From an uncultured Pirellulaceae bacterium (GTDB lineage: Bacteria; Planctomycetota; Planctomycetia; Pirellulales; Pirellulaceae), in contig CALDHM010000026.1 in assembly GCA_937941455.1 (NCBI GenBank), positions 1 through 46,531 on the forward strand: a DNA stretch of 46,531 nt. The letters are read 5' to 3'. Numbering within the stretch: the stretch's first letter is position 1; each line of letters opens with the position of its first letter. The notes beneath the pieces are model-generated. The model searched no databases and was not told the origin of the DNA. It was given only the letters and a program-made list of their open reading frames with translations. This document shows, one piece after another, positions 1 to 46,531 of the stretch. The position numbers and the translations under genes are program-made.

Positions 1-142
1 TCGCCAAGAGCGCCTCTTCGTCCAGGATGGCGATCGACTTGTAGCGTGATTCCCAGAAGGTCCCCTTGCAGTCGTCTTCTCGATTGGCCAGCCGGGCCAG
101 CGGCTCCTTGAGGGCCTTCATGAACCACCCCAGATCCTGCAT
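1..142 (-). pseudogene. Fragment of an IS200-like (Y1/REP-associated) transposase, running off the left edge
   Basis: Reading the minus strand from an ATG at 142 gives 47 codons to the window edge. They include FMKALKEPLARLANRED and GTFWESRYKSIAILDEEALL, which match the mid-to-C-terminal part of Y1/REP-associated transposases (typical forms are WFM..L.E.IARRANRED and G.FWEGRFKSQALLDE.A). The N-terminal half, which carries the HUH metal-binding motif, is absent: an in-frame TAA lies just upstream of the ATG, so the fragment is 5'-truncated and probably inactive. Two copies of a 17-bp repeat lie immediately upstream. What remains of the C-terminus lies outside the window, so it cannot be said whether the fragment is cut on both sides. 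Confidence 0.65.
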
Positions 143-150
143 CTTTTAAA

Positions 151-197
151 TTATGCCAGTCCTTTTTGTCTTCTGTTTTATTATGCCAGTCCTTTTT
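151..197. repeat. Two direct copies of a 17-bp repeat next to the transposase fragment
   Basis: The sequence ttatgccagtccttttt occurs at 151-167 and again at 181-197, a period of exactly 30 bp, in the same orientation. Read in the transposase direction it is an A-run followed by GGACTGGCATAA. The copies abut the truncated transposase, so they probably belong to the mobile element's end or to a degraded target structure. That link is inferred from position only. Confidence 0.6.
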
Positions 198-239
198 ATT
201 TTGCTTATTTGAGTTGCCTCGCTGCTGATGTGCCGAAAA

Positions 240-1313
240 TCAGCGGCGGCGGGAGCGGATGTCGATGCGATCTCGAATCGCGACCAGGCAGACCTCGCGG
301 CGGTTGAAGGCGAGTTGCCGGGTTTTGACGACATCGAACCCCCACTGACGCACGCGTTGGCGAAATTCATGGAGCGCATCAGCCAACTCCCAGCGCGTCA
401 GCTTGAGGGTCAGAATGAGCCCGCGGAAATGCAAATGTTGGTTGCCTACGAATTCCTCGACGGTATCGAGGGTATAGTTGGGAGCGACGTTGAGGTCGGC
501 GACGAGCCAGCGGGCACCCGCCACCTCCTTTTTGCGGACGTCTTTGCTGCGCATTTGCAAGTGCATCAACCGCGGATGTTCGGCAATCGCTGGATCGAGC
601 GGGGCCGGATCGATGGCGAAGACCGATGCCCCTTGCTCGAGCAAGAACTCGCTGGCTCCTCCTGGAGCACTGCCCAGCTCGACGACCAGATCCCCCCGCC
701 GCAACGGAAAATGGCTCCACGCGCAGGCCTCGGCGATCTTGTAATAAGCCCGGCTGATCAACTCGTCGTCGCGAACAAGTGGTGGTACGCCCCCGACCCA
801 ACGAGCGGCCGTCGTGGCGGCAACATGCCAACCGATCCACCACTGCGTCGGTTCGATGATGATCACATCCAGAACCGTCTGGTCGGCCGTGGCAGGTTGA
901 TTGGTGACCAGCGGAACCTCGCGGTCGCGGTTCAGATCTTCGGCCAGCAAGTTGCCGACGCAAGTGGCCAGTTCTGTCGGGAAGGGCTCGAATCCCCCTT
1001 GGCCAGGGATCGCTGCGTCCCGCTCCCAAACGTGCAGCTGATCAAACGAGCGATTGGCAATCAAGGGTTTCAACTGTTCGATGAGTTGGTCGCTGCTGTT
1101 CCCCGTGCAGGCCCCGAGGCTCCAGCCATAAGTGCGGGCAAAGGTCGAGCGGAGGATGAAGTTCTTCGGCAAGTCCGTCAGCAACTTGCACGTCACGAAC
1201 CCGGGCCGCGAGAAGGCGAGGCGGAGTTCCGGGTGTTCGCGCAACAGTTCGGCCTTCAAGGCCGATTCGGCACGGTGTTGGCAGACTACGAAAATGAATT
1301 CTGATTCGTTCAA
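240..1313 (-). CDS. RlmM-like FtsJ-family 23S rRNA 2'-O-ribose methyltransferase
   Basis: This 357-residue protein has an N-terminal region resembling the RNA-binding part of RlmM and a C-terminal FtsJ/RrmJ-type SAM methyltransferase domain. The SAM-binding loop is ELGSAPGG (212-219). All four residues of the FtsJ K-D-K-E catalytic set can be placed: K192 in SRAYYKIAEA, D273 in VADLNV, K304 in LTLKL and E340 in RREVCLVA. RlmM of E. coli methylates the 2'-O of C2498 in 23S rRNA in the cytoplasm; the exact target here is inferred. The start codon is TTG: the reading frame is open only a short way further upstream and holds no ATG or GTG before a TAA. It is divergent from the next gene. Confidence 0.82.
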   Translation of the reverse strand: MNESEFIFVVCQHRAESALKAELLREHPELRLAFSRPGFVTCKLLTDLPKNFILRSTFARTYGWSLGACTGNSSDQLIEQLKPLIANRSFDQLHVWERDAAIPGQGGFEPFPTELATCVGNLLAEDLNRDREVPLVTNQPATADQTVLDVIIIEPTQWWIGWHVAATTAARWVGGVPPLVRDDELISRAYYKIAEACAWSHFPLRRGDLVVELGSAPGGASEFLLEQGASVFAIDPAPLDPAIAEHPRLMHLQMRSKDVRKKEVAGARWLVADLNVAPNYTLDTVEEFVGNQHLHFRGLILTLKLTRWELADALHEFRQRVRQWGFDVVKTRQLAFNRREVCLVAIRDRIDIRSRRR

Positions 1314-1509
1314 GTCGGGATCTTTTCTCTGCGCTGGTGTGCTGGCCCAGGCACATTACCGATTACCGGCTCGGACCAGGGACCGTTGTCATTGGGCGGT
1401 GACGGTCGTCGCCGCGGGTTCCCAGTATAGCGAATTTCAGCGAAATCGATGATAATAACGCAAACTACCTGCGGCATTCCCCCTACATTGCTCGACAAGG
1501 AATACGAAC

Positions 1510-2820
1510 ATGTTCGCTCGACTCACTCGCGGTTGTCTGATTGTGGCCATTTCGCTAGGCATGTTTCATGGGACCTATGGTGATGACTGGTTGCGATTCC
1601 GCGGCCCCAACGGCAGCGGATTGGGTGCTGGGGAGTTGAGAGCGCTCAAATGGTCGTCGACTGAAAATTTGCGTTGGTCGAAAGCGCTACCCGGGTTCGG
1701 CAGCTCATCGCCGATTGTCGTGGGGGATCTGATAGTCGTCACCTGTTACTCGGGTTACGGACTCGACGTTCAAGCGCCGGGCGACATGCAAAATCTCGTG
1801 CGGCATGTTTTGGCCTTCGATCGCAGCACCGGTGAAAAACGGTGGCAAGTCGATTTGCCCAACACCGAGGTCGAGGATGAATACAAAGGCTTCATCTCTG
1901 AGCACGGTTATTCGAGCAGCACGCCCGCCAGCGATGGCGAGCGAGTGTACTGCTTTTTCGGCAAGGCTGGCGTGTATGCCTTCGATCTCACGGGCAAACA
2001 ATTGTGGCACACCAAGGTTGGTAACTTTTCCGATCCGGCCAAGTGGGGGGACGGCTCCAGCCCGATCGTGTACGGTGATTTGTTGATCGTCAATGCTGGG
2101 ATCGTCGGTCACGCGGTCGTGGCACTGAATCGGCGGGACGGTGCGGAGGTGTGGAAGGTCGAGGATCCGGGATTCACCAACACTTGGTCGACGCCGATAC
2201 TGGTCCAGGCCGGGGAGCGAGTGGAGCTCGTGATGAGCGTTCCCAAGCGACTGTTCGCGCTCGACCCAGCAACGGGCAAAAAGCTCTGGTGGGCCGCATC
2301 TCCGATCGAGCAGACGGTTTGCCCCAGCTTGGCGGAGTCGAACGGTGTCGTGTATGCAGTCGGTGGACGAGCTGGCCGAGGTATCGCGGTGCGGTGCGGA
2401 GGCAGTGGGGACGTGACCGAAAGCCATTTGCTGTGGGATGCCCGGGTGGATGCCGGGATTTGCACACCGATTGTCGTCAACGGTCGGTTGTACTGGAACT
2501 CGCGCGGGCTGGTCAGTTGCCTCAATTGCGAAAATGGTCAAGAAGTTTTCAAGGAGCGACTCAAGCCGGAGGTGGCACCGGCCCAAGGTCAACGGCGTAG
2601 CCCAGCAGGAGATTACGCATCGCCAATCGCGGTGGGGGACAAAATCGTCATGGTGACCCGCAACGGAGATGCGGCCGTGATCGCCGCCGCTGGTAAGTTC
2701 GAGATTTTGTCATTCAATTCGTTCGCCGATGACGGCAGCCTGTTCAATGCCACGCCGGCGTTCAGCGAAGGGGATTTGTTCATTCGTTCGAACAAGATGT
2801 TGTACTGCATTGGTAACTAG
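1510..2820 (+). CDS. Secreted PQQ-like beta-propeller repeat protein (BamB-like fold)
   Basis: The 436-residue protein starts with a probable signal peptide (positive MFARLTRG, a hydrophobic stretch to about residue 20, cleavage near residue 24). The mature part begins with [11 protein letters not shown], a hallmark of the large family of planctomycete outer-wall-binding PQQ-like proteins. Repeated blades of the form [19 protein letters not shown] and [12 protein letters not shown] indicate a WD40/PQQ-type beta-propeller. Function is unknown; family members are periplasmic or surface proteins, and related folds act as scaffolds (BamB) or quinoprotein dehydrogenases. No catalytic assignment can be made. 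The ATG is supported by AAGGA about 8 bases upstream. It is followed after about 17 bases by the flavoprotein gene. Confidence 0.85.
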
Positions 2821-2837
2821 GCTGCGGGCAGGGAGTG

Positions 2838-4442
2838 ATGGACAATCAGGCTGTGGCGAATCGCCAGGTCCCGCGGCGAGCCCGCTATGATGCGGTGGTC
2901 GTCGGCGCGGGGCACAATGGGTTGGTTGCGGCGGCCTATTTGGCCCGGGCGGGCCGGTCGGTGTTGGTGCTGGAACGGAACGAGGCGATTGGCGGCGCGT
3001 CGGTCTCAGCTCAACTATTTCCTGGCTACGATGTGTGGATTTCCAGGTACGCTTACCTTGTGTCCCTTTTCCCACAAACGATCGTGGACGAACTGCAATT
3101 GGACTTTGCGACCCGCCGACGCGCGACGGCTTCTTTCACGCCGTACACCGACCGCGCTGGAGTTCCGCGGGGGTTGGTCTTGTCCAACGTCGATCCGGCG
3201 CGGACGCGAGCCTCGTTTCGTGAACTATCGGGCGACGACAGGGATTGGGAAGGTTATCAACGGCTGCTGGCGTTGGAGCAGAGCCTGGCGGAACTGGTGT
3301 GGCCGTCTTTGCTTGAGCCTCTGCGCAGCAAGGAAGATTTCCAGCGGCGCGCGCAGACACCGCTGCAGCGCGAGGCTTGGCGAGCCTTCGTCGAGCGGCC
3401 TGTGGGGGAGATCATCGAGGAAATGATCCCACATGACCTGGTGCGGGGGCTGATCATGACCGATGGCAAGATCGGTGTGTTCACCCATCCCCACGATCCC
3501 TCGCTGATTCAAAATCGCTGTTTTCTTTACCACGTCATCGGTGGCGGGACGGGAGAGTGGCGAGTTCCCGTCGGCGGGATGCGTGCATTGGTGAGCGCGC
3601 TCGCTGGGGATGCTTTGCGGCATGGAACCGAAATTGCGACAGGGCAAACGGTGACACGTGTCGATGTTACGGGCCCCTGCCCTACCGTCTGTTTTCGTGA
3701 CGGCCAGCGCGATTACACCGTCGAGGCCGGCGATGTGCTGGTCAACGGCGGTCCGAGCACCCTGGCTGCGCTGTTGGGCACGACCGCCAACAGACTGCCG
3801 ACGGACGAGGGTTCGGTGATCAAGATGAATATGCTCTTGCGGCGACTCCCCCGCGTCAAAGCCCAAGGAGTAACCAGTGCCGAGGCCTTTTGCGGCTCCT
3901 TCCATATCGACGAAGGTTACGAGCAAATGAATCTGGCCTACCAGAGGGCAAGCGGCGGGGAGTTGCCCGATCCGATCCCCTGCGAAATTTATTGCCATAC
4001 GCTGACCGATGACTCGATCATGGCACCGGAATTGCGGGAGGCGGGCTACCATACGTTGACTCTCTTCGCTCTCGACGTACCCTATCGAGTCTTCAGCGCC
4101 GATCATGACGCGCGAAAGGAACTCGCCAAACGGAGAATTTTGGCGGCTCTGGACCGCGTGTGCGATGAGCCATTTCTGGATTGTTTGGCTCGCGATCGGC
4201 ACGGCGAGCTCTGTCTCGAGATCAAAACGCCCCAAGATCTCGAGCGGGAGGTCGGCCTCGATTGGGGTAACATTTTTCATAATTCGCTGTCCTGGTTTTA
4301 CGCAGATGATCAGGAGCAGGTCGGCCGCTGGGGTGTAGAAACAGAATTTCTCCATGTGCTGCTGGCGGGTTCGTCAGCGTTGCGCGGCGGGGCGGTCAGT
4401 GGAATTCCTGGTCGCAACGCTGCGATGGCCTTGCTCCGGTAA
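2838..4442 (+). CDS. FAD-dependent oxidoreductase of the phytoene desaturase / PYROXD2 type
   Basis: About 534 residues. The N-terminus carries the FAD-binding Rossmann signature [20 protein letters not shown] followed by [14 protein letters not shown], the arrangement seen in phytoene desaturases, carotene isomerases and animal PYROXD2. The C-terminus ends with [19 protein letters not shown], the second dinucleotide-contact motif of this family. Closest in style to the PYROXD2-like group rather than true CrtI, since no other carotenoid gene is nearby; the substrate is unknown. Overlapping starts are possible: GTG at 2835 and ATG at 2838, with GGGAG directly in front. ATG was chosen. Same strand as the upstream beta-propeller gene, possibly cotranscribed. 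Confidence 0.82.
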
Positions 4443-4520
4443 CGCCGCCACAGACACCACGCGGTGCCCTGAATAGGACAGAGGACAGTACCGCGATTTG
4501 AATAAGGATCAATTTCCCTC

Positions 4521-5933
4521 ATGGATTCGGAATCGACCTCAACCAGTTCCCATCAGCCCTGGGAGCAATTGAAAGCTTGTTTGGAAAGCAACGATCGCGA
4601 CGGACTGATTCGCACGGCGCAAAACTTGGAGCCGAGCGAACGAGCGCGGACCATCAGCCGCCTGGATCTCGACGAGCGGCAGCGCCTGTTGACCGGGTTG
4701 TCTCCCCGCGTCGCCGCTGATTGGATCAAAGAATTACCCAGCTCCCAAGCCGCTGAAATCATCGGGCGGTTGGAACCGGTGCAGGCCAGCGGGATGCTCG
4801 CGGAATTGGCCAGCGACGAACGCGCCGACTTGCTGGCGCAACTCGATGAACGGGCGACCAATGCGATCTTGCAGACGATGTCTCCCGAAGAGGCTGCGAG
4901 TGCCCGGCAGATGGTCAGTTACGACCCCGCCACCGCAGGCGGCTTGATGATTCGGGAACTGCTGTGCTATCCCGAAAACTTGCAGGTTCGCGATGTGTTG
5001 GCCGACCTGCGTGAGAACAACGCCACCTATTCCGATTACGAAGTGCAGTATGCCTATGTCGTGCAACGGCCGACGAACGCCGATGGAACGGAGGATCCGC
5101 TTCATTTTGGAAAGCTGGTGGGGGTCTTGCGGATGCGTGATCTGCTGTTGAGCGATCCGGCGACGTCCCTGGCGAAACTGATGATCAAGGAACCGCTGGC
5201 GGCGCAGACCGGTACGACCTTGGATGAATTATCGGAGATTTTCGACCGGCGAAGTTTTTTGGGATTGCCGATCGTCGATCCGAAGGGCCATCTGGTCGGC
5301 GTGGTTCTGCGACACGATGTCGAGGAAGCTCGCGCGAATCGGGCCGACGACGACAATTTGAAATTATTGGGGATCATCGGTGGCGAAGAATTGCGGACGA
5401 TGCCGCTAGCGACCCGCGCGGGATGGCGGTTGAGTTGGTTGATTCCCAACATTTTCCTCAACGTGATTGCCATCAGCGTGATTGCCCTTTTTGAATCGAC
5501 ATTGGAACAGGTCATCTCTCTGGCTGTCTTGCTTCCCTTGATTTCGGACATGGGGGGGAACGCTGGGATCCAAGCGATTGCGGTCAGCATCCGCGAGTTG
5601 AACTTGGGGCTCCTTCGCGCCCATGAAATTTGGTGGGTCGCGCTCAAGGAAGGCTCGGTAGGTTTGATCAACGGTGTCATTCTGGGGGCAATGGTGGCGG
5701 CCGGCGCTTGGATTTGGCAAGGCAATCCGTATCTGGGACTTGTGATCGGCGTGGCGATGGCCGTCAACACGCTGGTTGCCACTATGGTCGGGGGCGTCAT
5801 GCCCCTGTGCCTAAAAAGGTTCCACTTTGACCCGGCGTTAGCCTCCGGACCCGTACTGACGACGATCACCGACATGTCGGGCTTCTTCCTCGTCCTCAGC
5901 CTCGCGACCCTGGTGTTGCCCAAACTGATTTAA
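4521..5933 (+). CDS. mgtE: Magnesium transporter MgtE
   Basis: 470 residues with the full MgtE layout: a helical N-domain (about 1-130) rich in the LDERQRLLTGL-type repeats, two CBS domains (about 135-270) that sense cytoplasmic Mg2+, and a C-terminal membrane domain of about five helices (from about 305). The pore segment DMGGNAGIQA near residue 343 holds the conserved GGN, and TDMSGFF near residue 450 carries the conserved Asp of the ion path. MgtE is a dimeric Mg2+ channel in the inner membrane that closes when Mg2+ is high. The 78-base leader is too short for an M-box riboswitch. An AAGGA lies about 12 bases before the ATG. Confidence 0.95.
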   Translation: MDSESTSTSSHQPWEQLKACLESNDRDGLIRTAQNLEPSERARTISRLDLDERQRLLTGLSPRVAADWIKELPSSQAAEIIGRLEPVQASGMLAELASDERADLLAQLDERATNAILQTMSPEEAASARQMVSYDPATAGGLMIRELLCYPENLQVRDVLADLRENNATYSDYEVQYAYVVQRPTNADGTEDPLHFGKLVGVLRMRDLLLSDPATSLAKLMIKEPLAAQTGTTLDELSEIFDRRSFLGLPIVDPKGHLVGVVLRHDVEEARANRADDDNLKLLGIIGGEELRTMPLATRAGWRLSWLIPNIFLNVIAISVIALFESTLEQVISLAVLLPLISDMGGNAGIQAIAVSIRELNLGLLRAHEIWWVALKEGSVGLINGVILGAMVAAGAWIWQGNPYLGLVIGVAMAVNTLVATMVGGVMPLCLKRFHFDPALASGPVLTTITDMSGFFLVLSLATLVLPKLI

Positions 5934-6107
5934 CACCTACGGCAGACGGTCGAGCGGATGCGATCGATCGACGAGCATTGCCGAATAAGTCAGCGGCCCC
6001 TTTGGTGAAAGTTGTGTCGATAGCCGGCGAAAAGACAAGCCGAACCGGTTCGATTTTGCACCAAGCCCCGTCAATCGCGCGGCATTCGTCCGCGATACTC
6101 GCGAAAA

Positions 6108-6128
6108 CCGGACGCTCGCGCGTTCCGG
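6108..6128. terminator. Hairpin between two convergent genes, possible bidirectional terminator
   Basis: Arms ccggacgc (6108-6115) and gcgttccgg (6120-6128) pair with one bulged T and a 4-base loop. It sits in the 216-base space between the ends of mgtE (+) and the phosphatidyltransferase (-). No clear T-run follows on either side, so termination is only a guess from position. Confidence 0.3.
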
Positions 6129-6149
6129 CCACTAGTTTAGGCGCTTTTC

Positions 6150-6821
6150 CTAGTCTCGCGACAGCACTTCGTCATCGTGCAGTAGCTGACGCACTTGCCA
6201 GTACGACCACACGTCGCACCGCGGCTTGGACAAGGCTCGGGTGATCGCCACTCCTTCGAGATTCGTCAGAGCAACGGCCAGTGCCGAGATGCGGAACGCC
6301 CAGGAGGAGTAGTCGAGCAACAAAAAGACGACCCCGACCAGCACGAGACATTGTGAGACCTTGGCGGAATACGTGTGGTAGCTCGGCAAGCGGCCGAATT
6401 TGGCAAGGCTCACCAGGCAGGTCAGGCTATAACTGAGGATGACCATCCCCCACCATGGCCATTCCGCCATCATCACTTCGAATTTGAGGCGAAGCATACC
6501 GAACAGCAAAGCCCCATATAAAAACGCGTCGGAGATGCTGTCGAGTCGAGCGCCAAAATCCGAAGTCTGCCGGAGAACTCTAGCGATGGGGCCATCGAGC
6601 CAGTCGGAAATGTTCAGAATGACGAACAGGATCACGAACGGCTCCAGACGATTCTGCCAGGCCAAAACGATCAGCCACAGCGAGCCGAAAATTCGCGCGA
6701 GGCAAATCAAGTTGGGAACAGTCCATATCGTCGCCGCCGACCGGTCTGACGGCACAGTTCCTGACGCTGAATCGCGATCGATCGACTTGGAGGTTTCAGA
6801 CCTAGGCTCAGAGTGGGGCAT
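6150..6821 (-). CDS. CDP-alcohol phosphatidyltransferase family membrane enzyme
   Basis: 223 residues, with a soluble 30-residue N-terminus and then several membrane helices. The family signature D-G-x2-A-R-x8-G-x3-D-x3-D is complete: D76, G77, A80, R81, G90, D94, D98. Such enzymes transfer a phosphatidyl or phospho-alcohol group from a CDP-linked donor to an alcohol in the inner membrane (PgsA, PssA and relatives); the alcohol here cannot be told from sequence. A strong AGGAGAGGAG lies about 7 bases before the ATG at 6821, which favours it over the in-frame TTG at 6827. The gene start overlaps the 3' end of the upstream kinase gene by 14 bases, so the two are likely translated together. Confidence 0.85.
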   Translation of the reverse strand: MPHSEPRSETSKSIDRDSASGTVPSDRSAATIWTVPNLICLARIFGSLWLIVLAWQNRLEPFVILFVILNISDWLDGPIARVLRQTSDFGARLDSISDAFLYGALLFGMLRLKFEVMMAEWPWWGMVILSYSLTCLVSLAKFGRLPSYHTYSAKVSQCLVLVGVVFLLLDYSSWAFRISALAVALTNLEGVAITRALSKPRCDVWSYWQVRQLLHDDEVLSRD

Positions 6822-8442
6822 GATCAAGCTCCTCTCCTGACGGATCCTCGGTCGCGTCGGGTAAACGAAAAGCGGCAGCCTGCAAATCGTGCTCCAGTTC
6901 CGTGACGGTTACCCGTCGAGCCAGTTCCTCACCATTGAGCTCTTCGATCTGCCGAATTTGCTCATCGAGAACCGCCTCGGTGGCATCCGAAGGGTCATTT
7001 CCCGCTGCGGCTCGCCGCCGGATGCGGTCCCGCAAGGTTTCTTCGTCGGCAGCGCAAGAAATAATGCCGTAAACAACGTTCCGCTCGTTGGCTAAGTTGC
7101 AGAACAATTCCCGTTGCCACCGTTTGAGGAATGTGCCGTCAACCAAAACATGGAATCCGGCGAGCAAAGCCGTCTCGGCAACGTCACGGCAGTGCTGGTA
7201 AACCGTGCGCGTCATTTCCGGGGAGTACAACTCTAGCGGAAAGGGATGCGACCCCCTCTCCCCTATTCGTTCCCTCCCCAACCGTTTTCGCTCGATGTCG
7301 GTGCGGATTCGCAGGAAGTTCGGAAAATCTAGCAAGTGACGGGTGCCAAACGATTTGCCGCTACCACTCAGACCATGCGCGATCAGCAACCGCGGTTGCC
7401 GCGGTAGGACCAGACGGAGACCATAACGCAAATAAGCCTCACTGCGTGCGAAGGCGATTTCCTCGTTCGCAAATTCCGAGCGATGTTGTTGTGCGGCCAG
7501 GGCAACCGTTTTCGCACGTACCAGGGCTCGATAGAGCTTGTAGAAGGTGACCAACGGCAAGCCTTGGAAATCTCCAGAACACTCCAAATAGCGGTTCAGC
7601 AAGTGGTTGGCAAGGTCCCAGCGGCCATGCTCCTCCAAATCCATCAGCAAGAAGGCCAAATCATTGGTGACGTCGATCCAGCGAAACGCATCGTTGAATT
7701 CGATGCTGTCAAAGAGTTGCGGTTGGTCGTCGAGCCAAATCAAATTCCCAAGATGCAAATCGCCATGACACTCGCGAATCATGCCGGCTCGGCGACGATG
7801 CTCGAACGTCTCCCGCAACCGCTCGGCTCTCGCCGACGTCCAGGCCTGCAGCGGTTCGAGCAACCTGCGCAAGCGATCGGGAAGCGTCCGCGCGAGGTCG
7901 CGGAAATTGTCCATCGCATCGCCAATGATCTGCGCGGGATTTCCCCACGGCCCTTCCGCCGGCATGACGGGGGACTCCGCGTGGATCCGGGATAATTCCT
8001 CCGCCATTTTTGCGACATGCGGCACGGCCAGTTCGTGTTGTTGCAACATGGAGGACATCAACGCCGTTTGCGGAAACTGTCGCATACGGACCGCGTATTC
8101 GACGACCTCTCCGGGGGGAGAGAGCGAGAATCGACCACCCTGGCTGTAAATCGGTACGACTCGATCGTAAATCTGAGGCGCCCAGCGCCGATTGAGCTGC
8201 AACTCGGACTGGCAGAAGTGGAGGCGTTGCGCGAGTGTGCTGTAATCCAAGAACGAATTGACGATCGGTTTCTTGATTTTGTAGGCCCACCTGCCCGTGA
8301 GTAACACCCACGAGATATGGGTCTCGATCAGCTTGACGTCGGTGACTTCCTCTGCCGGATAGAAGTCCGGAGATTGCATGGCTGCAATTAGTTTCGAGGT
8401 CTTGGCATCGGTCATCGTTCTGCCAATTAGCCGTCGGCTCAT
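6808..8442 (-). CDS. Two-domain kinase: aminoglycoside-phosphotransferase-like plus P-loop ATPase
   Basis: 544 residues. The N-terminal half is an APH/choline-kinase-like fold with the Brenner motif HGDLHLGN (226-233) and a metal-binding Asp in FDSIEFN (D245). The C-terminal half is a zeta-toxin/gluconate-kinase-like P-loop domain with Walker A GLSGSGKS (357-364). The same fusion is known as a COG2187 plus COG0645 protein in many bacteria; its substrate is not established. The last 14 bases overlap the start of the phosphatidyltransferase gene, hinting at a shared role in a membrane or small-molecule phosphate pathway. No clear Shine-Dalgarno precedes the ATG at 8442; an internal ATG nine codons later is possible. 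Confidence 0.82.
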   Translation of the reverse strand: MSRRLIGRTMTDAKTSKLIAAMQSPDFYPAEEVTDVKLIETHISWVLLTGRWAYKIKKPIVNSFLDYSTLAQRLHFCQSELQLNRRWAPQIYDRVVPIYSQGGRFSLSPPGEVVEYAVRMRQFPQTALMSSMLQQHELAVPHVAKMAEELSRIHAESPVMPAEGPWGNPAQIIGDAMDNFRDLARTLPDRLRRLLEPLQAWTSARAERLRETFEHRRRAGMIRECHGDLHLGNLIWLDDQPQLFDSIEFNDAFRWIDVTNDLAFLLMDLEEHGRWDLANHLLNRYLECSGDFQGLPLVTFYKLYRALVRAKTVALAAQQHRSEFANEEIAFARSEAYLRYGLRLVLPRQPRLLIAHGLSGSGKSFGTRHLLDFPNFLRIRTDIERKRLGRERIGERGSHPFPLELYSPEMTRTVYQHCRDVAETALLAGFHVLVDGTFLKRWQRELFCNLANERNVVYGIISCAADEETLRDRIRRRAAAGNDPSDATEAVLDEQIRQIEELNGEELARRVTVTELEHDLQAAAFRLPDATEDPSGEELDHAPL

Positions 8443-8650
8443 GATGAGGCGAGTTGAATGGTCAACGCCTTGTTATTCTATTCCAAAACGCCCCAACCCA
8501 CACGGAAACGCTGGGCGGCGCGGAGCTTATGAAGTGGTGCCATAAAAAAATCGCGGTCGCAAGCGAGACGGTGGCGGGCCTTGAAGCCGATTCCTCAATT
8601 CGTCACAATGTCAACAGCGACAGCAACGCAGATCGCATGGGGGGACATCG

Positions 8651-9337
8651 ATGAGCACTCGCAATTTATTGGAAAGCTTACTGCAATCCGGACAAGACCT
8701 GGCCCAACGCGGTCAAAAACTTGCCGAACAGACGTTGGGAATCCCCGAGTCAGGTACCGAGCGGGACAAAGCGCTGGCGAATCTCGGAAAAGGCGCCGCG
8801 GTCGGCGGCGTCCTCGCCCTGCTGTTAGGAACCCGAGTCGGACGCCGCGTTGCGGGACCACTTCTAAAGATCGGTGGGATCGCCGCCGTCGGCACGATCG
8901 GCTACAACGCCTACAAAAGGTGGCAAGCCAACCAGAATTCCGTCGTGACCCCGGGGGAGCCGATCAACAAGCTGACCGATGAAAGCGCGCAGACTCGCAG
9001 CCTCCTGCTGATCCGCGCCATGATCGCTGCGGCCAACGCCGACGGACACATCGACGAAAGTGAACGGGCCGCCATTTTGTCCCGCATGCAGAGTTCGGAT
9101 ATGTCGCCTGAGGATCAAGCGATTTTGCGAGCGGAAATCGATCACCCGCTCAGTGTCGAAGAGTTGGCGAAGCAGGCCGATTCGATCATCGCTAAATCCG
9201 AGGTCTATTTGACCTCGTTGCTCTTGGTCGATGAACAAGACACGACCGAGCGGGAGTATCTGAATTCGCTCGCTCAGGCCCTCGGTTTGCCGTGGGAACT
9301 GGTGAAACAATTGGAAGCCGAAGCCGCAGCCTCCTAG
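8651..9337 (+). CDS. DUF533 (YebE-like, TerB-fold) protein
   Basis: 228 residues. An N-terminal amphipathic segment (about 1-50) is followed by a Gly/Ala-rich hydrophobic stretch (about 52-90: [15 protein letters not shown] and [14 protein letters not shown]), probably a membrane segment. The C-terminal helical domain (about 115-228, starting [17 protein letters not shown]) has the A.ADG.ID.E pattern typical of TerB/DjlA-like folds. E. coli YebE belongs to this family; no biochemical function is known. The ATG follows a G-rich GGGGGA about 6 bases upstream. Only 11 bases separate it from thyA. Confidence 0.82.
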
Positions 9338-9348
9338 GTGGAACGATC

Positions 9349-10143
9349 ATGCGGCAATATCACGAACTGCTTCAGCAGATTCTTGAAACGGGGGTCGCCA
9401 AGTCCGATCGGACTGGGACCGGAACGCTCAGTATTTTCGGCCATCAAATGCGGTTCCCCCTGCAGGAGGGGTTTCCCTGCGTCACCACCAAAAAGATTCA
9501 TCTCCGCTCGGTGATCCATGAATTGCTGTGGTTCCTCCGCGGCGACACCAACATCAAATATTTGCACGACCATCAAGTCACCATTTGGGACGAATGGGCC
9601 GATGCCGACGGCAATCTCGGTCCTGTGTACGGTGCTCAATGGCGGAGTTGGCGGACACCCGGTGGCGAAACGATCGATCAGATTTCCGAAGTGATTCGGC
9701 AAATCAAAACGAATCCTGATTCAAGGCGACTGATCGTGTCCGCTTGGAATGTCGCCGATTTGCCGAAAATGCGGCTGCCTCCCTGCCATTTGCTATTCCA
9801 GTTCTATGTCGCCAACGAGCGATTATCATGCCAGCTCTACCAACGCAGCGCTGATGTATTTTTGGGGGTGCCGTTCAATATCGCTTCCTATGCGCTACTG
9901 ACGATGATGATCGCGCAGGTTACTGGATTGGGCCTAGGGGACTTCGTGCATACGCTGGGAGACGCGCACCTGTACAACAATCACCTGGAGCAAGCTAGAG
10001 AGCAACTTTCTCGCGAACCGCGGCCGTTGCCGACGATGAAATTGAATCCGGCCGTGACCGATCTCTTCGCCTTTACTGCGGATGATTTCACCTTGGAGAA
10101 TTATCATCCGCATCCGCATATCAAAGCACCGGTGGCCGTTTGA
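9349..10143 (+). CDS. thyA: Thymidylate synthase ThyA
   Basis: 264 residues, the same length as the E. coli enzyme. It converts dUMP to dTMP using methylene-tetrahydrofolate, giving dihydrofolate. The catalytic cysteine is C146 in [12 protein letters not shown], preceded by the phosphate-binding arginines in [27 protein letters not shown] at the N-terminus and [16 protein letters not shown] are further signatures. The start at 9349 matches the E. coli N-terminus and has AGGTGGA upstream; the frame stays open upstream into the DUF533 gene but that extension is not family-like. The stop overlaps the start of folA, which recycles the dihydrofolate made here. Confidence 0.97.
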
Positions 10144-10700
10144 GCGACGCACCTTCCAGCCCGATTCATCCCCATTTGTCGGTGATTGTTGCGGTCAGCG
10201 AGAACGGGGTCATTGGCTGTCGCGGCGAGTTGCCATGGCGACTTGCCAGCGATCTGCAGCTGTTCAAACGGATCACCATGGGGCACCACCTGGTGATGGG
10301 CCGAAAAACCTTCGAGTCGATCGGACGGATTTTGCCCGGTCGCACCACGGTGGTGTTGACACGCAGCCGAGACTGGCAAGCTGCGGGGGCGGTGATCGCG
10401 CGGACTTGGGCGGAGGTCGCTCGGGTCATCGCTGCCGACGACGAGCCGTTTGTCGTGGGGGGGGCTGAACTCTACCGGCAAATTCTCCCGGTCGCCGCAC
10501 GGCTGTATTTGACGAGAGTTCACGCAGCAGTCGCTGGGGACGCCTATTTCGACTTCCCCGAAGACCATTGGCGATTGCTATCAGCCGAACGTTTCGAACC
10601 GACAGCGCGCGACGACTATCCGTTCACTTGGCAAATTTTCGAGCGGATTGCCGCTCATCCCCGAGAAAACGGCGAATCAGTGCAATCTGGGCAGATTTGA
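10140..10700 (+). CDS. folA: Dihydrofolate reductase FolA
   Basis: 186 residues. It reduces dihydrofolate to tetrahydrofolate with NADPH. Signatures: [20 protein letters not shown] at the N-terminus, the substrate-binding Asp in [11 protein letters not shown], the NADPH-binding [16 protein letters not shown] and VVGGAELY. The start codon is TTG at 10140, whose last bases form the TGA stop of thyA (4-base overlap), a classic coupled arrangement. The N-terminus is about ten residues longer than in E. coli. A run of eight Gs (10457-10464) lies in the conserved VGG codons. Confidence 0.95.
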
Positions 10701-11333
10701 TCGGCAGTATTCCTTGATTGCATACCGGGAATCGGCGGCAAAATCGTCACAATCCGATGAATTGGGGCGATTGATGCCGTCGATAAGAAGATTGCCTCAT
10801 CATTTGCTGACGGGTTGTCCGTCGCGATTGCCAGCAAGGCCCGCGTACGTCCGACAGTCTCCCCCAAAAGCGACTCGCGGGGGACATGACGCCCCTTAGC
10901 TGATGATCAGGTCCACTACAGTGCGGTGCGGTCAGCGGGTATGAAGGTGTGTTCATGACGCAGGGCCGCTTTCCTTGCTGGAACATTCAGGGGAACTAAA
11001 ATAGAGGCTGTATTTCTCGCAGAAAACGCCGCTTTAACTTGTCAATTCCGCCGGTTCGTGCTCAGCTTTGTGGCCCACCGCGTCTCGCAGTATCCAGAAC
11101 CGGATGAGACGGTCCTTGAGCCGGTGTTATGATGGCTTACTGCCGACGTTTGCTGCAATTTTCCACATTTCCAGCGCTCCTGGAGCGCGGAATGCAACCA
11201 AACAAGATGAACTGACTTTTTTGGGTGCCCTGTCACCCACGGGAACGGAGTGCGCGCGGACCGCACCATTTGCCCCGCTACTCTGCGTCTCAATACACGC
11301 TAATTGGATTCTGTCGAAAAACGCAACACGCTT
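10701..11333. other. 633-base gap between folA and the polysaccharide locus; no gene seen
   Basis: Neither strand holds a reading frame with recognisable protein character. Two structures stand out: a C5/G5 stem (10861-10865 with 10879-10883) enclosing a small gcga-c-tcgc hairpin, and a perfect 15-base palindrome gcgctcctggagcgc (11174-11188). As the first intergenic region before a 35-kb run of + strand genes, it probably holds the promoter and control sites of the locus. No convincing -35/-10 pair was identified. Confidence 0.4.
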
Positions 11334-12728
11334 ATGACTAAAATTTGCTGCATCGGAGCTGGCTACGTGGGTGGGCCGACCATGGCAATGATCGCCCACA
11401 AGTGTCCGAAGGTCGAAGTTCATGTGGTGGATATCAACCAGGCGCGCATCGACGCTTGGAATTCCGACGTGCTCCCGGTCTATGAACCGGGGCTCTACGA
11501 GATCGTCGCCGCCTGCCGCGGTAAAAACCTTAAGTTCTCCACCGCAATCGATCAGGCGATTCGCGAGGCCGACATTATCTTCATCTCAGTAAATACGCCG
11601 ACGAAAACGTTCGGTGCCGGTGCGGGCCGTGCGGCGAATCTGGAATACATTGAACGCTGTGCTCGCAGGATTGCCGAATCGGCGCACGGGCATAAGATCG
11701 TCGTCGAAAAATCGACGCTGCCTGTTCGCACCGCCGAGGCGGTTAAACGTATCTTGTCGGCGTCGGCCAACGGCGCCACCTTCGATGTACTCAGCAATCC
11801 CGAGTTCCTCGCAGAGGGAACAGCCATTTCTGATTTGCTTGATCCGGATCGCGTGCTGATCGGTGGCGAGAACCCTGCCGCGATCGAGCGCCTGGTAGAC
11901 GTCTATGCTCACTGGGTCGATCGCAAGAAAATTCTGACCACCAACTTATGGAGCAGCGAACTTTCGAAACTGACTGCCAACGCGTTCCTGGCGCAGCGGG
12001 TGTCATCGATAAACGCGATCTCGGCGCTCTGCGAAGTCACCGAGGCCAACGTCGATGAGGTGGCGGCAGCGATCGGCACCGATTCGCGAATCGGACCGAA
12101 ATTTCTCAAAGCTTCCGTAGGCTTCGGCGGTTCGTGCTTCCAAAAGGACATTCTCAATCTGGTCTATCTCTGCGAGCACTACGGCTTACACGAAGTCGCC
12201 GAGTATTGGGAGCAAGTCGTCAAGATGAACGACTACCAAAAGGCAAGATTTACCCGCAACATGGTCAAGACGATGTTCAACACAGTTTCGGGCAAACGCT
12301 TGGCCATCTGGGGATTCGCCTTCAAGAAGGACACCAACGACACGCGGGAATCGGCGGCGATCTACGTTTGCCGCGACCTGCTCCGCGAAAACGCCATCCT
12401 CAATATCTACGATCCCAAAGTCGCCCACGAACAAATCCGCAATGACCTTCGCGACTTGATGGCGAATGAAGCCGGGGAACTGAATCAACTCGATCGCCGC
12501 TTGATCGACAACAACGTCCATGTCGTCGAAAGTACGCAGGCCGCAGCTAGCGGAGCGCACGCGATTGCGATTCTGACCGAATGGGACGAATTCAAAACGG
12601 CTGACTTCGAGCGGATCTATTCCCAAATGCAGAAGCCCGCCTTTATTTTCGACGGCCGCAATATCTTGGATCACCAAGCCCTCAAGCAAATCGGATTCGA
12701 GGTCCACGCGATCGGTCGCAGGGTCTGA
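11334..12728 (+). CDS. UDP-glucose 6-dehydrogenase, animal-like subtype
   Basis: 464 residues. It oxidises UDP-glucose twice with NAD+ to UDP-glucuronic acid. The N-terminus [20 protein letters not shown] is the NAD-binding loop; E161 ([10 protein letters not shown]), K212 ([11 protein letters not shown]) and the catalytic C268 ([10 protein letters not shown]) are all present. Long blocks such as [32 protein letters not shown] and [13 protein letters not shown] closely follow animal UGDH rather than the E. coli Ugd type. ATG 11334 was chosen because it aligns with the family start; a TTG ten codons earlier is in frame. It is the first gene of the glycan locus and would supply glucuronate units. 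Confidence 0.93.
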
Positions 12729-12941
12729 TCGTCGCGGCTAGCCGTCGAACTCGCAAGGAGCTCTTGGCATCGCTCAACAACAAAGGGGCGTTTCGGTGAT
12801 CGCGATCTTGATTGCCCGAAATGCGCAAGCACTGGCTTACGGTTGTGGGAACGCAGACTTTCGCGTCTCCGTCGCCGTCTGCGAATCAACGCTAAAATCC
12901 CAGCGGATTTGGCCACGAGAACTTAGACAGCAGGAGTTGCC

Positions 12942-14063
12942 GTGTCGCTAAATATCGTGGTGACTGGCGGCGCGGGGTTCATCGGTTGTAACTTCACACG
13001 ATTCCTGTTGCAGGGCACCGACTATCGCGTGCTGGTGCTCGACAAACTGACCTACGCGGGGAGCCGCCGTTCGCTGGTAGATCTGCTGAATCACCCCCGG
13101 TTCGAGTTCCGCGAACTCGATCTCGCGGACGGTGTCGGTATCCGGCGGGCACTCGCCGAGTTTCAGCCCGATGCGGTGGTCCATCTGGCAGCTGAATCGC
13201 ATGTGGACCGTTCCATCGACGCCCCGGCAGTTTTCATGGATACGAATATCCTGGGAACATTCACTTTGTTGCAGGAGATACGACGCTACCTTGCCTCGGA
13301 TGTTGCGAAGCACGTGCAAAATTTTCGCTTGATTCATTGTTCAACCGATGAAGTTTTTGGTTCGCTCGAAGACGATGCCCCGGCGTTCGTGGAAACCTCG
13401 CGCTACGCTCCGCGCTCGCCCTACTCAGCCAGCAAGGCAGCCGCCGATCACCTGGTGCACGCCTGGCAAGCCACCTACGGTGTGCCCGCCATCATCACGC
13501 ATTCCTCGAACAACTACGGACCCTACCAGTATCCCGAAAAATTAATTCCCGTCGTGATCACGCGAGCGCTGGCCGATCAACCGATTCCGATCTTCGGTAC
13601 GGGACGTCAAATTCGCGACTGGATTCATGTGAGTGATCACTGCCGGGGGCTGCTGGCTGTGCTCGAGCGCGGTCGACTCGGCGAGCATTACAACATCGGG
13701 GCGAACTGCGAACGAGAGAACCTGTCTCTCGTCCGGGAAATTTGTGCTTTGCTGGACACCCATTGTCCGCGGAGTGATGGCTGCAGTTACGCCTTACAGA
13801 TCAGCCATGTGTCCGATCGGCCGGGACACGACCATCGCTACGCGCTGAACATCGACAAGATGACCAACGAAATCGACTGGAGGCCGCAAGTGTCCTTCAG
13901 CGAAGGTTTACAGCAAACCGTGCGCTGGTATGTCAGTCATCTCGACTGGTGTCGGCACATGCTCGATCGCGCCGCCAGTTCGGCGGCCTCGACTGCGCCG
14001 CTGGCTTCGCCCAGCGCCAGTGCCAAACCGCTGCCAACGACTGTCACTTCATCAGAATCTTGA
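12942..14063 (+). CDS. rfbB: dTDP-glucose 4,6-dehydratase (RfbB/RmlB)
   Basis: 373 residues, an extended short-chain dehydrogenase. It makes dTDP-4-keto-6-deoxyglucose, the branch point to rhamnose, fucosamine-type and other deoxysugars. NAD-binding [12 protein letters not shown] (7-18), catalytic T135-D136-E137 in STDEVFG and Y161-x3-K165 in YSASK are present, with the family block [14 protein letters not shown]. The GTG start has AGGAG five bases upstream. The last 30 or so residues are an Ala/Ser/Thr/Pro-rich tail absent from E. coli RmlB, probably disordered. RmlA, RmlC and RmlD are not in the window, so the end product depends on genes elsewhere. Confidence 0.92.
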
Positions 14064-14067
14064 ACTT

Positions 14068-15366
14068 ATGCCTGGAAAATTTTCACTGAATCTCACTGAC
14101 AAAAATCTTAAGTTAGCCGTCATCGGGTTGGGCTATGTCGGCCTGCCGTTGGCCGTCGAATTCGGCAAGCGGTATCAGACGTTGGGCTTTGATATCAATC
14201 GTAGTCGGATCGATGAATTGATGGCCGGCGAGGATTCCACGCTCGAGGTCGAATCTGAAGAGTTGTCTCAAGCAAAACTTTTGACCTATTCCAATGACGT
14301 CGAGCAACTCAAAAGTTGCCAGGTGTTCATCGTGACGGTGCCGACTCCCATCGATCGACACAAGCGGCCCGACCTGACACCGCTCGTCCGGGCCAGCACG
14401 ATGCTCGGCCGCGTCATTCAGCCAGGTTCGGTGGTGATCTATGAGTCGACGGTCTACCCAGGTGCGACCGAGGAAGATTGCGTCCCCCTCATCGAGCAAG
14501 AGTCAGGGCTGAAATACAATGTCGACTTTTTCGCTGGCTACAGTCCCGAGCGGATCAACCCTGGGGACAAGCTTCACCGTCTGACAACAATCACCAAGGT
14601 GACGTCGGGTTCCACGCCGGAGGTTGCCCAGTTCGTCGATGATTTGTATCGCTCGATCGTGACCGCCGGAACCCATCGCGCCAGCAGCATCCGCGTGGCG
14701 GAGGCGGCCAAAGTCATCGAGAATACTCAGCGTGATTTGAATATCGCGCTAATCAATGAGTTGGCGTTGATCTTCAACCGGCTCGGGATCGATACCCTCG
14801 AGGTGCTCGAGGCCGCCGGAACGAAATGGAATTTCTTGCCTTTCCGTCCCGGGCTGGTCGGTGGGCATTGCATCGGTGTCGATCCGTATTACCTGACGCA
14901 CAAAGCCCAAGAGGTGGGGCACACGCCAGAAGTGATTCTTGCTGGCCGGCGCATCAATGACAATATGGGGCACTACGTCGTGTCGCAAGTCGTCAAAAAG
15001 ATGCTCAAAAAACGGATTCATGTCGAAGATGCCAATGTCTTGATCTTGGGGTTGACCTTCAAAGAAAACTGCCCTGACATCCGCAACACGCGCGTCGTTG
15101 ACATCGTGGCCGAATTCCGGGAGTTCGGCGCGAATGTCGATGTCTACGATCCCTGGGTCGATGCCGAGGAAGCCCAACATGAGTATGATCTCACGCCGAT
15201 CCCACAACCGGCCAAAGGTAAATACGACGCCATCATCTTGGCTGTGGCCCACCAGCAATTCCGCGATTTGCCCATCGACGCGATTCGGCAATGGGGCCGA
15301 CACAATTGTGTGATTTACGATATCAAATCGGTGCTCCCGCGAGATCAAATCGACGGCAGATTATAG
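14068..15366 (+). CDS. TviB-like UDP-N-acetylglucosamine 6-dehydrogenase
   Basis: 432 residues of the nucleotide-sugar dehydrogenase family. NAD loop [20 protein letters not shown], substrate/catalytic segments [13 protein letters not shown] and [11 protein letters not shown], and the catalytic Cys in [17 protein letters not shown]. These blocks closely follow Salmonella TviB and Pseudomonas WbpO, which oxidise UDP-GlcNAc or UDP-GalNAc to the uronic acid; UDP-GlcNAc as substrate is inferred. It starts 4 bases after rfbB and is probably cotranscribed. With the UDP-glucose dehydrogenase it gives the locus two different uronic acid donors. A TviC-like 4-epimerase was not found here. Confidence 0.9.
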
Positions 15367-15540
15367 GCGGGAGTACTCTCGACAGGCTCCCAAAGATCAT
15401 CGAATTTTCATCTGCAGCAATCAGATGAGTGACTCCAGGATTGAAGAACGCCGACGGACGAAAACGCTCTGAGCCCTGCTGCCGCGGTCGGCGCCCAAGA
15501 AAAGTCTGCTGCGGCGAATGACACAACCGCTGCTTTACGA

Positions 15541-16236
15541 CCTGCGCTGTCGGCCAATCGCCAAAGCCATTGCGACCCTCGGGGCAACAGGTGTGATTTG
15601 TCGCGGGATGGTTATCCGGGTTTGTTCCAAGCGCTGCTGGCCAATCCGATGGTCCGCGTATGTTGATGGGAGCCCACGAGTCGCTGCAGCAAATGATTTT
15701 CCAATACGTGCTCCGGCCTTGCGATCAAGTGATCGACGTCGGGGTGAACGTTGGACGGTACACGGTTCTAGCCTGGCAGCGGTACGGTCTGATGGCAAAA
15801 TTTTGGCGATCGAACCGGTCCCGGCCATGCTGAGTTTGCTGCATGCCAACAAGTCGCGGAAGGCACTGCCGTCCGGAGGGGTTTTTGAAGGAGTCGCCAC
15901 CAATCGGACGCAAGACTGCCGATTCCATACGGTGGAAGGGTCCGAAGAATACTCTTCGCTGCGAACCATTGCGCAACCCCATTGCCCGCGTGGCCAAGAA
16001 ATCAGGGTGATGGTTCACGGGTTGACACTTGATTAACTTAGTGTAACAACGATCCAATCGTCCCGCGACTGACCAAGATCGACACGGAGGAAGCAGCGAA
16101 CCAGGTACAGGTGGGCGCTCAGGCAACCCTGAAAAAGTTCTGGCCGTACGTCCTCCGCGAATTGGACGATCGACTGCTCGAGGGCTTTGGGTGGAGCAGC
16201 GGCCGCGTGATTGGGTTGCTCGAGGAATCAGACTAA
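15541..16236 (+). pseudogene. Broken FkbM-family methyltransferase
   Basis: No single reading frame covers this stretch, but pieces of one FkbM-type SAM methyltransferase appear in order across three frames. DGYPGLFQALLANPMVRV lies in the frame starting 15541; LQQMIFQYVLR and the SAM motif IDVGVNVGRYTVLA lie in the frame of 15660; GKILAIEPVPAMLSLLHANK is in the frame of 15518. After stops near 16034, KIDTEEAANQVQVGA (the conserved KID.EG..N motif, with G changed to E) and a C-terminal segment ending at the TAA at 16236 follow in a frame of 16075. At least three frameshifts are needed, so the gene is dead. FkbM enzymes O-methylate sugars, consistent with former membership of this glycan locus. 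The N-terminal boundary is uncertain. Confidence 0.75.
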
Positions 16237-16369
16237 AGAGTCGTCGATCGAAAAAAATCTCCAGAGGTTGAAGAAGCGCACCCCAAAATTTCGTGGAAGA
16301 TATCCTGGCGATTCCCGTCCAATTTTTGGATGACGAATCGGCTAACTTTGTCTCTGAAACCTCATCTTC

Positions 16370-17392
16370 ATGTTTTTGGATTCCGATTCCATCCTGATCA
16401 TTGCCGAAGTCGGTCTTGCCCACGAAGGTAGCTTGGGCATGGCGCATGCCTATATCGATGCAGCTGCCGACTGTGGAGTGAGTGCAGTCAAATTCCAAAC
16501 CCACATCGCCAGCCAGGAGAGCACGGCTGCCGAGCCGTTTCGCGTCAAGGTTTTTCCCCAAGACGCAACGCGGTACGACTATTGGGTCAGGACGGGATTC
16601 GCCAAGTCACAATGGCTCGAACTCGCGGCCCACGCGCGGGAGCGGGGACTTGCCTTTCTCAGCTCGCCGTTCAGCAATCTGGCGGTCGAGTGGCTGATCG
16701 AGTGTGGTGTGCCAGCTTGGAAAGTCGCATCCGGCGAGTTGACCAATTACCCGATGCTGGCCCGCATGTGCGAAACAGGCTTGCCGATTCTCGTCTCCAG
16801 CGGCATGAGCAATTGGGCCGAGCTGACAGAAACCATCGAGTTCATCCGCGCTCGACAAGTGCCGTTTGGAATTTTCCAGTGCACGACATCGTATCCTTGT
16901 CCTCCGGAGCAATGGGGATTGAATGTGCTGGGGGAATTGCGCGAGCGGTTCGCTTGCCCGGTCGGCTTGAGCGATCACAGCGGGGATATCTACGCCGGTT
17001 TGGCAGCGGTCGCGTTGGGGGCCACTATGCTCGAATTCCACATCGCGTTTTCCAAACAACAGTTCGGTCCCGATGCCAAAGCTAGTTTGACTCTCGAGCA
17101 AATCCGTTCCTTATTACAAGGCGCGAAACAGATTGCGACTGCATTGCGGCACCCGATCGACAAAGATCGTCAGGCCGAAGTGTTGCAACCGTTGCACAAT
17201 CTGTTCACAAAGAGTATCGTGGCGGCCCGACCCTTGATGGCAGGAACGGTGCTGAGTCGGGCAGACTTAGCCTTCAAGAAGCCGGGTATCGGTCTGTCAC
17301 CGTCGCGGGTGGAAACCGTCGTTGGCAAGCGATTGCGGCGGGCCGTGGAAGCAGACCATTTTTTTTCAGCGGAGGATTTCGAGTCCGAATAA
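16370..17392 (+). CDS. neuB: N-acetylneuraminate synthase family protein (NeuB)
   Basis: 340 residues, the usual NeuB length. NeuB condenses N-acetylmannosamine (or a related 2,4-diamino sugar) with phosphoenolpyruvate to give sialic acid or a nonulosonic relative. A TIM-barrel domain (about 8-275) begins IIAEVGLAHEG, a variant of the AE.G.NH.G motif, and includes KFQTH, SPFS, KVASGELTNYP, CTTSYP and GLSDHS. A C-terminal SAF (antifreeze-like) domain (about 285-340) follows. The gene order neuB-neuC-neuA with short gaps supports a complete CMP-sialic-acid pathway. Since the epimerase is NeuC-like and no Leg/Pse-specific genes are present, Neu5Ac is the simplest product, but this is inferred. 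Confidence 0.9.
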   Translation: MFLDSDSILIIAEVGLAHEGSLGMAHAYIDAAADCGVSAVKFQTHIASQESTAAEPFRVKVFPQDATRYDYWVRTGFAKSQWLELAAHARERGLAFLSSPFSNLAVEWLIECGVPAWKVASGELTNYPMLARMCETGLPILVSSGMSNWAELTETIEFIRARQVPFGIFQCTTSYPCPPEQWGLNVLGELRERFACPVGLSDHSGDIYAGLAAVALGATMLEFHIAFSKQQFGPDAKASLTLEQIRSLLQGAKQIATALRHPIDKDRQAEVLQPLHNLFTKSIVAARPLMAGTVLSRADLAFKKPGIGLSPSRVETVVGKRLRRAVEADHFFSAEDFESE

Positions 17393-17434
17393 TTGATCAG
17401 CCAAAAAAAGCTGCTGATTTTCGGTGAACCAGCC

Positions 17435-18589
17435 ATGCCTAGAAAAATCTGCGTCGTCGTCACCGCTCGTCCTAGTTATAGCCGGGTGAAAACTGCCCTG
17501 GATGCGATCCAGGCAGACCCAGAATTGGAACTTCAACTCGTCGTAGCGGCCTCAGCCCTTTTGGACCGTTACGGCAGCGTCGTGGATCAAATCGAGAAGG
17601 ATGGTTTTGCGATCCGCGAGAAGGTCTTCATGGTGCTGGAGGGTGAAAACCCTACCTCGATGGCTAAAACCACCGGGATGGGATTGATGGAATTAGCTAC
17701 GACCCTGCTCAATCTGAACCCGGATGTGGTAGTCACCATTGCCGATCGATATGAAACGATAGCGACCGCCATCGCCGGAAGTTATATGAATATTCCCGTG
17801 GCCCACATACAAGGTGGCGAAGTTACGGGTTCGATCGACGAAAAAGTACGTCATGCCGTCACGAAACTCGCGGATATCCATTTAGTCGCGTCCGAAGATG
17901 CTCGACAGCGGGTGATTCGATTGGGGGAAGATCCAGATATGGTCTTCAACACCGGCTGTCCGTCGATCGACATAGCAGCAGGAGTCGCCAAGGCGCACAG
18001 CCCATGCTTTGATCCGATGAAAAAGTATCGTGGCGTCGGCAAGGAACTCGATTTGTCGGGTGGCTACATCGTGGTCATGCAGCATCCGGTCACGACAGAA
18101 TATAAAGACGCGCGGCACCATGTCGAGCAAACACTAAATGCGGTATCGGACTGCGACTTGCCCGTGTTATGGTTCTGGCCGAATGTCGATGCCGGCGCGG
18201 ATGGAACGAGTTCCGGAATTCGCGCGTTTCGTGAAAATCGGGATGCCTCTCGGTTCCATTTTTACAAGAATATGGCTCCCGAGGATTTCTTGAAACTTTT
18301 GCTTGGTAGCAAGTGCTTGGTCGGTAACTCGAGTGTCGGTATTCGCGAATGCGCTTTTCTGGGGGTACCCGTGGTGAACATCGGTTCCCGCCAAGCCGGA
18401 CGGCAGCGCGGTCGGAACGTCCTCGATGTCGATTACGATCGGCAGCAAATTCTGGAAGCGATTCGCCACCAAGTGAATCATGGTCGTTATGAAAGTGATC
18501 CGATCTACGGCGACGGTCGAGCTGGAGAAAAAATTGCGAACGTCCTTCGCAGTTGCCCGCTCCGGATTGAGAAGAGAATTGCCTATTAA
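17435..18589 (+). CDS. neuC: UDP-N-acetylglucosamine 2-epimerase, hydrolysing (NeuC)
   Basis: 384 residues, GT-B fold. It converts UDP-GlcNAc to ManNAc plus UDP, the first step toward sialic acid. The N-terminus KICVVVTARPSYSRVK, IADRYET (102-108), HIQGGEVTGSIDEKVRHAVTKLADIH (around 124-149, with the conserved GGE and RHA..K) and LVGNSSVGIRE near residue 296 fit the hydrolysing NeuC/LegG branch. ATG 17435 was chosen because the family begins a few residues before the first strand; an in-frame TTG at 17393 directly after neuB is a weaker option. It lies between neuB and neuA in the sialic-acid module. Confidence 0.9.
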   Translation: MPRKICVVVTARPSYSRVKTALDAIQADPELELQLVVAASALLDRYGSVVDQIEKDGFAIREKVFMVLEGENPTSMAKTTGMGLMELATTLLNLNPDVVVTIADRYETIATAIAGSYMNIPVAHIQGGEVTGSIDEKVRHAVTKLADIHLVASEDARQRVIRLGEDPDMVFNTGCPSIDIAAGVAKAHSPCFDPMKKYRGVGKELDLSGGYIVVMQHPVTTEYKDARHHVEQTLNAVSDCDLPVLWFWPNVDAGADGTSSGIRAFRENRDASRFHFYKNMAPEDFLKLLLGSKCLVGNSSVGIRECAFLGVPVVNIGSRQAGRQRGRNVLDVDYDRQQILEAIRHQVNHGRYESDPIYGDGRAGEKIANVLRSCPLRIEKRIAY

Positions 18590-18604
18590 TCTCTGGCCAC
18601 ATCC

Positions 18605-19330
18605 ATGCGTGTATTAGGAATCATTACCGCCCGCGGCGGGTCCAAAGGGATCCCGCGCAAAAACCTGTCCCAGGTGCGCGGCAAATCACTGTTGGCGTAC
18701 ACGGCTTCAGCCGCCTTGCTGAGTCGATTGACCAGAACCGTGCTCTCCACCGAAGACCCCGAGATCGCCGAGCATGGGGCAGCACTTGGAATCGAGGTCC
18801 CGTTCATGAGGCCCGTAGATTTAGCTGGTGATTCGACGCCGACACTACCGGTCCTGCAGGATGTCATACGAAAACTCGAGGCCGAAGGAGATCAGTTCGA
18901 CGCGGTCTATACTTTGCAGCCGACCAATCCACTCCGATTGACCAGCGATATCGACGGATCCATCGAGCTGATGGAAAGGACTGGCTGCGATTCCGTGATT
19001 GGCTTTAGCGATGTCGGCGAACGGCACCCCGCTCGAATGAAAATGCTCGACGAGCTAGGACGAGCCATCGATCCTCCGTTTGCTGAGCTTTTCGAGGGAC
19101 AGCGGCGGCAGGATTTACCAAAATACTATCTACGCGATGGATCCGTTTATCTAACGCGGCGCGATGTTCTCATGGAACAGAATTCGATTAAAGGGAACGA
19201 CTGCCGAGCTTGGATCATACCGGCCGCGCGCGCGCTGAATATCGACGAGCCCTTCGATTTGGAGTTGTTCGAATGGCTGCTCAGCCGAGACCCGAACCGT
19301 TTTCCCGGTCGCGCGGCCGTCGTAGCTTGA
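18605..19330 (+). CDS. neuA: CMP-N-acetylneuraminate cytidylyltransferase (NeuA)
   Basis: 241 residues. It activates sialic acid (or a related nonulosonate) with CTP to the CMP-sugar used by sialyltransferases. The nucleotide-binding signature ITARGGSKGIPRKN (7-20) is intact, and LQPTNPLR, DSVIGF and a YYLRDGSVYLTRRD segment match the family. It starts 15 bases after neuC. Specificity between Neu5Ac, legionaminate and related sugars cannot be read from the sequence alone. Confidence 0.92.
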   Translation: MRVLGIITARGGSKGIPRKNLSQVRGKSLLAYTASAALLSRLTRTVLSTEDPEIAEHGAALGIEVPFMRPVDLAGDSTPTLPVLQDVIRKLEAEGDQFDAVYTLQPTNPLRLTSDIDGSIELMERTGCDSVIGFSDVGERHPARMKMLDELGRAIDPPFAELFEGQRRQDLPKYYLRDGSVYLTRRDVLMEQNSIKGNDCRAWIIPAARALNIDEPFDLELFEWLLSRDPNRFPGRAAVVA

Positions 19331-19349
19331 AGCCAGATCATCCCTCAAT

Positions 19350-20318
19350 ATGAATGGTTCCAAGTTGGGACGATTGCTAGTCGCCGAGTCCTCGCAATTC
19401 TCGCCGAAAGCTCGTGAATTGCTGGATCAGCATTTTGACGTGCTGTGGCAAGATTTGGATCGAAAAGAGCTGTTGAACCACGTGGCAGATATCAATGTAC
19501 TATGGGTCCGTCTTCGGAATCGTATCGACGCCGAAGTGATGGATCGTGCGAGACACCTGAGTATCATCGCCACCAATACCACAGGCTTGAACCACATCGA
19601 CCTGGAAGCCGCAGCCGCGCGAAACATTCGCATCCTGTCACTCCGGGGCGAAACAGACTTCCTCAAAGACATTCGGGCGACTGCCGAGTTGACACTTGGA
19701 CTGACCTTGGCACTTCTGCGACAAATCCCAGCGGCCCACTCGCATGTGATCACCGGCGGCTGGGATCGCGATCGATTTCGGGGTGTTGAAATATACCGTC
19801 GAACCGTTGGTATTATCGGCTACGGTCGGCTCGGTCGGATTGTCGCCAAGTACTTCGAAGCGCTTGGGGCCACGGTTCTGCTATCCAGTCGAGATCTGCC
19901 CGAGGGATCCGTCGTCGATGGATACAACGTAGTATCATTGGACCGTCTTCTGGCCAGCTCCGATATCGTTAGTTTGCACGTGAACTACGAACCCGCTAAT
20001 CACCGGATGATCGGAAGGGAACAATTCCATCGGATGCGTTCTGATGCGTTTTTCATCAACACAGCCAGAGGCGAGCTGGTCGATGAGGACGCGTTGCTTG
20101 CAGCGCTCAAAACAGGGACGATACGAGGTGCTGCCATTGACGTTCTCGATAACGAACATGGCAGCCTAGGAGCTCGGAGCCAGTTGCTCGAATTCGCCCG
20201 TACGAATAATCGCTTGATCATGACACCGCATATCGGCGGCAATACGGCCGACTCGACGTACCGTACGGAAGAGTTTTTGGCGGAAAAGCTGATCTCAGTC
20301 CTACGCGACGAAGGTTGA
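19350..20318 (+). CDS. D-isomer-specific 2-hydroxyacid dehydrogenase (PGDH-like)
   Basis: 322 residues. The Rossmann segment GIIGYGRLGRIVAKYFEALGA binds NAD(P). The catalytic set is complete: Arg in FINTARGELVDEDAL (about 240), Glu in AIDVLDNE and His in MTPHIGGNT (about 293). The family oxidises or reduces D-2-hydroxy acids such as phosphoglycerate or erythronate-phosphate. It sits 19 bases downstream of neuA at the end of the sialic-acid run, so its substrate may be a C3 or sugar acid linked to nonulosonate metabolism; this is inferred from position only. Housekeeping serine biosynthesis is a less likely role because the usual C-terminal regulatory domain is missing. Confidence 0.85.
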   Translation: MNGSKLGRLLVAESSQFSPKARELLDQHFDVLWQDLDRKELLNHVADINVLWVRLRNRIDAEVMDRARHLSIIATNTTGLNHIDLEAAAARNIRILSLRGETDFLKDIRATAELTLGLTLALLRQIPAAHSHVITGGWDRDRFRGVEIYRRTVGIIGYGRLGRIVAKYFEALGATVLLSSRDLPEGSVVDGYNVVSLDRLLASSDIVSLHVNYEPANHRMIGREQFHRMRSDAFFINTARGELVDEDALLAALKTGTIRGAAIDVLDNEHGSLGARSQLLEFARTNNRLIMTPHIGGNTADSTYRTEEFLAEKLISVLRDEG

Positions 20319-20748
20319 GGTCATGACGGAGCTCGTTTGCTGGCGATACGGACACAAAAAAACGCCGAAAGAGGGGTGCGTGAAGGCATCGCGCCAAAAG
20401 CCAGCAGTTCATGCGTTGGTCTGGAATTCCCGGTCACGAAAGACGACGGCAAATCGGTCAGCGGCGTCGCTGGGCAACCAAAGCGACGCGCGAAAGAATC
20501 ATTTGCAACGGCAGGAGCTCTGCGAACGGATTAACGGTAGCACACTCGTTATTCACAATCTAGGCAGCACTCGAATAATTCATGATCAACTCGTGAAAAT
20601 TGATCATTCTTGCTACCCCCCATTCCCATCATGGCCTGCCGACCAAAATGCCGAATGACGCAAACTTAGAATTGATGATACTGCCCACTAGGCGAGAGAT
20701 TGCGTCAACCCATGGCGGCGGATCACCGTCATTAGCCCGCGAAACCGA
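20319..20748 (+). other. 430-base gap; no recognisable gene
   Basis: Open frames of 60-110 codons exist on the + strand but show no family resemblance, no ribosome binding site and a composition like random frames. The stretch may be the decayed remains of a gene or a regulatory leader for the acyltransferase; nothing in it could be identified. Confidence 0.3.
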
Positions 20749-22860
20749 TTGATTTACAGCGTGAAATCCGGCTATCAACTAATCTATCAATCAGAAATCG
20801 ACGGCCTCCGCGCCATCTCCGTGATGCTTGTTGTGCTCTATCATGCAGGCCTGCCTATCCCGGGTGGCTATGTGGGCGTGGATGTATTTTTTGTCATCTC
20901 GGGATTCTTGATCACAGCGTTGATTGCCAAAGAACTCGGCAATGGGACATTTTCATTGATGAATTTTTGGGAGCGGCGAATTCGTCGAATTTTCCCAGCT
21001 TCGTTAGTGACAATGCTCGCTATCTTATTATTGGGCCTGCTGATCATGATCCCACAGGATTTGGAAAATCTTGCTAAGTCGTTGATAGCTCAGGCGATGA
21101 TGCTGAGCAATGTCTATTTTTGGCGAGATGTCGATTACTTCGCCGGTTCAGCGGAAACAAAGCCACTTTTGCATACCTGGTCTTTGGCTGTCGAGGAACA
21201 GTTCTATCTCTTCTATCCACCGTTATTGGTGGCTTTGAAAAACTCTCGACGTTGGCAAATCAATGTGCTCGTTGGCTTGGCTGGATTATCGTTGGTCCTA
21301 AGCGTGATCGGTGTGGCTTATCGACCTCAAGCCGCGTTTTACTTGCTTCCCTTTCGGTCTTGGGAACTACTGCTGGGCGGATTGATCGCGCTTTACCCTC
21401 CTTCGATCACTAGCCGAGGGGTTCGTGAAGGGATGGCGATTCTCGGACTTGCGATGATTTTACTCGGAGGTCTCTTGTTCGATGCCCACACGCCATTTCC
21501 AGGACTTGCGGCCTTGCTGCCTTGCTTGGGTGCGGCTCTCTTCATCGCCGGGAATCTGTTTGAGAAAACAGTCGCCGGCAGGTTGCTCAGCTGGAGGCCT
21601 ATCGTCTTCATCGGCCTAATCTCATATTCACTGTATCTGTGGCACTGGCCCGTCATGGCGTTCATGAGATACCTTTACCTCCCATTTAATGCAACGAATG
21701 CCAGTTTTGCGGTTGCCGTCAGCCTGGGGCTGGCGACGCTTTCATGGAAGTTTGTCGAGGGGCCGTTTCGCAAATCTCACCAGATCGCCGGCCGCCAAAG
21801 GTGGCTGACAAATCTCAAACCGCGAGCAGTCGTCCTGGCTGGGATCTCGAGTCTTGCGGTAATGGCAGGTCTCGGCTCTGTTATCCTGTGGCGCAAGGGA
21901 TTACCCGAGCGATATTCGGAGGCGATGCGGCTTCTGGTGGATGATGCCACTTGGAATGGAAGTGAATGGGGCGCAACTAAAGCGGAAATTCACCGTTCTA
22001 CCTTCAAGACCGTCGGAGAGTTCAAAGATCGATTCGACTTCGTGGTATGGGGAGATAGTCACGCCCTGATGTATTACGAGGTGATTGATGAAATCTCCAA
22101 AACGCTCGGCTTGCAAGGTTATTTCATCGGCGTACCCGGGGGACCACCGATTCCCAATGTATGGCGCGGTCAAAACCGAGATTACGTAAAAGATACCCAA
22201 AAGGTTATAGGCTTCATAAAAGAATCCGGCATCCGGAAAGTGTTGCTCATCGCGCGGTGGACGTTGTACACAGAGGGTTATTCCGAAGCGGAACTCCACT
22301 TCGAAGAAAAAGGTCAGCGATTGGAGGACGGCTTGATTCGCGATGCCGAGTCGCCGCAGATTTCCACCCGGGAAGATGCCCGTCGAGCCTTCACAAACAA
22401 CATGGGGGAAATGCTGGATCAATTTGAACAAGCCGGCATCCGCGTGTGGATTGTTAAGCAAGTGCCTGAACAATTGGGACCGATTGCTATGCCTTGGCTT
22501 TTTAAAAACCTGCAATTTCCTACGGTGCCCCTGCTGGGCACCTCACCAGAACGACATCGAGATCGTCAGGCGTTTTCGGATCAATGTTTTGCACGGTGGG
22601 CTCGCTCCAATATCCAACTCGTGGAAACGCTCGATGGTTGTTTTAACGCTCAGGGAAGGCCAACGTTGACCGCTGAGGGACGTGCATGTTACCGAGACAA
22701 TGACCACCTATCCCGTTTTGGCGCTAAGTACTTGATTATGGAGCGTTTTGACGAAGTGTTTGAAGCTATCGCACAGGATATTCGCACAGAGAGCCTGTCC
22801 GAAAATATTCAAATTCCTCGTGCCAGTGAATCAAACCGGGAGTATTCGGATAAGTTCTGA
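20749..22860 (+). CDS. OafA/YrhL-type O-acyltransferase with C-terminal SGNH domain
   Basis: 703 residues. The N-terminal acyltransferase-3 domain (about 10-370) has ten or so membrane helices and begins with EIDGLRAISVMLVVLYHAG, which contains the catalytic His32, then GGYVGVDVFFVISGFLIT and FWERRIRRIFPA. The C-terminal extracytoplasmic SGNH hydrolase-like domain (about 390-700) has the nucleophile Ser in VVWGDSH near residue 434 and the Asp-His pair in DNDHLSRFG near 650. Such proteins acetylate O-antigens and exopolysaccharides across the inner membrane. The start is uncertain between TTG 20749 and GTG 20761. It sits isolated between two gaps of about 430 bases, so it may have its own promoter. 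Confidence 0.9.
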   Translation: MIYSVKSGYQLIYQSEIDGLRAISVMLVVLYHAGLPIPGGYVGVDVFFVISGFLITALIAKELGNGTFSLMNFWERRIRRIFPASLVTMLAILLLGLLIMIPQDLENLAKSLIAQAMMLSNVYFWRDVDYFAGSAETKPLLHTWSLAVEEQFYLFYPPLLVALKNSRRWQINVLVGLAGLSLVLSVIGVAYRPQAAFYLLPFRSWELLLGGLIALYPPSITSRGVREGMAILGLAMILLGGLLFDAHTPFPGLAALLPCLGAALFIAGNLFEKTVAGRLLSWRPIVFIGLISYSLYLWHWPVMAFMRYLYLPFNATNASFAVAVSLGLATLSWKFVEGPFRKSHQIAGRQRWLTNLKPRAVVLAGISSLAVMAGLGSVILWRKGLPERYSEAMRLLVDDATWNGSEWGATKAEIHRSTFKTVGEFKDRFDFVVWGDSHALMYYEVIDEISKTLGLQGYFIGVPGGPPIPNVWRGQNRDYVKDTQKVIGFIKESGIRKVLLIARWTLYTEGYSEAELHFEEKGQRLEDGLIRDAESPQISTREDARRAFTNNMGEMLDQFEQAGIRVWIVKQVPEQLGPIAMPWLFKNLQFPTVPLLGTSPERHRDRQAFSDQCFARWARSNIQLVETLDGCFNAQGRPTLTAEGRACYRDNDHLSRFGAKYLIMERFDEVFEAIAQDIRTESLSENIQIPRASESNREYSDKF

Positions 22861-23299
22861 ATTCCAGCTTCGATAGATGCCTGCCGGGAGCACAACGGGG
22901 AATTCGTGGATGCGGCAGTTGTTAGGGTGGCCCGCCGTAGGGGATTGAGAAATGGATGGAATGCCTGTTTGCGCCGTCACCGAAGTATGAATTTGGAATC
23001 GGAACAAACGCGACCGATGAGCAGACCTTCAGGTGTTGAGATGTCAGACCACTCGACTGAGGATCGCTGCTGAACAACGTATTACGACTCTCCTGATCAT
23101 CAGTTTGTTTATAGGCCATGGACTAGCATGGAATCTTCCACCGCTTAGCACTATTCATACGGTCTCTGGCGTCGCGCGTTCAGGTCCGGTCCAGGAAATT
23201 TCGGCGCGGACTACGCATCAGTAAAACAGGGTTTGTTTGAAAATGCTGTCAAGCCAATAGTGAGACGGCATGCAAAGTCTCCGGTAGCATGAACGACCA
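22861..23299 (+). other. 439-base gap before the flippase gene; no recognisable gene
   Basis: The only longer frame (23033-23224, 63 codons from a TTG) has one hydrophobic stretch and no ribosome binding site or family likeness. The region probably holds a promoter for the flippase-to-AsnB operon; no convincing promoter boxes were found. Confidence 0.3.
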
Positions 23300-24724
23300 G
23301 TGCGCGTCGACTGTCAAAAAATCCTTGACCAACAATTTCCTTTGAATTCGACAACCGCCAAATTGCGAGAGAATCCGGTCACCAGCTCGCTGAGCAATCT
23401 GTTCTCTGCGTGGATAAGATACGGTACGCGGCTAGTCGCGGGTATTTTAGTGGCCAGGTCGTTAGGGCCGGAGCTGAAAGGCCAATTTTCCAATCTGGTT
23501 TTGATCATCGACCTGTACCTGCCGTTTTTGTTATTCGGCTATGCGGGCGGAGTGTTGTATTACGGAATCCGTAATGTAATCGACCTGCGAACCTTTTTCT
23601 GGACAGGGTTCGTATTGGTTTTGAGCATCGGACTGGTCGTCGTACCACCATTATTCTATTTGAGCCAGACTGGTGGGTTGGGAACGATTGCCGCCGAAGT
23701 GGACCCATTTGAGATTGGACTGATTCTCTCCATATGTCCTTCCGCACTGTTGAACCAATATGCCCAACGCGTGCTGCAGTCGTTTCATATGTTCCGAGCG
23801 GCAAATTTCAGGGAAGTTGTCGGCTCCCTAACGACGCTGGTGTACTATGTCTGCACGGCGTGCATTAGTACCATCAACCTGACACATGCCATCATTGGTT
23901 TGGCAATCGGATATTATTTGCAGACATTGCTCAACCTGATATTCGTAATTCGCATTATCGGAGTTCAAAACACTTGGGATTGGGCCAATATTTTCAAGCC
24001 CTGGCACTACGGAATCCGCGTTTGGCTGAATTTTATTATTAGCCGATCGAGTGAGCAGTTTGATCATATCGTGCTGACTTTTTTACTCAATCCTCAGGCT
24101 TACGGCATTTACACCGTTGGGGTGAGCTTGAGTAGCATGGTTGGTCATATTCCCAACAGTTATGCACAGGTATTTTTCAATCAAGTCGCGGTGCGGGAAG
24201 TGGATCATGCGGTGCGGTTGTACGCGATGGCTCAGCGATTTACCTTTGCCTTTACGACTGCCGTAGCAGTGTTGTTGGCGATCGTGGCCTATCCGCTGGT
24301 GCGATTTATGTATGGCACGGCCTATGGGGACGCTGGAATGGTGATTATCCTGTATACGCCGGGATTGATTTTTCAAGCGGCCGCTCGGATGTCGGTCAAG
24401 TTGTATGCGGGACTGGGGCGACCACTCAAAAACAGTTTGGTTTATTTTGTTGGTTTTGGAGTAAGTTTGCCCTTTTATATTCTGTTGATTCCCCGGTTTG
24501 GAATCTTCGGTGCCGCGGCAGCATCCAGCATCGCTTACTTCGCCGCGTTCGCGTTTTCGTTTTGGCAGATTCACCGGGAGTTCGCCGTCAAACTCAGAGA
24601 TTTATTCGGTGTCCGACGTGAGGATCTTCAGGTGTTGCAACAGCAATTGCAAAAGGTGCCGGTGTTTCGGCGGTTTTTTACGGTTCCCGCAAACGAGATT
24701 TCGAAGACCTCGATTACTGAATAA
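23300..24724 (+). CDS. Wzx-like polysaccharide flippase (MOP superfamily)
   Basis: 474 residues with about 12-14 hydrophobic helices and short loops. The N-terminal pattern SNLFSAWIRYGTRLVAGILVARSLGPELKGQFSN (split here for reading: helix 1 then A..LGP...G.F) is typical of Wzx-type lipid-linked oligosaccharide flippases, as is the paired helix repeat in the second half. It would move undecaprenyl-linked repeat units across the inner membrane for polymerisation. The start is uncertain: GTG 23300 gives an unusual polar N-terminus, and an in-frame TTG at 23342 would remove it. It begins a compact run of genes, with the sulfotransferase 14 bases downstream. Confidence 0.85.
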   Translation: MRVDCQKILDQQFPLNSTTAKLRENPVTSSLSNLFSAWIRYGTRLVAGILVARSLGPELKGQFSNLVLIIDLYLPFLLFGYAGGVLYYGIRNVIDLRTFFWTGFVLVLSIGLVVVPPLFYLSQTGGLGTIAAEVDPFEIGLILSICPSALLNQYAQRVLQSFHMFRAANFREVVGSLTTLVYYVCTACISTINLTHAIIGLAIGYYLQTLLNLIFVIRIIGVQNTWDWANIFKPWHYGIRVWLNFIISRSSEQFDHIVLTFLLNPQAYGIYTVGVSLSSMVGHIPNSYAQVFFNQVAVREVDHAVRLYAMAQRFTFAFTTAVAVLLAIVAYPLVRFMYGTAYGDAGMVIILYTPGLIFQAAARMSVKLYAGLGRPLKNSLVYFVGFGVSLPFYILLIPRFGIFGAAAASSIAYFAAFAFSFWQIHREFAVKLRDLFGVRREDLQVLQQQLQKVPVFRRFFTVPANEISKTSITE

Positions 24725-24738
24725 AAAGGCTCTGTGAC

Positions 24739-25701
24739 ATGGTGTTGCCCAACTATCTGATTATTGGAGAGCGTCGTTCTGGCACGACGACCTTGGCCAA
24801 TTATTTGAAAGATCATCCGGAAATCTTCATTCACCCGCAGTTGGACATGGGTTACTTTATCGATGAAGCGGTTCGCGGTCGCCGAACGTGGTTGGAAGGG
24901 GAAGTCGACACGAAGGCCTGGAGACTTACTCACGACGCTGAGAAGTATGCTGCGTTGTTCGAACCTCCGCCATCGGCGCGGGCCATCGGCGAAAAAAGCG
25001 CAGACTATTTGTTTTGGCGTCCTGCCCATGAGCGGATCAAAGCGATGGTGCCGGATGTCAAACTGATCGCCATTTTGCGGGATCCGGCTGAACGGGCCTG
25101 GTCGCACTATTGGAACGAAGTCGGCAAGGGCCGCGAAAACTTGTCCTTTGAAGAAGCGCTCAGAATCGAAGTGGAAAGATTGGCAAAAAGTGCCTACGCG
25201 CGCGACCACCTGTCTTACAAAACCCGAGGATTTTACGATCAATCTGTGTCGGATCTTCTAAAAGTATTTCGACGTGACCAAGTCCTAGTGATTTGTTTGG
25301 AACAATTGATCGAGCAGCCAATTCCTCAATTGCGAAAGGTGTACGAATTTCTGGAAGTAGATCCGGCTCGGGGGCTTGGTTTGGCCGGTGCGAGATTCAA
25401 TACAAACTGGACGATGATGCAGCGGCCTTGGGTAAAGTTGCCGGTGCTGGGCCAAGTCGAGGAGGCGGCTTTCGCAACCTGCAGAACTGTCATTCGTCGC
25501 CTGACGAGAGATAAAGATCAAACACGAAAGTGGTTGCAAACACTGTTTTGGTGTTCGCGTTTGCCGCAAGCCAAGATCGAAAAACCAGCCCGATTGTTGG
25601 AACAGCTTCGGGAAGAATACCAGGAGAGCATCGATCGGCTCGAGCTCTTGCTGGATCAGGAATTTCAATATTTTCGAGGAATCAAGGGAGCAAGACGATG
25701 A
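24739..25701 (+). CDS. Sulfotransferase (heparan-sulfate sulfotransferase-like fold)
   Basis: 320 residues. The PAPS 5'-phosphosulfate loop is GERRSGTTTL (10-19) and the 3'-phosphate-binding motif is RDPAERAWSHYW (114-125), with the intervening IGEKSADYLF. These match carbohydrate sulfotransferases of the Sulfotransfer_1 class, which include the N- and O-sulfotransferases of heparan sulfate. It would transfer sulfate from PAPS to a glycan in the cytoplasm before export; the acceptor is unknown. Its stop overlaps the start of the PIG-L deacetylase by 4 bases (ATGA), a sign of coupled translation. No PAPS-forming genes are in the window. Confidence 0.88.
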   Translation: MVLPNYLIIGERRSGTTTLANYLKDHPEIFIHPQLDMGYFIDEAVRGRRTWLEGEVDTKAWRLTHDAEKYAALFEPPPSARAIGEKSADYLFWRPAHERIKAMVPDVKLIAILRDPAERAWSHYWNEVGKGRENLSFEEALRIEVERLAKSAYARDHLSYKTRGFYDQSVSDLLKVFRRDQVLVICLEQLIEQPIPQLRKVYEFLEVDPARGLGLAGARFNTNWTMMQRPWVKLPVLGQVEEAAFATCRTVIRRLTRDKDQTRKWLQTLFWCSRLPQAKIEKPARLLEQLREEYQESIDRLELLLDQEFQYFRGIKGARR

Positions 25702-26648
25702 GTCGTTGGTTCGATCGAATTTTACGGCGAACGTCCAAGTTCCTCGCTCGGCAAGGTCCCTATCGGTTCGCCTTGAAAAAATGGAATGCAATCGATGATA
25801 TTGAGTTGGCGGCGCAAGTGCTGGGTACTGAGTTTTTTCGTTATCAAGTCGAGCCGACCCCCTTGCCGTTCCAAGACTTCCAATCCTTCGTCGTGTTAGC
25901 GCCTCACCAAGACGACGAATCTTTAGGGGTTGGCGGAACTATGGCCCTAGCTCAATCCTATGGCATTAAAACGACCGTGATCTATACCACCGAAGGCGAG
26001 CAAATGGAGGGGCCGACAAAAACCGGGATTACGGCGGAAGTCCGGGAACGAGAGGCTCGCCGGGCGCTTAACCTTGTTCAAGCTGACTTTAAAAAAATAA
26101 GCGTGTCCAATATAAAACCAGAACCAACGGCTGCCGATATTGAAAACTTGTCAGCGATGTTGGAGGACCTGCGCCCAGATATTATCTTTATTCCCTGGTT
26201 GCTGGATGTGCCGACACGTCATCGATTAGCCAATCATATGCTCTACTGGGCCGTTAAACCACTTGCAAATTTCTCGCCGGAAATCTGGGGATATCAGGTG
26301 CATAATAGCCTATATCCGAATGGCATCGTGGATATCACGTCCACGATCGACATAAAACGCAAGATGTTGGAGTGTTTCGAAAGCCAGAATGAGAACTATA
26401 AAAGATACGATCATTTAGGCGTCTGTTTAGCAGGATGGAATTCACGATATCTGGCCTACTCCCCGCATAAAACTCCATGGTTTGCCGAGTTGTTTTTCGC
26501 CTTGCCATTGACAGTTCATTGTGAAATGATCGAAAGGTTTTATTTTCCAGATTTGGAACAAACCTACCGTGGCGATGCCACCGTTATTCGGGGCGCGAAA
26601 AAAATGGATGCGGCGATGCGCGCTCGTATGTCCCCGAAGCTAGCTTGA
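25698..26648 (+). CDS. PIG-L family N-deacetylase (LmbE-like)
   Basis: 316 residues. The Zn-binding motif of the PIG-L/MshB family is seen as APHQDDES (H70, D72, D73; usual form HPDDE), and D170 with H175 in LDVPTRHRLANH supply the later ligand region. The family removes acetyl groups from N-acetylglucosamine-type sugars. The chosen ATG has AGGGAG about 7 bases upstream inside the sulfotransferase gene and overlaps its stop by 4 bases; the frame is open further upstream but that part is the shadow of the sulfotransferase. The coupling suggests the free amine it makes may be the site that is sulfated. The stop touches the next gene's ATG. Confidence 0.85.
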   Translation: MSRWFDRILRRTSKFLARQGPYRFALKKWNAIDDIELAAQVLGTEFFRYQVEPTPLPFQDFQSFVVLAPHQDDESLGVGGTMALAQSYGIKTTVIYTTEGEQMEGPTKTGITAEVREREARRALNLVQADFKKISVSNIKPEPTAADIENLSAMLEDLRPDIIFIPWLLDVPTRHRLANHMLYWAVKPLANFSPEIWGYQVHNSLYPNGIVDITSTIDIKRKMLECFESQNENYKRYDHLGVCLAGWNSRYLAYSPHKTPWFAELFFALPLTVHCEMIERFYFPDLEQTYRGDATVIRGAKKMDAAMRARMSPKLA

Positions 26649-28060
26649 TGAACGCCACAATTTTTCTCAACATCACTCACGGCTTTCAGGCACGGATGCT
26701 ATTGCGCAGTGGAATTTCCGAAGAATTGCTCCACCGCGGTGCCAGGTTGGTGATTTGCAGTCCGAACGCCGACGAACCCTATTTTGCAAAAGAATTCGAT
26801 CAACCGCAAATTGTTTTGCAGACCACACCGACCAAGACGTCGGTTTGGGAAGATTATCTGTCGACGTGGCGGCAGTACATGTTGATGAATCCGCGTTTGG
26901 GCGGCACGTTGAATCACAAACGAGAGACTCTGCGCCGCCAACGGCCGCTCCGTTATCTGGCCTCACGCTGCCTTAATTTGTTTCTGGGCAATCTGCCGTT
27001 TCTGCGTCGCAGCTACATGTGGGGCGAATCCAAATTGTTTGCTGCTCGCGAATTCGATCCGGTATTGACCCAATATCAGCCGGATTTGGTGGTCACGGGC
27101 ACTCCCGGTTTCAATCGTCACGATGTTCATGTGTTGCGGTCTGCAAAGCGTTTGCGAATTCCGACAGCGACGGTGATGCTCTCGTGGGACAACCTGACAT
27201 CCAAAGGGTACATGAATGGGATCCCGGACTATCTGTTGGTATGGAGCGAATTGATGGCGAAGGAAGCCGTCGAGTACCATGACTATCCACCTGGACAGAT
27301 TTTTCAAACCGGCGCGGCGCAGTTCGATCATTACTACCGGGCCCAGGAGACAACGGACAAGGCAGCTTGGCGAGCCAGCCAGCGAATTCCCGCCAATGCC
27401 TTTTTGATGATGTATGGCACGATCAATCCCGCGATTTGCGAGCATGAAGTCGATATCCTGAAGACCATCATTGCGGCCATGCGGACGGCGGTAATCGAGC
27501 GGCCTCCATTTTTGTGGATTCGTCTGCATCCTCAGGTCGTGCACGGCAACACGAGGCGTTCCCTGGAACCATTTCTGGCCCTGCGAGCCGATGATGTTTA
27601 CGTTGAAATTCCGCCGGTGAACGATAGCAAATTAGAGTGGGATCTCCCGAAAAAAGATACCGAACACCTTCGTAGTTTACTGGCCAGTTCGGACATGGTG
27701 ATCACGACCAGTTCGACGCTCAGTATCGATGCCGCCTGCGCTGGGACGCCGATCGTCAATGTCTTTTTCGATGGCCGCCGGGTACATCCTGCCCAGTCCG
27801 TCGCACGGTTTAAAAAGTACACACATTACGCGAAAATTTTGTCCACTGGCGGGATCTATATCGCGGATACGCCCGAAGAATTCACCAGGGCCATGCACCG
27901 CTACGCCGCAGATCGGCAAGCCGATGCGGAGCAGCGGGAGCGGATCATCGCTCAACAGATCGGCACTCTGGATGGACGGGCGGGCATTAGGACAGCGGAA
28001 CAACTATTGGCCTTAGCCGTCGGCCACCGCGATTCGGCAGGTTCCCGACGGCGAACATGA
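26648..28060 (+). CDS. Probable GT-B glycosyltransferase (capsule/CDP-glycerol-transferase-like)
   Basis: 470 residues without a confident family name. The C-terminal half has the layout of GT-B enzymes acting on capsule or teichoic-acid-like polymers: WIRLHPQ near residue 293, and TTSSTLSIDAACAGTPIVNVFF near 350-372, the usual nucleotide-phosphate contact. The N-terminal half includes VTGTPGFNRHDVHVLRSAK and a SWDNLTSKG segment. It would add a sugar or polyol phosphate in the cytoplasm. The ATG shares a base with the stop of the deacetylase gene, and the 3' end overlaps the next gene by 4 bases. An HP and an S/T-rich motif also occur in some bacterial sialyltransferases, so that role cannot be excluded. 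Confidence 0.65.
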   Translation: MNATIFLNITHGFQARMLLRSGISEELLHRGARLVICSPNADEPYFAKEFDQPQIVLQTTPTKTSVWEDYLSTWRQYMLMNPRLGGTLNHKRETLRRQRPLRYLASRCLNLFLGNLPFLRRSYMWGESKLFAAREFDPVLTQYQPDLVVTGTPGFNRHDVHVLRSAKRLRIPTATVMLSWDNLTSKGYMNGIPDYLLVWSELMAKEAVEYHDYPPGQIFQTGAAQFDHYYRAQETTDKAAWRASQRIPANAFLMMYGTINPAICEHEVDILKTIIAAMRTAVIERPPFLWIRLHPQVVHGNTRRSLEPFLALRADDVYVEIPPVNDSKLEWDLPKKDTEHLRSLLASSDMVITTSSTLSIDAACAGTPIVNVFFDGRRVHPAQSVARFKKYTHYAKILSTGGIYIADTPEEFTRAMHRYAADRQADAEQRERIIAQQIGTLDGRAGIRTAEQLLALAVGHRDSAGSRRRT

Positions 28061-29244
28061 TGCAACCGATTCCCAAAACGTTGATGGTCACCTGGGGGTT
28101 TCCACCGGTAATGTTAGGTTCCTCTCAGATCGCAGCTGGATTGGCTAACCAGTTCAGCCGGGCTGAGATGGCGATTGCCGCCGAGCGTTGGCCAGGGATG
28201 GCAGAAAACGAGTGGAGCGACCTCGAGGGTATCAAGCCAAGCGTTCATTTCATTCATCAACAATGGCCATGGAAGTTTAAAAAAAGCGTACGATTGCTGG
28301 TGTGGCCGGTGGTGTTTGCCCGACTGTTGCACGTCTCGAGAAAAACGGGGGCGAAGCAAATTTTCGCAATGTTTCCCGACGAGTACTATCTGTTTGCAAG
28401 CTGGTTAGCCAGTCGCTTGCTGCGGCTGCCGCTCTTCATCTACTTGCACAACACCTATTTGGAAAACCGGCGGGGCATAAAACGACTTTTTGCGGCCTGG
28501 TTCCAGTCCCGGGTGTTCCGCGATGCGCGAACCATTTTTGTGATGAGCGAAGGTATGCGAGAGTATCTCAGTCCGCGATATCCAGGGTTCGAATTCGTTC
28601 CGCTGCCGCATACGTTCGACGTCATTCCCAACCCCCTCGAGCGACCGCCCCCACTGCGAAAAAATTTTCGCATGGCGTTTATGGGGAGTTTGAATCGGTC
28701 GAATGAAGATGCGTTTTCAAGGGTTTCGGGGATTTTGCGGCGATTCCCCGAATGTTCATTCACGACCTACTCGGGAAACGCGGAAGCCGATTTTAAGGCC
28801 ATGGGTTTGGTGGGTCAGCGAGTGACCCACACGCGGGTGGCTTTCGATCAGGTGGTTGATGCCCTGCGGGAGTACGACTTGTTATTTCTCCCTCATGGCT
28901 TTCATGGTGGGCTGAGCGCCGTCGAATATGAAACCATCTTTCCGACGCGGACGATTCCATATCTGCTGTCAGGGATCCCGATTGTTGCGCATTCTCCACC
29001 GCAAGCATTCCTGACCCGATGGCTGCGGCAGCACGATTGCGCGGAGATCGTAGATCAACCGGATGAGCAGGCGTTGATCAATGCGGTGCAACGACTGATC
29101 GATAATCCGCAGCGGTGTCAAGAATTATCGCGAAATGCGCAGGCCGCCGCGCTTCAGTATCACGTGGATAAAGTCGTCCGCGAGTTAAGGCGCTTCTTGG
29201 CCGGCGCTGCAACGGCGCCCGTACAACCGACCAAGCACATCTGA
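28057..29244 (+). CDS. Glycosyltransferase, GT4-like (GT-B fold)
   Basis: 395 residues. An N-terminal LMVTWGFPPVMLGSSQIAAGLAN segment resembles the acceptor-side glycine loop of GT4 enzymes (WGFPP..GGS type). The middle domain starts with FRMAFMGSLNRSNEDAFSRV, and the nucleotide-sugar-binding region contains LPHGFHGG followed by TRTIPYLLSGIPIVAHSPP. The classic E-x7-E is modified (E in SAVEYETIFPTR), so the family is less certain. Starts at ATG 28057 or the next codon ATG 28060; it overlaps the previous gene by 4 bases. It is the fourth gene of the overlapping sulfotransferase-deacetylase-GT run. Confidence 0.75.
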   Translation: MMQPIPKTLMVTWGFPPVMLGSSQIAAGLANQFSRAEMAIAAERWPGMAENEWSDLEGIKPSVHFIHQQWPWKFKKSVRLLVWPVVFARLLHVSRKTGAKQIFAMFPDEYYLFASWLASRLLRLPLFIYLHNTYLENRRGIKRLFAAWFQSRVFRDARTIFVMSEGMREYLSPRYPGFEFVPLPHTFDVIPNPLERPPPLRKNFRMAFMGSLNRSNEDAFSRVSGILRRFPECSFTTYSGNAEADFKAMGLVGQRVTHTRVAFDQVVDALREYDLLFLPHGFHGGLSAVEYETIFPTRTIPYLLSGIPIVAHSPPQAFLTRWLRQHDCAEIVDQPDEQALINAVQRLIDNPQRCQELSRNAQAAALQYHVDKVVRELRRFLAGAATAPVQPTKHI

Positions 29245-29276
29245 CACATCTTTAATCTAGAGAGCAATCATCATTT

Positions 29277-30110
29277 ATGGCCAGCACCCAAATTGTTGAC
29301 GATCCTAATCGCTTTAGCTTCGGAGAGAATTGGAGCAATTTTTTAAAAGTTCTCGATGAGGATCGGATTCGGGAGTCTGAAAACGCCTTGAAAACCATGT
29401 TAGGGGTGAATGACTTGCAAGGTCGGACATTTCTGGATATCGGATCGGGCAGCGGCTTGTCAAGCCTGGCCGCGCGGCGTCTGGGTGCGGAGATCGTATC
29501 ATTCGATTTCGATCCGCAGTCGGTAGCGTGTACCAATGAATTGCGGCGACGGTATTTCTCCGACGACCCATCCTGGAAGGTGTTGCAAGGCAGCGCCTTG
29601 GATACGAATTTTATGAACTCGCTCGGTAAGTTTGACATCGTCTACTCTTGGGGAGTCCTCCACCATACCGGGGCGATGTGGTTGGGAATTGAAAATGCAC
29701 TGCAGCGGGTTGCTCCTAACGGACGGATATTTATAGCGATTTATAACGACCAAGGGTTGAAGTCTCGCATCTGGTGGCTGATCAAATGGTTTTATAACGT
29801 CCTACCCTGGCCGTTAAACAAAATGTACGGGTATGGCCTGGGCAGTTTGATTCATCTGTTGAACATTTTGCGTTATACGATCAAGCTGCAGCCGATGAAG
29901 GCGATTGGTCCGCTGCTGAAAAAACAGCGTCGCGGGATGACGGTCCGATACGATTTGCTCGATTGGATGGGGGGGATGCCTTTCGAGTTCGCCGCCTACG
30001 AGGTGCTCGATAAATACTTCCAAGCACACGGGTTTCGTCTCGTAAACGGCAGCAAAGCGAAGAGCCTCGGATGCCACGAAATGGTGTTTGAGAAACAACC
30101 TGTCAGCTAA
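29277..30110 (+). CDS. Class I SAM-dependent methyltransferase
   Basis: 277 residues. Motif I is FLDIGSGSG (52-60), followed by the acidic end of strand 2 in VSFDFDP (about 75-80) and VLHHTG, a common post-motif in small-molecule methyltransferases. The C-terminal half has a hydrophobic stretch (WWLIKWFYNVLPWPL) that may touch the membrane or a lipid-linked acceptor. Target unknown; its place between glycosyltransferase and AsnB genes suggests sugar methylation. Gaps of 32 and 27 bases link it to its neighbours. Confidence 0.82.
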   Translation: MASTQIVDDPNRFSFGENWSNFLKVLDEDRIRESENALKTMLGVNDLQGRTFLDIGSGSGLSSLAARRLGAEIVSFDFDPQSVACTNELRRRYFSDDPSWKVLQGSALDTNFMNSLGKFDIVYSWGVLHHTGAMWLGIENALQRVAPNGRIFIAIYNDQGLKSRIWWLIKWFYNVLPWPLNKMYGYGLGSLIHLLNILRYTIKLQPMKAIGPLLKKQRRGMTVRYDLLDWMGGMPFEFAAYEVLDKYFQAHGFRLVNGSKAKSLGCHEMVFEKQPVS

Positions 30111-30137
30111 CCTGATTGTTGAAACAAGACTCACCTT

Positions 30138-32003
30138 ATGTGCGGCATAGCCGGTTGGCTCGACTTTAATCATCCCACGCCTGCTCCCGAAATCCTGCGG
30201 GGGATGGCCGACGCCTTGCGGTATCGTGGTCCGGACGGCGAGGGTTACTTCGAGTCGGGGCCGATCCATTTTGGACACCGCCGCTTGAGCATCATCGATG
30301 TGGCCGGAAGTCCGCAGCCGATGAGTAATTCAGAGGAATCCATATGGCTGATTTTTAATGGAGAGATTTTTAATTTCAGCGAGTTGCGCGGCGAGCTCGC
30401 GCAACGAGGCTGCGTTTTCCGCACGCAGGGCGATACCGAAACGATCATCCATGCCTACGCAGTGTACGGGGATGAGTTTTTGCAAAAGCTCGAGGGTCAA
30501 TTCGCCCTGGCGTTATGGGATGTCAAGTTACAAAAATTGATTCTGGCCCGTGATCGCCTGGGACAGATGCCGCTGTACTATCACGTCGATCGTCGCGGCG
30601 GATTGTATTTTGCATCGGAACTCGGGTCCTTGGTTGCCCATCCAGCAGTGCCGCGTGATGTCGATCCCCGAGCCATCGACATCTATTTCGCCTACCGATA
30701 CATCCCGGATCCGCAGACGATCTATCGGGACATCCAAAGACTGCCGGCCGCTCACCGACTGGACATCTCTCGGGAAAAATTAGAAGTGCGGAGGTATTGG
30801 CAGGCGCCAACAGAAACGACCATTAAAATTACCGAGCAGGAGGCCCTCGAGCACTTGGACGAACTGCTGTCTCAAGCGGTGGCAGGGAGGATGATTTCCG
30901 ATGTGCCTTTGGGGGCCTTTCTCAGCGGCGGGATCGATTCGTCGCTCGTGGTTGCCTACATGGTCAAGCACTCGACGACGCCGATCAAAACATTCACGAT
31001 CGGGTTTGATCAAGACACGCATGATGAACGGGATTATGCCCGGCAAGTCGTCGAGCGGTTTCAGACCGATCATCACGAATTCGTCGTGACTCCGGATGCC
31101 GCGGATGTCGTACCGCGGATGGCCCGCGCCTTTGGCGAACCGTTTGCCGACAGTTCTGCCCTGCCAGTGTTCTACCTAGCCGAGATCACGCGGCGGCATG
31201 TGACGGTCGCGCTTAATGGAGATGGTGGTGATGAATCCTTCGCAGGTTACCGCCGCTATTTTAACACTGCGAGATTCTATGCCTACAGTCGGTGGCCGAA
31301 ATCAATCCGCAGTGTAGCGCGGGCGCTTGCCGGGGTGGCCCGGACTTTACCGATTCCTGGTGGGGGAGCGCTGGGGCGACTCGCAAAGTGGAAAAGCTTG
31401 GAGGGCAAGACGCTCGGAGAAATTTATCAAGCGGCCGTCACCACTCCTTTCGATCAACGCGTCAAATTGTTGCATCCTGAACTGGCGGAAACCCTGCGGC
31501 CGCGCGCCGACGCGATGGCTGAGGCGGTCGCAGCTTCGAAGCATAGGGATAGTCTTAATCGGTTGATGCATGGAGATCAAACCGTTTATTTACCGGGAGA
31601 TTTGTTGGTCAAGGTCGACCGCATGGCAATGCACCATAGCTTGGAAGCTCGCTCGCCGTTTTTAGACTATCGGATTGTCGAGTTTGCGGCCAGTTTGCCG
31701 GCGCGGATCAAGGCGCCTCGCGGCGAATCGAAAGCGCTACTCAAAAAGCTGTTGGGGCGGTTTTTCCCTGCGAGCTTTATCCAGCGGCGGAAAATGGGAT
31801 TCGGGGTTCCGTTGGCGACTTGGTTCCGCACGTCGGTACCATTGCAAGAACAGCTGCGGGCCGCGGCCGAATCTCGTTGGCTGAACGCCAGTGAAATTGC
31901 TCGCCTGCTGGAGGAACATCAAAGCGGCCGCACCGATCATTCGCACGTACTTTGGTCGGTTTTGATGTTTGATGCCTGGGAGCGGAGCGTAAGGAAATCG
32001 TAG
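30138..32003 (+). CDS. asnB: Asparagine-synthase-like glutamine amidotransferase, first copy
   Basis: 621 residues. The N-terminal class II glutaminase domain begins MCGIAGW with the nucleophile Cys2 exposed after Met removal, and contains RYRGPDGEG and LIFNGEIFN. The synthetase domain has the ATP-pyrophosphatase loop FLSGGIDSS (261-269) and NGDGGDESFAGYRRY. The known reaction makes asparagine, but AsnB-like enzymes of this length are common in polysaccharide loci, where related ones amidate uronic acids. That role is favoured here because two uronate-forming dehydrogenases are present. A second copy lies at 35690. Confidence 0.9.
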   Translation: MCGIAGWLDFNHPTPAPEILRGMADALRYRGPDGEGYFESGPIHFGHRRLSIIDVAGSPQPMSNSEESIWLIFNGEIFNFSELRGELAQRGCVFRTQGDTETIIHAYAVYGDEFLQKLEGQFALALWDVKLQKLILARDRLGQMPLYYHVDRRGGLYFASELGSLVAHPAVPRDVDPRAIDIYFAYRYIPDPQTIYRDIQRLPAAHRLDISREKLEVRRYWQAPTETTIKITEQEALEHLDELLSQAVAGRMISDVPLGAFLSGGIDSSLVVAYMVKHSTTPIKTFTIGFDQDTHDERDYARQVVERFQTDHHEFVVTPDAADVVPRMARAFGEPFADSSALPVFYLAEITRRHVTVALNGDGGDESFAGYRRYFNTARFYAYSRWPKSIRSVARALAGVARTLPIPGGGALGRLAKWKSLEGKTLGEIYQAAVTTPFDQRVKLLHPELAETLRPRADAMAEAVAASKHRDSLNRLMHGDQTVYLPGDLLVKVDRMAMHHSLEARSPFLDYRIVEFAASLPARIKAPRGESKALLKKLLGRFFPASFIQRRKMGFGVPLATWFRTSVPLQEQLRAAAESRWLNASEIARLLEEHQSGRTDHSHVLWSVLMFDAWERSVRKS

Positions 32004-32136
32004 GTGTTTCAAAGCACGGACTTGCGTCGACAGTCGGCGGCATCGAGCCTGCGTCGAAACTTTTGATTTGTCAAATTGCCTTGAAGTTTCTAAAATCTAG
32101 CCAACTGTTCCTCATTGGCTAACGCCTAATTGATTG

Positions 32137-32160
32137 AGGGAACAACACCTGTTGTTCCTT
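32137..32160. terminator. Inverted repeat between asnB-like gene and O-antigen ligase gene
   Basis: Arms agggaacaac (32137-32146) and gttgttcctt (32151-32160) pair over ten positions with one G-T wobble and a 4-base acct loop. It lies 133 bases after the AsnB stop and 38 bases before the next start. Only a weak T-rich stretch follows, so it may be a terminator, an attenuator or a protein-binding site. Confidence 0.35.
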
Positions 32161-32198
32161 CTGCAACTAGACGTAGCCCTAGCATTCAATAGCCGCTT

Positions 32199-33656
32199 AT
32201 GAGCAATGTCTCTGACGCCCCAGCGAATTTTCTGCCCGTGACTCCTGCTGGCACCTTGGGGGGGATGCCGACGGACGGTTCCCGGCTTAATTCGCTCCCC
32301 CTACAGCAACCACAAACCTCGGTTCCCGTGGCCAAGGTGAACAAGCTGTTCATTGCCATGTTCGTGATTCTCGGGATGACGTGCCTGTGGAATTTGAACG
32401 GGATCACGGCCATCATGTTCGAGATGAATCGATTGATGTCGATCGTGATTCTGCTGAGCGGTTTGTATTTGATTTTCGCGGCTTACGCGTCATGGAGTCG
32501 CGGTTTGGGAGTAGCCGGATGGTCATTCGTTTTGTTTTTGTTGACCTACCTAGCGATTGGTTTTGCGGTCAAACAAGACGTTTCCATGTTGATTAGTTAC
32601 CTCAACTCGGTGTTCGTCATTTTCGCCGGTGCGATGGTCAGCTATCATTTCGCGCAACGGGGCCAGACGAACAAGCTCTTGATTATCCTCTGCGTGCTCG
32701 CGGCGCTGGGCGCATACACCATTTATTTGAGCCCATTTTTGGGGGATTATTATGCCCAGATGCAAAAGCTCGATCGCATGGCAAGACAGGGGCGGTGGAT
32801 GGGATTTTTTGCCAATCCCAACGACACGGGGATGGCGGCAGTCCTCGCGTTTGTTTGTTCGCTCTCGGTCTGGCTGATCTCGGTGAAGGGAATCCGTTTC
32901 AAAAAGTATTTGCCGCCGATTGTCGGATTTTTGGCGTTGGCCGCGGTGTTGTCGTTTTCTCGCAGTGCAATGGTCACCTTCGCCCTCTTAGGTGTATTCG
33001 TTATGGTTTATTCGGCGGGACTGGGACGGCGGGCAATTGGCACCTTGATGGCCGGCATGTTTGTCTTCGCCATGACATATTGGTTTTTCACATCGGGCTA
33101 CAAGCAATATGAATGGTCCGTTCACCAGGAAAAACGGATTCAAAGCGTGGAACGATTGCTGACCTATGGAGAATTATCCCATAAAGATACCGGAGGCCGA
33201 CTCGAGGGCATTCGCGGGGGGCTGCATTATTGGAGCAAAAGTCCCATATTTGGGCATGGTTTGGGGAGTCTTCATAGAATGCCCTTCCATTATTTTGGCG
33301 GACTGGGCTGCCACAATTCGCATGTGATGGTATTGGGGGAGGTCGGGATCGTCGGGTTCGCGGTGTACCTATTGGCATTGGTTGTGTATTTGATTTCTTC
33401 ATTCAAGATTCGTTATTTGCCAGTGCGGATGTTTTCGATACTTTTTTTCTGGAATTTGATGGCCAATGGTATGGTCAGTCACAGTGTCTATAGCGATCGA
33501 AATTTTAATTTAGTGATGGGCATCGTCTTTGGTTTGCAGGCCTATTACCTGGCATTCGAAGAGCGGCAACGCTTAATGGCCCAGTTCCGGGAAAGGCAAG
33601 CGAAATTGCAACGGTTGTCGGCCGAATTCGCCGGCATGCCGATCCATACCTCCTGA
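32199..33656 (+). CDS. O-antigen polymerase/ligase family membrane protein (Wzy/WaaL-like)
   Basis: 485 residues with about ten to twelve membrane helices from residue 48 on. The N-terminal 45 residues are soluble and Pro/Ser-rich. The large periplasmic loop region contains GGRLEGIRGGLHYWSKSPIFGHG and the hallmark CHNSHVMVLGEVGIVGFAVYLL (HN..xL.E.GI.G pattern), as in Wzy polymerases and WaaL ligases; FSRSA in an earlier helix also fits. It would join undecaprenyl-linked repeat units, or attach them to an acceptor, on the periplasmic side. The ligase and polymerase roles cannot be separated by sequence. With the Wzx-like flippase it indicates a Wzx/Wzy-dependent route. Confidence 0.85.
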   Translation: MSNVSDAPANFLPVTPAGTLGGMPTDGSRLNSLPLQQPQTSVPVAKVNKLFIAMFVILGMTCLWNLNGITAIMFEMNRLMSIVILLSGLYLIFAAYASWSRGLGVAGWSFVLFLLTYLAIGFAVKQDVSMLISYLNSVFVIFAGAMVSYHFAQRGQTNKLLIILCVLAALGAYTIYLSPFLGDYYAQMQKLDRMARQGRWMGFFANPNDTGMAAVLAFVCSLSVWLISVKGIRFKKYLPPIVGFLALAAVLSFSRSAMVTFALLGVFVMVYSAGLGRRAIGTLMAGMFVFAMTYWFFTSGYKQYEWSVHQEKRIQSVERLLTYGELSHKDTGGRLEGIRGGLHYWSKSPIFGHGLGSLHRMPFHYFGGLGCHNSHVMVLGEVGIVGFAVYLLALVVYLISSFKIRYLPVRMFSILFFWNLMANGMVSHSVYSDRNFNLVMGIVFGLQAYYLAFEERQRLMAQFRERQAKLQRLSAEFAGMPIHTS

Positions 33657-33930
33657 GTCATGGTCGGGTTGGGGTAGTTGTAGTTACGGTCTCAGCGTTC
33701 TGCTGGAGTTTTCCAGCGAGATGTGGGCGCTTTCGCTAAGCGATTTCATATTCTTCACTCCCTGTTGAGGTTTCCGCTGCCAGCGGCCGGCGCGTTGCGA
33801 AACTTTTCAACTGGGCTAACTAGTCGCCGATCGCTTCTCTATAGAAACGCTGTTGAGGGAACGGCTGCTGCCGCCCCACTATTTTTTTTCAAGGGTTGAT
33901 TGGCTTGAGGCTCATGGTAAGCATCGAGTG

Positions 33931-35085
33931 ATGAGAATTTGCTGCCTTATTGATAGCTTGGGATCTGGGGGCGCGCAGCGGCAAATGATCCGCTTGATAG
34001 GAATCTTGCAGGAGCGTGGGCATGACCTTCACTTGCTGACCTATTACGGCGAATTCCAGCATTTCGTCCCTACCGTACGTGCCTATGGCGTCGAACCACA
34101 GAATGTGTCATCGACGTCCCGCTGGGGGCGCTTTTGGGGTGTCCGGCAGCGGATTCGCCGGATGAAGCCAGATTGCCTGATTTCGTTTTTGAACACGCCA
34201 AATTTACTGGCGGTATTCAGCAGTATCGGCTGGCCGCGGATCCCGGTAATCGTGTCAGAGCGAAGTTTGGACAACCGCGGGAAAACGCGCTCAAATCGCC
34301 TGCGCTTCAATGCATTCCGCTTGGCCGATCGGGTAGTGACCAACTCGGTCGCCCAAAAAAAATTCATCGATGAGAACTTCCCCTTCTTGACCAAGCGAAC
34401 GGTGGTGGTGCGCAACAGCGTCGATTTCGATTTGTTTCATCCACGTGACGCGGATGCTTCCGGATCGGCTGAGACGTTGCCTGCTAAGGATTTGAAAATA
34501 ATCGTCGGAGCCAGCGTGATTCCCGTTAAAAATACTCATCGCTTGATTGAGGCCGTCGACGCTGTCCGCAAATCGTCGGGGCTCGATGTCGTCGTGGACT
34601 GGTACGGCAATAATTTGTTCCAGGATGGGCGGCCCACCGAGCAATCGAAATTTTACCTAGAATCGCGAGCCTTGGTCGAGCACTTGGGGCTGCAGGATCA
34701 TTTCCGTTTTTTCGATGCAGTAACCGATTTTCACTTGCGTCTGCATGATTACGATGCGGTCTGTTTGCCGTCGCTGTTCGAGGGTTGTCCGAATCTGGTT
34801 TGCGAGGCAATGGCCAGCGGTAAACCAGTCATCGCGAGCGATATCAGTGACATTGGGGAAATAGTCGGGAGCAAGGATTTCTTGTTTGATCCACTCAGCG
34901 TATCGTCTATAGCCGGTGCGATTCGAAGGTTGGGTGAGTTACCACCGGAACGGCGCAAGGTACTAGGGCATGAATTGTACTTGCGAGCACAACAACTGTT
35001 TTCCCAAGATGCTTTCGGCGCGGCCTACGATCGCTTGCTGCATGAAGTGACAGGCAAGCGTTCTGGCAGAGGGGAGGTTCGCTAG
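33931..35085 (+). CDS. Glycosyltransferase family 4
   Basis: 384 residues, GT-B. N-terminal [22 protein letters not shown] has the GGA loop of GT4 enzymes. The nucleotide-sugar site [22 protein letters not shown] (near 283) contains the E-x7-E pair of the family. It transfers a sugar with retention in the cytoplasm; donor unknown. ATG 33931 matches the family N-terminus, so the 26 codons of open frame upstream were left out. One base separates its stop from the acetyltransferase start. Confidence 0.9.
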
Positions 35086-35086
35086 G

Positions 35087-35686
35087 ATGCCGATCGACAA
35101 AATTCCCGGCAAATTTTGGATTATCCTAAAAAAAATCCGCAAGCGCATATTGCGGGCCGTCATGAAGCCTCAGTATCGACGCTGTGGCAAAAACGTTTGG
35201 TTCGATCCCGATGATTTTTTTGCGTACGACAAGATCTCGATCGGCAATGATGTGTTCATCGGGCCTGGCGCACAGTTGCAGACGATCACGGAAATCAGCA
35301 TCGGCAATCATGTCATGTTTGGGCCTAACGTGACGATCCTGGGCGGCAACCACAATACGGAACTGTCCGGCGTCCCGATGTTTCACATCAAGCAAAAACG
35401 GGAATTTGACGATCAGCCAGTGTTCATCGAAGACGATGTCTGGATCGGTAGTCGAGCGATTGTGCTCAAAGGCGTCAGGATCGGCCGGGGGGCGGTCGTC
35501 GGTGCCGGAAGTGTGGTCACCAAGGACGTACCGCCGTATGCCGTCGTGGTGGGGAATCCGGCGAAGATTGTGAAGTATCGCGGCTCTCGAGATGAAATTG
35601 CCAGACACGAGGCGAAATTATATCCCCCCGACCAGAGAATCGACGTTACCCAATTGCCTGAGCCGTTGCGGAAGCAGGAATCTTGA
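35087..35686 (+). CDS. Hexapeptide-repeat (LbetaH) acetyltransferase
   Basis: 199 residues. After a basic N-terminus the protein forms a left-handed beta-helix of hexapeptide repeats: [33 protein letters not shown], then [22 protein letters not shown] and [26 protein letters not shown]. The loop [10 protein letters not shown] probably carries the catalytic His (NHNT). This is the NodL/WcaF/MaT-like family that O- or N-acetylates sugars using acetyl-CoA. It is packed between a GT4 and the second AsnB-like gene (3 bases), so it likely modifies the same glycan. Confidence 0.88.
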
Positions 35687-35689
35687 GCC

Positions 35690-37573
35690 GTGTGTGGGAT
35701 CACCGGTTATTTCGAATTCATTCCAGACCAGCGGCGGCCAATGCGTCTCGAAACAGCGACACGCGTGTTGGCTCATCGCGGCCCGGATGATCAAGGCCTG
35801 TTTGTCGAAGGGCCGGTTGGTTTGGGGCATCGACGGCTGAGCATTATCGATCTCTCGACCCTCGGGCATCAGCCCATGATTTCGGCGGACGATCGCCTCG
35901 TGATCGTGTTCAACGGGGAAATCTACAATTACCCAGAGTTGCGACGCGAGCTCGAAGGCTCGGGGCGACAATTTCGCAGCCACTCCGATACAGAGGTGAT
36001 CTTGGTCGGCTTCGAGCATTGGGGTCGAAACGTACTGACACGGCTGAACGGGATTTTCGCCTGTGCCATTTACGATCGGCGTGAGCGGAGCTTGCTCCTA
36101 GCACGGGATCGGTTGGGGGTTAAACCTCTCTATTATTTCCACGACAAAAGTGGTTTCGTGTTTGGGTCGGAAATCAAGTCGCTGTTGGCGCTGCACGATC
36201 TTCCACGCCGCATCGACCCGCAGGGATTTCATGAATTTTTGTATTACGGGAATTGTTTGGGCACGACGACCTTGTTCGCTGAGGTCAAGCGGTTGGAGCC
36301 CGGTGGTTGGTTGGAGGTCCGAGAAGGTAACACCGAGCAAGGCCGCTACTGGTCTCATGAAGAGCTTGGCCAACGGTCACCGAGTGAAATCGCCGTACCG
36401 GATGTTGGGGCCGAAACCGCGCGGCTATTGGAGTTGGCTGTACAGCGGCAATTGGCGGCCGATGTTCCTGTCGGCGTGTTTCTCAGCGGCGGTATCGACT
36501 CGTCAGCGATTACGGCTCTGGCGGTTCGGCATTATCGCGACAAGCTCGCGACGTTTTCGGCAGGCTTCGACTTCGATGGGGGACATAACGAGTTGCCGGC
36601 TGCTGCGAAATTGGCCAAGGCTCTAGGGACAGAACATCACGAGATTCACATCCGGGGTGCGGACCTTCCCGAGACGATTCGAACCTTGGTGCGGCACCAC
36701 GATGAGCCGTTTAGCGATGCGGCCAACCTGCCGCTGTTCCTGATGACACAGCGGATCCGAGAGTGTTGCAAGGTCATTTTGCAAGGCGACGGCGGCGACG
36801 AGTTGTTCGGAGGCTACAACCGTTATCGGTTGCTGAAGCAACGAAGCAAGTACCGCGCTATCTTCGCTACGCTGAAATCGTTGCGATGGTGCCTCCCCCG
36901 ACGACGGCGGAACCAAGTCGAGCGCTTCCATGCGATCTTCAGCGAGACCGATTTCGGCTTGCAGATCGCGAAACTTCTGACGGTGGAACAGACGAATAAG
37001 CGGCGCCCCCTGGCAATGTTGTCGCAGGGTTGGCAACGGCACCTGGTGGGAACGGATCCCTTTCGGCGGTATCGCGAGTTGGCCGAACGATTTCGAGATC
37101 TGGAGCCGACGCAACGATTATTTTGGATCGATTCGGCTGTAATTTTGCCGGATCAATTCTTAGAAAAGGTCGACAAGAGCACGATGGCCAACGGAGTCGA
37201 GGTTCGCGTTCCGTTCTTGGACAACGATTTGGCGGCGTTTGCACTCGGATTGCCAGCCGATTTGAAAGTGGGTAGCGGCGAGCAGAAAAAATTACTCAAG
37301 CAGGCTTTGCGCGGCATTGTACCGGACGAAGTCCTGAGTCGCCCCAAAAAGGGATTCGGTGTACCCTACAGTAATTGGCTGCGGGGATCGCTTCGGGACT
37401 TCATGCTGGATGCCTTTCACAATTCGGTCGTTCAGAGCAGTGGTTTGTTCGATCATAACGAACTCAACCGGCGTATCGAGGAGCATCGCGCCGGGCGAGA
37501 CGATTGGGGCTTCGCATTGTGGAAAGCGATGAATCTGGCCCTTTGGTTAGACGAATATCGAACGTCATGGTAG
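35690..37573 (+). CDS. asnB: Asparagine-synthase-like glutamine amidotransferase, second copy
   Basis: 627 residues. It starts with GTG, then TGT for the nucleophile Cys2 (MCGITGYF), followed by RGPDDQG and IVFNGEIYN in the glutaminase domain. The synthetase domain has FLSGGIDSS (264-272) and QGDGGDELFGGYNRY. It resembles the first copy in layout but differs widely in sequence, so it is not a recent duplicate. As argued for the first copy, an acidic sugar (uronamide formation) is a possible acceptor besides aspartate. It starts 3 bases after the acetyltransferase gene and ends directly before a GT4 gene. Confidence 0.9.
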   Translation: MCGITGYFEFIPDQRRPMRLETATRVLAHRGPDDQGLFVEGPVGLGHRRLSIIDLSTLGHQPMISADDRLVIVFNGEIYNYPELRRELEGSGRQFRSHSDTEVILVGFEHWGRNVLTRLNGIFACAIYDRRERSLLLARDRLGVKPLYYFHDKSGFVFGSEIKSLLALHDLPRRIDPQGFHEFLYYGNCLGTTTLFAEVKRLEPGGWLEVREGNTEQGRYWSHEELGQRSPSEIAVPDVGAETARLLELAVQRQLAADVPVGVFLSGGIDSSAITALAVRHYRDKLATFSAGFDFDGGHNELPAAAKLAKALGTEHHEIHIRGADLPETIRTLVRHHDEPFSDAANLPLFLMTQRIRECCKVILQGDGGDELFGGYNRYRLLKQRSKYRAIFATLKSLRWCLPRRRRNQVERFHAIFSETDFGLQIAKLLTVEQTNKRRPLAMLSQGWQRHLVGTDPFRRYRELAERFRDLEPTQRLFWIDSAVILPDQFLEKVDKSTMANGVEVRVPFLDNDLAAFALGLPADLKVGSGEQKKLLKQALRGIVPDEVLSRPKKGFGVPYSNWLRGSLRDFMLDAFHNSVVQSSGLFDHNELNRRIEEHRAGRDDWGFALWKAMNLALWLDEYRTSW

Positions 37574-37606
37574 GTGGCGATCGAGTCGTACGCCAGTGAA
37601 ACATTC

Positions 37607-38782
37607 ATGAATAACGATATCGGCATGACAAATCATCCAAAAGTTGTTTTTGTGGGAAGTTTCAATCGCCCAGCCGATGGCACTTTGGGAGGCCAACTGT
37701 TCGCTTGCACATCCTTGGTGAACAGTCCTCTGAAAGATTGTGTGGTTTGGCAGTTGGTGGATAGTAGCCAGCGTTCATTGCCGCCGCCGCCAATTTGGAT
37801 CCGCGGTTCGGATGCCCTGCGACGGGTCTTTAAAGCCGCTAGGTTACTCATGCGCCGCGACGTCAAGGCGGGCTTGGTGTTTACCTCTTATCGTCCGTTG
37901 AGTTTACTCGAGAAAATGTTTATGTGTGCCTGGGGAGGCTTGTGCGGTAAGGGGATGGTGGTGACCTTTCGCAGCGAAATCCGCCCCTTTGGGAAAACCG
38001 ATTGGCTGATGCGTCCGTTTCTAAAAATGTCTCTGGCATTGACTAGACATGTCATTTGTCAGAGTCGAGAAGCTGCCGAGTCATTTGCTCGAATTTTTCC
38101 AAAGCACAAAGGCAAAACCGTCGTGATTGCAAATTGGATTGATACGAAAGAGTATCAAGCAATCGCCGAGCAAAGAAAAATTCACGCAGCGTCCAAATCC
38201 CGCCGCAATGCCAGTACTGTCTTTCTGTTCTTGGGGTGGCTCGAGCCGAATAAAGGAGTTCACGATCTCCTGGCTGCTGCCAAGATTCTCGCCAATGCCG
38301 GGCTGGATTTTCGCCTGCGCATTGGAGGTTCTGGGAGCCAACATGGCCTGCTGGAAAAAATGGCGCTCGATTTGAATCTCGCACAACAGGTCGAATTTTT
38401 AGGCTGGATCGCAGGCGCTGCAAAAAAATCGGTCATGGGTGACGCGGATGTCTTGGTATTGCCCTCATACAGTGAGGGTATGCCCAACTCGGTCTTGGAG
38501 GGGATGGCGGCAGCGCTACCGGTGATTGCCACGAACGTGGGTGGGATTCCTAGTCTGGTTATCGCGGGAAAAACCGGTTTGCTAGTTAAGCCGGGCCAAC
38601 CTCAAGAACTTGCAGTCGCCATGCAGCGGCTCATCGAAAATCCAGAAGAACGTATTAAGATGGGGCTAGAAGGTGCTGCTAAAGTGGAGCAAGAGCACTC
38701 GGTAGAGCAGGCATGGAAAAAGATTGGCGCCATCCTTCTCCCATTGTGTGGTTCTGCAATCCCGGCTGTCCAAGATCAGTAA
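37607..38782 (+). CDS. Glycosyltransferase family 4
   Basis: 391 residues from ATG 37607. N-terminal VVFVGSFNRPADGTLGGQLFAC carries the acceptor-side GG loop. FLGWLEPNKGVHDLLAAAKIL starts the C-terminal domain, and SEGMPNSVLEGMAAALPVIATNVGGIPSLV (about residue 288 on) contains the E-x7-E and GG motifs of GT4. An ATG at 37625 and a GTG at 37574 are alternative starts; ATG 37607 gives a usual-length N-terminus. The methyltransferase gene starts 6 bases after the stop. Confidence 0.9.
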   Translation: MNNDIGMTNHPKVVFVGSFNRPADGTLGGQLFACTSLVNSPLKDCVVWQLVDSSQRSLPPPPIWIRGSDALRRVFKAARLLMRRDVKAGLVFTSYRPLSLLEKMFMCAWGGLCGKGMVVTFRSEIRPFGKTDWLMRPFLKMSLALTRHVICQSREAAESFARIFPKHKGKTVVIANWIDTKEYQAIAEQRKIHAASKSRRNASTVFLFLGWLEPNKGVHDLLAAAKILANAGLDFRLRIGGSGSQHGLLEKMALDLNLAQQVEFLGWIAGAAKKSVMGDADVLVLPSYSEGMPNSVLEGMAAALPVIATNVGGIPSLVIAGKTGLLVKPGQPQELAVAMQRLIENPEERIKMGLEGAAKVEQEHSVEQAWKKIGAILLPLCGSAIPAVQDQ

Positions 38783-38788
38783 TATTTT

Positions 38789-39508
38789 ATGAATTTTTCC
38801 TACTGGGACAAAAAACTATATCCAAAACCGGAACATCGAAATGCGGTGGCCTTATTTATTAAGACTATCGAGCCCAAGATCCAACCGTATGCGACGGTCC
38901 TGGACATCGGCGCGGGAGGGGGTCAGCGCAGTCGCTATGATTTTCGCGGTAAGTGCCGAGAAATGATCGGTATCGACTTGGATCCCAGGGTAACCGAGAA
39001 TCCCTTGCTCGACCGCGGGATTGTCAGTGATGGCAAGACGATTCCTCTTCCCGATAATTCGGTCGATTTTGCCTTTTCCATTTATGTTCTGGAGCACGTC
39101 AGCGACCCGATTCAATTTTGCAGCGAAATCGGCCGGATTTTGAAACCGGGAGGCGAATTTTGGACGATTACCCCCAATCGTTATCATTACGTTGCTCTGA
39201 TCGCCGCTTATACACCGATCAGTTTTCATAAATGGTTCAACCAAAAGCGCGGGCGCGACGCGGAGGATACCTTTGAGACCTTTTATCGCCTCAATTCGAC
39301 ATCCGCGCTCCGAAAATATTTTGCGCATGCCGGACTGGAAGTGGTCCAGTTGAAAACGATCGAGTTTCGTCCTAACTATCTGCAGTTTTCAACACCATTA
39401 TTCTTGTTGGGGGCGGCCTATGAGCGCCTGGTGAATTCCTCGGAAATTTTTTCAAACCTGCGGGTCAACCATATCGCAGGTTTTCGAAAGGTGCTTGGTT
39501 CAGCATGA
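38789..39508 (+). CDS. Class I SAM-dependent methyltransferase (Methyltransf_11-like)
   Basis: 239 residues. Motif I VLDIGAGGG (37-45), the acidic residue in GIDLD (61-65) and the IYVLEHVSDP segment (post-motif) fit small-molecule methyltransferases of the UbiE/Methyltransf_11 type. ILKPGGEFWTITPNRYHY is a usual late strand. The acceptor, presumably a sugar or lipid-linked intermediate, is unknown. The stop overlaps the start of the two-domain oxidoreductase by 4 bases (ATGA), so the two are likely made together. Confidence 0.85.
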   Translation: MNFSYWDKKLYPKPEHRNAVALFIKTIEPKIQPYATVLDIGAGGGQRSRYDFRGKCREMIGIDLDPRVTENPLLDRGIVSDGKTIPLPDNSVDFAFSIYVLEHVSDPIQFCSEIGRILKPGGEFWTITPNRYHYVALIAAYTPISFHKWFNQKRGRDAEDTFETFYRLNSTSALRKYFAHAGLEVVQLKTIEFRPNYLQFSTPLFLLGAAYERLVNSSEIFSNLRVNHIAGFRKVLGSA

Positions 39509-41658
39509 AGCAAATTTTGCAGAATTTGGGAAACGGCGAAACCATTCTGGCTGAAGTTCCTATCCCTCGGCGGGGTAGCGGTGCAGTGCTCATCCAAACT
39601 ACCAAGACCCTGGTCTCGCTCGGTACCGAGAAGATGTTGATCGAATTCGGTAAAAGTGGTTGGCTGGCCAAGGCCCGATCTCAGCCGGACAAAGTGAAAC
39701 AAGTCTTGCAAAAAATCAAAACCGATGGCTTTTGGGCCACTCTGGAAACGGTGCGGGCCAAGCTCGATACGCCGATCCCGCTGGGCTACTGCCAGGTCGG
39801 CATCGTCCGGGACAGTGGCGATCATTCGCCGTTTCGTCCGGGCGATCGTGTTGTTTCCAACGGGCCGCATGCGGAATGGGTCGTGGTCCCTGAAAACCTG
39901 ACTGCGAAAATTCCCGATGCTGTAGCGGACGAGACAGCCGCCTTTACGGTAATCGGCGCGATCGCGCTGCAGGGGATACGCCTGATCCAGCCTACCTTGG
40001 GCGAGCGGGTCGTGGTAAGTGGCTTGGGGCTGATCGGGCTAATCGCGGTGCAAATTCTCCGGGCCAATGGTTGCCAGGTCCTGGGAATCGACCTCGACCA
40101 GAAAAAGTTGGCTCTTGCCCGACAATTCGGCGCCCAGGTCGTCGATTTGTCGGTAGGACAAGATCCCGTGGCGGTCGCCGAACAGTGGTCCGCTGGCGTT
40201 GGCGTCGATGCGGTACTCATCACGGCGTCGACCAAGAGCGACGAGTTGATTCATCAAGCGGCGACGATGTGCCGACAACGGGGACGCATCGTGCTGGTCG
40301 GAGTGATCGGATTGAACTTGCGTCGAGCCGACTTCTATGAGAAAGAATTGACATTTCAGGTCTCTTGCTCGTATGGTCCGGGCCGCTACGACGACAACTA
40401 CGAAAAACGGGGTCTCGACTATCCGATCGGTTTTGTACGCTGGACGGAGAAGCGGAATTTTGAAGCTGTTCTACAGCTCATGGCGGAGGGTAAAATCGAT
40501 GTGGCCCCGCTGATCACACATCGTTTTGAGTTTGCCGATGCCCTCAACGGTTACCAAGCGGTCAGTGATCCTCAGGCTTTGGGGATCTTGCTCAACTATG
40601 ACTCTGCGGCGTCTTTGCCTGCAACTCCTTCGGCTCCAGCGCTGTCCGATGTTCAATCGGCAGTCACATCAGAACCAACCCTGACCAGTCGAACGCTGCC
40701 GCGGCATGCCGAGGCACAAATCAATATTGCATTCATCGGTGCCGGGGGATTTACGACGCGGATGCTTTTGCCGCTGTTGCCCAAAGCGGGGATCGGCCGC
40801 GCGGCGATTGTCAGCAGTACGGGCGTATCGGCCGCGCACGCCGCTAAAAAGTTCGGCTTCGCGCGAGCCCTGAGTGATTTCGATGAAGTTTTGCGCGATC
40901 CGAGCATTCACGCTGTGTTCATCACGACGCCTCACTCGCTGCACGCGAGAATGGTTTGCCAGGCCTTGCAGGCCGGTAAACATGTCTTTGTGGAAAAGCC
41001 GCTGGCGCTCACGCACGAGGAACTTGCCGACGTGCGCCGGATCGTGGAACATACTCGTGACCGCTGCCTGATGGTGGGCTTCAATCGCCGCTTTTCGCCG
41101 CATCTAGCCCGCATGAAACAGTGGCTGAAATCCGCGCCGGCCAACAAAGCGGTGATCATTACCGTCAATGCTGGAGTTATTCCCGAGGATCATTGGACTC
41201 AAGACCCGGCTGTTGGGGGCGGACGAATAATTGGCGAGGGTTGCCACTTCATCGACTGTGCTCGTTTTCTGGTTGGCCATCCGATCAGCGAATCTGTTGC
41301 ATATCCCTTGCGGGGGGGGGAAGGACGCCTGGGGGACTGTGTCGCCCTGCATTTAGGGTTCGCCGACGGTTCAGTAGCCACGATCCATTACCTGGCCAAT
41401 GGCAGCAAAGATTTTCCTAAAGAGCGGATCGAAGTGTTCGCCGGGGGCAAGGTATTGGTCTGCAACAATTTCTTGTCGACCAGAGAAATCGGCGGTCGCG
41501 GTAAGTTTTCGACTCGCGGACAAGACAAAGGGCATGCTGAGGAGTTGCGTCAGTTCTTGCAAGCCATACGAGACGGTGGGCCGTGGCCGATTCCCTGGCC
41601 GGAGTTGGAAGAAGTTTCGGACCACGCCATTAGTTTGGCCTGCCATGTCCGGCAGTGA
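39505..41658 (+). CDS. Two-domain oxidoreductase: MDR dehydrogenase fused to Gfo/Idh/MocA
   Basis: 717 residues. Residues 1-365 form a medium-chain (zinc-type) dehydrogenase with the nucleotide loop VVSGLGLIGLIAVQIL (170-185); a linker rich in Pro/Ser/Thr/Ala (367-404) leads to a Gfo/Idh/MocA domain starting INIAFIGAGGF with the sugar-dehydrogenase EKP motif at 497-499. The same fusion recurs in exopolysaccharide loci of many phyla, usually next to a heparinase II/III-like gene as here. Its reaction is not established; redox change of a nucleotide-sugar is the likely theme. A run of nine Gs (41312-41320) lies in frame in the Gfo domain. Confidence 0.9.
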   Translation: MKQILQNLGNGETILAEVPIPRRGSGAVLIQTTKTLVSLGTEKMLIEFGKSGWLAKARSQPDKVKQVLQKIKTDGFWATLETVRAKLDTPIPLGYCQVGIVRDSGDHSPFRPGDRVVSNGPHAEWVVVPENLTAKIPDAVADETAAFTVIGAIALQGIRLIQPTLGERVVVSGLGLIGLIAVQILRANGCQVLGIDLDQKKLALARQFGAQVVDLSVGQDPVAVAEQWSAGVGVDAVLITASTKSDELIHQAATMCRQRGRIVLVGVIGLNLRRADFYEKELTFQVSCSYGPGRYDDNYEKRGLDYPIGFVRWTEKRNFEAVLQLMAEGKIDVAPLITHRFEFADALNGYQAVSDPQALGILLNYDSAASLPATPSAPALSDVQSAVTSEPTLTSRTLPRHAEAQINIAFIGAGGFTTRMLLPLLPKAGIGRAAIVSSTGVSAAHAAKKFGFARALSDFDEVLRDPSIHAVFITTPHSLHARMVCQALQAGKHVFVEKPLALTHEELADVRRIVEHTRDRCLMVGFNRRFSPHLARMKQWLKSAPANKAVIITVNAGVIPEDHWTQDPAVGGGRIIGEGCHFIDCARFLVGHPISESVAYPLRGGEGRLGDCVALHLGFADGSVATIHYLANGSKDFPKERIEVFAGGKVLVCNNFLSTREIGGRGKFSTRGQDKGHAEELRQFLQAIRDGGPWPIPWPELEEVSDHAISLACHVRQ

Positions 41659-41739
41659 TACCCAACGCGTGACTCGCTGATACTTTGTGAGCCAAGCGAC
41701 CTGACATCGATAACGCAAAAACATTTCAGTTTAGATCAG

Positions 41740-41761
41740 GGGGGCGAATGTTTTCGCCCCC
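41740..41761. terminator. Perfect GC-rich hairpin overlapping the first possible start of the heparinase gene
   Basis: Arms gggggcgaa (41740-41748) and ttcgccccc (41753-41761) pair fully with a 4-base tgtt loop. A weak T-rich stretch (gttctattttt) follows, as in an intrinsic terminator, 82 bases after the preceding gene. The ATG at 41748 lies inside it, so either the real start is further downstream or the hairpin hides the start. Confidence 0.5.
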
Positions 41762-43712
41762 GTTCTATTTTTACGTTGGAGAACTTGGGCGGCGATTGAT
41801 GGAATCTTTCCCGATGAACCCGGCAAGTGACCTGGAAAACACGGTTCGGGCAGTGGTGGCGCATCAGACGCCCGGAAAATTGGCTCGCGGAGCCGCAATC
41901 CTTGCGAACTACCGGTGGACGCAAATCGGTCGGCGCGTTTTCCGTTTGCTGAGCCAGCGGCTGCGACCGTCGCGAACGGTGGGGGATTGGCCTGAGGCGG
42001 CCGGTGCGCGACTTCGACCTGTGTCACCCCGGGTGGAAGCTTTGGCTCGTTTGGTCGTCGACGCTCGTGTTGGCTGGATTGCCACGCAGGACAGCGACCT
42101 ATCCTCCGGTCGCCTGGTAATCATGGGGGAGACGCTTGACGTTGGCCGCCCCATGTGCTGGCGAGAGCTGGCTGCGGAGCAAGCGTTATCGCATTTGCTA
42201 CGCTTCCAGTTGCAGTACCAGGAGTTTTTGTTGGGGCAGCTCGCAAAGGATGGAACTGCGGCTTGGCCCTTGATTTGGGAGGCTTTGTCAAGTTGGCTAG
42301 TAAGCTTTCCGCCGTTGGCGACGCGTCGAACTACGGACGCATGGCATCCCTACTGCATTTCTCGCCGTATCCCAGTATGGTGTTGGCTCCTCACACTCGG
42401 AAATCCATCGCCCGAATTGCGTGACCGCTTGACCCAAAGTCTGGCCAGTCAGGCCGAGTATTTGAGTGGTCACTTGGAGATCGAGTTGGGCGGCAATCAT
42501 TTGCTCGAGAATGTGGCGGCCCTGGCGATGGCTGCCGGTTTCGTCGACCATGAGCGCGCTGGTCATTGGCTGGAGCGGGCTTGGCGTGTCTGGCAGTGCG
42601 AACGAGCCGAACAAATCCTGGCACATGGCGAGCATTTTGAACGTTCGCCGATGTACCATTGTCAAGTCGCCGCGAATTTGTTGAAGCAGTCCATTGTGGT
42701 CGCGGAGTTGGATGATGATATCGCCAAGGAGTGGAAACAAACGGGTCTGGCGATGGTCAACTTCGTTCGTCAAATCGAACATCCAGACGGTGAAATTCCG
42801 CTGCTATCGGATAGCGGCTGGGAAGAGGCGCCGAGCCTTGCGGAACTGCAACAAATCGCCGATTTAGCCGAATCATGCGGCGAATCGCCTGTGATTCGGA
42901 ATAAGTCGAGGAGTACCATAACCCACCACGCAAGCTCGCTCCGTTCGCGGACCGTCGGTCCCTATTGGATTGCCCGCTGGAATACGGGCGGGCGACCGTC
43001 GATGGTGCTCGTTGACGGCGGTGAGGTTGGCCCCCGCCATTTGCCAGCCCATGCCCATGCCGATTTGTCGAATTTGGAAATTTCGATAGCGGGCCAACGC
43101 TGGATCGTGGATAGCGGAAATTTCCAATACGCTGCCGGCTCCATGCGCGATTACTGCCGCTCGTCGTTAGCTCACAATGTATTGACGGTCGGAAACAGCA
43201 ACTCTTGCGAGATATGGGGAAGTTTCCGGATGGGACACCGTGGGCGAATCGTCGAGTTCAGAAGCGGCTCCACTGCGGGTTGCCAGTGGGTGGTGGTTGC
43301 TCATGACGGATATCGCAAAGTAGGTGTTTCGCGTGTGACTCGCCTGTTGGGAGTCGATGAATTCGGCTCGATTTATGTTGCCGATCGGGTGGAAGGGAAG
43401 CCGTCGAGGCCGGTGGTGGGGGGGGTCCATTGTCATCCGTCGGTGCGCATCCTTTTTCCTGATTCCGAGCCCGCGAGTTTGTGGAAACTGGAGCAAGATG
43501 GCTGTGAACAATGGCTGGCATTCCTTGGCGCAACTCGAGTCGCGCGGGCCTCCGGTTGGTATTGTCCCCGATTCGGTTGCCGCGAGAGAAACGAAGCTTT
43601 TTTGTACGAAGGTTCCGACGAATCGGGACAGATCATCGGCTGGATCCTAAGCCCGATGCGACCCGAGTTCGAAGAATTTCCGACATGGATTTTGGAGCAA
43701 CTTGGCCGCTGA
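41748..43712 (+). CDS. Heparinase II/III-like family protein
   Basis: Up to 654 residues. The N-terminal alpha-toroid domain (about 50-370) is followed by a beta-sandwich Hepar_II_III domain with LPAHAHADLSNLEISIAGQ near residue 433, then WIVDSGNFQYAAGSMRDYCRSSLAHNVLTV, the family's H.HAD...D.G...Y......R.S.AHN pattern. Members are polysaccharide lyases cutting uronic-acid-containing chains. No clear signal peptide is visible, so it may act inside the cell or at the membrane; in biosynthetic loci such proteins may trim or release the polymer. ATGs at 41799 and 41814 are alternative starts, since 41748 sits in a hairpin. It overlaps the next gene by 11 bases. Confidence 0.83.
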   Translation: MFSPPFYFYVGELGRRLMESFPMNPASDLENTVRAVVAHQTPGKLARGAAILANYRWTQIGRRVFRLLSQRLRPSRTVGDWPEAAGARLRPVSPRVEALARLVVDARVGWIATQDSDLSSGRLVIMGETLDVGRPMCWRELAAEQALSHLLRFQLQYQEFLLGQLAKDGTAAWPLIWEALSSWLVSFPPLATRRTTDAWHPYCISRRIPVWCWLLTLGNPSPELRDRLTQSLASQAEYLSGHLEIELGGNHLLENVAALAMAAGFVDHERAGHWLERAWRVWQCERAEQILAHGEHFERSPMYHCQVAANLLKQSIVVAELDDDIAKEWKQTGLAMVNFVRQIEHPDGEIPLLSDSGWEEAPSLAELQQIADLAESCGESPVIRNKSRSTITHHASSLRSRTVGPYWIARWNTGGRPSMVLVDGGEVGPRHLPAHAHADLSNLEISIAGQRWIVDSGNFQYAAGSMRDYCRSSLAHNVLTVGNSNSCEIWGSFRMGHRGRIVEFRSGSTAGCQWVVVAHDGYRKVGVSRVTRLLGVDEFGSIYVADRVEGKPSRPVVGGVHCHPSVRILFPDSEPASLWKLEQDGCEQWLAFLGATRVARASGWYCPRFGCRERNEAFLYEGSDESGQIIGWILSPMRPEFEEFPTWILEQLGR

Positions 43713-44847
43713 TAAATTGACACTCCTGCTGATCATCGATCATCTTTCGTCCGGCGGCGCGCAGCAACAGCTCGTTTTGCTGGCCCGCGAATTGACGCGA
43801 TTCGGGCACCGCGTTCGCTTTCTGGTCTACCGCGAGCAAGCTTACCATCAATCGCTGCTCGAACAGTGGAAAATCCCGGTAGAGGTCGTGGACAAGCGCG
43901 ACAAGTTTTCGCTGGCAGTGGTGAATCGAGTGGCCGAAATTCTTTCGTCAAGCGAGCCGATCAACGGTGTACTGGCCTATTTGACAGCCCCGAGCTTGTA
44001 CGCCATTCTCGGGCGTCTCAAAGCGCGGTCGCAGGTGCCCTTGGTCATCTCAGAGCGCTCAGGCCCCAACAATCCTAATCGCCGATTTTGGCAGCGGGCC
44101 AGCGAGTTCTTCTGGCGATTTGCCGACCGGATCGTTGTGAACTCGCATCACATGGGGAGATACTTGCAAAACAAGCACCCGCGTCTAGCGGATCGGATTG
44201 TCACGATTTGGAACGGCGTGGATCTCGATCGGTTTCGTCCGAGCCCTTTGCCTGCCGCTGCAGAGCCCTGGTTGCTGGCGGCTGTTGGCCAAATCGGAAC
44301 ATTTAAGCAACCGGAGTGCATCATTCGTGGACTTGCTCACTTGCGGGATGAGTTCCGAGTGATGGCCCGTGTGGATTGGTTTGCCCGGCGTTATCCTGAA
44401 TTGACACCGTCAGAGCAACAGGAATTCGAGCGACTGAATCGCTTGATCGGAGAGCTGCGGCTGACGGATCAATGGCGTTGGTTGCCGGAAACCAAACGAA
44501 TTGAACATGAGCTTCCCCGCTATCACGCCCTGGTCCATGCTTCAGTCGTCGAGGGATTGCCCAATGCTGTCTGTGAAGCCCTCGCTTGCGGCCGGCCGGT
44601 GATTCTCAGCGATACACTCGATCATCCCTTGTTGGTCGATGACAATCGCAACGGCTTTTTGTTCGAGAAAGGGTCACCGGCGGCATTGGCGGAAGCCATC
44701 CATCGTTTGGCTTGCCTCGACAATTCGTCGCGCGATCGATTGGCCAATCAAGCGGCAGAGTTCGCCCACCGCCACTTCGCCCCATCGACGTTTGCTCAGC
44801 ACTACCTCGACTTGTTTCGTAATCTATTGAAGAAACAGCAGGGATAA
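43702..44847 (+). CDS. Glycosyltransferase family 4
   Basis: 381 residues. The start is TTG at 43702 with GGAG about 5 bases upstream, inside the end of the heparinase gene (11-base overlap). N-terminal LLLIIDHLSSGGAQQQLVLLAREL is the GT4 acceptor loop; the donor site VEGLPNAVCEALACGRPVILSD (near 282) has the E-x7-E pair. It shows clear kinship with the GT4 at 33931 (SGGAQ.Q, VISERS), suggesting the two are paralogues. Donor and acceptor are unknown. Confidence 0.9.
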   Translation: MAADKLTLLLIIDHLSSGGAQQQLVLLARELTRFGHRVRFLVYREQAYHQSLLEQWKIPVEVVDKRDKFSLAVVNRVAEILSSSEPINGVLAYLTAPSLYAILGRLKARSQVPLVISERSGPNNPNRRFWQRASEFFWRFADRIVVNSHHMGRYLQNKHPRLADRIVTIWNGVDLDRFRPSPLPAAAEPWLLAAVGQIGTFKQPECIIRGLAHLRDEFRVMARVDWFARRYPELTPSEQQEFERLNRLIGELRLTDQWRWLPETKRIEHELPRYHALVHASVVEGLPNAVCEALACGRPVILSDTLDHPLLVDDNRNGFLFEKGSPAALAEAIHRLACLDNSSRDRLANQAAEFAHRHFAPSTFAQHYLDLFRNLLKKQQG

Positions 44848-44853
44848 TCGGCC

Positions 44854-46293
44854 GTGGTAGGTCGACGAGCTTTTGTAGAACTAGCCGATGGGTCTATGGT
44901 TCCGGTCCAGGCCCTGATTCCGCAAGTTCCGTCGACCTTGCGGCGATCGAACGAGCACGTGCGCCTGTGCGAATGGGTGGCAAATCAAACGTCGCTCGAT
45001 AACGATGAGCGTCGTGTCTACGTCAATCAATTGGTGGTGCATTCCGATTTCCTGTTCGGCCTTTCCGCATTAGTCTTTCTGCTCAAGCATCAGGCGATTT
45101 CGGTGACTCGCTTGAATTTGCCCATGCCGGTCCCCGAACCAATCCGACCAGAATTATCGAACCTGGTCGGCAACACGGCGAACACTCAAATGGCCGATTA
45201 TCTGGGCTGGAAAACTCGCCTAAAAACGTTCGTCAAAATCCTAGCGCACTTGAGCTTTCGTTTATTAGGCCGCAGGATGCCGCGGACCGAGAAAGTGATT
45301 CGCAGCTATGTCGAGGACAGTCTGAAAATTCATCAAGAACATGTGCACCATGCCGCAGTCTTGGTTTATCCGTTCAGGACCAGTGTCCTGAGGCAATACC
45401 GCTTTCTAGCGAGTCAGCGGGCCGCCAGGCGTATCGTACATCTCATGGGCATTCCCTATCGTTGGCTGGATGCCGTGCGAATTCTACTTGCTGTCAGCGT
45501 TCCCGATGAAACGCTGATCCGGATTGAAACGGCAGCAGCCAAAAGGCACGGTGATGAATTGGCGGCCTGGGGTGTTCGTGAGGTCTATTCGTGTTCCGAT
45601 TCCGAAACGACCGGCTGGGCCCTAAATAGTCGGTTGGGGCAGCACGGTGTCAAGACTTGCAATGTGGTGCATGGAGTGGGCGTGTATGGGCCATTTCTAT
45701 GTTTCGAGCAATGTTCGTTCTTGAACCAAAAACAATGGGACTATTATCGCCCGTGGTCTCAGGTTGGCCACATGATCATGCTGCGCGACCAAGAACCGCA
45801 ACTCGACGATCGACAATGTAGGCAAATCTCGCGCAAGGCCCCGACAGCAATCGTTTTGTTACGTGGCAACTGGGAAAATGTTCGGAAAAATTTTGAGTGG
45901 CGATTTGAAGAAGAAGTCTTAGGAGTCGCGGATCGTGTCGCGCGGGATTTAGGGGTAACCTTTTGGATTAAATTTCATCCTAATGCCAAGAAAACGATTC
46001 GGCGGCAACTTTGTGCCAAGTATCATGCACGCGACTTGCCCGCGCTGGATTCGGATCAATTTGGAGATCATCCCGTTTTCATCAATACCCTATCGACAGT
46101 CTATTATGCGGCCCGTAAGTTCGGTCCCGTGATCTTCGTCCAACATCCATGGCAAGATCCCCGAGAGGTGTTTGGCGATCAGATCGAAGTCACCACGTTG
46201 AACCATTTGCCCGAGGTGATTGCCGAGATGATTTCCGCCGGGGAGAACGAACCAGCAGTCCACGACATCGATCCAAATCGAGGCACGGATTAG
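44854..46293 (+). CDS. Uncharacterised GT-B-like protein, possible glycosyltransferase
   Basis: 479 residues from a GTG start with CAGGGA upstream. No family was recognised with confidence. The C-terminal third has a WIKFHPNAKKTIRRQL segment (HP near residue 373) and VFINTLSTVYYAARKFGP (S-T near 410), followed by VIFVQHPW; these resemble the HP and Ser/Thr phosphate-contact motifs of capsule-type GT-B enzymes, including CDP-glycerol transferases and some sialyltransferases. NVVHGVGVYGP near 270 looks like the domain-linking H-G motif of the same fold. It starts 6 bases after a GT4 gene. A sialyltransferase role would suit the CMP-sialic-acid module, but the D/E-D/E-G motif of known families is not visible. 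Confidence 0.5.
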   Translation: MVGRRAFVELADGSMVPVQALIPQVPSTLRRSNEHVRLCEWVANQTSLDNDERRVYVNQLVVHSDFLFGLSALVFLLKHQAISVTRLNLPMPVPEPIRPELSNLVGNTANTQMADYLGWKTRLKTFVKILAHLSFRLLGRRMPRTEKVIRSYVEDSLKIHQEHVHHAAVLVYPFRTSVLRQYRFLASQRAARRIVHLMGIPYRWLDAVRILLAVSVPDETLIRIETAAAKRHGDELAAWGVREVYSCSDSETTGWALNSRLGQHGVKTCNVVHGVGVYGPFLCFEQCSFLNQKQWDYYRPWSQVGHMIMLRDQEPQLDDRQCRQISRKAPTAIVLLRGNWENVRKNFEWRFEEEVLGVADRVARDLGVTFWIKFHPNAKKTIRRQLCAKYHARDLPALDSDQFGDHPVFINTLSTVYYAARKFGPVIFVQHPWQDPREVFGDQIEVTTLNHLPEVIAEMISAGENEPAVHDIDPNRGTD

Positions 46294-46458
46294 CCGCACA
46301 AATACCGAACTTGATCGGTTGCCGCGCTAAAAACATTGACGGCTAATGGTGCCCATCGTTTCGACGGTTGTCGGCTCTTCTGTGAGCGTTCGTTGAAGTG
46401 CATCTTGCGGCGGGGGTTAGATTGACCTTTGTTTCTCTTTTTTTTGGAGGGTCAATCG

Positions 46459-46531
46459 ATGAAGGGTCGGGTTTTTCTGGGTAGGGAGTTTTGGCGGGAG
46501 GCGATCGCCAAGCAGGCGGCGTCGGGGCTGA
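46459..46531 (+). mobile_element. Start of an IS66-type accessory gene (TnpA-like), cut by the window edge
   Basis: The ATG has a strong GGAGG 8 bases upstream. The first 24 codons read FLGREFWREAIAKQAASGL after a short basic start, the typical N-terminus of the helix-turn-helix accessory protein of IS66 elements (EFWR..L..QAASGLSV..FC). The rest and the element's other end are outside the window; no terminal inverted repeat was recognised in the 165 bases before the gene. Confidence 0.65.

Follow-up and report, generated by a model that had tools for sequence, protein, structure and literature searches.

A conserved pair of sulfotransferase and PIG-L genes beside nonulosonic-acid genes in a Pirellulaceae genome

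Two overlapping bacterial genes, one for a sulfotransferase and one for a PIG-L-type deacetylase, raise the question of which glycan such a pair modifies, and how. They lie in a stretch of 46,531 nucleotides from an uncultured Pirellulaceae bacterium, referred to here as the window. The original prediction took them for a split counterpart of NDST acting on GlcNAc units within a glycosaminoglycan-like gene set. The pair consists of the following features.

24739..25701, + strand: PAPS-dependent sulfotransferase, Sulfotransfer_3, 3-OST/NST fold class, 320 aa (Pfam, PDB sequence matches, fold)
25698..26648, + strand: PIG-L-type de-N-acetylase subfamily protein with HQDD, DxPx[KR]H instead of HxDH, and WGYQVHN, 316 aa from the ATG at 25698 (Pfam, motifs, fold, profile scores)
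25698..25701, + strand: ATGA, the PIG-L start overlapping the sulfotransferase stop; the same 4-base overlap occurs in L008

The overlap stands as predicted, the ATGA being common to both reading frames, and a genome of the same genus has the identical gene order and 4-base overlap. In Pfam the sulfotransferase scores 67.5 bits (Sulfotransfer_3 gathering score, 27) and the PIG-L protein 58.5 bits (gathering score, 28.2), which together with an N-terminal HxDD places the latter in its family; PF02585 PIG-L is its sole Pfam match at E 0.001. The motifs had been called intact, and GERRSGTTTL, RDPAERAWSHYW and HQDD are indeed all present, but at the usual HxDH position the PIG-L protein reads PTRH and only the final His is retained. 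Hydropathy gives no membrane segment in either protein.

The adjacency of sulfotransferase and PIG-L is more than chance. A sulfotransferase adjoins PIG-L in 12 of the 14 loci of the PIG-L subfamily, window included, in five phyla (Planctomycetota, Calditrichota, Acidobacteriota, Pseudomonadota and Bacteroidota), so that the pair is conserved as neighbours, as had been expected of it. All 12 pairs are encoded by separate ORFs; L043 and L089 have PIG-L without the sulfotransferase. Two controls covered ~1.5 kb on each side: PIG-L lies beside none of 17 lower-scoring sulfotransferase loci, and the sulfotransferase profile is matched at a single one of 49 other PIG-L loci, the fusion L095. The distances of the two proteins are correlated over the 12 pairs (0.81, or 0.77 minus the closest pair). 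Carriage on plasmids was rejected: when the PIG-L protein, the sulfotransferase and the fusion were compared by tblastn with 72,556 plasmids, no place covered 80% of the query.

The surroundings of the pair in the window are those of a polysaccharide cluster containing nonulosonate (sialic-acid-type) genes.

11304..12728, + strand: nucleotide-sugar dehydrogenase, TuaD/UDP-glucose type as best equivalog, below cut-off
13930..15366, + strand: TviB-type UDP-GlcNAc C-6 dehydrogenase (NF011729, 627 against 592 bits)
16370..17392, + strand: NeuB-type nonulosonate synthase (Pfam; NeuB_NnaB best, below the equivalog cut-off)
17393..18589, + strand: NeuC, hydrolysing UDP-GlcNAc 2-epimerase (TIGR03568, 393 against a cut-off of 236 bits)
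18605..19330, + strand: NeuA-type CMP-nonulosonate cytidylyltransferase (Pfam; PseF best, below cut-off)
19350..20318, + strand: D-2-hydroxyacid dehydrogenase (Pfam)
20749..22860, + strand: O-acyltransferase, AT3-SGNH (Pfam)
23300..24724, + strand: Wzx-type flippase (MurJ-like in Pfam), the gene immediately before the sulfotransferase (Pfam, hydrophobicity)
26645..28060, + strand: putative glycosyltransferase, weakly BFO_1060-like, its start overlapping the PIG-L stop (NCBIfam, 51 against a cut-off of 200 bits)
32199..33656, + strand: Wzy/O-antigen-ligase-type polymerase (Pfam)
41748..43712, + strand: heparinase II/III-fold protein (Pfam)

Pfam scans of 30 window ORFs also find GT4/GT1-type transferases along with the flippase and polymerase proteins, and no PAPS-making genes were seen among those 30. 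The best PDB match of NeuC is the bifunctional GNE epimerase/kinase (4zht), and that of NeuA is a CMP-N-acetylneuraminate synthetase. The NeuC expected of a Neu5Ac biosynthesis cluster is thus present, whereas NeuB reaches 304 bits against the 400 of the Neu5Ac synthase equivalog; because NeuB and NeuA both fall under their equivalog cut-offs, NeuB being assigned only to the broader family PF03102, the sugar is described here simply as a nonulosonate. The D-2-hydroxyacid dehydrogenase follows NeuA in its distances (correlation 0.92). The TviB-type dehydrogenase aligns from residue 59 on, and its true start is probably downstream of 13930. Homologues of the putative glycosyltransferase occur at L040-L043, L047-L049, L088 and L089; as a lead to its function, the name BFO_1060 was absent from the literature among the matches listed.

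In relatives, the best-conserved neighbours of the pair are nonulosonic-acid genes and, at some loci, sulfate-activation genes. Homologues of NeuB, NeuC and NeuA share a contig with PIG-L in 10 of the 11 loci with usable flank, and the 2-hydroxyacid dehydrogenase does so in 7 of these 11. The counts come from phmmer searches with window proteins at E 1e-5 (1e-4 for G537, G539 and the surroundings of the fusion), so that remote homologues may be missed. One locus, L047, has no Neu genes in 15.5 of its 17.9 kb, and L044, L045 and L050 have too little flanking contig for a judgement. The NeuB subtype of the window (>300 bits) is found in 9 of 11 genomes holding the subfamily PIG-L, and the NeuB of L089 belongs to another subtype. 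Among 15 genomes near that of the window, its own included, this subtype occurs only in the two that hold the pair, the rest reaching at most 172 bits; PIG-L was absent from the 8 that were searched among the 13 without the subtype. G534 carries a further NeuBCA set of this subtype, and the 19 kb covered there contain no pair.

Sulfate activation was followed by scanning flanking ORFs selectively. In L042 the gene immediately ahead of the sulfotransferase encodes an ATP sulfurylase-APS kinase; in L049 APS kinase, CysD, CysN and CysQ directly precede NeuB; and in L046 APS kinase, CysD and CysN are found upstream of NeuB. All exceed their NCBIfam cut-offs (bifunctional enzyme, APS kinase, CysD, TIGR02034 CysN, CysQ). 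Because PAPS-making genes thus stand within the cluster of three relatives, it is very likely that the product of the cluster is sulfated.

Our preferred reading, which we hold to be probable, is that the pair carries out the modifying step in a horizontally mobile gene cassette whose product is a sulfated nonulosonic-acid glycan, whether the sulfate is carried on nitrogen or on oxygen. NeuC, NeuB and NeuA would supply the CMP-nonulosonate. The PIG-L protein would act in the cytosol, taking an N-acyl group off the nonulosonate or an adjoining amino sugar, at the stage of either the nucleotide sugar or the lipid-linked repeat, and the sulfotransferase would then transfer sulfate from PAPS onto the same residue before export, two reactions reminiscent of how heparin synthesis begins. 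Wzx would flip the repeat and Wzy polymerise it. The sequences themselves show which enzyme families are involved, that the pairing is conserved, that nonulosonate genes are neighbours, that three relatives have PAPS genes and that hydrophobic membrane segments are lacking; we infer the acceptor, the order of steps, the mobility, and whether sulfate goes onto the freed nitrogen, by an NDST-like logic, or onto a hydroxyl.

The predicted fold of the sulfotransferase bears on this last point. Its closest solved structure is a bacterial enzyme, the Alicyclobacillus acidocaldarius sulfotransferase 3RNL (Z 27.9, 2.8 Å over 238 residues), followed by heparan sulfate 3-OST-1, -3 and -5 (Z 23.4-24.7, the highest for 3-OST-3) and the NDST sulfotransferase domain (1nst; Z 23.4, 2.9 Å over 239 residues), which puts it in the heparan sulfotransferase fold class. 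Polyketide-type (olefin-synthase) folds at Z ~16, protein types at ~14 and small-molecule types at ~12-13 rank lower. The suggested comparison with NDST and the heparan O-sulfotransferases therefore sets the enzyme above protein and small-molecule types, but its nearest neighbour is bacterial and N- is not separated from O-sulfation. With the 3-OSTs it also shares the 5'PSB and the EKS/EKT region; it differs from them in being bacterial and, by context, in its acceptor, and the EKS/EKT glutamate is kept in 9 of 12 subfamily sulfotransferases and replaced by Phe or His in three. Fold and motifs, as modelled, would favour neither N- nor O-sulfation. A protein or small-molecule sulfotransferase was rejected as an identity for the enzyme, the model being closer to 3-OST/NST.

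The most serious alternative, to which we give a considerable but clearly less than even chance, keeps the same cassette and changes the site: the amine left by the PIG-L protein would be re-acylated or stay free, and the sulfotransferase would O-sulfate the nonulosonate, as WSCD1 does at C8 of Neu5Ac, or another sugar. This partly overlaps the preferred reading, which leaves N or O open. Such O-sulfation is known chemistry: the sialate 8-O-sulfotransferases WSCD1 and WSCD2 likewise use PAPS to sulfate a sialic-acid residue, as described in PMC9304399, although they are Golgi membrane enzymes of animals acting on sialoglycans and are set beside the window enzyme by description, the likeness being one of chemistry. 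The small gap between 3-O (Z 24.7) and N (Z 23.4) enzymes leaves room for this alternative, as do the 2 of 14 loci where PIG-L occurs without the sulfotransferase, which suggest that the PIG-L product is useful alone. Against it, all three subfamily sulfotransferases found in sulfotransferase-led surveys adjoin a subfamily PIG-L, as would be predicted if the enzyme depended on a deacetylated acceptor, though the number is small.

A split NDST analogue working on the GlcNAc of a glycosaminoglycan-like GlcA/GlcNAc polymer, as originally proposed, is unlikely. It can draw on the heparan-type sulfotransferase fold, on the heparinase II/III-fold gene, which is where it was said to be, and on the nucleotide-sugar dehydrogenases. 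There are two of these in place of the single UDP-glucose dehydrogenase first named; the TuaD-type enzyme fits that name, below cut-off, but the one adjoining NeuB is of the TviB type, i.e. for UDP-GlcNAc. G093, G834, G537 and G539 likewise have dehydrogenase homologues in the vicinity of the pair, and the polymers of pair-bearing bacteria may therefore often contain uronic acids. NeuBCA is nevertheless the more constant neighbour, and the heparinase-fold gene is matched only in the same-genus genome G093; for these two reasons the glycosaminoglycan set, with GlcNAc as substrate, yields first place to the nonulosonate genes.

The deacetylases themselves are unrelated. That of NDST is an Agd3-like (beta/alpha)7 barrel, according to PMC10864358, whereas the window protein has the PIG-L fold and carries no HSNSD-CE domain (PF12062). 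A search of genomes for PF12062 gave matches in 0 of 12, but no control matched either. Like NDST, the pair couples a deacetylase-type protein with a PAPS sulfotransferase of the same fold class; it differs in that the two domains are separate proteins and not one polypeptide, in being bacterial, in having no membrane segment, and in its setting in a nonulosonate cluster with no evidence of heparosan. The pair thus resembles NDST to some degree in its proposed action without being one. Its conservation, the sulfotransferase fold and the existence of a natural fusion uphold the idea of a counterpart, which, given the different deacetylase folds, can only mean an analogue.

The C-terminal HxDH motif is a hallmark of the PIG-L deacetylase family. 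All 13 subfamily relatives lack it, whereas 46 of the 49 other PIG-Ls have it, the exceptions being L002, L087 and the fusion L095; conversely, YxVH[NT] occurs in 13/13 relatives and 0/49 others. HQDD is shared by the window and all 13 relatives, and a 12-sequence alignment shows no variation in HxDD or the third metal His (alignments omit L037 and L038, the same place as L040, and retain the L050 PIG-L, clipped by a contig end). By sequence, then, the subfamily has a reshaped active site, in which the role of the missing HxDH could fall to the His of WGYQVHN, conserved throughout the subfamily. BshB and the archaeal diacetylchitobiose deacetylase (PIG-L/LmbE) resemble the predicted model in fold (Z 22.9-24.4), HxDD and one zinc His, but not in its DxPx[KR]H and YxVH[NT]. 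Deacetylation is not certain, since the His and Asp of HxDH are missing and the PIG-L fold also serves the hydratase GalB (Z 23.7). That the protein acts in the nonulosonate pathway as some other zinc hydrolase or as a hydratase, in the manner of GalB, leaving the sulfotransferase alone to modify the glycan, is improbable: the loss of HxDH and the presence of GalB among close folds and profile matches speak for it, but the metal ligands are invariant, sugar N-deacetylases are the best profile matches, and the WGYQVHN His could stand in for HxDH.

Within the preferred reading, N-sulfation by the pair is possible on present sequences. Tentatively, and with rather more doubt than conviction, we suggest that, independently of animals, the reshaped PIG-L exposes the C5 amine of the nonulosonate and its partner places sulfate on that nitrogen, so that exported polymers would contain an N-sulfo-neuraminate-type residue. 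If so, the pair would supply the enzymes for a reported signal: PMC10483923 (section 3.3.3) and PMC7356697 (section 3.6) describe more N-linked than O-linked sulfate in the extracellular polymers of granular sludge and in Pontiella exopolymers, respectively, and nonulosonic acids are reported to co-occur with sulfation in granular sludges. The Pontiella paper (2020) calls prokaryotic sulfotransferases acting on glycosaminoglycans not known. A study of Vibrionaceae/Moritella nonulosonate clusters (PMC7371886) does not use the terms 'deacetylase', 'PIG-L' or 'sulfotransferase' anywhere in its main text; among the matches listed, the titles and abstract openings of open PMC papers held no description of a bacterial sulfated nonulosonate or of a deacetylase with a sulfotransferase in nonulosonate clusters.

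The two genes are a concrete candidate, open to expression and assay, and a named strain, Portibacter marinus 10MBP4-2-1 (L048), bears them. For heparin engineering, PMC13353177 names the production of active NDST in bacteria as a key bottleneck, and a soluble bacterial deacetylase-sulfotransferase pair, or the natural fusion, would be of interest to those engineers. This distant fusion, in G1057 (L126, 9573-11471), joins a related PIG-L to a different sulfotransferase in one 632-residue protein and lies away from Neu genes; it would be a second, single-chain solution if the deacetylate-then-N-sulfate reading is true.

The sulfotransferase and PIG-L genes sit inside a Wzx/Wzy-type polysaccharide cluster on contig C26, which the window covers entirely, in a genome of 4.04 Mb and 77 contigs. 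The 4-base overlap of the original prediction is borne out: the two ORFs share an ATGA. The cluster contains:
24739-25701, sulfotransferase
25698-26648, PIG-L-type deacetylase
NeuB, NeuC, NeuA, 2-hydroxyacid dehydrogenase, AT3-SGNH acyltransferase, flippase and glycosyltransferases
two AsnB-like proteins, a polymerase and a heparinase II/III-fold gene

The closest relative found, a genome of the same genus (G093), keeps the gene order flippase-sulfotransferase-PIG-L-glycosyltransferase and the 4-base overlap, and the two pairs share 68% and 74% identity.

This PIG-L subfamily is rare. A pattern-based scan with PIG-L alignment, taking one genome per species over 84,980 species, returned 24 matches, of which 11 are true relatives (loci L040-L050); its recall is low because the patterns are two short peptides. 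The sulfotransferase adjoins PIG-L in 10 of the 11, the exception being L043. Surveying 395 genomes across the class to which that of L046 belongs adds G834, with the pair, and G736, with PIG-L and no sulfotransferase. Including the window, the pair is kept together in 12 of the 14 loci of the subfamily, with spacings from overlap up to 66 bases. G834 has a second sulfotransferase gene (L088:7560-8579), flanked on one side by the 2-hydroxyacid dehydrogenase and on the other by the sulfotransferase of the pair.

Profile scores set both subfamilies apart: they are 244-470 bits for the PIG-L subfamily versus at most 170 for others, and 420-492 versus at most 179 bits for the sulfotransferase. With survey centres counted, high-scoring PIG-L matches occur in 2/149 family genomes, 1/392 phylum genomes and, in other surveys, 4/395, 1/274 and 1/247 genomes. 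Sulfotransferase-led surveys (255 and 247 genomes) found three high-scoring sulfotransferases, all adjoined by PIG-L. At lower-scoring sulfotransferase loci, PIG-L is absent within ∼1.5 kb (0/17). Among 49 other PIG-L loci, the sulfotransferase profile matched in one, a fusion protein described below.

The neighbourhood of the pair points to nonulosonates. Flanks are usable in 11 of the 14 loci (window, L040-L043, L046-L049, L088 and L089), the contigs of L044, L045 and L050 being too short to count. Homologues of NeuB, NeuC and NeuA share the contig with PIG-L in 10 of these 11, at 20-22 kb from it in L043; the exception is L047, with none in the 15.5 kb covered of 17.9 kb. Nine of 11 genomes with this PIG-L carry the window's NeuB subtype (>300 bits). 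In a set of 15 made up of the window's genome and others near it, the subtype is confined to the two pair holders; a search of eight of the 13 others for the subfamily PIG-L found none. Counting against a NeuB-pair link, a further NeuBCA set of this subtype in genome G534, its second, has no pair within the 19 kb covered. In L089, PIG-L lies directly upstream of NeuA and NeuB with no sulfotransferase, and is therefore tied to nonulosonates even without this enzyme; its NeuB is of another subtype (399.4 versus a Neu5Ac-synthase cut-off of 399.65), and the gene upstream of PIG-L looks by eye like a family-2 glycosyltransferase.

A D-2-hydroxyacid dehydrogenase is present in 7 of the 11 loci, and its distances correlate with those of NeuA (0.92, 7 loci); we know of no role for it in nonulosonate synthesis. 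It accompanies NeuA at window 19350-20318, L041:13964-14953, L046:8037-8975 and L048:5228-6121, and in the genome of L044 such a dehydrogenase is grouped with NeuB, NeuC and NeuA on a different contig. AsnB-like amidotransferases also recur (window 30138-32003 and 35690-37573; L042:5351-7075; L091:1-1416), and those of L042 and L091 come right behind NeuA and a methyltransferase; perhaps they amidate an acidic sugar.

Sulfate-activation genes accompany the cassette in at least three relatives, flanking ORFs having been scanned selectively. In L042 a bifunctional ATP sulfurylase-APS kinase (800 versus a cut-off of 669 bits) is directly upstream of the sulfotransferase; in L049, APS kinase, CysD, CysN and CysQ directly precede NeuB; in L046, APS kinase, CysD and CysN lie two genes upstream of it. 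PAP, which sulfotransfer leaves behind, is cleared by CysQ. None was seen among the 30 window ORFs scanned.

A glycosaminoglycan-like set, as first proposed, is unlikely, NeuBCA being the more constant neighbour. Nucleotide-sugar dehydrogenases resembling the window's recur near the pair in G093, G834, G537 and G539, so uronic acids may belong to these polymers. For the heparinase-fold gene, G093 gave the sole match.

The sulfotransferase model (pLDDT 88.6) is nearest to 3rnl (Z 27.9), followed by 3-OSTs (up to 24.7) and NST (23.4), with weaker matches to olefin-synthase and curacin domains (∼16), TPST (∼14) and SULT (∼12-13). Sequence comparison repeats the ranking 3rnl, 3-OST, NDST, and the predicted fold sits closer to the heparan enzymes than to TPST or SULT. 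Both phosphosulfate motifs are kept in 12/12 subfamily members. The EKS/EKT glutamate is the catalytic base in heparan enzymes; 9/12 keep a Glu at the aligned position, where L042 has Phe and both L044 and L045 have His.

The PIG-L model (pLDDT 83.7) resembles BshB and diacetylchitobiose deacetylase in fold (Z 23-24), but also GalB hydratase (23.7). HxDD and a third His, which we take to bind metal, are invariant in a 12-sequence alignment. HxDH occurs in 0/13 subfamily relatives versus 46/49 other PIG-Ls, and DxPx[KR]H and YxVH[NT] in 13/13 versus 0/49; the basic residue replacing the family Asp might greet an acidic sugar. Hydropathy gives no membrane segment in either window protein, so both are probably cytosolic, acting before the flippase.

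PIG-L occurs without the sulfotransferase in 2/14 loci and the sulfotransferase without PIG-L in 0/12, a count biased by 9 of the 12 having been found only via PIG-L-led searches. Such one-way dependence would fit a sulfotransferase that needs a deacetylated acceptor, i.e. N-sulfation. Their distances correlate at 0.81 (12 pairs; 0.77 without the closest), and sulfotransferase with NeuB at 0.71 and 0.43 (8 loci), all uncorrected for shared ancestry. O-sulfation is a possible alternative: sialate sulfation in animals is O-sulfation by WSCD1/2 (PMC9304399). In assays of uncertain specificity, bacterial polymers with nonulosonates from granular sludges are reported to hold more N-linked than O-linked sulfate (PMC10483923), and N-linked sulfate is reported as predominant in Pontiella (PMC7356697). 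The proposed split counterpart of NDST stands as an analogue at most: the NDST1 deacetylase is an Agd3-like (beta/alpha)7 barrel (PMC10864358), whereas the window's is of PIG-L type. Work on an artificial NDST in E. coli tried deacetylases from the CE4 and CE18 families and heparosan-specific ones, and a term search of its main text found no 'PIG-L' (PMC13353177). The cassette is undescribed among the open-access literature matches listed.

A natural fusion turned up when the class of the Chromatiales locus L044 was surveyed. In G1057, a single 632-residue ORF (L126:9573-11471, contig C1) joins PIG-L (residues 106-228) to Sulfotransfer_3 (340-558), both over cut-offs. Its PIG-L part, also without HxDH, groups with the subfamily, a placement that is unsure because support (92/94) is below the tool's star and the branch is long (2.4). 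The sulfotransferase part is of another kind than the pair's. If the grouping holds, this kind of PIG-L has joined a PAPS sulfotransferase at least twice. The gene adjoins a second sulfotransferase gene and an FkbM-type methyltransferase; 27 window proteins including NeuB found no match elsewhere in the surrounding 19.5 kb.

Two further window genes have counterparts in G093. A zinc alcohol dehydrogenase fused to a Gfo/Idh/MocA oxidoreductase (39505-41658) adjoins the heparinase-fold gene, an order that G093 keeps. A 479-residue protein with no Pfam match (44854-46293) has its counterpart at the same place (L038:18125-19522).
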